Of a DNA stretch of 64,000 nt, positions 1-64,000 are shown piece by piece; within the stretch, counting starts at the first letter, position 1, and each line of letters starts with the position of its first letter. The DNA lies in the NCBI GenBank assembly GCA_903813345.2, contig CAIIXF020000004.1, forward strand, positions 6,717,525-6,781,524, read 5' to 3'. Under the pieces are notes generated by a model. It was given only the letters and a program-made list of their open reading frames with translations, had not been told where the DNA came from and made no database searches. Source of the stretch: Owenia fusiformis (Eukaryota; Annelida; Polychaeta; Sabellida; Oweniidae). The translations under genes and the position numbers were made by a program.

Positions 1-243
1 CAAATTGAAATTCACAAAAATGAAGGCAAAATTAATACGCCACTTGACTCGAAATTGTCCTTCAGATAACCCAAATAAACGCATTTTCAGAAGAAATGGC
101 ATGTTGCCATTGCAAAAAGATTACAACTGTGCCTACATACTAGCTTACTGACTCGTCATGATCACAATTGTGTTGGGACTACATTTATTTTTGAATACTA
201 CTTTTTTCTATTCAGCGGAAGTGACGTATTAGGGCATTTTGGC
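1..243. other. Left flank, no gene seen
   Basis: No coding frame or repeat can be supported here. The sequence has no visible partner in the other duplicon copies, which begin to match only at base 244. Confidence 0.5.
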
Positions 244-454
244 CAAAGCGCCGTTGGTGTGAACTTAGCTTTCCAGTTATTATGCGAACGATGCAATGAA
301 TGAACCAATATGCGCACGGCGATTATGACATAGCGAGCAGATATACTATATCTTCCCTCTCGGAGCGGAACGTAAAGCTATATCTGAACGCTGATGGAAA
401 TATAAGTTTTTACAACCTGGCTTGTATCAACACGTCCAAAATAAACATTTCTTT

Positions 455-665
455 GTACCGTATTATTTTTGCTTTGATACACAAATTGAATTGTATAGCA
501 AAACATTGACAAGCCCTTCCTCTCAATTAATTCAATCGATGTTCATATAGGGACAAGATGTATTTTCTTTGGTCCATGATAGACATCAAAAATTGTGTGA
601 CATTTTTCAGTAAACACAAGGAAATTAAATGGCAAACGCTGCACAGAGCCACATCAGTACCAGAT
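455..665 (-). pseudogene. MFS transporter last-exon fragment, copy A
   Basis: Read on the minus strand, about 535-660 matches the coding end of the intact MFS last exon at 46263-46385. It keeps a recognisable copy of the segment coding for the cytoplasmic C-terminus, but has in-frame stops and small indels. The match continues past the stop codon into flanking sequence (about 455-535 versus 46185-46262). It is a truncated relic, not a gene. The same relic sits at 39983-40193. Confidence 0.75.
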
Positions 666-1455
666 CACTGCTGCAAACTGCTAATTGCCTCCCTTAATCC
701 ATTTATTTGCTAAACAAATATAATTAATGACATTAACAAGATTCACTAAAGTTTGATTTTCTTGAAAAAAGAGCGTATACTAAGTACACTGAAACAGAAA
801 CAATTTAATCTTAAAATGATCTCCGAGATGAACGTGCATCTGAAAAAAACTGATTTTTTTCGCAATGGATTTATTTTTCTATAAAAAGTGATTGATTATA
901 AATACCCATTCGATCGAATGCAGTGTTTATAAATTATACATATGCTTTTAATAATAACTAATTTCAAAATATTTGCTTTTGAGGACTTATCAGCCCCGGG
1001 GACTTAGCAAGGCTTTTTTGGTTTGAAATAAAACAAAACGGAGGCGCACAGATTTGAAAGAAATGTGTTTTCATCACAGACAGTTGGTTCATATCACTGT
1101 AGATGGAGCAGCTTTTAAGTTGGAAAGAATAAGTTGTGCGAATTCATTGATATTTTTCTTTGCATACTGTCATGATGCTCCGACAAGACGACTCGATGAA
1201 GTTATTCATTAAGGTTATTTGTTATAAATATAGACTTGATTACGTTCCAGACCTGTAGCCAGGATTTGCGAAGGGGTGAAGGGGAGAGTTCACTTTTGGC
1301 AATGTAAGTTCAAAAATGGCCAAAATTATTTAAAAAGCGATCACAATGGTGTAAAATGCATTTTTGGTCACGGAGGGGGTCGCTAGAAACAATCTACCCC
1401 ACCCCCTGTATACGGGCCTGCATGTGCTATTTACATATTTGAATATTTGATTGGC

Positions 1456-1628
1456 CCGGTGTAAAAGAAATTATGGTCCCCTGTGGATTATGGTCCCCTT
1501 TCTTAAAGGCCCTTTCTGGCCCTGATTGTGGATACGATAATAAGGGAAAGAGTTGTATTTAGGTCACCATATAAATCAATGGAAAGTAGGACCATAATTT
1601 GATAGGACCTCTTACCCTTTTACACCGG
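1456..1628. mobile_element. Small TIR element (CCGGTGTAAAAG ends), copy 1
   Basis: A stretch of about 173 bp starts CCGGTGTAAAAG and ends with the inverted form CTTTTACACCGG. Further copies lie at 41004-41175 and, more diverged, at about 47785-47955 inside MFS intron 3. The intron copy sits in unrelated flanking DNA, so this is a dispersed element and not just part of the duplicon. It has no coding capacity and is consistent with a MITE. Confidence 0.6.
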
Positions 1629-2392
1629 TTCAAAGTGGACTTTGTTAATTATTCAAACTGTTCTAAAAGAGGAATATGCGTCCAAGTTAGAATCACTCGA
1701 AATAAGCGTGGATGAACCTAAAGGTAAACACATTTCGTGTTTTCATTTGATTTATATATCGTGATCCTGTAAAAATGTCATATTCAGCAAAATATGTAGC
1801 CGATCTCCACCTGCACACGTCTACTCATTTCGACTAAGCTATTTACTACACTTACGCGCACAGACATACTTTTAAATTAATTTAATTTTGATAATGATTT
1901 AAAAAACACAAATTATTATTTACATGAAATAAAAATGACTGTTATATATATCCCAATACTAGTAAAGTATAATTAAGCGCGACTATAGTGCATAACAACA
2001 AATGGCCGGTCTGTTTGTTTGTCTGTTTGTTTCGATAAGGCAGTGCAAAGAGATATCAAAACTCTTGACACGCTCTGTACACGCGAGGTCTTTGCACCTC
2101 TTGACACGTCTTTGAATCTATAGATACGCGGAGTTTCTGGACTAGCTTTGCACGTCTAGAAATTTCTTGGAACTTCACATTTGACGCAGTGAATACAGTG
2201 ACAGCACACCAAATAATAAGAGAAATTATGTTATGAATTAATATGAATTTGCTGGGTTGTTACTATTAAAAACTTTGTTCCATCACCTTCCTGCGCTAGC
2301 ATCTCTAAAATCACTGTACAGTTCTTCACACTTCGACGCAATAAGCTGGACTGCGCACATCAGACCAAATTCTGTCTTATCTCTCTTCTATG

Positions 2393-2647
2393 TTGACCAA
2401 GAGTTAACAGTGCAAAGTGGCCCTGTCGTGTTTTTTCAGACTCTTTAGACGTCCCCAAAATACATTCGTGGGTATGAAGAAGAACATCTTAGGTAGAAGT
2501 CAAGATATGTAAGTTTGTTAAATATAGAATATTCTTATATTTTTGCTCCATTCTAACGAATGTCGCATCCCATGTTCTTACAAAACACGACTAAAAAGTT
2601 TGAAAAACACGACCGGCCAATTTGCACTGTTAACTCTTGATCACCGT
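2393..2647. mobile_element. Foldback element, copy A
   Basis: About 44 bp at 2393-2436 (includes GAGTTAACAGTGCAAAGTGG) returns in inverted form at 2602-2645. The inverted arms enclose about 165 bp of AT-rich sequence. The duplicon C copy is at 42806-43054. The arrangement fits a short foldback MITE, and no protein is encoded. Confidence 0.55.
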
Positions 2648-3129
2648 ATCTTCGTTAATTATATGCGGCGGGACACCCTCTGATTGGCTCAATCGCTTCG
2701 TTTATCTCATTTGGTGATGCATTCTAGGTAATATTTATGAGCAATAATGATGTCATCCTGTTGACCTTTCGTCTTCTGTCTGGCAAACATTACATTCACA
2801 AACAGGTTGTACCATCCTAATCCAGGGGTCCCCTCGGCAACAGAGCAAAAACATATCTACATGGTACATACATGAGCCATTCAACTCAATGAATGAGTCA
2901 ACTGACTCCACATATGAAAAATGACATAACATGGTCATGCATAAAATAAACAAATGAAATGATACTTCTTCAAATGCCATAGTTTATAAAAAATGGAACT
3001 ACCGAGGAAGAAAAATTCGCCACGATACATTATCCGAGAATGGCATGCATATCGCACACCAAAATGATCGTTGGACAGTATCCGATTCAAAGTTGTTGGA
3101 TTGTCCCCCATCCTATAGCTTGTGTAGAG

Positions 3130-3146
3130 CGGATCGAGCCGATCCG
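3130..3146. promoter_or_regulatory. Palindrome CGGATCG-AGC-CGATCCG upstream of SDR copy A
   Basis: Perfect 7 bp half-sites flank a 3 bp spacer. The identical 17-mer occurs upstream of all three SDR copies (28618-28634 and 43515-43531). It may be a dimeric transcription-factor site, but it could equally be inherited passively with the duplication. Confidence 0.35.
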
Positions 3147-3312
3147 TAATTTTGAACTGGATACAACCTGGCTATATCACAACTCCCTTATTGTGTTTAC
3201 AACCATTGCTGTCCGAAAAGTATGACGTGATAAATTGTAACCTGTTGGTTTATTGAAAAGTAGTGTATAATAGAAAATAATAAACCGACCCGGCCTTTGA
3301 AATATTTGTAAG

Positions 3313-3490
3313 CTAGAGGTATGCAATCAAATCAAACGAATGAATTATCGCCTACTACTAAAGAATTAGAAAATCAAAGGGAAATTATGTCAGATCTCCA
3401 TCGTTTATGTTAGAATGATTAATCGATGATTAATCGATTAAAATATTTTGTTAATCGATTAAGTGATTTACCAACAGTGCACATCTCTAG
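3313..3490. mobile_element. hAT-like MITE replacing the SDR-A promoter region
   Basis: The ends are CTAGAGGTATGCA and, inverted, CTAGAGATGTGCA, and the interior has repeated ATTAATCGATTAA motifs of the kind often found near hAT ends. Copies B and C have a different segment of about 125 bp here, including CATAAAAGG in C. A clean 8 bp target duplication is not visible, so the event probably involved a deletion. The element ends 9 bp before the SDR start codon. Confidence 0.5.
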
Positions 3491-3499
3491 TAAATAACT

Positions 3500-4327
3500 A
3501 TGAGGTTTGAAGGAAAAGCCGTGATTGTAACTGGCTCGAGCGCAGGCATAGGGAAAGCCACGGCTATACTGTTTGCGAAAGAAGGGGGAAATGTTCTAGT
3601 ATGTGGACGTGACTTAGAGAAAATCAACAAAACGGTCGAGGAATGTAAAGCAGTCGGAAGAAAAGACGCGAAGTTTCCGTTCGTTCAAGGAGACATCGCA
3701 AATGACGACATCATTAAGAAGATTAAGGGCACAGCCGTTGAAACATTCGGTAAAATCGACGTTCTCGTCAACAATGCAGGTATCCTGGTTTTTCATGATT
3801 TAGAAACGGTTTCAATGGACGTGTTTGATGAGAAGGTAAAGATTTTATTACGTGCTCCGATCTACCTTTCGCAACTATGTCTCCCAGAGCTCGTCAAGAC
3901 CCAGGGAAATATCGTTAACATTTCAAGCATGTACGGATTCAAACCAGCCAGCATGGCCCCGGTTTACAATATCATGAAATCCGCCATGAATATGTTCACC
4001 CAATGTGCCGCCCTTGAGTTCGCCGCTAAAGGCGTCCGCGTCAACTCGTTAAACCCTGGACATCTTGAGACTGATTTAATGAAGAGGGTTGGTCTTAGCC
4101 AAAACGAGGTTACGAAAATATATTCAGATATTGCAAAGACCGTGCCTATTAAGAAGACTGGAACGAGTGAGGACTGTGCGAAAGTTGCCGTGTTTTTGGC
4201 GTCCGATGATGCACGCATGATGAATGGATCGATGGTGGTACAAGACGGTGGAAATCTCTTGATCGGGCTAGACAGGGGAACAGTCGGTTCAGACAACGCT
4301 GCTCACGACCAGCAACATTTAGGCTAG
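3500..4327 (+). CDS. Classical short-chain dehydrogenase/reductase, copy A
   Basis: This intronless 275-codon ORF encodes a classical SDR, a soluble NAD(P)(H)-dependent oxidoreductase with a Rossmann fold; the substrate is unknown. Seen in the sequence: the cofactor loop TGSSAGIG at residues 11-18, the structural NNAG near residue 91, a catalytic serine in NISSMYG, the catalytic YNIMK (YxxxK), and the PG segment after the active site. The length is near the usual 250-280. The start is chosen because it begins MRFEGKAVIVTG, the normal SDR N-terminus, with A at -3. The C-terminal tail of about 20 residues after QDGGNLL is a little longer than usual. A polyadenylation signal AATAAA lies at 4733. 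Copy C differs at only a few residues. The promoter-proximal DNA is a MITE, so expression may differ from copy C. Confidence 0.9.
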   Translation: MRFEGKAVIVTGSSAGIGKATAILFAKEGGNVLVCGRDLEKINKTVEECKAVGRKDAKFPFVQGDIANDDIIKKIKGTAVETFGKIDVLVNNAGILVFHDLETVSMDVFDEKVKILLRAPIYLSQLCLPELVKTQGNIVNISSMYGFKPASMAPVYNIMKSAMNMFTQCAALEFAAKGVRVNSLNPGHLETDLMKRVGLSQNEVTKIYSDIAKTVPIKKTGTSEDCAKVAVFLASDDARMMNGSMVVQDGGNLLIGLDRGTVGSDNAAHDQQHLG

Positions 4328-4732
4328 AAGGAGCCAATTTGAAAATTATATCGCTCGTCTATTCGTTCATAACTGATAACCGAATATCCCGAATGGACTG
4401 GATAGGGGCGGTTGAAAATCCCGCTAACGCAAGTACCTCTATTTAAGAATTATCTAGATACTATCATACTAAAACTGGTAAAACCAATTTTGATTTATTA
4501 GAGATTGCAGTGGATAAACCGATCCGCGATAACCAGAACATGAAATTTTATATGATTCATAAAACTAAATTTATTTGCTATATATTTTTAGAGGGAATCT
4601 AAGCGGTATATAATTTATAAACTAGAAGTGATACTAACATAGATAAGTTTGTTGGCTAATTTGAATGCGATTAAAACAATATGAAAGCATTTTCGAAAAA
4701 ACATGTACCGATTGTATTAAAAATATTCGTTG

Positions 4733-4738
4733 AATAAA
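4733..4738 (+). terminator. Polyadenylation signal of SDR copy A
   Basis: AATAAA lies about 400 nt after the SDR stop codon and is conserved at the same place in copy B (37026) and copy C (45085). It is the likely cleavage signal for the SDR mRNA. Confidence 0.5.
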
Positions 4739-5435
4739 ATACAACTCCTGTAAAATATACTTTCTGTTATTTTTTAAGACGCATTGTCGGTTAGAAGGGG
4801 CAATTTTTTAACGTATCCTATTATCATGCATGTTCCCGTTGATGATTTTATTTGGGAATGTCACACATGATAAAATGACATATTTTTGAAAGTTCAGTGA
4901 ATTTTCTTCACGAAACGTTTGAAAACAACAGTTGCAAAAACGAAAACTGTTCGCCTTTGTTTAGGTTGTTCTACCGTGAAAGCATAATTTTTTTAATGGA
5001 TTTTTATTTCAGTTCAAGCAGTACATTCAATACATATTTAAGTTTACTCATTTTACAATAATGTCGGTGGGTAAGAGGGTATCACACATAAATCTGCTTC
5101 TAAAAATTGAACTCTTTGCAAGCAAAGCCTAACACAGACGTGTTTGACGTTTCCCTAAACATTAAGCATTACAATAGTATGAAAAGTATACAACATGGAA
5201 AGCATGAAGCAGTATAAACTTGTAGTACATGTAATTACAATATATTTTTAATATCCTCCCATTTATCTCCCCTTCCTACTTTTACATCTATTAAAGTGCT
5301 AATTCGGTAATTTCTGTTTATTTTTCTCACTACAATAGATTAAACAGATATTGGTAAGTAAAAATAGTATTCCAACAGACTCTCAACTCATTCCGTTTGT
5401 TCATTAGTGGCAAAATAAGATTTCCCGGGAAAAAA

Positions 5436-5911
5436 CATGACGTCACGAACAGAACCGGTTATGTATTTTTAACGGCAATGCGTTATGCAACTAAAGTGCC
5501 AAGTTCAAATTATTTATGTTATATTGTGTTCTGATTGGCCAGAAAGGAGTAACACTTACCGAAATCACCTCATGGTTCAATGCCTTTTGGTTACAAGATT
5601 TTAGACAGCTTGAGTTATGTAATACAATCCACTGAGCGTGTTTATTTTCTATATTGTGTTCTGACTGGCCAGAAAGTAATTCTGCATGACTAGCTATGTG
5701 AAAACGCACCGCTGGGTCGGAAGCTCTAATTTAGGTATTATATTTTTGTTTATCGGAGGAAAAACGTGGCTCCAAAGTAGTCATCTCTGAATCAATTCCT
5801 CACTTCACTGAATGCAGTTGCAATCAATTACACTAACACTTTATAAGCACGTTCGGAGATTATGAACTCCAACAACATATCCAAAACCCGTTCTGTTCGT
5901 GATGTCATGAT
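5436..5911. repeat. Inverted-repeat pair in the LINE 3' region
   Basis: CATGACGTCACGAACAGAAC at about 5436-5455 recurs inverted, with one difference, at about 5890-5911. In between, a 27 bp direct repeat beginning TATATTGTGTTCTGA occurs at about 5520 and 5651. This may be a small foldback element or structured LINE 3' UTR. No gene is seen. Confidence 0.45.
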
Positions 5912-6177
5912 TGGCATTTGACATTGTGTTCTCGATTTTGAACATCAAATTTCACATTATATAAAAATATTTACAAGAACGGTACCTGGTTTGATATGAT
6001 AGTGGTATTTACTTCATTTAGAACGTGTATAAACTGTATTTTGACCCCATGAGCATCGAACAGACACTTTAAATAATATTCTTTTATGTTTCTCTTCAGT
6101 CCCAGAAAGGTTGGACGCACCTTTAGACATTTACATAAATGTATATATCTCCTGTATATGGATAAAATTGTATTTAT

Positions 6178-9100
6178 CTATATTGTTTCACTATTTATAA
6201 TTACTGGTCCTAAAGTGATTGCAGTTTTGTCACATAAATCAGAAAGCTTTTTAGGAAGCCACTTTTTGATATCTTGAATTACCATTTCAACAAATTCGCA
6301 CGTTAAAAACAGGTGCACCAGGGACTCTATGTGTCTACTGCAAAAACAGCATTTATCGGATTCCTTAATACCACACATCTTTAAGTATTTATTTGTCGGT
6401 AGAAATCTGTGTATTACTTTATAATTGAAAGATGCTAATTTAGGTTCATAGTTACTTATTCTATTAATTTTATTAATGTTTTTCCATTCGTGATCTCCAA
6501 TATTAATGTCCAAATCACCGTTCCATTTATTCACATAGTTATCGTTGTAATCAAGGTTTTTAATTAGTTCCCAATAAATTATTTTACCAATTTTTTTCTT
6601 TTCCATGAATTTCAACACATGTTTTTTATATTCAGAATAGTATTTAGGTGGTTTATTGTTTTCAGATATTATTTTTTTCCATTTTTCAGGAATTGTGTTT
6701 TTCAAACTTAAAAAATCCAAAAAGTTTATTTTTGTGTAAAACGGTCCATAAATTCATTTAGTCTCAAAATTCTTTTCGATTCGTGGTACATGTCTTTTAG
6801 AATGATTAAGCCTTCCTGCTTTGTATTTTTTATGATTTTGTTCACATTCTCATTTTTGCTATATCTTAACCATGTGTTGCAGATTATATTTTCAGCATAT
6901 GATTCTATATTGCATTCAATTTCGGCTTCTTTAATAGATGTGTATAAGCGAAATATATTGATTATCCCTTTCCAAAAAGTATTTTCAATTTTAGCCTCTA
7001 ATTTTTGAAGTGATTTTACATCATATGCAAACAGTTCTGTCGCATCTTTTATACCGATTATACCATGCGCTGCGAATTGCCATGTGCCATGTCTGGTCAA
7101 TTTCTGAAGCCAGGTTAATTTCTGAGATTGCTCGAAGGTTTGGGGATCGATCATTCTTAGACCACCATCTTTGTAGTCTTGACATACTTGATGAAAATTC
7201 ACCTTTGACACATTAGAATTCCACAGGTATGTAGTAAATAAATGTTTTAATCGTTTATGATATTCAATTGAAATTTTTGGCAGAGCAAACGACTTTATTA
7301 CCGTTATTTTTCCTATCAGGGACAAATTTCTTCTCTATAGCGATTTATCACTGTTTGCATTTCTATAAATTTAGTCTCAAGATTGTCTCGTTCAATGTTC
7401 TTAAGGTCATTATTAAATTGAATGCCAAGTAATTTAAAAGTGGTTTCCCAATTCAGAGGAATGTTTTTCAATAATCTTTCGTCCGAATTACATTTTGTTC
7501 CTAACCATATTACGGAAGTCTTTTCAACATTAAGCTTTAGACCAGATGCCTCATAGAATAAATTAAAGATTTGCAAGCAGCTTTTCAAAGATTTTTCTGA
7601 ACCATCGAGAACCACGAATGTATCATCAGCGTACATACCGACTTTAATATTTTTGTCAAACATTTTCAAACCTTGAATATCTCTGGCGTATTTCAATTTG
7701 TTACAGAGTGGTTCTAAGGCAAGAATGAACATGTAGCAAGACAAACTATCTCCCTGACGACATCCACATTTTATTTGAAAAAATCTTGAAAAGTGTCCAT
7801 TATTTACAACTGTGCTTTCTGCTCCGTTATATAGAACCCTGAACCATTTAATAAAACTATCTCCAAAATTGAATTTTTTTCAGGCATTTTTCCAGATATT
7901 CCCATTCAATACTGTCAAAAGCTTTTTCGAAGTCCGCCAACAAAAGTAGGCCGGACATTTTTCTAGTATTAAGAGTCTGCATTAAGAAGTGACATTGGCC
8001 TCCAGTTTTTAAAATATTTTCTCATCTTATTAGGCTTAGGTAAGCAAGTTATAACGCCTTGTTTTTGAGTAATCGACAGGTGTCCTAGGTCATAGGATGC
8101 ATTTAGTGATTTAAGTAGAAAAGAACCTATATCTTTGAAGAAAAACTTGTAGAATTCTACACAAAACCCGTCAGAGCCAGGAGATTTTCCATTTTTCGCG
8201 TCTTTTAAAGCTAATTTCAATTCATATTCAGTCAGTCTACCTTCACACGATTCTTTTTCTTGGTTACTCAGTGTTTTTAGTTCTTGGTCGTGATTATGAA
8301 GAAAAACGTTTGAATCCTCATCTAAACAATATTTTTTACTTGAATACAAATCTTGGTAATATTGAAGTTGTGCATCGAGGATTTCTTTTGGGTCAGTTAG
8401 CAGTTTTCCATCAATTTCAATTTTATTAATAATCTTATTAACGTAATTTTTCTTTTCCAGACCACTAAAATATTTAGTTGCCCTTTCCCCATTTTCATAC
8501 CAGTTCAATTTCGCTCGTGTTAATATTCCGTTTACATAGTATTCTCGGTGTTTCTTCAAATCAGATTTATAATTTTCCAGCGTTTCATATCTCATGTAAT
8601 TCCTTGGTGTCCGCTAAATTGCTATTCAAAATATTTTCAATTTCTCGCTCCGTTACATTGATCTTATATTCAAGTTCCTTTTGAGTTTTATCCCTCAGTT
8701 TCTTTTTCCTTGATGAGTATTTAATGGTCTCCCCCTTATTTCAAGTTTTAACATTTCAAATAATAGTTGATCGTTTATGGCAAGTGCTAGTTGCTGGTCC
8801 TCGTTTAAATTACCCGTATTGTTTTTGATTGTATATTGATCAACTGTATTTTGAATTTTGGTTTTAACAATATCGATGTATTCCTGGTCCTTAAGTAATG
8901 ATACATTAAATTTCCAAAATCCTCTTTCGGGTATTTCAGTTTCAAGAGATATGGTAATGACATCGTGATCTGACCTATAGCCGGGTAAAATTTTACAATT
9001 ATGAGTTAGGTTTATAATGTCTGATGTACATAAAATAAAGTCGAGCCTGGCCATTTGGCGCGGATTTCGCCTAAGCCATGTAAATTTTTTATCGTCGGGA

Positions 9101-9653
9101 TTGAAGTCTCGCCAAATGTCAAAAACTTCCAGTTGTTCACATATTTCGATTACTTTCTTTCTAGAGTTAGGATTATTTATGTGTTTATAGTTAAGACAGT
9201 CTAATTCTTTGTTCATTATCATATTCCAATCGCCCATAATAATTATTGAAGCATTGTCAAAATGTTCGATTTTATTTTTTAGGTCGACATAAAAAGTTGG
9301 AGTATCATTATTGGGGCCGTATATACTTGCCAAAGTCATTCTTTGATTTTCAATTTGGAGATCAAGAATAACAAAGTTGCCATTTTTATCGATATCACTC
9401 TCATGAACCTTGAAGTCTACTTGTTCGCCTAAGAAAATGCCCACACCTCTACTCAATTTCCGGTATTAGAACTTACAAAGGCCGTGTTACCCCACTCAGA
9501 TTCAAAGAGCTGTTTACAGTCTATTGAGCAGTGTATGTCTTGAAGACAAACGACGTCAAAGCGTTTGTTTTTTAAATAGTTGTAGACACCCACTCTTTTC
9601 TGTTGGTTACCCAGACCTTGACAGTTTAAACTACAAAAATTAAGTTTACCCAT
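6178..9653 (-). pseudogene. L1-like non-LTR retrotransposon ORF2 (endonuclease-RT), decayed
   Basis: Six minus-strand frame blocks read in order as one ORF2: 9653-9453, 9456-8695, 8595-7969, about 7969-7745 (two frames), 7744-7316, 7325-6726 and 6720-6178. The first two form an APE-type endonuclease with SLNCQGLG, LQDIH, GDWNM, ARLDFIL and SDHD motifs. The next blocks form a reverse transcriptase: NGKSPGSDG, LADFEKAFDSIEW (motif A), QGDSLSCYMF, and GMYADD with the catalytic YADD. The last block is the C-terminal domain with a Cys/His cluster (CCFCSRHIESLVHLFLTC). At least five frameshifts make it non-functional. No ORF1 is recognisable upstream (9654-13079). The motif style is L1/Tx1-like, but the exact clade is not established. 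Confidence 0.85.
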
Positions 9654-10751
9654 GATCTAGGAGTGCATATAGGTAGTACCGCTTTAAACTGATATAAACT
9701 CCCCTTGAAAAATACATCATACCCACCAATAAAATAATGTCACCTTTTCAAGACATAGAAAAGCGCCAATTCTTCTGCCACTTAGGCCTCAGCCTGTTAT
9801 AGGCTATTTGATAGTACTGCGAAAAGTTGGAAGAGAAAACAACAACATTGAATTCAGAGAAAGCAGTGAATTACGAAAATAAAGCTTGTCAAATATCGTC
9901 TAAAAAATTCGAAAAGGCTTTGCGACTCGAGAACTCATGCTTTCTATACTTTTCCGTACTCGTGTTATTGACATATAAATACAAAGCTCGAATAGCGGGT
10001 TCTATTTTTAGCGTGACCGCATACTCAGCGCACAATTATTAGAGAGTTTTCGCACCTCGTGAAAGTACAACTTATAACGTATACTTATACTTATAGGTAA
10101 ACGTACAAAGTGTTTCATAATGTGGGCTTTTCGTTAGGAAAGATCTTCTCGGACTGTAATAAATACAGGTCAAAGGGATGCCATTTGTACTTTCTTGAAT
10201 TGTAGCATGTTTAGTTGATCCAAATGTGTTTGTCTAGAATAAAATAGGCTCATATATAGTACATATGTTATAGAACCATCTCTTCTCAAATTGACTTTTG
10301 GAGATGCTCGTTATGAAACACCCTGTATGTCATATGTTGAGCTACTGAATGGGTCGTTTCCAGGAATTGCTAGAACCTACTGGTTTGATTGGTGTTTCAA
10401 ATTGATGGTTAAAGTATTTGATTGGATACTGTTCCCACTCTCAGCCAATTAATTTCAAAAAATGCTTGCGGTCAATTGTTCCACACACATGTAGGCAAAT
10501 CTTTATACGGAGATCCAACTGTATACGTTATCATCTACGTAAATATACCGTTTTGTAAGTTCACTGAACTTATACTGATCATGAAAACATTGAAATAATC
10601 AACTTGTTTATGTAATGACTCACTTTAAAGAATCATGATTCACTTTAAAGGATCGTGTTTATAATACTCTACAACAACAAGGACACGGAAGCAAGCATTT
10701 AATTATAATGTGCATAATCTACACGTGCAGATGACAGTGCATTCACAGTCT
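9654..10751. other. No gene seen
   Basis: AT-rich sequence with only short open frames and no recognisable protein motif. Upstream LINE sequence (5' UTR or decayed ORF1) would lie here if the element were full length, but I cannot identify it. Confidence 0.4.
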
Positions 10752-11589
10752 CTACAGTCAAATTTTTTATTCTGTCAATCAGTTCATATGGTTAGAATAA
10801 GGAAAGAATGTGATGTAACCACGTGTCTACTTACTAGCTTGTTCTATGTCATCCATCGGACTAGGTTACATCGTGGAACGCAGCCAAACACGACAATGAA
10901 GCCAGTATTCTGAGGTTATAAAATCTAAATCTAAATAATTTCCCATTTGCAGCCCCTTGGAGATTTCCGGGATTGAACAAAGTAGCGAACGTTGCGATCT
11001 TTCAACTTTAGTTCGTTGTTTTTTCACCACCTTATGTGTACTGTTTTCATTTAGGAGGCGGTCTATTTGAATGCATCATTACAGGTCTTTATGAATCAAT
11101 AGATCAATAAACAGCTCTAAAAATACAATTTAGCAGTTTCTTTCATTGCGTACTGCGCATGTTAGGCACGAAAACAATTTAGCAGTTTCGTTCGTTGCGT
11201 GATTGGGCCTTCTATAATCAGTAGCAAATGCTCGGAAAACATTTTCCAAAATATTTACTTCCGATTTCCTTGAAGACATGATTGGGTGACACGTCATTGA
11301 CACGTGATTAAGTCACATGATCGATACTGTAACTAGTCACGTGATCAGACATGTATCACGTGTCAGTCACGTGAGCTTGCAAAATGGACGATCTAAATTT
11401 CCAAAAATTCGGCTAAGATCAAGATAGATATGCTGTTGCCTTCAGCGTCCTGTTCGGCTGCGTTCCACGATGTAACCTAGTCCGATGGATGACATAGAAC
11501 AAGCCGGTAAGTAGACACGTGGTTACATCACATTCTTTCCTTATTCTAACCATATGAACTGATTGACAGAATAAAAAATTTGATTGTAG
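10752..11589. mobile_element. Foldback element with 139 bp inverted arms
   Basis: The left arm 10752-10890 and right arm 11451-11589 are inverted copies with few mismatches, separated by about 560 bp. Both contain an E-box of the form CCACGTG(T) and a segment reading GTTACATCGTGGAACG or its complement. The loop holds four CACGTG sites. No transposase frame is present. It is most likely a non-autonomous DNA transposon nested in the 8.1 kb insertion. Confidence 0.65.
11301..11373. promoter_or_regulatory. Cluster of four CACGTG E-boxes
   Basis: CACGTG occurs at 11301, 11338, 11357 and 11368. Two of the four (11338, 11368) read TCACGTGA, and a CACATG lies at 11314. TCACGTGA resembles sites of bHLH-zip factors of the MiT/TFE or USF type. 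There is no adjacent gene, so function is unproven. Confidence 0.35.
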
Positions 11590-13079
11590 TTGATGGAGCT
11601 TTTCTATAACGGGAATAGTTATGTTCCATTAAAGGAATCCAACACCTTGCAAAACTTCTTAACGGAGAGGAATAAGGGAAAATGCTTGCCGGATTCTGAA
11701 TCTGTGTATTTTTTAATGATTTTTCACCGTCTTAGAATTTCAATTTTTTTCCTTTGAAAAAATGAGATTTGCATTGTTTTCCAATTAGACAAATGAGTAA
11801 ACATGAATAGCTCGAAATCTAACGGTGAGATTTTGTTTTAAAAAATCATGGATATCAAGGCTAAATATAGCTATACAATAAAAATAAAAAAGCAATGCTT
11901 GGACTCTTCATATTCACACAAAAAATTAATTAGTAAATGAGGTTTGATATTTGTGAGAATAAGTTGTACGAGTCGCAATGCTCTACAAACACCAGACTAC
12001 AGGGTGGATTAGGATCGATGACACACATAAAAATTAATTTAAAAATATTTCATGATAATTACTTCAAACAAAAGCAGTTAGCGAAGGATACATTTCATTA
12101 CACTCAATAAATAGTTATCACTTTTGACTATATATACATATCTCATGGGAATGTATTTCCATCTGCTCAAGATATCATATTTTAGCTTCGAAAATCACAA
12201 TCGTTGGATAATACATTTGTCTCAGAATGATAGGCCATCCTGTAGCAATGTGGCTTTCACTTGAAGTGTACCCTTGAGATTAATGAACTTACTTTCAAAT
12301 TGGTCTTGCTTTTGTGGTGTATGTGGCTTTTTAGCAAATCTGCCACGCTCATTTCTTTCCAGAACCATCTTGTTCACATGTAACACTAGGCTATACGCGC
12401 ATGTATAGACAGATGACATAGATATACATATAAATTATATATTGCACCTGTATTTACTTACATGGGAATATTCCCTTTGGAAAAATGCAAATGCATGAAC
12501 ATATATTTTCATCTTATATATGACTTCAAGCTAACATATTATTTCATATTTATATTTTCATAGTTAGTCTAACATAAATAATAGATCCATGAGAACAATA
12601 TTCTTTGTTTTCTTAAAAATTGATGGGTTTACTGTGAATTCAATAAATTACAATTTGCAAGGGGTAAGTATACTGTATGACCTTAGTTGCAAAGTACTGT
12701 TTATATATGCAGCTCAATAGCATAAAATATGATAAATGAAGCATATGGTATGGATTAGTCGTGTGACACACAAACTGACCAATACATGAGGGTATTAGCT
12801 TCTTTTCACAGAAACCAAAGGAGGACAGTGCTTTTATTTCAACTGGGAGCTTACCTCCACACGACTGATCATGTGACCATGGTGTTGGGTCCCTTTAAGT
12901 ACAATTTAAAATTGATTTTAGTAAATATAATAGTTCGACATGACCCTTTAAACTATAAGTTGTACTTTCACTTATGCGCGAAATCTCTCTATTATATTGC
13001 CATAAATGTCCTTCCAAACTTATTCAACTTATTTCACCAGGACTAATATATGTTATATCGCCTGTCAATCTCAATACTA
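11590..13079. other. No supported gene; end of the 8.1 kb insertion
   Basis: Short frames only. A minus-strand 65-codon frame at 12222-12419 contains the basic stretch RNERGRFAKKPHTPQKQ, which might be a transposon-protein relic, but it has no recognisable domain and I do not call it a gene. Confidence 0.35.
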
Positions 13080-14091
13080 GCATAATGATGTTCCGTCATC
13101 TACGTGACCTTGAGCTATGGCATAGACTAAATGTGGACAATTCCGAAGGCTAAGCAGGGTGACACGGATAAGCCGAAAACCTGACACAATCGCCAATTCA
13201 ATTACATTTCCCGTTTATTCTGTTTGTATTGATCCTTATTTACTTATCACGTAGTAATGACGGGAACGGATCGCAATAGAGTAAAATAATCCCATAACGG
13301 TGCAGGGAAGTGTACCTTGGTATGAGAAAACTCACCCCGTTTATCCAATAGCATAGGCTCAGGTCGATAGAAATAATTATTAAACAGGCAATGCGCCTAT
13401 TTTTGAAGGAAAAGGGACAAAATATTATTTTAGACATGTCACTCACACAGTCAATCAAATATGATAAAAACTTTAATTTGGGATAATACTGAAGTGAAAC
13501 AAAAATTACTCGCATAGAAAACAGAATTTGAAGTTCAGAGATTGAAAAAAGTGAATTACCACTTTTCAAGTGTATACTCTTGGATTAATAATAACAAATA
13601 ACAATGCCATCTTTCTATGGCATTGCTAAAACTTGACATATATAAATTGATAGATCAAAAATAATTTTTTCATGATCTAGTGTCAACTCAGATGTGGTCT
13701 GTTTGAGCTTTTTTGGTGTCAAATGAAAGATCGGGTACTTTTTAATCCATTGGAAATACTATGAAGATCAAAAGTGAGACTTCATTTCCGCACTTTGTCC
13801 CTTTAAATAAAGATGGCATGATTCTGAATTCTGATGGTACTGCCATCTTTATACTGGACCAGAACCTATGTTCAATGGTGTACTAAAGGCCATCTAATAT
13901 TAAGTACCAGTTGTACAGTTGTTGTTCCGTTTCGTTCGGTACACATACTTGTATAAAAAAAAACTTGAGCCAACTATAAGCGCCAATATGCAATACATAG
14001 TATCGTAAAAATGCAAATGCCAAACATGAAAATGCAAATTTCAGAAATCATGTATCTTGTATGTATTAAACATACAAAACTAACTAATAAT
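13080..14091. repeat. SDR duplicon A, right part
   Basis: This resumes the duplicon broken at 4988 and matches 37270-38700 and 45322-45900. It includes a conserved hairpin with ATAAAGATGGCA and TGCCATCTTTAT ends at about 13805-13852 (B 37557-37604, C 45604-45651). No gene is seen. Confidence 0.75.
13384..13802. mobile_element. TTAA-flanked MITE present only in copy A
   Basis: About 419 bp is present here but absent at the matching points in copies B and C, which read directly through CTTAAATAAAG. It is flanked by TTAA at 13380-13383 and 13803-13806. The ends are only weakly inverted (ACAGGCAATGCGCC versus AGGGACAAAGTGCGG). A TTAA target fits piggyBac or Kolobok type non-autonomous elements. 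Confidence 0.5.
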
Positions 14092-14252
14092 TAGAGAGGT
14101 TAAGCTACACGTATAAATGCAAACCGTAAACCTGAACGCGTAAGTCCACGCTCAAGTACACGTTTAAGAAAACTTGCAGTTAAGCTACACGTCTGAAACC
14201 TTGTCAGTGGACGTTGAGCTATATTTATGTGGAGACTGTGTCTAAAGATCAT

Positions 14253-14336
14253 GTCTCTATGGTGTAATGGATAGCACTTCGGCAATCTAGCACTTCACGT
14301 AAGTCCGTTGTGCCTGGGTTCGAATCTAGTCGCAAT
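14253..14336 (+). repeat. tRNA-like sequence, probable SINE head or tRNA relic
   Basis: An A-box-like TGGTGTAATGG at 14260-14270 and a B-box-like GGTTCGAATC at 14317-14326 are spaced as in a tRNA with an insertion. The acceptor stem does not pair well and the anticodon arm is irregular. An A/T-rich tail follows at once. I read it as a tRNA-derived repeat, not a working tRNA. Confidence 0.5.
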
Positions 14337-14442
14337 AAAACATTTTGTTTTTTATTTTTGCTTTATTTCATATTCAACCACAATTAAAGGGTCTGGTGCA
14401 CTTTCCATTATGGATTCCCCATGAACAAATTAAAATGAATCA

Positions 14443-15430
14443 TTTTTGGCTCACACAGTGAGCCTATGGGATCGACCAGGCGTCCGTCCGTCCGTTGGTC
14501 CGTCCGTCTGTTTGTCCGTTGGTCCGTCCGTCCGTCAACATTGACCGCACAAATTAAAACTGCTATTCGGATTGAGTCATATCTACATTCATTTTATGCA
14601 TATCCATAATGCCTATTTGACCTATCATCGCCATTTCCCAAGTTCGCCTGGTTTCCGAGAAATTGCGGATTTCGACGTCAAAAAGTCAAATTTTCTGTAA
14701 ATACTAGACACTTTGTTGAAGTAGAACTTTCAAATAACGTTTAGCAGTTGCTGTATATGCAAATTATGTCCTCTGAAGATTTCAAAGCTCTTGGAATTAC
14801 AGTTTTTGGTGTTTACTCTATAAAATTTGACAGAAAGTAGGACTTAAATCATTTTCAGGAAACTTTCTCATGTATAAAGTCAATGGCAGGTTTTGTGATT
14901 GACAAGTTTCTCAAAGTTTGCCTTATACTTGATCATTTCTTGCAATGAATTACACCATTACTAGATTTAAGCATTCCTTACATATTGCTCAATATATGTC
15001 AGCATCAAATTTTTACCGTTTTTGAGATATTTGATGTCAAAAAACAGTAGAAATAAGTTATCTTTCAACTTGATTCAATTTGACCTATTTTTTTTGAAAA
15101 TCATCTACAAATTGCCAGGAGTTCGAATCTGACATTAGTTTTAGGATTTGACCTTTACTTGACCTTCGAAAGGTCAAAAAAGTTGATTTTTCAAATTGAT
15201 TTTTGTATGTAAATTTTGGTCAGCTTAATCACAAAAGACCTTACTGAGCTCTGAATTAGTAAAATGTTCAAGGTCAAAGGTCATCAAACTAGGTCACACA
15301 ACTGTGCTATCTAAGTTTCTCAAAGTTCGAGACTACAAATCCAAATCAATATTTTTGTTTGAAAGTCAGGATATACATTCCTCTGAAGGTTCCGAACTGT
15401 GTGAGCACAGGACCATGGGTCCTTCATTAA
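14443..15430. repeat. Dispersed repeat with GGCTCAC hairpin end and CGTC microsatellite
   Basis: It begins with the self-complementary GGCTCACACAGTGAGCC, followed by a CGTCCGTC-rich run at about 14478-14536, then AT-rich sequence with repeated TTGACCT motifs. It ends near GCACAGGACCATGGGTCC, another small hairpin. A diverged relative lies at about 52020-52390. No protein is encoded. The class is uncertain. Confidence 0.45.
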
Positions 15431-15785
15431 CTGTAACATTAAGAATACTGTGATGAAAATTGATTATTGATTTTAGTGTTTTCGTTTCACCATTACCGGT
15501 TTTGATAAGAAATTCCGGAAATAAGGAAGTCAATGTAATTTTTCTTTCGAAAATCGGAAAACGAAGCCATTTTACAGGAATTTCAGTGGAACTGGTGAGT
15601 TTAGGCGAGTGGCGGATTAATTATTGGCGTATAATCTTTCATAGGAACTTTGATTTTTAATCATTCTCGAGTTAATTGATCACGTTCTTAGCATTTTAGT
15701 GACCTGGTCATCCACGGAAATTTCATATTATCGCCCATTGAGGTACCTCATCGGCATACTAACCTAGTTTTTTTGGCGGAATTAA

Positions 15786-15833
15786 CCAATCAGATTTATG
15801 CAGTCCAAAACGTCCGCGCGGGGCATATAAAAG
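15786..15833 (+). promoter_or_regulatory. LTR core promoter (CCAAT and TATA box)
   Basis: CCAAT at 15786 and TATAAAAG at 15826-15833 predict a start near 15855-15865. The same pair lies at 23223-23270 in the 3' LTR. If correct, U3 is only about 400 bp and the whole minisatellite falls in the transcribed leader. Confidence 0.55.
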
Positions 15834-15896
15834 GAATTTGACCAGTTTGTCAAGTTGTTGTGCGACAAAGATTTACGGACAAACAGCTTCGGAGAC

Positions 15897-15902
15897 GTAA
15901 GT
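15897..15902 (+). promoter_or_regulatory. Candidate 5' splice site in the LTR leader
   Basis: GTAAGT lies about 40 nt after the predicted start. A strong acceptor (CCCTTTTATTTCAG) sits at 19236, after the minisatellite. Joining them would remove 3.3 kb of repeats from the gag mRNA. This is a prediction only. Confidence 0.35.
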
Positions 15903-16070
15903 AGGAATATTTTGTTGAGTAATTGACGAGGGATTTTCGATCAAATATCATCACAGTTTGTCCATTTTTTAGTCTGGACATTTTGAACATTAATTTAGAG
16001 AGTCATATCGGATTGTATAGAGATTGTGTGTGTATTTTTATTCATTCTTTTTACTCAACATTGTATTGTT

Positions 16071-19000
16071 ATTTGGGAGAGTTGCAACCAACTTTGCAAC
16101 CCCATATAGGTGCAAGGAACATTTGCACCCATATCAACCACCTTGAATAGGTGTGAAGTATATTTGGGGGAGTTGCACCCAATTTGCAACCCCATATTGG
16201 TGCAAGGGATATTTGCACCCATATCAACCACCTTGAGTTGCAACCAACTTTGCAACCCCATATCGGTGCAAGGGATATTTGCACCCGTAATAACCACCTA
16301 AAGGACTTTGGAGAGTTGCACCTAACTTGCAACCCCAGGAGATTTGGGAGAGTTGCACCCAATTTGCAACCCCATATAGGTGCAAGGGATATTTGCACCC
16401 ATTAAATCCACCTGGAATAGGTGTGAAGGTCATTTGGGAGAGTTGCACCCAACTTGCAACCCCATATCGGTGCAAGGGATATTTGCATCCATAATAACCA
16501 TCTGAATTAGGTGTAAAGGATATTTTGGAGAGTTGCACCCAACTTGCAACCCCATATTGGTGCAAGGGGCATTTGTACCCATGATTGCAACCTGGACATA
16601 GGTGCAAAGTATAATAAGAGATATAAAGGACTTGCACCCTGGTTAAGGGACAGGGGCAAGGTGCACCTTGGTTAAGGAACAAGGGCACATAAAAGGACTT
16701 GCACCCTGGTTAAGGAACAGGGGCAAGATGCACCTTGGTTAAGGAACAAGGGCATATAGAGGAATTGCACCCTGGTTAGGAACAGGGGCACACAGAGACA
16801 TTGCACCTATGATTAAGGATATTTGCACCCGGTTGCACCCATAGCGTATATTTGCACCCGATTGCACCCATAGTGGATATTTGCACCCGGTTGCACCTCG
16901 GATTAAGGATTAAAGGATACTTGCACCAGGTTGCATCCCATAAGGACATTTGTACCCGGTTGCACCTCGGATTAAGGATTAAAGCACATTTGCACCAGGT
17001 TGCACCTCATAAGGACATTTGCACCCGGTTGCACCTCGGATTAAGGATTTAAGGACATTTGCACCCGGTTGCACCTCGGATTAAGGATTAAAGCACATTT
17101 GCACCAGGTTGCACCCCATAAGGACATTTGCACCCGGTTGCACCTCGGATTAAGGATTTAAGGATACTTGCACCAGGTTGCACCCCATAAGGACATTTGC
17201 ACCCGGTTGCACCTCGGATTAAGGATTAAAGCACATTTGCACCAGGTTGCACCCCATAAGGACATTTGCACCCGGTTGCACCTCGGATTAAGGATTTAAG
17301 GATACTTGCACCAGGTTGCACCCCATAAGGACATTTGCACCCGGTTGCACCTCGGATTAAGGATTTAAGGACATTTGCACCAGGTTGCACCTCATAAGGA
17401 CATTTGCACCCGGTTGCACCTCGGATTAAGGATTTAAGGACATTTGCACCCGGTTGCACCTCGGATTAAGGATTAAAGCACATTTGCACCAGGTTGCACC
17501 CCATAAGGACATTTGCACCCGGTTGCACCTCGGATTAAGGATTTAAGGGATATTTGCACCCACAATAATCAACGGAAGGACATTTGGGAGAGTTGCAACC
17601 AACTTTGCAACCCCATATTGGTGCAACGGATATTTGCACCCATTACAACCACCTGAAGAAGGTGTGAAGGACATTTGGGAGAGTTGCACCTTATTTTGCA
17701 ACCCCATATCGGTGCAAGGGATATTTGTACCCACAATAATCAACGGAAGGACATTTGGGAGAGTTGCAACCAACTTTGCAGCCCCATATCGGTGCAAGGA
17801 ATATTTGCACCCATTATAACCATTTGGGAGAGTTGCAACCAACTTTGCAACCCCATATCGGTGCAAGGGATATTTGCACCCCAAAATAAACAACGGAAGG
17901 ATCTTTTGGGAGAGTTGCAACCAACTTTGCAACCCCATATCGGTGCAAGGGATATTTGCACCCACAATAATCAACGGAAGGACATTTGGGAGAGTTGCAA
18001 CCAACTTTGCAGCCCCATATCGGTGCAAGGGATATTTGCACCCATTATAACCATTTGGGAGAGTTGCAACCAACTTTTGCAACCCCATATCGGTGCAAGG
18101 GATATTTGCACCCTCAATAATCAACGGAAGGATATTTTGGAGAGTTGCAACCAATTTTGCAACCCCATATTGGTGCAAGGGATATTTGCACCCATTATAA
18201 CCATTTGGGAGAGTTGCAACCAACTTTGCAACCCCATATCGGTGCAAGGGATATTTGCACCCTCAATAACCACGGAAGGATCTTTTGGAGAGTTGCAACC
18301 AACTTTGCAACCCCATATTGGTGCAACGGATATTTGCACCCATTACAACCACCTGAAGAAGGTGTGAAGGACATTTGGGAGAGTTGCACCTTATTTTGCA
18401 ACCCCATATCAGTGCAAGGGATATTTGCACCCACAATAATCAACGGAAGGACATTTGGGAGAGTTGCAACCAACTTTGCAGCCCCATATCGGTGCAAGGA
18501 ATATTTGCACCCATTATAACCATTTGGGAGAGTTGCAACCAATTTTGCAACCCCATATTGGTGCAAGGGATATTTGCACCCATTATAACCATTTGGGAGA
18601 GTTGCAACCAACTTTGCAACCCCATATCGGTGCAAGGGATATTTGCACCCTCAATAACCACGGAAGGATCTTTTGGAGAGTTGCAACCAACTTTGCAACC
18701 CCATATCGGTGCAAGGGATATTTGCACCCTCAATAATCAACGGAAGGATATTTTGGAGAGTTGCAACCAATTTTGCAACCCCATATCGGTGCAAGGGATA
18801 TTTGCACCCTCAATAAACAACGGAAGGATCTTTTGGAGAGTTGCAACTAACTTTGCAACCCCATATCGGTGCAAGGGATATTTGCACCCAAAATAATCAA
18901 CGGAAGGACATTTGGGAGAGTTGCAACCACTTTTGCAACCCATATGGGTGCAAGGAATATTTGCACCCATATCAACCCCCTTAAACAGGTGTGAAGGATA

Positions 19001-19165
19001 CTTGGGAGAGTTGCAACCAATTTTGCAACCCCATATCGGTGCAAGGGATATTTGCACCCAAAATAAACCTTGGAAGGACACTTGGGAGAGTTGCAACCAA
19101 CTCGGTAACCCCATATAGGTACAAGGGACATTTGCACCCACAAAAGGATTTTAAGAATATTTGCA
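16071..19165. repeat. LTR minisatellite, 5' copy
   Basis: Two related families occur. At about 16071-16850 and 17540-19165 the units are about 60-80 bp, commonly 69, with the core TTGCAACCCCATATCGGTGC then AAGGGATATTTGCACCC. At about 16830-17540 a 69 bp dimeric unit alternates TTGCACCCGGTTGCACCTCGG and TTGCACCAGGTTGCACCCC. Inverted TTGCA...TGCAA pairs mean that single strands can form a hairpin per unit. The 69 nt period is a multiple of three, so several frames stay open on both strands. Confidence 0.85.
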
Positions 19166-19779
19166 TCAGGTTGCACATTTATAAATTTGATTAGTTGCAG
19201 TTGAGTCCCGTGGCCAGGAGCGCCCTTTTATTTCAGGACCAACAAGAGAATATAAAGAGCAGCATCCCACAATTGCTGAAGAAGACTATAGAAGCATTCA
19301 AGTCATATCAACCTTTATCTTTTGTGGAACTGATTAAAGTGAAACACGATTTGATCTTACTTTCTTATAGTAAATTTAGAGACCTTCAAGTAACATCACA
19401 TGTATTTTCTGCCTTAAGGCATTAGTGTTTATATAGCTTAGTGTAGTTTGAGTTTAACTTTGTACATAATTGTCTATTGTTTCTAGAGCATTGTTTGTGA
19501 TTGTTTGGCTCATAAAGAGCAAATATATAACTTTATTTTTATTCTGTACTTGAATGTTCATTGTTGTATTGTATTGAGTTCTGGAGGGAACTTGTGTAGT
19601 GCAAACCCCAGATTGCGTAATACTTTCTTTTCCCTTACATTCCCTTTGAGTAACATCTCAGGCGACTGTAGCGAGCGGAGTCAACGCCGCTCCGAAACAT
19701 CCCGCAATTAAGTAACACGCGGGAGAGTCCACCTTCCCCGCATTTTCCCCGCATTCCTGACCCGGGAAAAACGTTACAT

Positions 19780-19797
19780 TGGTGTCAGAAGTGGGAT
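19780..19797 (+). other. Primer-binding site, tRNA-Leu type
   Basis: TGGTGTCAGAAGTGGGAT begins one base after the LTR. It is complementary to the 3' end of animal tRNA-Leu species (CCA end included), as used by several gypsy-type elements. The assignment comes from knowledge of tRNA-Leu ends, not from a search. Confidence 0.7.
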
Positions 19798-19895
19798 TGC
19801 TTCAGTTGTTCTTGTGGAAGAAAGGATAAGGATTTATAATAGCGACGCATATCTCGGAATTTGCATGTAAATTTACAGGTGGAAATACGGAGAAA

Positions 19896-20900
19896 ATGTC
19901 GGATATTGAGAGTATGGATCAAACAAATGAACAGGAGAAAACCCAGGTCTTCTTTAAGAAAGACAATGAGGATATAAAAAACCCTTTGGCAGGTGATAAA
20001 ACCTTGCCTGTTGAACAAAGAAGTTCCCCAATACGAGACGGGAAGAAGGATATCCCAGATTTTAGTAGTCAAGAAATGGACCTGGAGCAATTAAGGAGTA
20101 CAAGGAAAGTTGTACAAAACCCATTTTATGAACCTAGTTGTTCTAAGTCGGGTCACATGGAGGAGCAAAAGGAGGAATTTATCAAAATAACCCAAAGTCA
20201 AATGGGTGCTGCGGGAAAGCTCACTGCCCCGACCTCCCCAATAATGGATCGAGGGGATAAAGGGAGAATTGTAACCCAACAATCAACTGCACAATCCAGC
20301 GCCATAAACACTGATTATTGGACAGAAGAGAATATAAAAGCTTGGACTGATCCAGCACAGGATAGGAGCCTGGAAAGAGAGGGGAGTGGAATAAGGAACC
20401 CCCCTTCCATAAAGCGGAGCCTTAAAACTTGGCTTCTGAAAGAGGGTTTGGACCTTTTAAACCCATTTAAGGAGACTTTAGAATTGGATGAGGTAGGGGA
20501 GCATAGGAGTAACTCTCCGACTATACAGGGGGAATCTAAAATTCCTAAAACATCAACTAGAATGATGCTGGAAAATGAAAGTCAGGAGTGGAGACAGAAC
20601 TCTCCTACTTTGAGTGAAGAAGTGGATAAACAGAAATTACTTGTAACTGAGATTGGATGCAATCTCTCGAGACTGGATAACACAGTCATACATATGGAGG
20701 AGAAAATAGACAACCTTTGTCAGCAAAATCAGAGAGATAATTTCCAGATGATAAATAAAATGGAAAATGTTGCCAAAATGCTAAGCACTTGTGTAGAAGA
20801 TGTGGCTAACACTGTGCAAACATTGGCTAACACACTGGAAGAGAATCGGAAGAACAAGTCTTTGCCCCACCCAGGACCACTTCTGGATTTATTGAAATGA
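19896..20900 (+). CDS. Retroelement ORF1, coiled-coil protein of unknown function
   Basis: This 334-codon ORF begins 117 nt after the LTR. The protein is hydrophilic and rich in Glu, Lys, Ser and Asn. Residues about 250-320 (from LSRLDNTVIHMEEKIDN to LANTLEENRKN) have a heptad-like pattern that suggests a coiled coil for self-assembly. I recognise no enzyme motif and no close family. Its stop overlaps the next start as ATGA at 20897-20900, so ORF2 may be made by termination-reinitiation. Its place suggests it is the N-terminal part of a split Gag. The frame is intact. Confidence 0.7.
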   Translation: MSDIESMDQTNEQEKTQVFFKKDNEDIKNPLAGDKTLPVEQRSSPIRDGKKDIPDFSSQEMDLEQLRSTRKVVQNPFYEPSCSKSGHMEEQKEEFIKITQSQMGAAGKLTAPTSPIMDRGDKGRIVTQQSTAQSSAINTDYWTEENIKAWTDPAQDRSLEREGSGIRNPPSIKRSLKTWLLKEGLDLLNPFKETLELDEVGEHRSNSPTIQGESKIPKTSTRMMLENESQEWRQNSPTLSEEVDKQKLLVTEIGCNLSRLDNTVIHMEEKIDNLCQQNQRDNFQMINKMENVAKMLSTCVEDVANTVQTLANTLEENRKNKSLPHPGPLLDLLK

Positions 20901-22744
20901 ATCCACAACACCAGGGCAATAGGCAACCATTGGAGAGTGCACCTCGGAAAGAGATACCTCCATCACAGGAATGGGATGGCGATCATCCAGTAAAAAGGGT
21001 GGAGAACCCCTGGCCTTTGCGGAGGCAGGCCAGATTTCACAGGGAAAGCCCATTTGAGGTGCCAGGCACTCAAAGCTATATGGAAACTAGAAGAGATTTG
21101 GAGGGTGAAAGAGAAGATCCCCGTTCGGAACATCGGAACTGGATGGCACATAGTGAAGTTAAGTCCTCAAACAACTTCTTAAGGAACTCGGAAAACAAGT
21201 TTGAATGGAAACCACCTAAAAAGGATGAACACCAACAGGAGCAATGGGAAGATATCAGGCATTGTAGGTATGACTCAAGATCCGAGTTCAGCCAAAATCC
21301 TGGAATTTCAGAGGAGACAAATAATGAATCTTCATTTGTTGTTACTCAAATGGCCCAGTTGGCTAAAACATGTATGGAATTTTGTAAGGAAATGGTTCAG
21401 AGTAAAAGCACTAATCAAACCAGGGTAAAAATTCGCCCAGAACCATATGACGGCAAAACACCATGGATGGGTTATAGGACTTATTTTAATGCCTGTGTGG
21501 AGGCTAATGGATGGAATGCCCAGGAGCAAAATCAATTTTTAGTCACCAGTTTGCGGGGTCCAGCCCAGCAAATCTTGTCGGAAATGGATCCTGGGTACAC
21601 TTATGAAGATCTGGTGTCTGCCCTGGAGAAACGATTCGGACCAGGTGGGAAAGCTGACATTTTTGAAGCTCAATTGTCGAGTAGGACTCGGAAACCAAAT
21701 GAGTCTTTAGCCAGTTTAGGACAAGATATCCGCCGCTTAACTGGCCTTGCCTACCCAGAGATGACAAAATCTGCACAGGATAGGCTTGCACGAAGAAGTT
21801 TTGAGTTAGCCATTCCTCAGGAGGAAGTGCGAAGAGCAATACATCAGGGAAATGCACAGTCCCTTGATAAAGCTATTGAATTAGCTATTCGGGAGGAATC
21901 CTATTTGGAGTCAGAGAAAATGCGAAAAGGGATGAAGCAGTTGCCCCGCTATAAGGAAGGATCAATTGCAGCGGTGGAAGTATCTCAAGATCAGTCCCAA
22001 GACAGCAAGGAGTCTTTCTCGGAATTGGTTGAGATCATGAAGCATAGTTTTCAGGAAGGTTTCAAATCTATGAAGGAAGCCATCAAGGATCTTATTCAGA
22101 CTAACCAACCAAGGGAATTTACTAAAAGGAATGTTGAATGTTACAGATGTCACAGGATGGGGCATTATTCAAGGGAGTGTTTTGCCCACAAAACAGTGAA
22201 TGGAGAACCCATATCAAAACGGCAGGAAACTAAAGTTACTGCCCCCATTCAATTTTTAACAGAGAACAATGGGAAAATTGAATCAGGAGAGGAAGACAAC
22301 CAAATTGTACGGAAGATAATTGCCAAGACAGAGATATGTGGCACACTGTCTAGGAAAGTTGCTGAAGTCTCCCCAGCAACTAAAGGAGATGATTGTTCCG
22401 ATTGTCGAACAAAGGAGAATATTCAAATTCAACCTAATACATTTGTCAAAACAGAACAGATCAGTGGTAGTACCGATACAAACTTCCATGTAGGATCGGA
22501 AACTACAGAGTCTACCGATATCACATCAGAAGAGTGCCCAGACTTGGCGAACAAAGTTCCTCCCCTCAGTGGTAGTAGAGGGAGTTCTAGATTATCTTGG
22601 GACTCAAAGGATATCAAGAAAAACTACACTGGCAAGGACATACAGAGACAATTTGACAAAAATGAAAACTCATGTCCTCGACCGAGACAAAATAAAAACA
22701 GGGAGGAGGCATGGAGGAGACGAATTGGCCTCATTAGAATGTAA
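20897..22744 (+). CDS. Retroelement ORF2, Gag with zinc knuckle
   Basis: This 615-codon ORF is a structural Gag-like protein expected to bind element RNA and form particles. Residues about 175-345 resemble a retrotransposon gag capsid region: a segment running PEPYDGKTPWMGYRTYF, then LVTSLRGPAQQIL, then LVSALEKRFGP and REESYLESEKM. A CCHC zinc knuckle, CYRCHRMGHYSREC, lies at residues about 415-428. The C-terminal 190 residues are low-complexity and contain no DTG or DSG protease motif and no pol domain. The start overlaps the ORF1 stop (ATGA). The frame is intact over its full length, which suggests recent activity. Confidence 0.85.
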   Translation: MNPQHQGNRQPLESAPRKEIPPSQEWDGDHPVKRVENPWPLRRQARFHRESPFEVPGTQSYMETRRDLEGEREDPRSEHRNWMAHSEVKSSNNFLRNSENKFEWKPPKKDEHQQEQWEDIRHCRYDSRSEFSQNPGISEETNNESSFVVTQMAQLAKTCMEFCKEMVQSKSTNQTRVKIRPEPYDGKTPWMGYRTYFNACVEANGWNAQEQNQFLVTSLRGPAQQILSEMDPGYTYEDLVSALEKRFGPGGKADIFEAQLSSRTRKPNESLASLGQDIRRLTGLAYPEMTKSAQDRLARRSFELAIPQEEVRRAIHQGNAQSLDKAIELAIREESYLESEKMRKGMKQLPRYKEGSIAAVEVSQDQSQDSKESFSELVEIMKHSFQEGFKSMKEAIKDLIQTNQPREFTKRNVECYRCHRMGHYSRECFAHKTVNGEPISKRQETKVTAPIQFLTENNGKIESGEEDNQIVRKIIAKTEICGTLSRKVAEVSPATKGDDCSDCRTKENIQIQPNTFVKTEQISGSTDTNFHVGSETTESTDITSEECPDLANKVPPLSGSRGSSRLSWDSKDIKKNYTGKDIQRQFDKNENSCPRPRQNKNREEAWRRRIGLIRM

Positions 22745-22872
22745 ATACAAAGAGTGTTGAAATAGATCCATGGATCAGGGAAGGTCAAATAGGGACTTGT
22801 AGTAGCTGTAATCAATTTTCATTTTTTTGTTTTTTGTTTTTTTTGTTTTCGGTTCGGGACGAACCTACCCCT

Positions 22873-22885
22873 GGGAAGGAAGGAA
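22873..22885 (+). other. Polypurine tract
   Basis: GGGAAGGAAGGAA directly abuts the 3' LTR start (TGTGATG at 22886), the expected place for plus-strand priming. Confidence 0.8.
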
Positions 22886-25800
22886 TGTGATGAAAATTGA
22901 TTATTGATTTTAGTGTTTTCGTTTCACCATTACCGGTTTTGATAAGAAATTCCGGAAATAAGGAAGTCAATGTAATTTTTCTTTCGAAAATCGGAAAACG
23001 AAGCCATTTTACAGGAATTTCAGTGGAACTGGTGAGTTTAGGCGAGTGGCGGATTAATTATTGGCGTATAATCTTTCATAGGAACTTTGATTTTTAATCA
23101 TTCTCGAGTTAATTGATCACGTTCTTAGCATTTTAGTGACCTGATCATCCACGGAAATTTCATATTATCGCCCATTGAGGTACCTCATCGGCATACTAAC
23201 CTAGTTTTTTTGGCGGAATTAACCAATCAGATTTATGCAGTCCAAAACGTCCGCGCGGGGCATATAAAAGGAATTTGACCAGTTTGTCAAGTTGTTGTGC
23301 GACAAAGATTTACGGACAAACAGCTTCGGAGACGTAAGTAGGAATATTTTGTTGAGTAATTGACGAGGGATTTTCGATCAAATATCATCACAGTTTGTCC
23401 ATTTTTTAGTCTGGACATTTTGAACATTAATTTAGAGAGTCATATCGGATTGTATAGAGATTGTGTGTGTATTTTTATTCATTCTTTTTACTCAACATTG
23501 TATTGTTATTTGGGAGAGTTGCAACCAACTTTGCAACCCCATATAGGTGCAAGGAACATTTGCACCCATATCAACCACCTTGAATAGGTGTGAAGTATAT
23601 TTGGGGGAGTTGCACCCAATTTGCAACCCCATATTGGTGCAAGGGATATTTGCACCCATATCAACCACCTTGAGTTGCAACCAACTTTGCAACCCCATAT
23701 CGGTGCAAGGGATATTTGCACCCGTAATAACCACCTAAAGGACTTTGGAGAGTTGCACCTAACTTGCAACCCCAGGAGATTTGGGAGAGTTGCACCCAAT
23801 TTGCAACCCCATATAGGTGCAAGGGATATTTGCACCCATTAAATCCACCTGGAATAGGTGTGAAGGTCATTTGGGAGAGTTGCACCCAACTTGCAACCCC
23901 ATATCGGTGCAAGGGATATTTGCATCCATAATAACCATCTGAATTAGGTGTAAAGGATATTTTGGAGAGTTGCACCCAACTTGCAACCCCATATTGGTGC
24001 AAGGGGCATTTGTACCCATGATTGCAACCTGGACATAGGTGCAAAGTATAATAAGAGATATAAAGGACTTGCACCCTGGTTAAGGGACAGGGGCAAGGTG
24101 CACCTTGGTTAAGGAACAAGGGCACATAAAAGGACTTGCACCCTGGTTAAGGAACAGGGGCAAGATGCACCTTGGTTAAGGAACAAGGGCATATAGAGGA
24201 ATTGCACCCTGGTTAGGAACAGGGGCACACAGAGACATTGCACCTATGATTAAGGATATTTGCACCCGGTTGCACCCATAGCGTATATTTGCACCCGATT
24301 GCACCCATAGTGGATATTTGCACCCGGTTGCACCTCGGATTAAGGATTAAAGGATACTTGCACCAGGTTGCATCCCATAAGGACATTTGTACCCGGTTGC
24401 ACCTCGGATTAAGGATTAAAGCACATTTGCACCAGGTTGCACCTCATAAGGACATTTGCACCCGGTTGCACCTCGGATTAAGGATTTAAGGACATTTGCA
24501 CCCGGTTGCACCTCGGATTAAGGATTAAAGCACATTTGCACCAGGTTGCACCCCATAAGGACATTTGCACCCGGTTGCACCTCGGATTAAGGATTTAAGG
24601 ATACTTGCACCAGGTTGCACCCCATAAGGACATTTGCACCCGGTTGCACCTCGGATTAAGGATTAAAGCACATTTGCACCAGGTTGCACCCCATAAGGAC
24701 ATTTGCACCCGGTTGCACCTCGGATTAAGGATTTAAGGATACTTGCACCAGGTTGCACCCCATAAGGACATTTGCACCCGGTTGCACCTCGGATTAAGGA
24801 TTTAAGGACATTTGCACCAGGTTGCACCTCATAAGGACATTTGCACCCGGTTGCACCTCGGATTAAGGATTTAAGGACATTTGCACCCGGTTGCACCTCG
24901 GATTAAGGATTAAAGCACATTTGCACCAGGTTGCACCCCATAAGGACATTTGCACCCGGTTGCACCTCGGATTAAGGATTTAAGGGATATTTGCACCCAC
25001 AATAATCAACGGAAGGACATTTGGGAGAGTTGCAACCAACTTTGCAACCCCATATTGGTGCAACGGATATTTGCACCCATTACAACCACCTGAAGAAGGT
25101 GTGAAGGACATTTGGGAGAGTTGCACCTTATTTTGCAACCCCATATCGGTGCAAGGGATATTTGTACCCACAATAATCAACGGAAGGACATTTGGGAGAG
25201 TTGCAACCAACTTTGCAGCCCCATATCGGTGCAAGGAATATTTGCACCCATTATAACCATTTGGGAGAGTTGCAACCAACTTTGCAACCCCATATCGGTG
25301 CAAGGGATATTTGCACCCCAAAATAAACAACGGAAGGATCTTTTGGGAGAGTTGCAACCAACTTTGCAACCCCATATCGGTGCAAGGGATATTTGCACCC
25401 ACAATAATCAACGGAAGGACATTTGGGAGAGTTGCAACCAACTTTGCAGCCCCATATCGGTGCAAGGGATATTTGCACCCATTATAACCATTTGGGAGAG
25501 TTGCAACCAACTTTTGCAACCCCATATCGGTGCAAGGGATATTTGCACCCTCAATAATCAACGGAAGGATATTTTGGAGAGTTGCAACCAATTTTGCAAC
25601 CCCATATTGGTGCAAGGGATATTTGCACCCATTATAACCATTTGGGAGAGTTGCAACCAACTTTGCAACCCCATATCGGTGCAAGGGATATTTGCACCCT
25701 CAATAACCACGGAAGGATCTTTTGGAGAGTTGCAACCAACTTTGCAACCCCATATTGGTGCAACGGATATTTGCACCCATAACAACCACCTGAAGAAGGT

Positions 25801-27228
25801 GTGAAGGACATTTGGGAGAGTTGCACCTTATTTTGCAACCCCATATCAGTGCAAGAGATATTTGCACCCACAATAATCAACGGAAGGACATTTGGGAGAG
25901 TTGCAACCAACTTTGCAGCCCCATATCGGTGCAAGGAATATTTGCACCCATTATAACCATTTGGGAGAGTTGCAACCAATTTTGCAACCCCATATTGGTG
26001 CAAGGGATATTTGCACCCATTATAACCATTTGGGAGAGTTGCAACCAATTTTGCAACCCCATATTGGTGCAAGGGATATTTGCACCCATTATAACCATTT
26101 GGGAGAGTTGCAACCAACTTTGCAACCCCATATCGGTGCAAGGGATATTTGCACCCTCAATAACCACGGAAGGATCTTTTGGAGAGTTGCAACCAACTTT
26201 GCAACCCCATATCGGTGCAAGGGATATTTGCACCCTCAATAATCAACGGAAGGATATTTTGGAGAGTTGCAACCAATTTTGCAACCCCATATCGGTGCAA
26301 GGGATATTTGCACCCTCAATAAACAACGGAAGGATCTTTTGGAGAGTTGCAACTAACTTTGCAACCCCATATCGGTGCAAGGGATATTTGCACCCAAAAT
26401 AATCAACGGAAGGACATTTGGGAGAGTTGCAACCACTTTTGCAACCCATATGGGTGCAAGGAATATTTGCACCCATATCAACCCCCTTAAACAGGTGTGA
26501 AGGATACTTGGGAGAGTTGCAACCAATTTTGCAACCCCATATCGGTGCAAGGGATATTTGCACCCAAAATAAACCTTGGAAGGACACTTGGGAGAGTTGC
26601 AACCAACTCGGTAACCCCATATAGGTACAAGGGACATTTGCACCCACAAAAGGATTTTAAGAATATTTGCATCAGGTTGCACATTTATAAATTTGATTAG
26701 TTGCAGTTGAGTCCCGTGGCCAGGAGCGCCCTTTTATTTCAGGACCAACAAGAGAATATAAAGAGCAGCATCCCACAATTGCTGAAGAAGACTATAGAAG
26801 CATTCAAGTCATATCAACCTTTATCTTTTGTGGAACTGATTAAAGTGAAACAGGATTTGATCTTACTTTCTTATAGTAAATTTAGAGACCTTCAAGTAAC
26901 ATCACATGTATTTTCTGCCTTAAGGCATTAGTGTTTATATAGCTTAGTGTAGTTTGAGTTTAACTTTGTACATAATTGTCTATTGTTTCTAGAGCATTGT
27001 TTGTGATTGTTTGGCTCATAAAGAGCAAATATATAACTTTATTTTTATTCTGTACTTGAATGTTCATTGTTGTATTGTATTGAGTTCCAGAGGGAACTTG
27101 TGTAGTGCAAACCCAGATTGCGTAATACTTTCTTCGCCGCTCCGAAACATCCCGCAATTAAGTAACACGCGGGAGAGTCCACCTTCCCCGCATTTTCCCC
27201 GCATTCCTGACCCGGGAAAAACGTTACA
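22886..27228 (+). repeat. 3' LTR (4343 bp)
   Basis: It is a near-identical copy of the 5' LTR. It has one extra 69 bp minisatellite unit (in 25970-26110) and lacks about 56 bp near 27133, which accounts for the 13 bp length difference. It has its own TATA box at 23263-23270 and donor-like GTAAGT at 23334. Confidence 0.85.
23508..26671. repeat. LTR minisatellite, 3' copy
   Basis: Same two repeat families in the same order as in the 5' LTR, with one additional TTGCAACCAATTTTGCAACC-type unit. AATAAA occurs within some units (for example near 25321 and 26313) and could serve as a polyadenylation signal. No protein is called from the open frames here. Confidence 0.8.
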
Positions 27229-27232
27229 ATAC

Positions 27233-28398
27233 AATGTCACATAATACTTTGGAATATATTTAAGCGTTTGGACCCACATTGGCTGAGGTTGAGGTCAACA
27301 AGTTCAGCAAGGGTAGATTAACTTGACATTGGATGTGTTCTATTGACCTAACATGTGGATACCATCAGATTCCGATGGAGGCTATTGGTTTCTATTGATT
27401 AAATAATTTCACAATATGACACAAATGGTATATCACATCAGATGTGCAAATATAAAGTTTGCAATCGATTCAGGTCATACTTCAAATTAAAAGATAATAC
27501 ATTTTTTCATCATTTTTTTCCTACAAAATGGCTATAGAAAATGCTTCAAAAGCAACTTTTACACTTACGAAATCCCATACAACTCTGTAAATACAAAAAT
27601 TATACTGTTATGTTTCATTAATTAATAACATATTTGGATAAGATGTAGGGATGTGTAGGATGCAAATGGATTTTGACAGACACAAAAAGACTTCATGGTT
27701 TGGCATCTCTACCCCTGTACACTTTATGATTGAATATTGGCCCTAATAAGTGCTGAATATAGGTCAACAAGATACTAGTGTACATATAAATGTAATAATA
27801 AAAGCAGTATATTTATTTTGAAAAATCAGATGAATTTATCTTTGTTCATGGGGAGATCATAATGGAGGGCGCACTAAATCCTTTCTTGCCCTGGTTGTCA
27901 TTTCATTTCGTTTAGTATACATATTGTACTAAGCCCCGGGCATCAAATTGGTCTAGCCAATTTAAATTCTACGAAATGAACAAACGATCACATTTGAAGT
28001 TGTCATTTACCCATTAAAATGTATTCTTATTTCCAATTAAGGATTGGGGTTTACCAAACAAACAAGTAAGATTGTCTGTATCAAATATGGGCTCCCGGGC
28101 CATCCTAGAACATAGCTAGAACCAATCACGTAATAAGCGACGTGTAATCACTGATCTACACGTAAAAACCTGTATCTTCCACGCTTACCTGTAGAAAGTA
28201 GACTAATCTGACGTCATTTTCCTGCGCAGTCGCAGTTGGAAGAAAAGAGTTTCCGAAATACGCGACGTCTATAAATTGCACCAATATGATAATATCATGT
28301 AAAAACCTGTAAATTTCACGCTGACCCACAGGAAATAAACAAATCTGACGTCATTTATCTGAGCGCGCATTGAAATTCACGTTCAAGATTTGTTAATT
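27233..28398. other. Right arm of the TIR-bounded unit, no gene
   Basis: Only short frames. Part of it (about 27830-27900) is an inverted partner of about 14386-14440. The terminal 300 bp has two related stretches beginning TTACAGGTTTTTAC-like (about 28150 and 28300, minus sense) next to GACGTCA motifs. Confidence 0.4.
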
Positions 28399-28617
28399 AC
28401 GTGTAGCTTAACCTCTCTATTATTCATACATAAAATTAACAAATTAAATGATACTTCTTCAAATGCCATAGTTTATAAAGAAATGGAACTACCAAGGAAG
28501 CAAAATTCGCCACAATACATTATCCAAGAATGGCATGCATAACGCAAACTAAAATGATCGTTGGACAGTATCCGATTCACAGTTGTTGGATTGTCCAAGC
28601 CTATAGCTTGCGTTGAG

Positions 28618-28634
28618 CGGATCGAGCCGATCCG
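28618..28634. promoter_or_regulatory. Palindrome upstream of SDR copy B
   Basis: Same 17-mer, CGGATCGAGCCGATCCG, as at 3130 and 43515. It is unchanged although the gene below it is dead. Confidence 0.3.
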
Positions 28635-28922
28635 TAGTTTTAAACTGGATCCAACCTGGCTATATAGCTACTGTTTACAACCATTGCTGTCTGAAAAGTA
28701 TGACTTGATAAATAGAAACCTGTTTGCGAAGCAAAAAATCGCAAGGGTTTATAGGAGTGTATAGTAGAAATTAATGAACCGACACGGCCTTTGAAATATT
28801 TGTAAGTTTTGTCGCATTAAAAGCGTATACTATTCTATTTTCCCATCATTTTAATCGGATGATTTTATTAATACAGAGGAGGCTCCGCAAGATATACGGC
28901 GTAATTAGAAAAGTCAATAACT

Positions 28923-29133
28923 ATGAGGTTTGAATGAAAAGCCGTGATTGTAACTGGCTCGAGCGCAGGCATAGGAAAAGCCACGGCTATACTGTTTGCG
29001 AAAGAAGGGGGAAATGTTCTAGTATGTGGACGTGACTTAGAGAAAATCAACAAAACTGTCGAAGAATGTAAAGCAGTCGGAAGAAAAGACGCGAAGTTTC
29101 CGTTCATTTAAGGAGACATCGCAAATGACGACA
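28923..29133 (+). pseudogene. SDR pseudogene copy B, 5' part
   Basis: It matches the first 70 or so codons of copies A and C, including the TGSSAGIG cofactor loop. Codon 5 is TGA (GGA in the intact copies) and a CAA codon near 29110 has become TAA. The reading frame then stops at the LTR-element insertion, after the codons for D-D in the sequence DIANDD. The 5 bp CGACA at 29129-29133 is the target duplication. Confidence 0.9.
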
Positions 29134-29371
29134 TGTGAATATGTTACTTACTACTATATATATCTGTTATTGTCGCTATTGTCCTTTAGGTCTTTCGATT
29201 TCTTTATTTCCTCTCTCTGCTACTAATTATTACATGTCTCATATATGGCCACTTCTTGTCAACTGACTTTTCTGGGTAAAAACTGGCATGCCATCTATCT
29301 TCAATCTACTTTAATGTTATTGTTAGCATGCCATCTATATTTCAATTCACTTTTAATCTTACTATATCACA
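29134..29371 (-). repeat. LTR (3' LTR of the Gmr1-like element)
   Basis: In element orientation it has TGTGA...TCACA ends. A short internal repeat, GCATGCCATCTAT, occurs twice. It is identical to the other LTR as far as I can read. Confidence 0.9.
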
Positions 29372-29387
29372 TCTTCCCCCTTTTCTT
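29372..29387 (-). other. Polypurine tract of the Gmr1-like element
   Basis: In element sense it reads AAGAAAAGGGGGAAGA and directly precedes the 3' LTR, as required for plus-strand priming. Confidence 0.75.
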
Positions 29388-29540
29388 GACTGTTTTTGCT
29401 CTTTAAATTTTTCCATCTCAGTAAAACAGTCACATCTTTGTATCTCTATTTGTTATATAAAGTCCTATTAGGGATGGCTTTTCCCAAACAAATTTTGTTA
29501 AAATGTTTATCTATATACAAGTTTCTAACAGTTTCTCATC

Positions 29541-32500
29541 TTATAGTCTTGACAATGCATCAGCATTTTTATTAGCTGATCCAGGTCTATGCACCACTGT
29601 AAAATTGTACTGCTGTAGAGCGAGTGCCCAACGCATCAATCTTGGGTTTGTATTCTTCATGTTATGCAACCATACCAAAGGATTGTGGTCAGTAATGACT
29701 TTGAAGACTCTTCCTAGCAAGTAGTAACTCAACTTCTCTATAGACCATTTCATCGCCAAGCATTCTTTCTCAATTACAGAGTAATTTCTTTCTCTTGGTA
29801 ACATTTTCCTACTCAAATACATGATGGGATGCTCTCCATCCTCGAAGTTCTGACTCAGTATGCCACTAATACCATAGGCACTTGCATCAGTGATGACTAG
29901 AAACTGTAGGTCAAAATCTGGGCTTCGAAGTATTGGGTATTTGCAAAGGTATTCTTTGAGTTTGTAGAAAGCTTCATCTGACTTATCTTCCCAAAATATC
30001 TTCTTTGGTGCTTGATTTCTGGTCAGTTCAGTTAAGTTGTATGCCTTGGTTGCATAATCCTTTATAAAACGGCGATAGTAGCCGGTCATACCTAAATAGG
30101 TCTTCAGTAACTCTTTTGTTTCTGGCTTGTCAAAATTCTTGATTGCATCTATGGCACTTGGCTTCAGTGAAACAACACCTTTTCCAACCATATGGCCACA
30201 ATATACTACTTCTTGAAATGCAAATTGGCACTTTGAAGGCTTTGCAGTAAGATTATTCAGTCGTAGTCTGTTCAGCAGTTCTTCTACGTGCTTCATGTGA
30301 TCTTCATAAGTCTCACTGTAGATAATTATGTCGTCGATGTAAGCTGCTACATGGTCTTCTAATCCTCTGATCATCTCATCAACCATTCTTTGGAAAGTGG
30401 CAGGAGCTCCATGTAAACCAAATGGCATTACAACAAATTGGTAAATTCCCCATGGTGTTCTGAATGCACACTTCTCTTTAGAATCATCTGTAAGAGGTAT
30501 TTGCCAAAAGCCCCTACATAAATCGATCACAGTAATCCATTGTGCCTTATGCAATCTATCTAAAATGGCATCAATCCTTGGCATCATGTAAAGATCAAAT
30601 CGGGAGACGCTATTTAGATATCTAAAATCGATGCAAAAACGCATAGTATTATCTTTCTTTGGAATTAATACTATGTTAGAGATCCACTCACTTCTAGAGG
30701 GCTCTATGTATCCTTCCTTCAACATTGTATCTAATTCCTCTTTGACGACTTTCATCTGACTTTGAGGTATTCTATAGCTTGGCTGCTTACGTGGTATATT
30801 ATCTCCTGTGTCCACATTATGTTTTATCAGGCTTGTTCTTCCTGGCTTGTTTGAGAGAACATCACTAAAACTGCCTAATAGCTTCTTGATCTGTTTTGTC
30901 TGGTTAGTAGTCAACTCTGGGTTGATATTACAATCACTAGTCACATTGCCATCAGAGCTAACTGTACTGTGTAGACTGTAGGTAGGAAGATTCATAATTT
31001 CCTCTACATCACTGTCTTCCTCATCAGTTGCCGCCATAAAACAATAGTCTCTTCTGTCTAGGTATTTTCTCAGTAAGTTGACATGGTATATCTTCATCTT
31101 TCCATTGAAGAGCTCAATCTCATAATTGACTTTACCATGTCTTCTTACTACTTTATAAGGGCCTTGCCATTGTGCTTCAAGTTTGTTTTCACTTGATGGT
31201 AGTAGGAGTAAAACATCATCTCCTGGTTTGAAGCTAATATTTCTACTCTTTTCATCGTAGTACTTCTTCTGGGTAACTTTTGCTTGTTTTGCATTTTCTT
31301 CAGCAAGAATCTGTAAGTTGCTTAGCTTATCTCTCATCTTGAGAACATAATCAACAACAGTCTGTGGGGTGTCTTCTTTAGCTGTCCATGTTTCTTTTAG
31401 AACATCTAATGGTCCTCGAACATCACGTCCATATAGCAATTCAAAGGGAGAAAATCCTGTAGATTCATTTGGTACTTCACGATATGCGAACAAAACATAG
31501 GGAAGGTAAACATCCCATAGTTTTGGTTCTGCAACAACAAACTTCTTCAGCATGTTAATCAAAGTACCATTGAACCTTTCAACTTGGCCATCTGTTTGTT
31601 GATGATATGGGGTACTCTTGATTCCTTTGACACCTAGAAGTCTGTACACCTCATTCAGTAACTTAGACATGAAGTTGGTTCCTTGATCACTTAAAATTTC
31701 CTTTACAATGCCGACTCTTGAAAACAGTATCATCAATTCATTGGCGATTTTCTTTGCATCTGTACTTCTAAGTGGGACTGCCTCTGGATAGCGAGTTCCG
31801 TAGTCTCCTATACAAAGAATAAATCTGTTTCCTTTTGTAGATCGAGGAAGAGGTCCTACTATGTCCATACCTATCTTTGTAAATGGTTCTTTTACAACAG
31901 GCAGAGGGATCAAAGGCGCTCTGTCAACAACTCTCATTCTCGCTGTATGTTGGCAGATATCACAAGATTTACAAAACTGCTTTATGTCCTTGTAGATACC
32001 AGGCCAGAAAAATCTCCTCAATATCCTGTCTGTTGTCTTCTTTATTCCAAGGTGCCCTGATAGAGGTATGTCATGTGCCAATTGTAGTATTTTTTTTCTA
32101 CAACTTCTAGGAAGCACAATTTGCTCAACATACTCATTAAGGGGATTCTTAGTAACTCTGATCAGAAGTCCATCTTTCATAATAAAGTATGGTGTTTCTC
32201 GCACTTCTTCAGTCGAGTTAAGTATCTTCATTCGCACATCTCTTAGACTAGGGTCGTTGCTTTGCAATTCTTTTAGGTCCTCTGGACTGACTGCATCAAG
32301 TTCACATTCCTTGTTTAGATCGACATTTGCATGTTTCCGTTTGTTCGCCCTTCTTTGTGATTTGGTTTTGTACAGCTTGTCACTTGTCTTGGGTAGAAAC
32401 ACTGTCTCATCAAATGAAAAAGGGAATGTAACATCATCTTTGGTTTGACATTCATTCTGTGTCACATTGTGTACTACAGGTATGGGTTTATGCCCACGAA

Positions 32501-33464
32501 TATCATCTTTGAGTTTACACTTGCCTACTGTGTTGATGTCATCTTCTTCAGAAATATTCTCATCATCTTCAATGAGAACATCATCTTCTGGATCATTCTC
32601 ATCTACTTCAGAGAAAATTGCATCTCTAGGGATATTCCCATCATCTTCAGTGAGAACATCATCTTCGTTTGACTTGTTCTCATCATCTTCAGTGAGAACT
32701 TCATCTTCTTTTGGATTGTCCTCATCATCTTCAGTGAGAACTTCATCTTCTTTTGGATTGTCCTCATCATCTTCAGTGAGAACATCATCTTCTTTTGGAT
32801 AATCCTCATCTTCTTTAATGAGAACATCATCTTCTTGAACATCATTTTCGTCATGCTGTCCAACTAACTTGACTCCTGAATTCTCAACTTCATGTTTCTC
32901 ATCTGCATCATCTCTCAACTGTTGCTTCCATTGTTGCCTCGTTGTAACATATGCAGGCACAGGGTTGATCTTTTTGTATATATACTTATTCATTTTATCC
33001 CTGTCTAATCTTTTCAATATGTCTTGACCAAGTAAGACTGGTGTAGGGACTGAATCAGAAACGACTGCTTTCACTTGATATACATCATCACCAATGGCGA
33101 ACTTTACTTTTGTAGTCGGGTAAGATTCCTGGTCCCCATGAACACATGTCATCATAACCTTGTCATTTGTTAAAATGTCCTCAGGTTGTACCAAATCTTT
33201 GTGAATGATGGTCTTGCATTTTCCTGTATCAATCAATAAGGTCACTTCTTTATCATTCAGCATCCCTTGAACTGTCCCATCATCACTGTTGCTGTATTGA
33301 GAGAATATGTCAGATTTTGCCTTGCAAAGGAAAGATTGTTTGCCTTGTCTACGGCACCTGCTCGTGACATGACCAAACATATTACAATTTTCACATTTCA
33401 AGGACATATCTGTGCTACAATTTGAGATCACGTGCCCCAAATTATTGCATTTTGTACATTTCAT
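29541..33464 (-). CDS. Pol polyprotein, order protease-integrase-RT-RNase H
   Basis: This is a 1307-codon frame. The frame is also open upstream of this Met to about 33655, with a further CCHC knuckle. In order: two CCHC knuckles (residues 3-16 and 24-37), aspartic protease with LLIDTG (D79), an acidic repeat region rich in EDDVLTEDDEDNPKE (about 200-310), integrase HHCC zinc domain (about 465-510), DDE core with GMDIVGP, LSDQGTNF (D about 593) and ERFNGT, a GPY/F module (WQGPYKVVRR), reverse transcriptase with VIDLCRGFWQ (about 980) and YIDD (about 1042), and RNase H with TDASAYG (about 1190) ending in the usual ADALSRL. All catalytic residues I can check are present. Expression from gag appears to need a frame change. 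Confidence 0.9.
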   Translation of the reverse strand: MKCTKCNNLGHVISNCSTDMSLKCENCNMFGHVTSRCRRQGKQSFLCKAKSDIFSQYSNSDDGTVQGMLNDKEVTLLIDTGKCKTIIHKDLVQPEDILTNDKVMMTCVHGDQESYPTTKVKFAIGDDVYQVKAVVSDSVPTPVLLGQDILKRLDRDKMNKYIYKKINPVPAYVTTRQQWKQQLRDDADEKHEVENSGVKLVGQHDENDVQEDDVLIKEDEDYPKEDDVLTEDDEDNPKEDEVLTEDDEDNPKEDEVLTEDDENKSNEDDVLTEDDGNIPRDAIFSEVDENDPEDDVLIEDDENISEEDDINTVGKCKLKDDIRGHKPIPVVHNVTQNECQTKDDVTFPFSFDETVFLPKTSDKLYKTKSQRRANKRKHANVDLNKECELDAVSPEDLKELQSNDPSLRDVRMKILNSTEEVRETPYFIMKDGLLIRVTKNPLNEYVEQIVLPRSCRKKILQLAHDIPLSGHLGIKKTTDRILRRFFWPGIYKDIKQFCKSCDICQHTARMRVVDRAPLIPLPVVKEPFTKIGMDIVGPLPRSTKGNRFILCIGDYGTRYPEAVPLRSTDAKKIANELMILFSRVGIVKEILSDQGTNFMSKLLNEVYRLLGVKGIKSTPYHQQTDGQVERFNGTLINMLKKFVVAEPKLWDVYLPYVLFAYREVPNESTGFSPFELLYGRDVRGPLDVLKETWTAKEDTPQTVVDYVLKMRDKLSNLQILAEENAKQAKVTQKKYYDEKSRNISFKPGDDVLLLLPSSENKLEAQWQGPYKVVRRHGKVNYEIELFNGKMKIYHVNLLRKYLDRRDYCFMAATDEEDSDVEEIMNLPTYSLHSTVSSDGNVTSDCNINPELTTNQTKQIKKLLGSFSDVLSNKPGRTSLIKHNVDTGDNIPRKQPSYRIPQSQMKVVKEELDTMLKEGYIEPSRSEWISNIVLIPKKDNTMRFCIDFRYLNSVSRFDLYMMPRIDAILDRLHKAQWITVIDLCRGFWQIPLTDDSKEKCAFRTPWGIYQFVVMPFGLHGAPATFQRMVDEMIRGLEDHVAAYIDDIIIYSETYEDHMKHVEELLNRLRLNNLTAKPSKCQFAFQEVVYCGHMVGKGVVSLKPSAIDAIKNFDKPETKELLKTYLGMTGYYRRFIKDYATKAYNLTELTRNQAPKKIFWEDKSDEAFYKLKEYLCKYPILRSPDFDLQFLVITDASAYGISGILSQNFEDGEHPIMYLSRKMLPRERNYSVIEKECLAMKWSIEKLSYYLLGRVFKVITDHNPLVWLHNMKNTNPRLMRWALALQQYNFTVVHRPGSANKNADALSRL
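32560..32850 (-). repeat. Acidic tandem repeat inside pol
   Basis: In-frame units of about 42-60 nt code for EDDVLTEDDEDNPKED-like peptides between protease and integrase. The opposite strand has a serine-rich shadow frame that is not a gene. An acidic spacer here is unusual and may be removed by the protease. Confidence 0.7.
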
Positions 33465-33649
33465 TATCTCCTTCCCACTCTGGCACGAAGCCGAATGGTG
33501 GCCCCGGACTCCACATTTGAAGCACCGTGACGTCTCCTTGACTTTCTTGTAGTAGTCTTCTTTTGATTCACTTGTATCAGATGGTTTTTCTTCATCATCT
33601 TTGTTCTTCTTTGGGTTGGTTTTGTTTCCAAACCTTTGACTTGGCTTCT

Positions 33650-34499
33650 GCTTTTTCTACATCTTCCTTCTGAGATTTTCTTGCTTCAATGTAATTGTCA
33701 GCTAAGTGCACAACTTCATCAGTTGTTTTTGAGTCATGCTGTCTGACCCAAATTTGCACATCACTGGGGAAGGTGCTAATTAACTGCTCCTTGACGATAA
33801 GATCCTTGAGTTGATCTCTTGTTACAGCATCCTTCGACCATTTGTCAAAAGCATCAGTCAGTCTAATTGCGAAGGGCTTAATTCCTTCATCATTAGATCT
33901 GTGAAGATTCCTAAAACGAGTTCTGTAAGATTAATCGCATATCTCTTCAGGATAGTTTCTTTGACTGTGTCATAATCTATGGCATCAACAGCATTCAAAC
34001 TGACATAAGCAGCCTGTGCTTTTCCTGATAAAGATGGTGCTAATTTCAGTGTCCAATGCTCCTTCTTCCAGTTGCACATCTTTGCAGTTCTCTCAAACAC
34101 AGTCAAAAAATCCTCGATGTCATCACCATCTTTCAGTTTCGTTATGTAGGGATCCTTGGGGCGCTTTTCTTCTTGTTTCTTTTCATGACGAATTTCTTCA
34201 ATGAGTCGCCTATTTTCCTCACGGTATTCTTGCTGTTCCCTAACTCTTCTTTCTTCTAGCTGCATACGGGAATGTTCCATTTTGTCAAACATCTCCATCA
34301 TGAAACGCATCATCATTGTACTATCACCTCCTTGTTGTGGACCAAATTCAGGATCCCTATGTGTCTGCTTAGTTTCAACACCTTGGTCAAAGTCATCATA
34401 GTACTGATCATCATCAACTTGAGTAGGTTTAGTGTTATCTTTAGATTCAGCCATACCTGTTTTCTTTCTGTCTTCAGCTTTTGTTGATCTTGTATCCAT
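33650..34499 (-). pseudogene. Gag of the Gmr1-like element, frameshifted
   Basis: The N-terminal 190 or so codons are open from 34499. They contain an acidic start, a charged coiled-coil stretch (about residues 70-110) and a gag capsid-like segment around DIEDFLTVFERTAKMCNW and LAPSLSGKAQAAY. Near 33930 the frame that continues the family-like sequence changes, most simply by a small deletion, so the 213-codon frame ends abnormally. The downstream gag frame runs to about 33590 and overlaps the pol-side frame, which is offset by +1 from about 33655. Whether this second change is programmed recoding or decay cannot be settled here. Confidence 0.7.
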
Positions 34500-35733
34500 A
34501 ACATTGAATATTAACTAATACACCACACCAAACAATAACACAAGTACCATATAGATCTGTTTTAATTTATACAAAATCTGAATAGCACCTGATATATCAT
34601 CACAGTGTCGTTACAATGTAACTTACATTTCTATCTAACTTTATGCTAACTTGTAACTAAATGTTAAAAGAAATGGCTTCCTATAAATCTAATATCTTAA
34701 TAGAGAATTAACTGAATCCAGTATTCTATATCTTGATTATGAGAATGTAACTTGCATTTCTATCTAACTTTTATTCTAACTTGTAACTATATGTTAAAAG
34801 ATTATGAGAAGTTTCAAAACTAACTGTCCTAAAGCTTAAAATTGAAACGTAATTGGTATAAATAAACAGCACAAGTTGTAGACTATGATGCTAAATCACT
34901 AATCACTAACTATAATTAATTATAATTCTTTAAAGGAATGTCAATCTTTCACTGAACTGTAGTAAAACATATATTGACAGGCCTTGTATCAATTACACTG
35001 CCCCTATTGGCAAGCCATACTTGTTTGCAAACAGACTGAGAGGTCAACTTGACCTTCTAAAATGGCAAAAAGTATTTTAAATCTGATAATGGCCTTCAAT
35101 AACATAAACTCAGGCTACCTATTATGCTCTGCTTAGTGAGTGCGCCTAAAGTTGAAAAAAACATCTAATCTTGGCTAATTATAACTTCACAGTTCACACC
35201 TAACTAACTAACTGGGACACTTAAATCTAATAAACAGTGTTCAAAATCAATATATTGCACTGTCTACAAAACCAATGTAAAATATACCATGTAAATTGCA
35301 AATTGTAACTTTGTAAAATTTCCTTTTTGAAACTTCAAGTTTTCCAATTTTTACTCCTGGATGCAACTTCAATGCATTTCCTTCATATCAAATCATGCTT
35401 ACTATACATAGGGCACTGCTTTACTTTTTAGCTTTATGATTGCCACTGTATATGATTGATATTTGACTTTTGCTTTTCTTATTTTGGTTATCTTGAAACC
35501 TCAATATTTTGCCAATGAAGCTCACTTATTCAATTTGGCTTTTATCTCTAGATTTGCTTTTCTTTACCACTTGGGTTTTATCTTATATCTTGTAACTTGA
35601 GTTGACTGGCCAATGTTCACTTTTTTGTATTGAGATGCAGATATTTTTGCATGGGCTTCTTGCCTTCATCAAAATGTCAGAATCCTTGAGCACAAAGTAA
35701 TGTAACTATATTACCTCTCCTGAAGCGCTTGTT
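34500..35733 (-). other. Leader of the Gmr1-like element, no ORF
   Basis: 1.2 kb of AT-rich non-coding sequence lies between primer site and gag. A direct repeat of about 50 bp (34620-34670 and 34750-34800, sharing TTTCTATCTAACTTT) is visible. It is the expected place of the packaging signal. Confidence 0.5.
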
Positions 35734-35751
35734 CTTTCTTCGCCGCCACCA
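35734..35751 (-). other. Primer-binding site of the Gmr1-like element
   Basis: In element sense TGGTGGCGGCGAAGAAAG follows the 5' LTR directly. It begins TGG as expected for a tRNA CCA end, but I cannot assign the tRNA. Confidence 0.6.
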
Positions 35752-35989
35752 TGTGAATATGTTACTTACTACTATATATATCTGTTATTGTCGCTATTGT
35801 CCTTTAGGTCTTTCGATTTCTTTATTTCCTCTCTCTGCTACTAATTATTACATGTCTCATATATGGCCACTTCTTGTCAACTGACTTTTCTGGGTAAAAA
35901 CTGGCATGCCATCTATCTTCAATCTACTTTAATGTTATTGTTAGCATGCCATCTATATTTCAATTCACTTTTAATCTTACTATATCACA
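35752..35989 (-). repeat. LTR (5' LTR of the Gmr1-like element)
   Basis: 238 bp, apparently identical to 29134-29371, ending at the CGACA duplication. Confidence 0.9.
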
Positions 35990-36614
35990 CGACATCATTA
36001 AGAAGATTAAAGGCAAAGCCGTTGAAACATTCGGTAAAATCGACGTTCTCGTCAACAATGCAGGAATCCTGGCTTTTCATGATTTAGAAACGGTTTCCAT
36101 GGACGTGTTTGATGAGAAGGTAAAGATCTTATTACGTGCTCCAATCTACCTTTCGCAACTATGTTTCCCAGAGCTCGTCAAGACCCAGGGAAATATCGTT
36201 AACATTTCAAGCATGTACGGATTCAAACCTGCCAGCATGGCCCCGGTTTACAATATCATGAAATCCGCCATGAATATGTTTACCCAAATGTGCCGCCCTT
36301 GAGTTCGCCGCTAAAGGCGTCCGCGTCAACTCCTTAAACCCTGGACATCTTGAGACTGATTTAATGAAGAGGGTTGGTCTTAGCCAAAACGAGGTTACGA
36401 AAATATATTCAGATATTGCGAACACCGTACCTATTAAGAAGACTGGAACCAGTGAGGACTGTGCGATAGTTGCCGTGTTTTTGGCGTCAGACGATGCACG
36501 TGTATGATGAATGGGTCGATGGTGGTACAAGACGGTGGAAATCTCTTGATCGGGCTAGACAGGGGAACAGTCGGTTCAGACAACGCTGCTCACGACCAGC
36601 AACATTTAGGCTAG
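35990..36614 (+). pseudogene. SDR pseudogene copy B, 3' part
   Basis: It resumes the SDR at the codons for DDIIKKIKG and continues to the old stop at 36612-36614. NNAG, NISSMYG and YNIMK codons are still present. An extra A near 36290 (ACCCAAATGTGCC versus ACCCAATGTGCC) shifts the frame, and a further 2 bp change occurs near 36500. It has diverged little, so it died recently. Confidence 0.9.
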
Positions 36615-37638
36615 AAGGAGCCAATTTGAAAAATATATCTCTCGTCTATTCGTTCATAACTGTTAACCAAATATCCCGAATGGACTGGATAGGGGGCGGT
36701 TGAAAATCCCGCTAACGCAAGTACCTCTCGTTTAGAATTATCTAGATACTATCATACTAAAACTGGTAAAACCAATTCTGATTTATTAGAGATTGCAGTG
36801 GATCCTACAATGGTTAAACCGATAACCAGAACATGACATTTTATATGATTCATAAAACGAATGTTTTTGCTATATAGTTTTAGAGGGAATCTAAGCGGTA
36901 TATAATTTTATAAACTAGAAGTGATACTAACATAAATAAGTTTGTTGGCTAATTTGAATGCAATTAAAACAATATGCAAGCATTTTCGAAAAAACATGTA
37001 ACGATTGTATTAAAAATATTCGGTGAATAAAATACAACTCCTGTAAATACTTTCTGTTATCTTTTAAGAGGCATTGTCGGTTAGAGGGGGCAATTTTTCA
37101 ACGTTTCGTATATCATGTTCCTGTTGATGATTTTATTTGGGAATTTCAAACTTGATAAAGTGACATATTTTTGAAAGTTCAGTGAATTTTCTTCACGAAA
37201 CGTTTAAAAATAACAGTTGCAAAACGAAAATTGTTAGCCTTTGTTTATTATATGTTGTTCTACCGTGAAAGCATAATGGTGCTCCCTCATCTACGTGACG
37301 ACTAGCTAAATGCGGGGAATTCCGAAGCAGGGTGACACGGATAAGACGAAAACACAATCGCCACTTCAATAACATTTCCCTGTTTATTTTGTTTGAAATG
37401 ATCATTATTTACATATCACGTAGCTAATGACGCGAACGGATTGCAATGATATAGAGTAAAATAATCCCATAACGATGCAGAAAAGTGTACCTTGGTCTGA
37501 GAAAACCCACCCCGTTTATTCAATGCATAGGCTAAGGTCGATATAAATAATTCTTAAATAAAGATGGCATGATTTTGGATTCTGATGGTACTGACATCTT
37601 TATACTGGACAAGAATCTATGTTCAATGGTGTACTAAG

Positions 37639-38502
37639 CAGTCAATATGGTACAACGAAAATGGGACTTCTGCGCATGTTAAAATTTTTCGTCAAAACTC
37701 AACTTTTGTTCAAGTTGATACGATTGTCTTTCGAACTAGAGACTTACCTCATTCGAAAGATCATAAAAGACTTTATCTTTACTGAAAATCTTAGATCCAA
37801 ACATAGTAGAATACGCCGTCAGTCCGCATTTGATTTTTTGAAGTGAGTTTCGTAGATCGTCAGATTTCTCCGACTGATATCGGGTTATCTCAAACTGGTT
37901 CGTTTATAAATACGAATTTCTTTACCGTTTTAAGGCGCATGCTCAAAATTGATTTATAAACGTTATTGGTTGATGGTTTTTCTCCTGCGCATGCGTGAAG
38001 TCTGATGAACACTTATGACGAAGACCGGAGCAAACATTACTAGCTCTCGAACGAAATTCCAAGATTGAGGTCATTTCGCCGTGTTTGCTAAGTGTGTACA
38101 CGTGAATGACAAGCTGTTTTGAGTAGATCGGGTACCTGTTTTAGACACAACATTGATTTAGCTTGACATTGATGTGCACATTGGCACTTTTGAGCATGTT
38201 AATACAAGTTTTTACACTCTTAGCACGAGACGGGTTTTCGAAAAATCTGTTATCTGATTCACTCGATTGTCGTATGGATATGTATTTCTGCTGACATTTC
38301 AACACCACATCACATAGAATTACGATGCAGAATGATAATAAAACACAAAACAACTACTAAATTCCACTTGTTATTTCACAGGAGGTAAAAATGCAAACTG
38401 CCTAGATTCTTTGTAAGGGTCGTCAGACATCGGATTGGCCGCCATATTTGAAATGAAAATATCACTAAATAGAGGTCTGCACATGTATCAACATTTCGAC
38501 TG
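37639..38502. mobile_element. 864 bp CAGTC...GACTG element, copy B
   Basis: The terminal inverted repeat is only 5 bp, CAGTC/GACTG. The flanking 4 bp duplication TAAG lies at 37635-37638 and 38503-38506. A near-identical, equally long copy is at 41373-42236. Inside are CGCATGCGCA-type motifs and no protein frame with recognisable motifs. It is a non-autonomous DNA transposon of unassigned superfamily. Confidence 0.75.
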
Positions 38503-38820
38503 TAAGGGCCATATTAATTAAGTCCCAGTTGTACAGTTGTTGTTCTGTTTCGTTCGGTAAAATAACCCACTGAGCCAACTATAAGCGCAATATATGAATG
38601 CAATAGTACCGTAAAAATGCTTATGCTAAAAATGAAAATGCGATTGCCAAACATCATGTATCTTGTTTGTATTAACATACAAACTAACTAATAAGTTTGA
38701 GAAGTTCACCTGTGTACTTTAATCCGCAATTTATCTAAAACCTACTACAAGTACGACATCTATCTTTAGATATAAAGTTTCCCTGTGCCCATGGAGATAC
38801 AATAAATATGATTAAGCTAG

Positions 38821-38934
38821 GTTCACACCAACGGCGCTTTGATGGCGCTTTAAGGCGCTGTGCAAAGCCGCTTTGGTGTGCAAGCCGCTTTGTACGCCGC
38901 ATCAAAGCGGCATCAAAGCGCCGTTCGTGTGAAC
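38821..38934. mobile_element. Palindromic mini-element, GTTCACACCAACGGCGCTTT ends
   Basis: The 114 bp reads as an imperfect palindrome: GTTCACACCAACGGCGCTTT at the left, AAAGCGCCGTTCGTGTGAAC at the right. Copy C lacks it at the matching point near 46004. A related palindrome lies at 39696-39792. Confidence 0.65.
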
Positions 38935-38984
38935 GAACACAACACAAATAACACAACAGTTCTAATATATTATCCTATATGAGG

Positions 38985-39695
38985 TCCGGGATGTTGGGAT
39001 TATCCCGAGGCTGTATCTGCTTGAGGGCCGTAGGTCCCGAGGGTAGAAACATTATATTGGCCAAGGGATAATCCCTATATCTTGAACCGACTATATTGTA
39101 TTGTATTGTATTTTGTTTACCAATAATGAAGGTGAGCAATAACTCTTGGGTATATCCCGTATATATACGGTCGTTATTTACGTAATTAACCTGGAAGATA
39201 GACCCAGAAACCCCTCCTTGAAGGGGCCCTGTGTTCTTTTATGAGCACTTATACATAGACATACAAGTACACACCAAAGCCGTTTGTACGAGTTGCGGAC
39301 CACTCAGTCAAACACCCTGAAGTACTTCATGCAAATAAGCAAATGTAATCTTGCCTGGACCGGGGATCGAATTTGGGACCTATTGCGTAAGAGGTACATG
39401 CGCTACCGCTGAGATACATGGGTGGACTAGTATAGTATGATCTGATTATCCCATACCAATATTCATGGTCATTTGGTTCACATTTGTTCGATATCCAACC
39501 AACCGTTATTATTATTATAGCATATTCATGTCCAGTTCTGTTATCTTGGTCGTGGCCAGATTTTCCTGTTCTTTCAGATATGCATCCACATTCATTTTCT
39601 AGAATCGTTGCATACTAGGAATACGTATGCTCCTTCCCTTCTTAAAATCATCAAAAAGATTGCGATTGTCTGCGTTTTTCTCCATTGTTGTTAAA
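38985..39695. other. Repeat-rich spacer between duplicons B and C
   Basis: No gene. It contains GGGATTATCCC-like palindromes near 38995 and 39063, a TATTG run near 39093-39110, and a tRNA-like repeat listed separately. Confidence 0.45.
39350..39424 (-). repeat. tRNA-derived repeat (SINE-like)
   Basis: On the minus strand, TATCTCAGCGGTAGCGC resembles an A box and AATTCGATCCC a B box, with tRNA-like spacing. The anticodon stem is poor. It is probably the head of a SINE and not a functional tRNA. Confidence 0.55.
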
Positions 39696-39792
39696 GTCCA
39701 CACCAACGACGCTTTGATGGCGCATTAAAGCGTCGTGCAAAGCGGCTTTTCACGGAGCTTTAAAGCGCCATCAAAGCGCCGTTGGTGTGAAC
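39696..39792. mobile_element. Palindromic mini-element at the start of duplicon C
   Basis: The 97 bp imperfect palindrome runs from GTCCACACCAACGACGCTTT to AAGCGCCGTTGGTGTGAAC. Its right half is where homology with copy A (base 244) begins. Confidence 0.65.
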
Positions 39793-39982
39793 TTAGCTTT
39801 CCAGTTATTATGCGAACGATGCAATGAATGAACCAATATGCGCACGGCGATTATGACATAGCGAGCAGATATACTATATCTTCCCTCTCGGAGCGGAACG
39901 TAAAGCTATATCTGAACGCTGATGGAAATATAAGTTTTTACAACCTGGCTTGTATCAACACGTCCAAAATAAACATTTCTTT

Positions 39983-40193
39983 GTACCGTATTATTTTTGC
40001 TTTGATACACAAATTGAATTGTATAGCAAAACATTGACAAGCCCTTCCTCTCAATTAATTCAATCGATGTTCATATAGGGACAAGATGTATTTTCTTTGG
40101 TCCATGATAGACATCAAACATTGTGTGACGTTTTTCAGTAAACACAAGGAAATTAAATGGCAAACGCTGCACAGAGCCACATCAGTACCAGAT
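39983..40193 (-). pseudogene. MFS last-exon fragment, copy C side
   Basis: Almost identical to the relic at 455-665, with the same in-frame damage. It matches 46185-46385. It marks the join between tandem units B and C. Confidence 0.75.
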
Positions 40194-41003
40194 CACTGCT
40201 GCAAACTGCTAATTGCATCCCTTAATCCATTTATTTGCTAAACAAATATAATTAATGACATTAACAAGATTCACTAAAGTTTGATTTTCTTGAAAAAAGA
40301 GCGTATACTAAGTACACTGAAACAGAAACAATTTAATCTTAAAATGATCTCCGAAATGAACGTGCATCTGAAAAAAACTGATTTTTTTCGCAATGGATTT
40401 ATTTTTCTATAAAAAGTGATTGATTATAAATACCCATTCGATCGAATGCAGTGTTTATAAATTATACATATGCTTTTAATAATAACTAATTTCAAAATAT
40501 TTGCTTTTGAGGACTTATCAGCCCCGGGGACTTAGCAAGACTTTTTTGGTTTGAAATAAAACAAAACGGAGGCGCACAGATTTGAAAGAAAATGTGTTTT
40601 CATCACAGACAGTTGGTTCATATCACTGTAGATGGAGCAGCTTTTAAGTTGGAAAGAATAAGTTGTGCGAATTCATTGATATTTTTCTTTGCATACTGTA
40701 ATGATGCTCCGACAAGACGTCTCGATGAAGTTATTCATTAAGGTTATTTGTTATAAATATAGACTTGATTACGTTCCAGACCTGTAGCCAGGATTTGCGA
40801 AGGGGTGGATTTACTTTTCAAAAATTCCAGGGAGAGTTCACTTTTGGCAATGTAAGTTCAAAAATGGCCAAAATTATTTAAAAAGCGATCACAATGGTGT
40901 AAAATGCATTTTTGGTCACGGAGGGGGTCGCTAGAAACAATCTACCCCGCCCCCTGTATACGGGCCTGCATGTGCTATTTACATATTTGAATATTTGATT
41001 GGC

Positions 41004-41175
41004 CCGGTGTAAAAGAAATTATGGTACCCTGTGGATTATGGTCCTCTTTCTTAAAGGCCCTTTCTGGCCCTGATTGTGGATACGATAATAAGGGAAAGAG
41101 TTGTATTTAGGTCACCATATAAATCAATGGAAAGTAGGACCATAATTTGATAGGACCTCTTACCCTTTACACCGG
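41004..41175. mobile_element. Small TIR element (CCGGTGTAAAAG ends), copy 2
   Basis: Duplicon counterpart of 1456-1628, with the same inverted ends. Confidence 0.55.
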
Positions 41176-41372
41176 TTCAAAGTGGACTTTGTTAATTATT
41201 CAAACTGTTCTAAAAGAGGAATATGCGTCCAAGTTAGAATCACTCGAAATAAGCGTGGATAAACCTAAAGGTAAACACATTTCGTGTTTTCATTTGATTT
41301 ATATATCGTGATCCTGTAAAAATGTCATATTCAGCAAAATATGTAGCCGATCTCCACCTGCACACGTCTACT

Positions 41373-42236
41373 CAGTCAATATGGTACAACGAAAATGGGA
41401 CTTCTGCGCATGTTAAATTTTTTCGTCAAAACTCAACTTTTGTTCAAGTTGATACGATTGTCTTTCGAACTAGAGACTTACCTCATTCGAAAGATCATAA
41501 AAGACTTTATCTATACTGAAAATCTTAGATCCAAACATAGTAGAATACGCCGTCAGTCCGCATTTGATTTTTTGAAGTGAGTTTCGTAGATCGTCAGACT
41601 TCTCCGACTGATATCGGGTTATCTCAAACTGGTTCGTTTATAAATACCAATTTCTTTACCGTTGTAAGACGCATGCGCAAAATTGATTTATAAACCTTAT
41701 TGGTTGATGGTTTTTCTCCTGCGCATGCGTGAAGTCTGTTGAACAATTATGACGAAGACCGGAGCAAACATTACTAGCTCTTGAACGAAATTCCAAGATT
41801 GAGGTCATTTCGCCGTGTTTGCTAAGCGTGTATACGTGAATGACAAGCTGTTTTGAGTAGATCGGGTACCTGTTTTAGACACAACATTGATTTAGCTTGA
41901 CATTGATGTGCACATTGGCACTTTTGAGCATGTTAATACAAGTTTTTACACGCTTAGCACGAGACGGGTTTTCGAAAAATCTGTTATCTGATTCACTCGA
42001 TTATCGTATGGATATGCATTTCTGCTGACATTTCAACACCACATCACATAGAATTACGATGCAGAATGATAATAAAACACAAAACAACTACTAAATTCCA
42101 CTTGTTATTTCACAGGAGGTAAAAATGCAAACTGCCTAGATTCTTTGTAAGGGTCGCCAGACATCGGATTGGCCGCCATATTTGAAATGAAAATATCACT
42201 AAATAGAGGTCTGCGCATGCCTCAACATTTCGACTG
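41373..42236. mobile_element. 864 bp CAGTC...GACTG element, copy C
   Basis: Flanked by TACT at 41369-41372 and 42237-42240. Copy A shows the empty site (CGTCTACTCATTTCGAC at about 1828), which fixes the boundaries and a 4 bp target duplication. It inserted after the duplication or was lost from copy A. Confidence 0.8.
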
Positions 42237-42805
42237 TACTCATTTCGACTAAGCTATTTACTACACTTACGCGCACAGACATACTTTTAAATTAATTTAA
42301 TTTTGATAATGATTTAAAAAACACAAATTATTATTTACATGAAATAAAAATGACTGTTATATATATCCCAATACTAGTAAAGTATAATTAAGCGCGACTA
42401 TAGTGCATAACAACAAATGGCCGGTCTGTTTGTTTGTCTGTTTGTTTCGATAAGGCAGTGCAAAGAGATATCAAAACTCTTGACACGCTCTGTACACGCG
42501 AGGTCTTTGCACCTCTTGACACGTCTTTGAATCTCTAGATACGCGGAGTTTGTGGACTAGCTTTGCACGTCTAGAAATTTCTTGGAACTTCACATTTGAC
42601 GCAGTGAATACAGTGACAGCACACCAAATAATAAGAGAAATTATGTTATGAATTAATATGAATTTGCTGGGTTGTTACTATTAAAAACTTTGTTCCATCA
42701 CCTTCCTGCGCTAGCATCTCTAAAATCACTGTACAGTTCTTCACACTTCGACGCAATAAGCTGGACTGCGCACATCAGACCAAATTCTGTCTTATCTCTC
42801 TTCTA

Positions 42806-43054
42806 TGGTGACCAAGAGTTAACAGTGCAAAGTGGCCCTGTCGTGTTTTTTCAGACTCTTTAGACGTCCCCAAAATACATTCGTGGGTATGAAGAAGAAC
42901 ATCTTAGGTAGATATGTAAGTTTGTTAAATATAGAATATTCTTATATTTTTGCTCCATTCTAACGAATGTCGCATCCCATGTTCTTACAAAACACGACTA
43001 AAAAGTTTGAAAAACACGACCGAGCCAATTTGCACTGTTAACTCTTGATCACCG
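42806..43054. mobile_element. Foldback element, copy C
   Basis: Counterpart of 2393-2647, with the same inverted arms around GAGTTAACAGTGCAAA. Confidence 0.5.
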
Positions 43055-43514
43055 TATCTTCGTTAATTATATGCGGCGGGACACCCTCTGATTGGCTAAA
43101 TCGCTTCGTTTATCTCATTTGGTGATGCATTCTAGGTAATATTTATGAGCAATAATGATGTCATCCTGTTGACCTTTCGTCTTCTGTCTGGCACACAAAT
43201 ACATTCACAAACAGGTTGTAACATCCTAATCCAAAAACATATCTACATGGTTCATACATGAGCCATTCAACTCAATGAATGAGTCAACTGACTCCAAATT
43301 TGAAAAATGACATGTACATGGTCATGCATAAATTAACAAAATAAATGATTGTTCTTCAAATTCCATAGTTTATAAAGAAATGGAACTACCGAGAAAGCAA
43401 AATTCGACACAATACATTATCCAAGAATGGCATGCATATCGCACACCAAAATGATCGTTGGACAGTATCCGATTCAAAGTTGTTGGATTGTCCCATCCTA
43501 TAGCTTGTGTAGAG

Positions 43515-43531
43515 CGGATCGAGCCGATCCG
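43515..43531. promoter_or_regulatory. Palindrome upstream of SDR copy C
   Basis: CGGATCGAGCCGATCCG, 309 bp before the SDR start. A TATA-like CATAAAAGG follows at 43728-43736, about 105 bp before the ATG. This is the most complete promoter of the three copies. Confidence 0.4.
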
Positions 43532-43839
43532 TAATTTTGAACTGGATACAACCTGGCTATATCACAACTCCCTTATTGTGTTTACAACCATGGCTGTCTG
43601 AAAAGTATGACATCATAAATTTTAACCTGTTTGTGTAACAACACTACGCAATGGTTTATTGAAAAGGAGTGTATAATAGAAAATAATAAACCGACCCGGC
43701 CTTTGAAATATTTGTAAGCTTTGGAGCATAAAAGGCGTTATATACTGTTCTATTTTTCCATCATTTTAATCGGCTGATTTTTGTAATACAGAGGCGGCTC
43801 CGCAAGATCGGCGTAGGCTAATTAGAAAAGTCAATAACT

Positions 43840-44667
43840 ATGAGGTTTGAAGGAAAAGCCGTGATTGTAACTGGCTCGAGCGCAGGCATAGGAAAAGCCA
43901 CGGCTATACTGTTTGCGAAAGAAGGGGGAAATGTTCTAGTATGTGGACGTGACTTAGAGAAAATCAATAGAACGGTCGAAGAATGTAAAGCAGTCGGAAG
44001 AAAAGACGCAAAGTTTCCATTCGTCCAAGGAGACATCGCAAATGACGACATCATTAAGAAGATTAAGGGCACAGCCGTTAAAACTTTCGGTAAAATCGAC
44101 GTTCTCGTCAACAATGCAGGAATCCTGGTTTTTCATGATTTAGAAACGGTTTCCATGGACGTGTTTGATGAGAAGGTAAAGATTTTATTACGTGCTCCAA
44201 TCTACCTTTCGCAACTATGTTTCCCAGAGCTCGTCAAGACCCAGGGAAATATTGTTAACATTTCAAGTATGTACGGATTCAAACCAGCCAGCATGGCTCC
44301 GGTTTACAATATCATGAAATCCGCCATGAATATGTTCACCCAATGTGCCGCCCTTGAGTTCGCCGCTAAAGGCGTCCGCGTCAACTCGTTAAACCCTGGA
44401 CATCTTGAGACTGATTTAATGAAGAGGGTTGGTCTTAGCCAAAACGAGGTTACAAAAATATATTCAGATATTGCAAAGACAGTGCCTATTAAGAAGACTG
44501 GGACGAGTGAGGACTGTGCGAAAGTTGCCGTGTTTTTAGCGTCCGATGATGCACGTATGATGAATGGGTCGATGGTGGTACAAGACGGTGGAAATCTCTT
44601 GATCGGGCTAGACAGGGGAACAGTCGGTTCAGACAACGCTGCTCACGACCAGCAGCATTTAGGCTAG
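43840..44667 (+). CDS. Classical short-chain dehydrogenase/reductase, copy C
   Basis: This intronless 275-codon gene differs from copy A at about three residues (Lys to Arg near 48, Glu to Lys near 80, Leu to Phe near 127). It has TGSSAGIG at 11-18, NNAG near 91, the catalytic Ser in NISSMYG and YNIMK, so it should be an active NAD(P)-dependent oxidoreductase. The substrate cannot be deduced. An upstream TATA-like box (43728) and a downstream AATAAA (45085) give a plausible mRNA of about 1.3 kb. It is the copy with the ancestral-looking promoter, shared in outline with dead copy B. The intact MFS transporter follows convergently on the other strand. Confidence 0.92.
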   Translation: MRFEGKAVIVTGSSAGIGKATAILFAKEGGNVLVCGRDLEKINRTVEECKAVGRKDAKFPFVQGDIANDDIIKKIKGTAVKTFGKIDVLVNNAGILVFHDLETVSMDVFDEKVKILLRAPIYLSQLCFPELVKTQGNIVNISSMYGFKPASMAPVYNIMKSAMNMFTQCAALEFAAKGVRVNSLNPGHLETDLMKRVGLSQNEVTKIYSDIAKTVPIKKTGTSEDCAKVAVFLASDDARMMNGSMVVQDGGNLLIGLDRGTVGSDNAAHDQQHLG

Positions 44668-45084
44668 AAGGAGCCAATTTGAAAAATATATTCCTCGTCT
44701 ATTCGTTCATAACTGTTAACCAAATATCCCGAATGGACTGGATAGGGGGCGGTTGAAAATCCCGCTAACGCAAGTACCTCTCGTTTAAGAACTATCTAGA
44801 TACTATCATACTAAAACTGGTAAAACCAATTCTGATTTATTAGAGATTGCAGTGGATCCTACAATGGTTAAACCAATAACCAGAACATGACATTTTATAT
44901 GATTCATAAAACGAATGTATTTGCTATATATTTTTAGAGGGAATCTAAGCGGTATATACTTTTATAAACTAGAAGTGATATTAACATAGATAAGTTTGTT
45001 GGCTAATTTGAATGCAATTAAAACAATATGCAAGGCTAGCATTTTCGAAAAAACATGTAACGATTGTATTTAAAATATTCGGTG

Positions 45085-45090
45085 AATAAA
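45085..45090 (+). terminator. Polyadenylation signal of SDR copy C
   Basis: AATAAA lies about 418 nt after the stop codon, at the position conserved in copies A and B. Confidence 0.5.
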
Positions 45091-46262
45091 ATACAACTCC
45101 TGTAAATACTTTCTGTTATCTTTCAAGAGGCATTGTCGGTTAGAGGGGGCAATTTTTCAACGTATCCTATATTGTTCTCATTGATGTTTTTTTTGGCGAA
45201 TGTCACACAGTGATAAAATGACATATTTTTGAAAGTTCAGTGAATTTTCGTCACAAAACGTTTAAAACAGTTGCAAAAACGAAAATTGTTCGCCTTTGTT
45301 TAGGTTGTGTTCTACACAGCATAATGGTGCTCCCTCATCTACGTGACCTTGAGCTATGACATAGACTAAATGTGGGCAATTCCGAAGCAGGGTGACACGG
45401 ATAAGCCGAAAACACAATCGCCACTTCAATTACATCCCCCTGTTTATTTTTTTTTGTTACATATCACGTAGTAATGACGGGAACGGATTGCAATGCTATA
45501 GAGTAAAATAACCCCATAACGGTGCAGAGAAGTGTACCTTGGTCTGAGAAAACTCACCCTGTTTATTCAATAGCATAGGCTAAGGTAGATTGAAATAATC
45601 CTTAAATAAAGATGGCATGATTTTGGATTCTGATGGTACTGCCATCCTTATATTGGCCCAGAACTTATGTTCAATGGTGTACTAAAGGCCATATTAATTA
45701 AGTCCCAGTTGTACAGTTGTTGTTCCGTTTTGTTAGGTACACATACATGTATTAAATTAACCCTTGAGCCAACTATAAGCGCCAATATGCAATACATCGT
45801 ATCGTAAAAATGCCAATGCCAAACATGAAAATGCAAATGTCAAAAAGCATGTATCTTGTATGTATTAACATACAAAACTAACTGATAAGTAGTTGGGAAA
45901 TTCACGTGTGTATTTTAATCCGCAATTTATCTAAACCTATACAAGTGCGACATCTATCTTTAGATACAACGTTTCTCTGTGCCGATGGAGATACAATAAA
46001 TATGATTACATAACATATAACACAACAGTATCAATATATTTTGTATATTTTTCCTTGATATAATTAACATGATAATAAGTGCATGAAAATTGGACTCGGA
46101 TCATTTGGAATATATATATTTCTTTGGACCGCATTTTTTTTATATTTGAGTATCATATATTTGAGTATCATATATTTTAACCCTTGTACTGTTTTGATAC
46201 ACAAATTGAATTGTAGAGCAAAACATTGACAAGCCCTTCCTTTCAATAATTTCAATCGATGT

Positions 46263-47221
46263 TCATAAAGGGACAAGATGTCTTTTCTTTGGTCCATGGT
46301 AAGACATCACGCATTGTGTGACGTATATCAGCACACAAAAGGAAATGGCAAACGCTGCACAGAGCCACATCACTGCCTGCGCCCCATGATACTGCAGTAC
46401 ATAACCACTACCCCATTCTATTATTGCACCTCCCACGCCACTCCCTATGTTACATATCATAATCACTGAACCCGTTACTTCCATGTACCTCTCCGGCCAT
46501 GCCATTCCAGACGCCCATATTGAGGCATAGAAGAAATCGAAGACACCGCCGAGAACAGCAAAGTTCATACGACTCTTTAACGCCATGGCAACTGCAATGA
46601 AGTTGATGATAGCGATAGCATGGCATATCACGAATACGATAAACGGCATTGGAACAAACTTTGAGACTGGAATTATTATGAAATTTCCTAAAATCGCAGA
46701 TCCCCTTGCTGCAAACTGCATGAGTGAAGCCTCCTGTTTTGTTGCATTCAATGCCCCAGTGGCTATTGAAGCTTGTAGTAATTGAAAATGTGAACTACAT
46801 GCCCCGTTAATTGAGAAGTACAAGAACATACACGTCATTAAAGTTACACCGTATCTCGCATTCCCATTTGTGAAAGAACCCGGATGTAACAATTCCTTTA
46901 AATTCCTTCCTTTAGGTATATTGGTTAACACTAGTCCTCGGGGCCGTGGTGCTAGATACACCCCCAAATATCCAAGTGATGCCAATAAGCCAAGTCCTCC
47001 ACTTATAACGTATGGTACCTCGATGTTAGATGTGAATTTGATTTCAGTCCCGTTGTTAAATACGGATGCATTTGTGTAAATAGCTTCCCCACGGCTAGAG
47101 CTGAGGAAAGGGTACGCCAGAACAGGCGCCACTAAAGACCCGATCCTACTCCCAAAGTGCATGGCCAGGAGTGGGGCCGGTGTATTTCCTCCCCATATGG
47201 CTATCATTATTCCATTACCAG
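46263..47221 (-). CDS. MFS exon 4 (terminal)
   Basis: 959 nt from acceptor TTTTTTCAG|CTGGT to TGA at 46263-46265. Encodes TM5 to TM12 and a short basic C-terminus (HGPKKRHLVPL). The large outer loop after LAYPFLSS carries sequons NAS and NGT. Confidence 0.88.
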
Positions 47222-50200
47222 CTGAAAAAACAAATTCATCGACATACATTACATCTAACTGTTTGGTTTACAAACGTTGCTGCTACAACAATGACGTCGT
47301 ATCGCATGCTTATTATGTACCATTGTTTCTTTATTAGGTTCTTCAAGATGTATCAGGATTTTTGTTTTACATATTAAACATGTTTCTGAAAACTGTGAAT
47401 CGATGAACTTTTTTGTGTGTTCGGAAACGAGCGCTTTAAGAGGAAGGAAACCCCCAGAGCTTACCTCAAAATTATCTATTTTGTTAACCACTTTCGTTTG
47501 ACCGAATTTTCACCATCTCGTTTCTGAATACCACACACGTCAATGTGATATGTAAGTAATTGATGTAAACACATTTCTAATATTTTTCTATACCTGCACG
47601 TGAAATCTTGGTAAATACGGCCGATATTGCCTTTATATAACTAGCATTCGAAACATTTTTTCAAAGATTTGAATCGGCCATTTTGTTTAGAATACCAGCG
47701 ATTATGGTCATCAATATTTCTATTTAAGTTATGGTCATCATTGAACTCTGGGGGCTTCCCTTCTCTTTGGCGCTCCTTAAAGGTGAACGGTTCCATTGTG
47801 AAAGAAACTATGGTTCCCCAAGATCATGGTCCCTCCTTCTAAAGGCCCTTACTGGCCCTGATTATGTATAAGATACTAAGGGAAAAAGGTCACCATATAA
47901 ATCAATGGAGAGTAGGGCCATAAGTTAACAGGACCTCCTACCCTTTTACACCATGTATTGGCTATAATCATTGATATTTTGAATTGTATTATTTACCTAT
48001 TGCAAATATACCATGAGCCGCACCTTCCAGCCAGTAAAGAAATGCGAGCGCTGTGATGCCTCTACACCAAGGTTTAAAAGCAACAGAAACGGCCAACAGC
48101 AAAAATCCTGAAGATAACTGGAGATCCCAAATTTTCCGGAATCGATCGAATAGAATACCTGTAGAAAAATCGAAAACTTATGAATGTTCCCCATGATAGA
48201 CTCAAAGTGTGGACGATATGTATTAATTTGGATAGGGCATGACAAACGTTCTCTCGACGGTTCAGGTACAACTATATCCGTTCAGATTTAACGAAAAACT
48301 CTCAATATAATAAATATTTTTTTGTAAAGCGACAGTATTCAGAAAGGAGAAAGCTATACTTAAACCAGAACTAATGGTTGGCGCTCTGTTCATCTCAATA
48401 TATGTAGCTTTATGTGTAATTGAGGAAATAAAACTAAAACTTTTTAAAAAATATAAAAAAATATATAAGGTTACATTAACATATATATAATAATGTAACT
48501 GCTCTTCAACAATAGCTAGACAATAAGCATGGGCGTAAATCCGTTCTGCATAATCGTACCTTGACTCACCTCCTACTAAACACCCGATTATATACCCAAT
48601 ATCCATAATTGTACTTTGACTCACCTCCTACTAAACACCCGATTATATACCCAATATCCATAATCGTACCTGGACTCACCTCCTACTAAACACCCGATTA
48701 TATACCCAATATCCATAATTGTACTTTGACTCACCTCCTACTAAACACCCGATTATATATCCAATATCCATAATCGTACCTTGACTCACCTCCAACTAAA
48801 CACCCGATTATATATCCAATATCCATAATTGTACTTTGACTCACCTCCTACTAAACACCCGATTATATATCCAATATCCATAATCGTACCTTGACTCACC
48901 TCCTACTAAACACCCGATTATATACCCAATATCCATAATCGTACCTTGACTCACCTCCTACTAAACACCCGATTATATATCCAATATCCATAATCGTACC
49001 TTGACTCACCTCCTACTAAACACCCGATTATATATCCAATATCCATAATCGTACCTTGACTCACCTCCTACTAAACACCCAATTATATATCCAATATCCA
49101 TAATCGTACCTTGACTCACCTCCTACTAAACACCCGATTATATATCCAATATCCATAATCGTACCTTGACTCACCTTCTACTAAACACCCGATTATATAT
49201 CCAATATCCATAATTGTACTTTGACTCACCTCCTACTAAACACCCGATTATATATCCAATATCCATAATCGTACCTTGACTCACCTCCTACTAAACACCC
49301 GATTATATACCCAATATCCATAATCGTACCTTGACTCACCTCCTACTAAACACCCGATTATATATCCAATATCCATAATCGTACCTTGACTCACCTCCTA
49401 CTAAACACCCGATTATATACCCAATATCCATAATCGTACCTTGACTCACCTCCTACTAAACACCCGATTATATATCCAATATCAATAATCGTACCTTGAC
49501 TCACCTCCTACTAAACACCCGATTATATACCCAATATCCATAATCGTACCTTGACTCACCTCCTACTAAACACCCGATTATATACCCAATATCCATAATC
49601 GTACCTTGACTCACCTCCTACTAAACACCCGATTATATATCCAATATCCATAATCGTACCTTGACTCACCTTCTACTAAACACCCGATTATATACCCAAT
49701 ATCCATAATCGTACCTTGACTCACCTCCTACTAAACACCCGATTATATACCCAATATCCATAATCGTACCTTGACTCACCTCCTACTAAACACCCGATTA
49801 TATACCCAATATCCATAATTGTACTTTGACTCACCTCCTACTAAACACCCGATTATATATCCAATATCCATAATCGTACCTTGACTCATCTCCTACTAAA
49901 CACCCGATTATATACCCAATATCCATAATCGTACCTTGACTCACCTCCTACTAAACACCCGATTATATACCTAATATCCATAATCGTACCTTGACTCACC
50001 TCCTACTAAACACCCGATTATATATCCAATATCCATAATCGTACCTTGACTCACCTCCTACTAAACACCCAATTATATACCCAATATCCATTATCGTACC
50101 TTGACTCACCTCCTACTAAACACCCGATTATATACCCAATATCCATTATCGTACCTTGACTCACCTCCTACTAAACACCCAATTATATACCCAATATCCA

Positions 50201-53200
50201 TAATCGTACCTTGACTCACCTCCTACTAAACACCCGATTATATACTCAATATCCATAATCGTACCTTGACTAACCTCCAACTAAACACCCGATTATATAC
50301 CCAATATCCACAATCGTACCTTGACTCACCTCCTACTAAACACCCGATTATATATCCAATATCCATAATCGTACCTTGACTCACCTCCTACTAAACACCC
50401 GATTATATACCCAATATCCACAATCGTACCTTGACTCACCTCCTACTAAACACCCGATTATATATCCAATATCCATAATCGTACCTTGACTCACCTCCTA
50501 CTAAACACCCGATTATATATCCAATATCCATAATCGTACCTTGACTCACCTCCTACTAAACACCCGATTATATACCCAATATCCATAATCGTACCTTGAC
50601 TCACCTCCTACTAAACACCCGATTATATAATATCCAATATCCATAATCGTACCTTGACTCACCTCCTACTAAACACCCGATTATATACCCAATATCCATA
50701 ATCGTACCTTGACTCACCTCCTACTAAACACCCGATTATATACCCAATATCCATAATCGCACCTCGACTTACCTCCTACTAAACACCCGATTATATATCC
50801 AATATCCATAATTGTACCTTGACTCACCTCCTACTAAACACCCGATTATATATCCAATATCCATATTCGTACCTTGACTCACCTCCTACTAAACACCCGA
50901 TTATATACCCAATATCCATTATTGTACTTTGACTCACCTCCTACTAAACACCCGATTATATACCCAATATGCCTCACCGCTGTAGCTCTGGTCAACTCTT
51001 CGACACTACTGCCAGTCCTCTCGCAAAGATCAGGAAATGTCGGATATTTAATCGTTAATACCAAACCCTGTAAAATATACATGTATGTTAATGGATAAAA
51101 AAATTCGTTCAACCATGAACGAGTAAAGGTCTACAGGATGTCTCAAAAATGTACCCGAAAGTAGAAATATATTAACAGCACAGCTTAACCAGTCAATTTC
51201 AGACTTTTTGCATGGTCATGTTGGTCAAGTTTTCTCCAAAATGCACAGTTTTTAGTTCAGACTCCCCTTTTTGATGTATTAACCTTTTACTTTTATTTCA
51301 TATTTCGATGACAGTCTGCATCCTTATGCAACATTGTTCATCACATTTGATAATGTTTCTGGTGGAATGTTTTGAATTTCTCTTTGGAGATTGGCCTTAA
51401 GTTGTTCTTAGTCTTTTGGCTTGGGATTAGCTTTAAATTCTCATCCAAATAGCCTCAGAGAAAGAAATTCGCGGATGAAGATGGGAGGACAATAACAGAG
51501 AACCAGGTCAATTTTCGTTAAATGATTCAATAATGGAGTTTCACTTTTCAGAGTTACGGAGACTGATTGGTATATCCAAATGAGAACACTGAAGTCTTGA
51601 GAAGATTGAGCCCCTCCACATTCAGCAAGGGTCATACAAGAATTCCCATGAAAACAGTTTCTTCAACGTCTGATCTCTCTGAATAAAGACATTGCGAGGG
51701 CCTCCCTGTTCAACAGATTTTACACCCCAGACTTTTTTCTCTGGGGTAACTTGAAGAACCATATCTATGCTAAGCCCAAGCCAAGAGATCTAGAAGAACT
51801 TGAGGCCAACATCCGAAGAGAAATTCAAAACATTACGTACACCAGAAACATGATGAAATATAATCAACAATGTAGCAGTAAGGATGCAGGCTGTCATCGA
51901 AATATGAGAAAGTTAAATTCAACACATGGTATAAAAAGGGTTAAAGCATTAAAAAGGCAAGACTGAACTAAAAATTTAGTATTGGGAGAAAACATGTTTT
52001 GTCTATTCTAGATTAAGCATTTTCTACAAATTGCTCAATTCATTTTCAAATTGCTTCAGTTTGACAAAGGTTTCTTCTACAAGTTCTCAGGAGGTGAAAT
52101 CTGACCTTAGATTTGCGATTTGACCTATACCTCAGACCTTATTACATTCCTCTGAATTGGTTCTACTCATATAAGGGACTAACTATTTCATAAAATTTTG
52201 CATCGCTTTTGAGATATAAGACCAAAACGGAAAAATCGAAAAATTCGAAAATTTTCAATATCAAATTTAAACTTGCTTCAAATTGATCAATTTTTTTTAG
52301 AAATCATCCACAAGTTTTCAGGAGATGTGACATTTGCTTGACCTTCACTATTTTAGACTCTTGATGAAACTGGTCGAATATTGATATGATTTTTTGATTT
52401 GACAGGGTTTATCTCCTTTGTGGCTTGCTGTACCCTTTATAGTTTGCCTCTTCGATTTGAAAACTTCCCACGACTTTTGAATGTATAACTTAGTCATTCA
52501 GTCTGACAAGCCAACGTTTACATTCATATATCATATATAGCTGAATACCAGATAGGCAGGTGGCCCCCAACTGCACTTAACAGGTGTGACAATAGACTAG
52601 ATGCGAGTAGAAAAAAATCTTGATTTACGCCATTAAATATTCAAAATTCAGTCAAAGCGATGTTATATTTGAAATCTACATGTAAAAGTACACCTAGAAA
52701 TATGGTTTCGAAAATTGTTTATCAAGTTTGAGAATTTAATTATTTTTGAAAGTGTGAGTTCTAGTTCGGGTTGATTCTCCATAGAGCCCATGTTACAAAA
52801 TCACAAAAAGTGAAATATCTTTTCTTGTATTGGTCAGATAACATTTTCATTTCCTGGACATATTTTGATTTTCATAACTATTAGATACATAAGGGTTATA
52901 TGAAAATTGAACCACTAAAACAGATGTAATTTAAGTTAAAGGGAACTTTCTACTATACCCGCCATGCTATCTGACCCGAACGAGCCACCTGGTGGTGAAA
53001 CTGGTAACTACATACTCGCATCTGCGTTATTCACAACTTTTATTGTAAACATTATATTGGGAATATAGACTTATCAAAGGGTAACACATTCATATAAAGT
53101 ATTGTTGTGTGTCATTAAAAATAAATAAAACATAAATATAAACATTTACTCGTTGACTTAGATGAACATCAGAGTGGAACTAAATACTTCAGGTCATGAA

Positions 53201-56200
53201 CTAAGGATGGCCAGAGAATTCGAAAACCTTCATTCGCCACACTTTCCCTCAATGCGTTGTTGTGATAAAGGAATTGACAATAATCTTAAAATTACCTCCT
53301 GTTCAAGTTCCAATCATTTTTATAGATTATATTGATAGATTTAACATCACTGAATACGGTATTGCTTGTTGAGGACCACACAACATTACCGTTTATCATT
53401 TATTTGAGATTTAAGCAGGGGTCCATTTTTTAAAGAAATAATCGTTTTAAAAGATTTCTTGTGAATAGATAATAAACAAGTACAAAAAGTATGAATTATT
53501 ATATATCGAAAGCATAATGTAAAATTTCAACTGAAGAATTAGATCAAAATGGAATCAAAGTTCACAGTAGGGGGTATAACTCATCAAACACTGTATACTT
53601 TTTTTAAGCTTATCGCAACAGCCTTATGTTTTTGATTTGCTTTTGTTAGTTAGGATTATATCATTGACCATTTATAAATTTTTGTGAACCATACAAGGTT
53701 ACAGAACTTCATTTATGAAAGATTTCAGCAGGGGTCTATTTTATGAAAATTAAATATTTTTCCGGATAGTTCTGACCTCCACTTGGGGATCTTCATTACT
53801 TATAAGATTTCAATATTACAATAATGTCGGTATCATCATAAACAGGCACTAAATAAGTGTAGACTATTATAAATAGGTTGACAGCAAGACGATTTATACA
53901 ATTAAAACTGTAAAATGAGATAACATTTGGGCTCTAAAATCACAATGATTGGTATAACTAATCAAATGTTTACTTTCTGAGCTTATTATCACATCCTAAC
54001 AATTTAAATTGGTTTAAATAGATATAATTGAATCATTTGCACTTTCTGAATTTCGAATATCTTAAAATGGTTCAGATTTTTATTGAAGATTTAATTCAAG
54101 TCTAATTCAAAATATGAATATTTTTGTGGATAGTTCTCAGATCAATTACTATTAAAACCACCTTGCCGGGAATGGGTAATCGTGCTAGTTTAGAAGGCAT
54201 TTACGTTACTTTATCGATCTGAGCAATATATGACGGCATAGTGGCGGGCCATAGTGGAGGGCCAAAAATGCATTAACGCCCGGTAATTTTCACCGGGAAA
54301 TGAGATATCGTATAATAAGCATATAATTTTTGCTATTTCAGTCCTTGGCATTAACGGTGGTAATACTAATAACATAATTTCTGTGGGCAATATTAAACAA
54401 ATACTGGATGACCAGGAGCTGGATATGGCAGAATACCTTTTCGAGAAAAAAATATTGGGTGAGGCGGTAAAATTAATTTCAATAGAACGTTTGGGTTCTA
54501 GCATTGCCTCATGATGGGATAGTCTATTTTCTACTAAATAAAATAATCAATTACTAAAGTTATGTGCTTGCAGAGGTTGCCTGTATCACAAAAATCATAT
54601 ATCCTTTCACCCCACATCATATCATATGCTTTATTGAGGTTAAAATCTCATTTTATAAATAGTGGGAATAGATTCTTAATTCATCTTAGATTATAATTTA
54701 AATGCAAAAGCCGATTCATAAGTAGATAATTCGTTGTAAACTTCAAAAGTGTCAATATCTAATATTTTTTATTATTATAGACCTCTGTTAAACCCCTCAA
54801 TGATAAGTAAACGGTAATATTGACAGGTCCTCGACAGGTGAAAACGTATGTAGGAATATATGTTTTATCATTTAAACATATCATTTAACAATTTGTGGAT
54901 CAACGAAAAACAAGATGCTGTTAAAAAAAGTGAACTAGATGGAACCATTATTTTTCATCATTTTGAATGCAAAATATAGTCAGACAAACAATCTTAGTTT
55001 CAATTAAACTGAAACTCGATTAATGAGTAGATAATCTGTTGTAAACTTCAAAAATATCAAAATCTAATATTTTTGTTGACCCCTGTTACCTCAATAATAA
55101 ATAAACGGCATTGTTGACAGGTCCTCAACAGGTGAAAATGTATGTAGTAATATATGTTTTATCATTTAAACATATCAGAACAGCTGGCGGATCAACAAAA
55201 AACAAGATGATATTAAAAGCAAGTGAACTAAATGGAACCATTATTTTTCATCACTTTGAATGACGTGTCGCAAAAAGGTGGCGCATTTGTTTTTTAGGGG
55301 TATCGCGTGAATGTAACTTTGATTACCCGGATTATAAAATAATATTCTAATTAAAGTTGTATATCATTTTAAAGCTGTTTCGATGAAGTTTTTAGATTAA
55401 CTACACTCCGTTCACAATTCTTGCGCGTTCTTTTTTAAAAAAAGAGTTTTTTACCAAAACATCTGGCAAATATTCCCTGTTGACACGTTACATTTTGAAT
55501 TATTTTTCGTCTTTAAACGTTCATAACTCAAACAATATATGACTATTATACTTATTTTTCGTCTTGATAAAGGTAGATAGAAGTTTTATTTCAAAGGATG
55601 AATTTTAGTAAGCGTCCCATATTGTGACGTCATAGAGTTTGAAAAATAGAATCTGTTGACAGCGACCTTTTCTGCTCATTTTTTTGTTCCTTCAACTTTT
55701 CAGGTGTACATTAAACAAAAAATACGAGATCAATTTTTAATAAATCATACATGATTATTTTGCTCCTTAACTCTAGTTTATTAATAAATAGTTGATTTTT
55801 TTCGCAGAAGTATGTGTTTTCTGTTGTATATGGAAAAGTGGAGGACGAAAGGTTTTCAAAAGTCATCAAAATATGGCTAATTTACGCCATTCGCCTATTT
55901 TCAAGCACAGCAACACGTATATTTATTTCACCTAAAATATCAATTGATTCGTGTTTTATGATGCTCCTAGCCCATTAACAATATATATATGATATCAGAG
56001 TTATTCGTCTAAAATGTTTTGAGATAGAGAGGTAAATGTGGACGACGAAAGGATTTTCATTTGTGTACATTTTTCTCAAAAACGTCACATTCTACCATGT
56101 TAAAAGCGAGGATCCTCTGGATTACGCCACAAAATGTGTAACAATGCGTGCGCGAGCTTTTTGCGATACATCGATGCAAAATATAATCAGACAGACGATC

Positions 56201-59200
56201 TTATTTTCAATTAAACAGATTAAATCAATAGGTCATGCTAATCTTCACAAAAACCGATTCATAAGTAGATAATCCGTTGTAAACGTCAAGAATATCAAAA
56301 TCTTATATTTTTTTTATTTTTTGTGGACCCCTGTTAAACCGCTCAATAATAAGTAAACGGTAATGTTGACGAGTGCTCAACAAGTGAAAACGTGTGCAGG
56401 AATAAACGATTGGAGGATGAACAGGAGGAAACAGCTTAATTAAGGCTTATCTGAAAAATTCCATTATCACCATTGTTCCTTTAAGTTAGATCCGTATGTA
56501 TACAGTGCGTATCAAACAAAACGCAACAGATCGTTATCTCGGAAAAGCACAAAACCAGTGATAACAGCATTGATTTCATTCAATGCACGGTAAAGCCATA
56601 TGTCTCCTCTTTACAATGATATATCATTCATTGATATTTGGTCATGGTTGGGCGAGTAATCATTCCATTTGCAAAGTGCGCCAAAATTAGCTTTGGGCCA
56701 AGTTATAAAAATCGCAAAAGTCAGTGTACGGAGCCCGATGCAATATTGGAAGAAAACATAAAACCAATGCTGATTGCATCCTTTTCATTCAATGTACCAA
56801 AAAGCCGGACTACTCCTCCTTGCAATGGAATATCATTCATTCACAGGGAGTCATGGCTGACCGAATAATCGTTGATTTTGCAAAGTGGGGCAAAATTCAG
56901 CTCGGACCCAAGTTTTAAACATTGCAAAAGTCAGTACAACGGGCATAGGGGGCTATTGGAAGAAGGTGTGACAGGTGTGGTATAGACAGTAAAGTGTTCA
57001 TACTCATACTCTTGCAAGAATACATCCAATACCCCTCCAAATTGCTACCACTTTCTTGCACATAAAGATGCGCTCTTCTGTCCACGTCATGCATGGTTCA
57101 GCCCTGAGTCATCTGTGGGTTAAAGCAGAGAAAAGCAGCCCATGGGCAACTCTTTCTCGAGGTTTTGCAACATCTGGTGGAGGAATCGTGAGCACAGATG
57201 CTCCTGAGAGAGCTCCAAAAGAAAAAGTCACAAGAATTCAAGTCAGGGGAACTTCCATTGGCACTTAACCCTTGCACTGATTTTTTCAATATCTAAAACT
57301 TGGCCCAGAGCCGATTTTGACCCACTTTGCAAATGGAAGGATTTCTCACTCAACCATCACCACATGCGAATGAATGACATATCATTGCAAAGAGGAGAGA
57401 CGTGGCTTTATGGTACATTGAATGAAATTGATGTAGTCATCACTAGTTTTGTTATTTTACGAGATAACTACTTGTTGCGTTTTTTTGATACGCCCTGTAG
57501 AATGTTTTACTGATCTTCATGAGTGTAATAACCGATACTTATTGAAAGAGGTCGTACACTCCAATAGCTAGGTAGTACACTCCATACGTTTGGCAACGTA
57601 TATATTCTTCAAACCAACTTTTTGAAAAAAATACAAGTTAGGTAGTCAATTGAACTTGCTTACTTTACTTAACAAAAACTTGATACTTCTCTTCAGGTTT
57701 AAAAAAGTTATAGGTCTTCAAAGTCAAAATTCCGAGGCATTGGAAATGAAGCCAAGTTATATTTCCATCAATATCATAAGTATTTTCATCGCACGTTATG
57801 TAAATAAGAATTCAAACATAAAGATGCTTTAACACGTAATTCAATGAGGGAGCCAAGGTTGCCAAACTTATGGAGGGGCGGGAGTGTATGTCTGCATATT
57901 CTACCATAATGTGTACGAGTAAATATCCACATTTCATAATTATCTCGGTAACTACTATCATACAAATTAGTAAAACTTCTTAACATACGGATTTACTACA
58001 GAATCGTTTTTATGATAAAATCGAGATCTGTGTAGCATTTTCTTGACCCCATTTATAACGTAGGGGTGACTTCAAATATTAAATGTCAGATAGGAAACTG
58101 AATAGATTTATTTTGGGGATGGAAGCCCGAGGCTGATTTAGTTTACGACATTACTAACTTTTAAACATACTATAAGTTTTGAGTTACAAACATCTGAAAA
58201 GTCGTGAATTGAACTTTCGTTAATGAGTTTAAAGATCTCTATTGTTTACACACGCCTCTCCGTACGCACTTAAACAAAAAATATCAAATTCAATAAATTG
58301 ATGGGCTGCTTATGTGTTAGAATGGTGTTACAATGTGGGGCTTACTAGACGAAAATGAAAAATAACTTTCAAAACATACCCGATCTACCGACATCAAAAT
58401 GAACGATGCTATATTCACAAGTGAGCCGAAAACAGCTTTGTATTAATAAAAATAGTAAATGGAGCGAGCGGTCTTTGGTCGCAATTTCATTTATATTGAC
58501 TGTGATGATGTAAGTATTGCAAACAGAAAATGACGAAAAATTCACTGAAAAATACGTTCGTTTCGTCCACTGAAATTAAGGTTATTCTCTCTGGTTGAAG
58601 TTACTTTTATGGGACCATTAACGAATATATTCAAATTCGACCCTCGTGTTGATATCAACGGCATTTATTTGTGCTATTTTGTTGACAGCACAACTGGTTA
58701 TCATAACCATGCAATTGTATTAAAAATATCGCTTTTTCTAAAAATAGCTCTAATGATGATTTTATGATTAAAAACAAAGTTTTGTTTTGTTTGTTGTAGA
58801 TGAACCCGGATTACAGCACAAACACAAGCAGTGTTAATATTTTGGGCAGGCTTAAGAAGAATAACAGAATTTGAATGTATCGTTATCAATAATCGTAAAT
58901 AGGCCCTTATATTAGGATACGTTACGTACGTTATATCATGTTGGATTTACTTTATTCAAAAAATAGATGACTTTTCTCTTTTCACTCTTGTTGACTTTGC
59001 GAACTTATTTCTAGCGTATGATTAAATTAAACAAAACAAAACCTCCTCTTTTTTTTTTAATTAGTCACGCTTTCATCTGGATTTTGCTCGCAATTTCGAG
59101 ATTTTCCGCAGTGCGAGGATCGTTCTCATTTACATCGTGCGTACATTGATTTACTCTTGGCTTTTGACCTTAAAGGTTGCCTTGACCTAAGAAAGTCTCT

Positions 59201-59516
59201 CTTATATAGATATTCTTTGTTTAACGATAAGAGTAATAAAATGATCAAAACTCACGTTTACGATCCATGTCACTATTAACAGGATCGTCTTTATAAGTTT
59301 ATATCGAAACACTTTCTTCTCTGAAGATGCCTTACTGACATAATCATCTTCACCTTTAGCTTTATCCAATGGACTGGCACGATCAGTCAACGGAACTATA
59401 CATCCATTTACATCATCATTATTATTGTGTCTATCATCCTCCTCTTTGGTGTTATCAATATCAGCAACGTTAATATATTTTGTCTCGAAAGTCTTCTGTT
59501 TAATTTCGCATGACAT
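46263..59516 (-). CDS. MFS transporter, MFSD4/NaGLT1-like, four exons
   Basis: Spliced from 59516-59256, 51067-50938, 48158-47997 and 47221-46263: 261+130+162+959 = 1512 nt, exactly 503 codons plus stop, with all junction phases agreeing (0, 1, 1). The product is a 12-helix membrane protein resembling the MFSD4 / sodium-dependent glucose transporter 1 family (human members about 515 residues). Seen: a charged cytoplasmic N-terminus, TM1 across the exon 1-2 join, KYPTFPDL (family GPTLLDL position), GYIIGCLVGG in TM2, and the MFS signature GILFDR formed across the exon 2-3 join. Also seen are GNTPAPLLAMHFGSRIGSLV in TM5 and two N-glycosylation sequons (NAS, NGT) in an outer loop. Sugar transport is inferred from the family, not shown. 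Confidence 0.85.
47785..47955. mobile_element. Diverged small TIR element in MFS intron 3
   Basis: About 170 bp related to 1456-1628 (shared AAAGGCCCTT.CTGGCCCTGATT-type core and TTTTACACC end). Confidence 0.5.
47997..48158 (-). CDS. MFS exon 3
   Basis: 162 nt between acceptor TTTTTCTACAG and donor ATAG|GTAAAT. Encodes ILFDRFRKIW, then LSSGFLLLAVSVAFKPWC and LAFLYWLEGAAHGIFAI (TM3 and TM4). Joining to exon 2 restores GG-ILFDR, the conserved MFS loop. Confidence 0.85.
   Translation of the reverse strand, partial: VFYSIDSGKFGISSYLQDFCCWPFLLLLNLGVEASQRSHFFTGWKVRLMVYLQ
48549..50970 (-). repeat. 55 bp minisatellite carrying an exon end and splice donor, about 44 copies
   Basis: On the gene strand each unit is 33 nt of exon 2 end (coding IGYIIGCLVGG) plus 22 nt of intron start (GTGAGTCAAGGTACGATTAT and two more). 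Donor positions run from 50938 to about 48570: 43 steps of 55 bp plus one 3 bp insertion near 50630. The array makes up about 86% of the 2779 bp intron 2. Units are highly alike, with C/T variants near the intron part forming at least two subtypes. Confidence 0.92.
50938..51067 (-). CDS. MFS exon 2
   Basis: 130 nt between acceptor TATTTTACAG and donor GGAG|GTGAGT. It encodes GLVLTIKYPTFPDL...IGYIIGCLVG and ends in phase 1. Its last 33 nt and the splice donor are the first unit of the 55 bp tandem array that fills the intron behind it. Confidence 0.85.
51131..51990. mobile_element. Two inverted Tc1/mariner-like transposase relics in MFS intron 1
   Basis: Plus-strand 51690-51966 encodes a mariner-type C-terminus (DFFLWGNLKNHIYAK, then DLEELEANIRREIQNI). 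A diverged copy of the same end lies inverted at about 51230-51450. The left edge has TACAGGATGTCTCAAAAATG, like mariner ends. Both are frameshifted and non-functional. Confidence 0.65.
52020..52390. repeat. Diverged relative of the 14443-15430 repeat
   Basis: Shares motifs such as AAATCATC.ACAAGTT-like strings followed by TTGACCT. Two overlapping partial copies seem to be joined. No gene. Confidence 0.35.
52391..54341. other. MFS intron 1 sequence, nothing recognised
   Basis: AT-rich, short frames only, no convincing exon or repeat on either strand. Confidence 0.4.
54342..54514 (+). CDS. Candidate terminal exon on the plus strand, unknown product
   Basis: A good 3' splice site (TTTTTGCTATTTCAG) is followed by 56 open codons (LGINGGNTNNIISVG ... 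ILDDQELDMAEYLFEKK ... SSIAS) and TGA. The composition looks coding, but I recognise no family and see no upstream exon. It lies inside intron 1 of the MFS gene on the other strand. It could be a retro- or transposon-derived fragment. Confidence 0.25.
54690..55265. repeat. Tandem direct repeat of about 285 bp, two copies
   Basis: 54690-54985 and 54985-55265 share long stretches such as TTTATCATTTAAACATATCA and GGAACCATTATTTTTCATCA. A third partial copy is at about 56160-56410. Non-coding. Confidence 0.55.
55266..56159. other. No gene seen
   Basis: AT-rich sequence with no frame or motif that I can support. Confidence 0.4.
56503..57497. mobile_element. Tc1/mariner-like foldback element
   Basis: The ends CAGTGCGTATCAAA and, inverted, CAGGGCGTATCAAA are flanked by TA (56501-56502, 57498-57499). 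The inverted arms extend about 250 bp. The left arm is partly duplicated in tandem (about 56560-56745 and 56765-56950). A minus-strand piece near 57200-57260 encodes SSPDLNSCDFFFWSSL, a mariner transposase C-terminal motif. Non-functional. Confidence 0.7.
57500..59255. other. MFS intron 1, first 1.8 kb, nothing recognised
   Basis: No supported frames or repeats beyond short AT tracts. Confidence 0.4.
59256..59516 (-). CDS. MFS exon 1 (start codon to donor)
   Basis: 87 codons, MSCEIKQKTFE onward, acidic and hydrophilic until the first membrane segment begins at YKLIKTILLIVTWIVN. The donor is AAC|GTGAGT (phase 0). A weaker in-phase donor, GTAAAC, lies two codons earlier. The start is the only Met in a clean frame upstream of the helix. 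Confidence 0.8.
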
Positions 59517-59734
59517 TGCTCAGGTGTTACATTTCTACATACAGAAACATTCAATTCAAATATTAAGCGTTTGGCATCGTTTCGTGTATGATACTATCGT
59601 ATGCATGTATTCGTTAGAAATTAACAAATGGTCACACGTGCTATCTGCTGCGTTAAGATTATCTGCCAAAGTTGTGTATTAAAGGCTCTGTGTGAAGTTT
59701 AAAAATATAATTAAAGCACAATGACACAATGATA

Positions 59735-59900
59735 CACTGTATTGTATTGCATTGCCTTGTATTGTATTGTATTGCATTGCCTTGTATTGTATCCATTTGT
59801 ATTGTTTTGTATTGTTTCGTTTCGTTTCGTATCGTATCGTAAATTGTATTGTACTGTATTGTATTATATTGTAATGCATTTGATTGTATTGCATGGTGGT
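59735..59900. repeat. TATTG-type simple repeat
   Basis: Imperfect pentamers (TGTAT, TGCAT, TCGTA variants). The open frames on both strands are repeat artefacts. It lies about 220 bp upstream of the MFS start codon. Confidence 0.85.
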
Positions 59901-60710
59901 TTATTGTATCAATCCCTTACAGGACATTAACCCTAATGTCTGCAGGTTGTCCCTCCATATGCTTTATTTCATAAAAATCGAGCTACTATTGACCATGTTA
60001 TGAATTTCTAAAGGTTAAAACAGTTAATCACCAAGTACGCTCCCCTCAATAAGTTTGGCAACCTTTTTTCCCCATTGGCCAATGTGCTCATAAAGAAACA
60101 CAGGCTTTGCATCTTTCATGTTAAACATCATGTATCACAGAGTGGGTGGGGACGGGGGGGGGTTACAAATGTACAGAAACAACAAATAAATAAGTCTTTT
60201 TCAGTTTGCTGAAACATGTTATTCCAGGTCCTAAGTAAATTATCATCAAAATAAGTCACGTAGATAAAACAGCCTTGGAATAGAGCATGAATTCTCTTTA
60301 TATATACACATGGTTGTCAAAAAGAAACCCTGCATTTTCTTCATATCTTTTTCATTTTAGTGAATTTTCCCCTGATATTTGGCACATGTAAATCATTCAA
60401 TTTTCTATTTTAAGTTGGATATGTCCGGGTCTTTGCTCGGCTGTATGTTGTTTGACATGGAACTCGAATAGTATCCGTGTTTAATATCGCTAGGCCAAAG
60501 ATCAAGTTCTAGAACTCGGTCAAGTCTTTATAAAGCATGACTCTTATAGTGCATACATTCCTATGTGTTTTAATAGTCTAACAAAGATAAGGCAAATATT
60601 TGTCGAACACTATTGAAGGTTCATTCCATTTACCGATTGACTTATCATTTACGTATCTTGTTTACTTTCCCTGTTTGTGGCGAGTATAGATAATATCGGA
60701 CGGCTTATGT
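59901..60710. other. No gene seen
   Basis: Upstream region of the MFS gene on the minus strand. No exon or clear promoter motif identified. Confidence 0.4.
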
Positions 60711-61255
60711 TTCTTCTCGGTGTCCACCATGAGTCTACTGGTCATCATCTTATTATCCTGGGCAAATTAAAGCAATATTGTTATCTGCTTTCTTGAGAAA
60801 AATCCTAAATTATATCAAATTATCTTAATATCTTAAATAATTATCTTCTCGGTGTCCACCATGAGTCGACTGGTCATTCTTCTTATTATCCTGGGCAAAA
60901 TAAAGCAATACTGTTATCTGCCATCTAGATTGAAAATGAGTTCTTATCATGTTTTGAATATTAGTATTTGTGTACCATTGTATTCTTTATAATCAAAACT
61001 AAAATCTTAAATGTTTTTAACTAAACAACTTTTTGCGCTTAAGAGTTAAATTCTTGCTTATTTTCAACCAATTTTCTAAGATTCATGTTTTGAACATTCG
61101 TATTTGTGCACCATTGTATTCTTTATGACTTATTTAAGCGAAGGCATTTTTCCTGTTGCCATTGCGAATTAAAATCTTAAATGTTTTTCTCTAAAAAACT
61201 TTCCTGCGCTTAGGAGTTTAATTCGTGCTTATTTTCAACCATTTTCTTAGATTTT
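60711..61255. repeat. Two overlapping direct-repeat pairs
   Basis: About 75 bp around GGTGTCCACCATGAGTC is present at 60718 and 60849. About 140 bp around TTTGTG.ACCATTGTATTC is present at 60968 and 61104. The first pair contains ATG followed by a hydrophobic stretch (MSRLVILLIILG in the second copy), which could be a signal-peptide exon, but no donor or downstream exon is seen. Confidence 0.5.
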
Positions 61256-62419
61256 TTCAACACAAAATAGGTAAGACCAAGGATGCATGCTATGGATTGT
61301 TGTAAATAATTACTTAATAATGCATGTGTGTGACAATTAAAATTTCATTTGAAATAAATTCACAATTTTGTAAAAAATCCTTCAAAATCAACTTTTGGAA
61401 TTAAATTGGAATGTTGAACATAGCGCGTTTTGATAAAATTGTGTGGGTTATTTTGGTTGGTGTGGGAACACATTGAAATTTGACAGATTGGTATGAGAAC
61501 ATAGATATCTGAGGGTTCAGCTTAGGACCCACCCCCGCAGAATTTTGTATACAGTGAACCCCACTGAGTAGGACTATATAATTTACGTGGTTTAAACTTT
61601 ATATGGGGCCTTTAAAGAATAAGAAAGTTCAAACCGATCGATTACATGCAGATGACCTTAACATCAATGCATATTGATTCTGATAAATAAGATAAACAGA
61701 ATAGAAGTATAGAAATCAAAAAGACTCTACACCTGCATTGTCTTTCAAACTTCATTCAACGACATTGATAAATCTATTTCACACTAATAGGCTACGAGAA
61801 AAGCTTAAAAGGTAGATGAAGTTATGCAAATGGTAAAATGGTGCCAGTCTGCGACCCTTCTTAAATATTTAGACAACCCTCTTGCCACGAAAACAACACG
61901 TTGTGTACTAGTACTCTACATGCATAGTTAAATATTTAAAGTCATTGCTCGATTTAACGATGGTGCACAAATTGACTTACATGTATTTAGTGCCAATCAA
62001 ACAGCGCTAAAATAATTATTCAAGAACTCCCTTGTTAATAAACAAATTCAATTAGCCTATTTCCCTACAGACAACTGAGCGATATATAGCAACTGACAAA
62101 ATCATTTTAACATGCCTGCAAGGAGTATGTTAGAAATGCAATACATCTTCCTTTGACCTTGAAAATAACTGTTCATATCTCAAAACGTACAATTTTAATA
62201 GTATAAAGGTCTTGTATATGACTAAAATTGAGAATACCTCTATTCCATATAAGAACTCCGCACGAGTGTTTATACCGAAAGATGTATCTAAATTTTCTGA
62301 TTTTCCAGAGTGAAATAAGTAAATGTTTGACATGTGGTTAACCTGTGAACTCAATATGTCAAACTGACAAAACAAAAGTTCTTTCTAGGTGTAAACAAAC
62401 GCACCAGTAATGAGGCTGT
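61256..62419. other. No gene seen
   Basis: AT-rich sequence, short frames only. Confidence 0.4.
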
Positions 62420-62830
62420 TGTATATGTATTTATTGCAATATCTGACAACTTGCAACTCACATTTAGTGCAATATATGTTTTTATTATGCAATATGCATC
62501 TCACATTTAGTGCAGTATATGTATTTATTGTAATGTTTGTCTTCAACCATATGCATTATGTATTTCACATTTAGTGCAATATTCATATTTATTGTAATAT
62601 TTGACCATATGCAACATGCTACTCACATATTTAGAGCAATATATACATTATTTATTGTAATATCTGTCTTCGACCATATGCATTATGCAATTCATATTTA
62701 GTGCAATATTTGTATTTATTGTAATATTTGACCATATGCAACATGCTACTCACATTTAGTGCAATATATGTATTTATTATGCAATATCCATCTCACATTA
62801 GATGCAATATATGTATTTAATGTAATGATT
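62420..62830. repeat. Imperfect AT-rich tandem repeat
   Basis: About seven units of about 55-65 bp containing CACATTTAGTGCAATAT and TGTATTTATTGTAATAT. Units vary by small indels. Confidence 0.7.
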
Positions 62831-63069
62831 GACAATAAGTCGTGACCATTTAAAAAGAGAATGAACCGTTTAGTCCCTTTTTGTAAACCCAAAAATGTAA
62901 AAACAGCAGTGCATTTCAAGTATTTCAACCGTCAATGTTTTATTATCATATTAGATTTACAATATTTATACAAAGTATATGAATATTTCATCAAACAAGA
63001 TAAAGGTAAAATCATTTTATCAATACATATTCATGTTAATGTCTAGTAAAATTGTGTTTCTTCTTATCG

Positions 63070-63593
63070 TATAGAATTTTCTATGTAACTTCAAACTATA
63101 TTTTCAAATACACTATCCTCAGATAGAAATTTCTATACAAAAGACTCCGTTGACTTTTCGTATAGAAATTTCTATGCGGATGGGGCTGGAAATATTAATT
63201 TTGTTATTGATGAACATTTGGTAATCGGTATAGAAATTTCTCTACCGATTAAGCAGAGGATTTAAAACTGAATACCTCTATAGAAATTTCTATGTGAAGG
63301 CCGTCGGAAAATACTAATTCTGTTACCAGAAAAACATTTCTCCCCGTATAGAAATTTCTATGCCTTTCTAATTAAAACAAGTGTTCGTATAGAAACTTCT
63401 ATGCAGGTGTAAATATAAATTTTGGTTGCCGGTATAGAAATTTCTATAGGGAAAAGATCGATAAATAAAAATGCTGTATAGAAATTTCTATGCGGCGCAG
63501 AAAAATAATTTTGCTTGATGGCCAGTATAGAAAGTTCTATTTGGTCAAAAAATGCATGTATAGATATAAAAATCCTGTATAGAAATTTCTATG
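63070..63593. repeat. Array of 11 palindromes TATAGAAATTTCTATR
   Basis: The 16 bp palindrome starts at 63070, 63122, 63161, 63229, 63279, 63347, 63388, 63433, 63477, 63526 and 63578, usually extended to CGTATAG...CTATGCGG. Spacers of about 22-52 bp are much less conserved. The core AGAAATTTCT fits nGAAnnTTCn, a heat-shock-factor-like unit. No adjacent gene in the window. Confidence 0.85.
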
Positions 63594-64000
63594 CGGGTGT
63601 AGTACATTTTAATTCACTTATTCATTTAAATATATGATAAAATGTGGTATCAACCACACATGCACAAAAACGTATGCAACATGTTTACTTCATAATTTTC
63701 CTCACAATGTTTTTTGTTCACGGTGACGGCTCCTGGTGAACAATATGGACGTTGGAATGTGTGCTCTTTTCGGCTATGCCAGAGTAACTGTCTATCAGTA
63801 ATCTTTAATATTCATTATGAACCGCAATTACTACGTCCCGCCGTTATGACGTCACACATTGCACGTATTACCAGGGATTTTGTTCGCGAATATACCCCGG
63901 GTGAAATGTTGACTTTGTTTACAGTTTATAGAAGGCGTGAATACAGTCATGTTCGAATGAATTATATAACCACGCACCCTCTGCATATATCTTTACATAA
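63594..64000. other. Right edge, no gene seen
   Basis: No supported frame. GC content rises slightly near 63840-63910, where TGACGTCA-like CRE half-sites occur (63847). Confidence 0.35.

Follow-up and report, generated by a model that had tools for sequence, protein, structure and literature searches.

How does a gene continue to yield its protein when the end of one of its exons, together with the adjoining splice donor, has been copied dozens of times into the following intron? The question is raised by an MFS gene of Owenia fusiformis, encoded on the minus strand of the 64,000-nucleotide stretch of DNA that was analysed (the window), in which a 55-nt unit, comprising the last 33 nt of exon 2 and the first 22 nt of intron 2, forms a run of 44 copies that starts in exon 2 and extends into intron 2. 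TRF delimited this minisatellite at 48549..50970 (minus strand; period 55, 44.0 copies, 96% matches, score 4432), and splitting the array on its donors likewise recovered 44 units, with 42 inter-donor steps of 55 nt and one of 58 nt, where 3 inserted nt separate unit 6 from unit 7; both results bear out the earlier proposal, from a sequence-only reading, of a 44-copy minisatellite built from an exon end and its donor. Unit 1 is the true end of exon 2, with positions 50970-50938 exonic and the donor at 50937, and the remaining 43 copies lie inside intron 2 (50937-48159, 2779 nt). The mean pairwise identity of the units is 95.8%, and 24 of them are distinct as aligned, units 7 and 44 being so partly through the insertion or a missing last base. 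Mean differences from the unit consensus amount to 2.5 for units 1-4 and 1.8 for units 39-44 but 1.1 for units 8-38, and such elevated divergence of the outer units is the pattern that unequal exchange would leave.

The donor motif RAG|GTRAGT is kept in 42 of the 44 units, so the same reading's assertion that one intron contains dozens of near-identical 5' splice sites also holds. The donor 9-mers are GAGGTGAGT (39 units), AAGGTGAGT (2) and GAGGTAAGT, GAGGTTAGT and GAGATGAGT (1 each), and the predicted U1 duplex of the 42 strong donors lies between -10.4 and -10.5 kcal/mol. In 2000 first-order Markov sequences of the same composition RAGGTRAGT occurred 0.21 times on average (maximum 3), against the 42 observed. 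The motif is absent from introns 1 and 3, and elsewhere in the window it occurs twice on the strand of the gene outside the array and not at all on the opposite strand.

Coding consequences of donor choice

The gene consists of four exons, all on the minus strand. Exon 1 (59256..59516), placed by tblastn of the deposited protein together with its open frame and donor, runs from the start codon to AAC|GTGAGT and is followed by intron 1 (51068..59255, 8188 nt). Exon 2 (50938..51067, 130 nt) encodes ...HIGYIIGCLVG(G) and ends in GTGTTTAGTAGGAG|GTGAGT, and intron 2 (48159..50937) opens with donor 1 (GTGAGTCAA, 50929..50937). Beyond the acceptor TTTTTCTACAG|GT, exon 3 (47997..48158) encodes GILFDRFRK..., and intron 3 (47222-47996, 775 nt) separates it from exon 4 (46263..47221), which includes the stop codon. 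Joining these exons via donor 1 gives a protein identical to the deposited Owenia fusiformis sequence P0003 (503 aa), in agreement with the earlier gene model, in which unit 1 was the true exon end and exon 3 restored GILFDR in phase. P0003 carries a precomputed match to PF07690 (MFS_1), the domain expected of an NaGLT1/MFSD4-like transporter. In a separate Pfam scan exon 4 by itself scored below the cut-off (15.9 versus 33.4 bits), and neither exon 2 nor exon 3 by itself gave an MFS match; no solved structure was matched by sequence. The UniRef name of the protein is sodium-dependent glucose transporter 1, and putative sodium-dependent transport of glucose is suggested by this name.

Donor 1 is the sole donor that restores the deposited protein. 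In computed joins to exon 3, donor 2 yields 176 aa and donors 3-44 yield 149 aa, each with a premature stop at least 77 nt upstream of the last exon junction, so that the transporter can be made only via donor 1. For the coding sequence of the array-bearing copy (C4), omega=1 was rejected (p=6e-10), pointing to purifying selection, which may be older than the array; omega on its branch was 0.22 versus 0.365 elsewhere, a difference that is not significant (p=0.085). Given this constraint on the coding sequence, the gene very probably splices from donor 1. Deposited proteins may reflect ab initio or homology-based choices; the annotation is described as RNA-seq-guided, with RNA support for 99.29% of transcripts (PMC9977687).

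Paralogues and the growth of the array

The intron occurs at the same position in all five C11 paralogues that were read, one of which (C11a) has two units while the other four have one each, and this rules out an intron newly created by the duplication. In C11a, b, c and d intron 2 measures 574, 257, 264 and 256 nt, respectively, versus 2779 nt in the C4 copy. An exact 20-mer of the exon end and donor occurs at 39 places in the genome, 38 of them in the array and one in C11a; this confinement of exact matches argues against the unit as an introner or other dispersed mobile element. The first units of C4 and C11a have a variant in common, CAAAGTA plus C or T and then AA, which differs from the CAAGGTACGA of their last units.

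Since two units survive in C11a, we propose that an ancestral form of the gene underwent tandem duplication of the 55 bp spanning the junction of exon 2 and intron 2, and that the number of units later rose to 44 in C4, probably by unequal exchange or replication slippage. When the distant paralogue C11d was used as root, C11a emerged as the first branch (UFBoot 93 for DNA and 99 for protein); in AU tests this arrangement obtained p=0.935, compared with p=0.097 for C4 and C11a together, a grouping that is not rejected, and p=0.032 for C4 first. In light of this rooting, C11b and C11c, which have one unit each, may preserve the ancestral state or may have reached it by contraction or conversion. 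The deposited protein of C11a (P0005) is partial and begins at the intron 3/exon 4 boundary, which could hint that the 5' half of this paralogue is poorly expressed.

Explanations for the surplus donors

We consider it likely, with a probability of roughly 80% on the sequence evidence, that the array is a tolerated duplication and that exon definition selects the first donor. The copies lie on the intron side of an exon end that is itself intact, and the spliceosome would define exon 2 (130 nt) as the stretch from its acceptor to donor 1; with the exon so defined, the surplus donors would be removed along with the intron, and the array would be carried as a passenger. On this account exon definition would be the reason that donor 1 prevails, and use of donors 2-44 would presumably be negligible. 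The ratio of intron to mean exon length is 19.0 for donor 1 and 0.31 for donor 44, and under the length-ratio criterion reported in PMC5762160 these lengths favour exon definition. Of the explanations offered in the sequence-only reading, tolerance through use of the first donor fits best, because every other donor gives a stop, the coding sequence is under constraint and conservation of the donors does not exceed that of the rest of the unit; no positive evidence emerged for the U1 sink, the splice-choice regulator or the decoy that lowers expression. Against a first-donor explanation stands the outcome of experiments with duplicated donors, in which, when two donors are equal, the intron-proximal one is reportedly often chosen, a preference that would here favour donor 44.

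Selection acting specifically on the donors was rejected, in that the donor positions are not the best-conserved stretch of the unit: the donor 9-mer has 5 minor variants across the units, compared with 0-3 in several other stretches of 9 nt. Conservation thus lends no support to a U1 sink, a decoy or a switch. Concealment of the donors in RNA structure is ruled out for donors 1-6, which look accessible in the predicted fold (unpaired 0.52-0.64 versus 0.38 overall); this fold is more stable than its shuffles (-179.0 versus -160.8, SD 7.1), which were mononucleotide shuffles only. Accessible donors, their predicted strength in 42 of 44 units and the early stops from all 43 other donors would suit an expression rheostat, in which splicing from donors 2-44 or U1-bound stalling produces degraded stop-containing mRNA and copy number tunes output, and the length of an intronic VNTR can alter splicing, as reported for TERT VNTR6-1 (PMC11830802). 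The variability of the donor 9-mer relative to other stretches of the unit speaks against such a function, which we regard as unlikely.

Dozens of U1-complementary sites within one intron might also form a U1 snRNP sink or a local U1 platform, for instance one suppressing premature polyadenylation; yet the donors show no selection beyond that on the unit as a whole. U1 is very abundant relative to the nascent copies of one gene, which makes a global sink implausible, and we judge a sink or platform of either kind very improbable. Still more improbable is recursive (ratchet) splicing, in which each AG|GTGAGT junction would serve as both acceptor and donor: the consensus unit does have AG directly before the donor, but the 20 nt preceding the donor in unit 1 are 40% pyrimidine, compared with 55, 70 and 65% at the three real acceptors, and the polypyrimidine content required of a recursive splice site is thus lacking (0.40 versus 0.55-0.70). 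Finally, assemblies are error-prone at tandem arrays, and the array might be collapsed or expanded artefactually. Arguing to the contrary are the many distinct unit sequences, the independent two-unit paralogue C11a and the long PacBio reads of the published assembly (N50 25.75-30.75 kb, PMC9977687), single examples of which should span the 2.4 kb array. The published assembly (505.8 Mb) and the genome analysed here (498.3 Mb) are presumably versions of one assembly, and an artefact too appears highly doubtful.

Precedents and other arrays in the genome

The repeat unit of human IFI6 is reportedly about 12 nt long, with its extra donors leading to alternative proteins. This gene is a precedent for a minisatellite with donor-bearing units: its exon-end array was described in 1995 work cited in PMC2572611 and PMC3618361, and two downstream repeat units are reported to act as splice donors, giving three mRNA species (PMC4526556). 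As in IFI6, the MFS array begins at an exon end (unit 1) and carries a consensus donor in its units (42 of 44); its unit, in contrast, is 55 nt, not a multiple of three, every extra donor leads to a stop, and its deposited, annotation-based protein reflects donor 1 only. In the potato RdRp gene a tandem duplication of genomic DNA spanning an intron-exon boundary, discussed under an AGGT model of intron gain, similarly brought splice signals along (PMC4974935); a new intron arose there, whereas the MFS intron, as its five paralogues attest, pre-existed and was enlarged with its donors multiplied. TERT VNTR6-1 is likewise an intronic minisatellite of a protein-coding gene with a similar unit (38 bp) and copy number, and is situated some 3.5 kb upstream of the exon that it affects, with reported G-quadruplex action; the available account does not describe its units as duplicates of an exon end with its donor (PMC11830802). 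Nor are the first-intron minisatellites of earthworm metallothionein genes so described in the account available, although they too are large intronic tandem arrays in an annelid gene, which is present as two tandem copies with identical coding regions (PMC12783039).

The MFS array is not singular: besides the two-unit paralogue, other genes of the genome have arrays of their own. Among 16 donor arrays whose upstream flank was read, the MFS array included, 15 start at an apparent exon end. For AGGTRAGT we observed 6 arrays within C1:0-11.975 Mb; the reversed word yielded 16 over 89.6 Mb, including 2 in the 12 Mb just named (ratio 2.8, one-sided p=0.038). The word CAGGTAAGT forms at least 10 arrays among the matches listed (100 of 143), its reverse having 54 matches, and is not the commoner of the two genome-wide (4020 versus 4453); TAGGACAGT forms 2 arrays (60 matches, versus 8 for its reverse). 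With few controls and words chosen by the analyst, these counts are only suggestive of donor segments as an array hot spot. Acceptor-like arrays (TTTTNCAGG x3) also exist, with 173 matches versus 92 for the reverse, so donor-specificity of array formation is not established. We tentatively posit, as a possibility somewhat short of even odds, that the genome harbours tens to hundreds of exon-end minisatellites made of head-to-tail copies of a working donor, seeded by the short homology that RAGT in the donor (+3 to +6) shares with RAGT in the exon, that donor segments are favoured birthplaces of arrays, and that all genes concerned obey a first-donor rule; if so, this genome would test exon definition to saturation in a natural setting.

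Studies of choice among identical donors have relied on engineered constructs in which a few sites were duplicated, and the present locus offers a natural experiment with 44 near-identical donors in one intron and two-unit and one-unit paralogues in one genome. It indicates that repeated copying of an exon end and its donor need not inactivate a gene, and tolerance of such arrays bears on intron growth and on the performance of annotation and variant tools in these regions. Arrays in unrelated genes widen the experiment, including that of a tetraspanin gene at C1:442748, which has 18 contiguous in-frame units: each of these donors would leave the frame open, yet in P0007, the protein deposited for this gene, the join is again made at donor 1, a second case in favour of first-donor choice.

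The 44-unit array and the gene that carries it

The minisatellite at 48549-50970 consists of 44 units of 55 nt (with one step of 58) on the minus strand, which is that of the gene, each combining a 33 nt exon end with a 22 nt intron start; it is thus a real amplification of an exon end together with its donor, as the sequence-only reading had claimed. The units share a mean pairwise identity of 95.8% and fall into two intermixed types, with CAAAGTACAA in units 1, 21, 32, 39, 41 and 43, CAAGGTACGA in nearly all the rest and an intermediate form in unit 3. The donor consensus RAGGTRAGT is found in 42 of the 44 units (the other two having GAGGTTAGT and GAGATGAGT), where a first-order random model matched for composition predicts 0.21. 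The donor 9-mer itself shows five minor variants across the units, more than the zero to three of several other 9-nt stretches, and hence the donors are not specially protected.

That unit 1 is the true exon end, and that exon 3 restores GILFDR in phase, was likewise borne out. Joining the exons at 59516-59256, 51067-50938, 48158-47997 and 47221-46263 (minus strand) via the first donor yields a translation identical at every residue to the deposited Owenia fusiformis protein P0003, which UniRef calls sodium-dependent glucose transporter 1. Exon 2 ends GAG|GTGAGT at 50938/50937, and exon 3 opens in phase with GT ATT CTA TTC GAT CGA, restoring the MFS motif ...GYIIGCLVGG-ILFDRFRK over the junction. 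The gene model is sound, with exons and splice sites intact. In a four-taxon codon model of this gene and its paralogues C11a, C11b and C11c, omega was 0.22 on the branch of the array-bearing gene as compared to 0.365 elsewhere (p=0.085 for the difference), and omega=1 on that branch was rejected (p=6e-10), with the proviso that the branch may predate the array.

Donor choice and the probable tolerance of the array

Computed translations give a 503 aa protein from donor 1, 176 aa from donor 2, and 149 aa from donors 3-44 as well as from full retention; the transporter is made through donor 1 only. The rule for nonsense-mediated decay concerns the position of the stop relative to the last exon junction, and as the stops reached from donors 2-44 lie at least 77 nt upstream of that junction, the corresponding transcripts are expected to be targets of this decay. 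Exon 2 is 130 nt long, with an intron of 8188 nt before it and one of 2779 nt behind it. The ratio of intron length to mean exon length is 19.0 for donor 1 and 0.31 for donor 44; in PMC5762160 a value exceeding 1 is regarded as favouring exon definition. Under exon definition the donor chosen would be the one closing the shortest exon, i.e. donor 1. Against this it may be argued that, in two-site constructs with equal donors, the intron-proximal donor often wins. We propose that the array is most likely a tolerated passenger whose first donor is used, an explanation already among those offered by the sequence-only reading; its regulatory alternatives, namely a U1 snRNP sink, a regulator of splice choice or a decoy lowering expression, are possible and unsupported.

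Origin and related arrays in the genome

A protein search with exons 2 and 3 returned 35 matches in the 498 Mb genome. The intron lies at an identical place in all five genes read on contig C11: C11a (27.501 Mb; two units, intron of 574 nt), C11b (27.521 Mb; one unit, 257 nt), C11c (27.562 Mb; one unit, 264 nt), C11d (23.807 Mb; one unit, 256 nt) and C11e (23.798 Mb; one unit). Several of the remaining matches run through both exons in one stretch, without this intron. A first-unit variant common to C11a and the array-bearing gene suggests that the dimer either predates the split of the two loci or was moved between them by conversion, and that growth to 44 units would have taken place in the latter. 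For C11a (C11:27499808-27503606) the only deposited protein is the partial P0005, of 327 aa, starting at intron 3/exon 4; exons 1-4 were found by tblastn, and exons 2-4 can be joined in frame.

Three AGGTRAGT words at 28-58 nt spacing gave 605+451 matches in the genome, versus 314+215 for the reversed word, and CAGGTAAGT three times in a row gave 105+38, versus 53+1 for its reverse; these are matches, several per array. We estimate between about 60 arrays (6 per 100 matches listed) and about 250 (from a density of 0.5 per Mb over the initial 12 Mb of contig C1), both figures resting on six arrays only. Upstream flanks were read for 16 arrays: the present one, five of the six from the AGGTRAGT matches listed (C1:11974k being left out) and ten from CAGGTAAGT, these being all among the 100 matches listed of 143. 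In 15 of the 16 the first unit marks where an apparent exon ends, one with an acceptor and a frame that stays open as far as donor 1; this proportion is to be read in light of the selection of arrays by strong donor words, a choice biased towards true donors. At C8:19707k, instead, a likely donor precedes the array by about 80 nt. Pfam comparison of ten of the 14 other apparent exons placed six above the curated cut-off (Tetraspanin, NIF phosphatase, B56, Rieske_4, Muted and Il2rg), with Kringle below it (E=2.6e-4), one weak match (E=0.043) and two without a match; seven of the 14 (the weak, the two unmatched and the four outside the Pfam set) are identified by open frame and acceptor only. 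The genome has a set of exon-end arrays in which first-donor choice would be measurable from RNA reads.

The tetraspanin gene array (C1:442748-444583, first donor at C1:442748) has 19 exon-end donors in 54-nt units, 18 contiguous and one past an insertion. Although the 18 contiguous units are open in the exon's frame, the deposited tetraspanin P0007, whose last exon was not located in the DNA compared, joins ...GIGIGVVE straight to IVGIVAACC, indicating use of donor 1; its relative P0008 is of equal length at that junction. A partial additional copy of the array's exon, including its acceptor, lies directly upstream. The array of the Muted-family gene (PF14942; C1:2575106-2576699) comprises 32 donors in units mostly of 52 nt, with a stop in unit 2. 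In the NIF-phosphatase gene, presumably Dullard/CTDNEP1-like (C1:45655300-45657200), each unit joins 50 nt of exon to GT. Its native intron after the last unit begins GTAAGTGTTCTCGG and its exon contains AAGTGTTTTC; the shared 7-nt word AAGTGTT offers a ready seed and is likely to have seeded the duplication. Units starting at RAGT, the same register, also occur at C8:16840k, C9:14148k and C1:5412k, with the native intron compared at C1:45656k only. Exon-part lengths computed in comparing the registers are upper bounds (46 for the 44-unit array, where the correct value is 33), and this register is possibly over-represented because arrays were chosen by strong donor words. The acceptor-like TTTTNCAGG also occurs in tandem arrays (173 matches in the genome versus 92 for the reversed word), and hence there may be arrays at exon starts too.

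The closest precedent is the minisatellite of human IFI6, which, according to papers citing the original work, provides multiple splice donors (PMC2572611, PMC3618361, PMC4526556); tandem duplication over an intron-exon boundary is known in potato (PMC4974935). A literature search with thin coverage of subscription papers recognised no account of donor arrays in Owenia, or of exon-end donor arrays as a class, beyond papers citing the IFI6 work.

Other features of the window

Three short pieces at 40074-40185 match the C-terminal end of exon 4 and are probably a partial MFS gene copy. One frame, which we take from its translations to be short-chain dehydrogenase-like, is present on the plus strand in three copies, one partial (3494-4327, 35898-36302 and 43822-44667). 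Judging from their translations, open frames on the minus strand at 6178-9465 and 29541-34514 resemble a LINE-like element, in broken form, and a retroelement of the Ty3 kind. The TTGCACCC-rich repeats that TRF lists at 16070-19143, with lengths of 29-90 nt and above, recur almost unchanged at 23507-26649, at a 7437-base offset, so that this segment looks duplicated.
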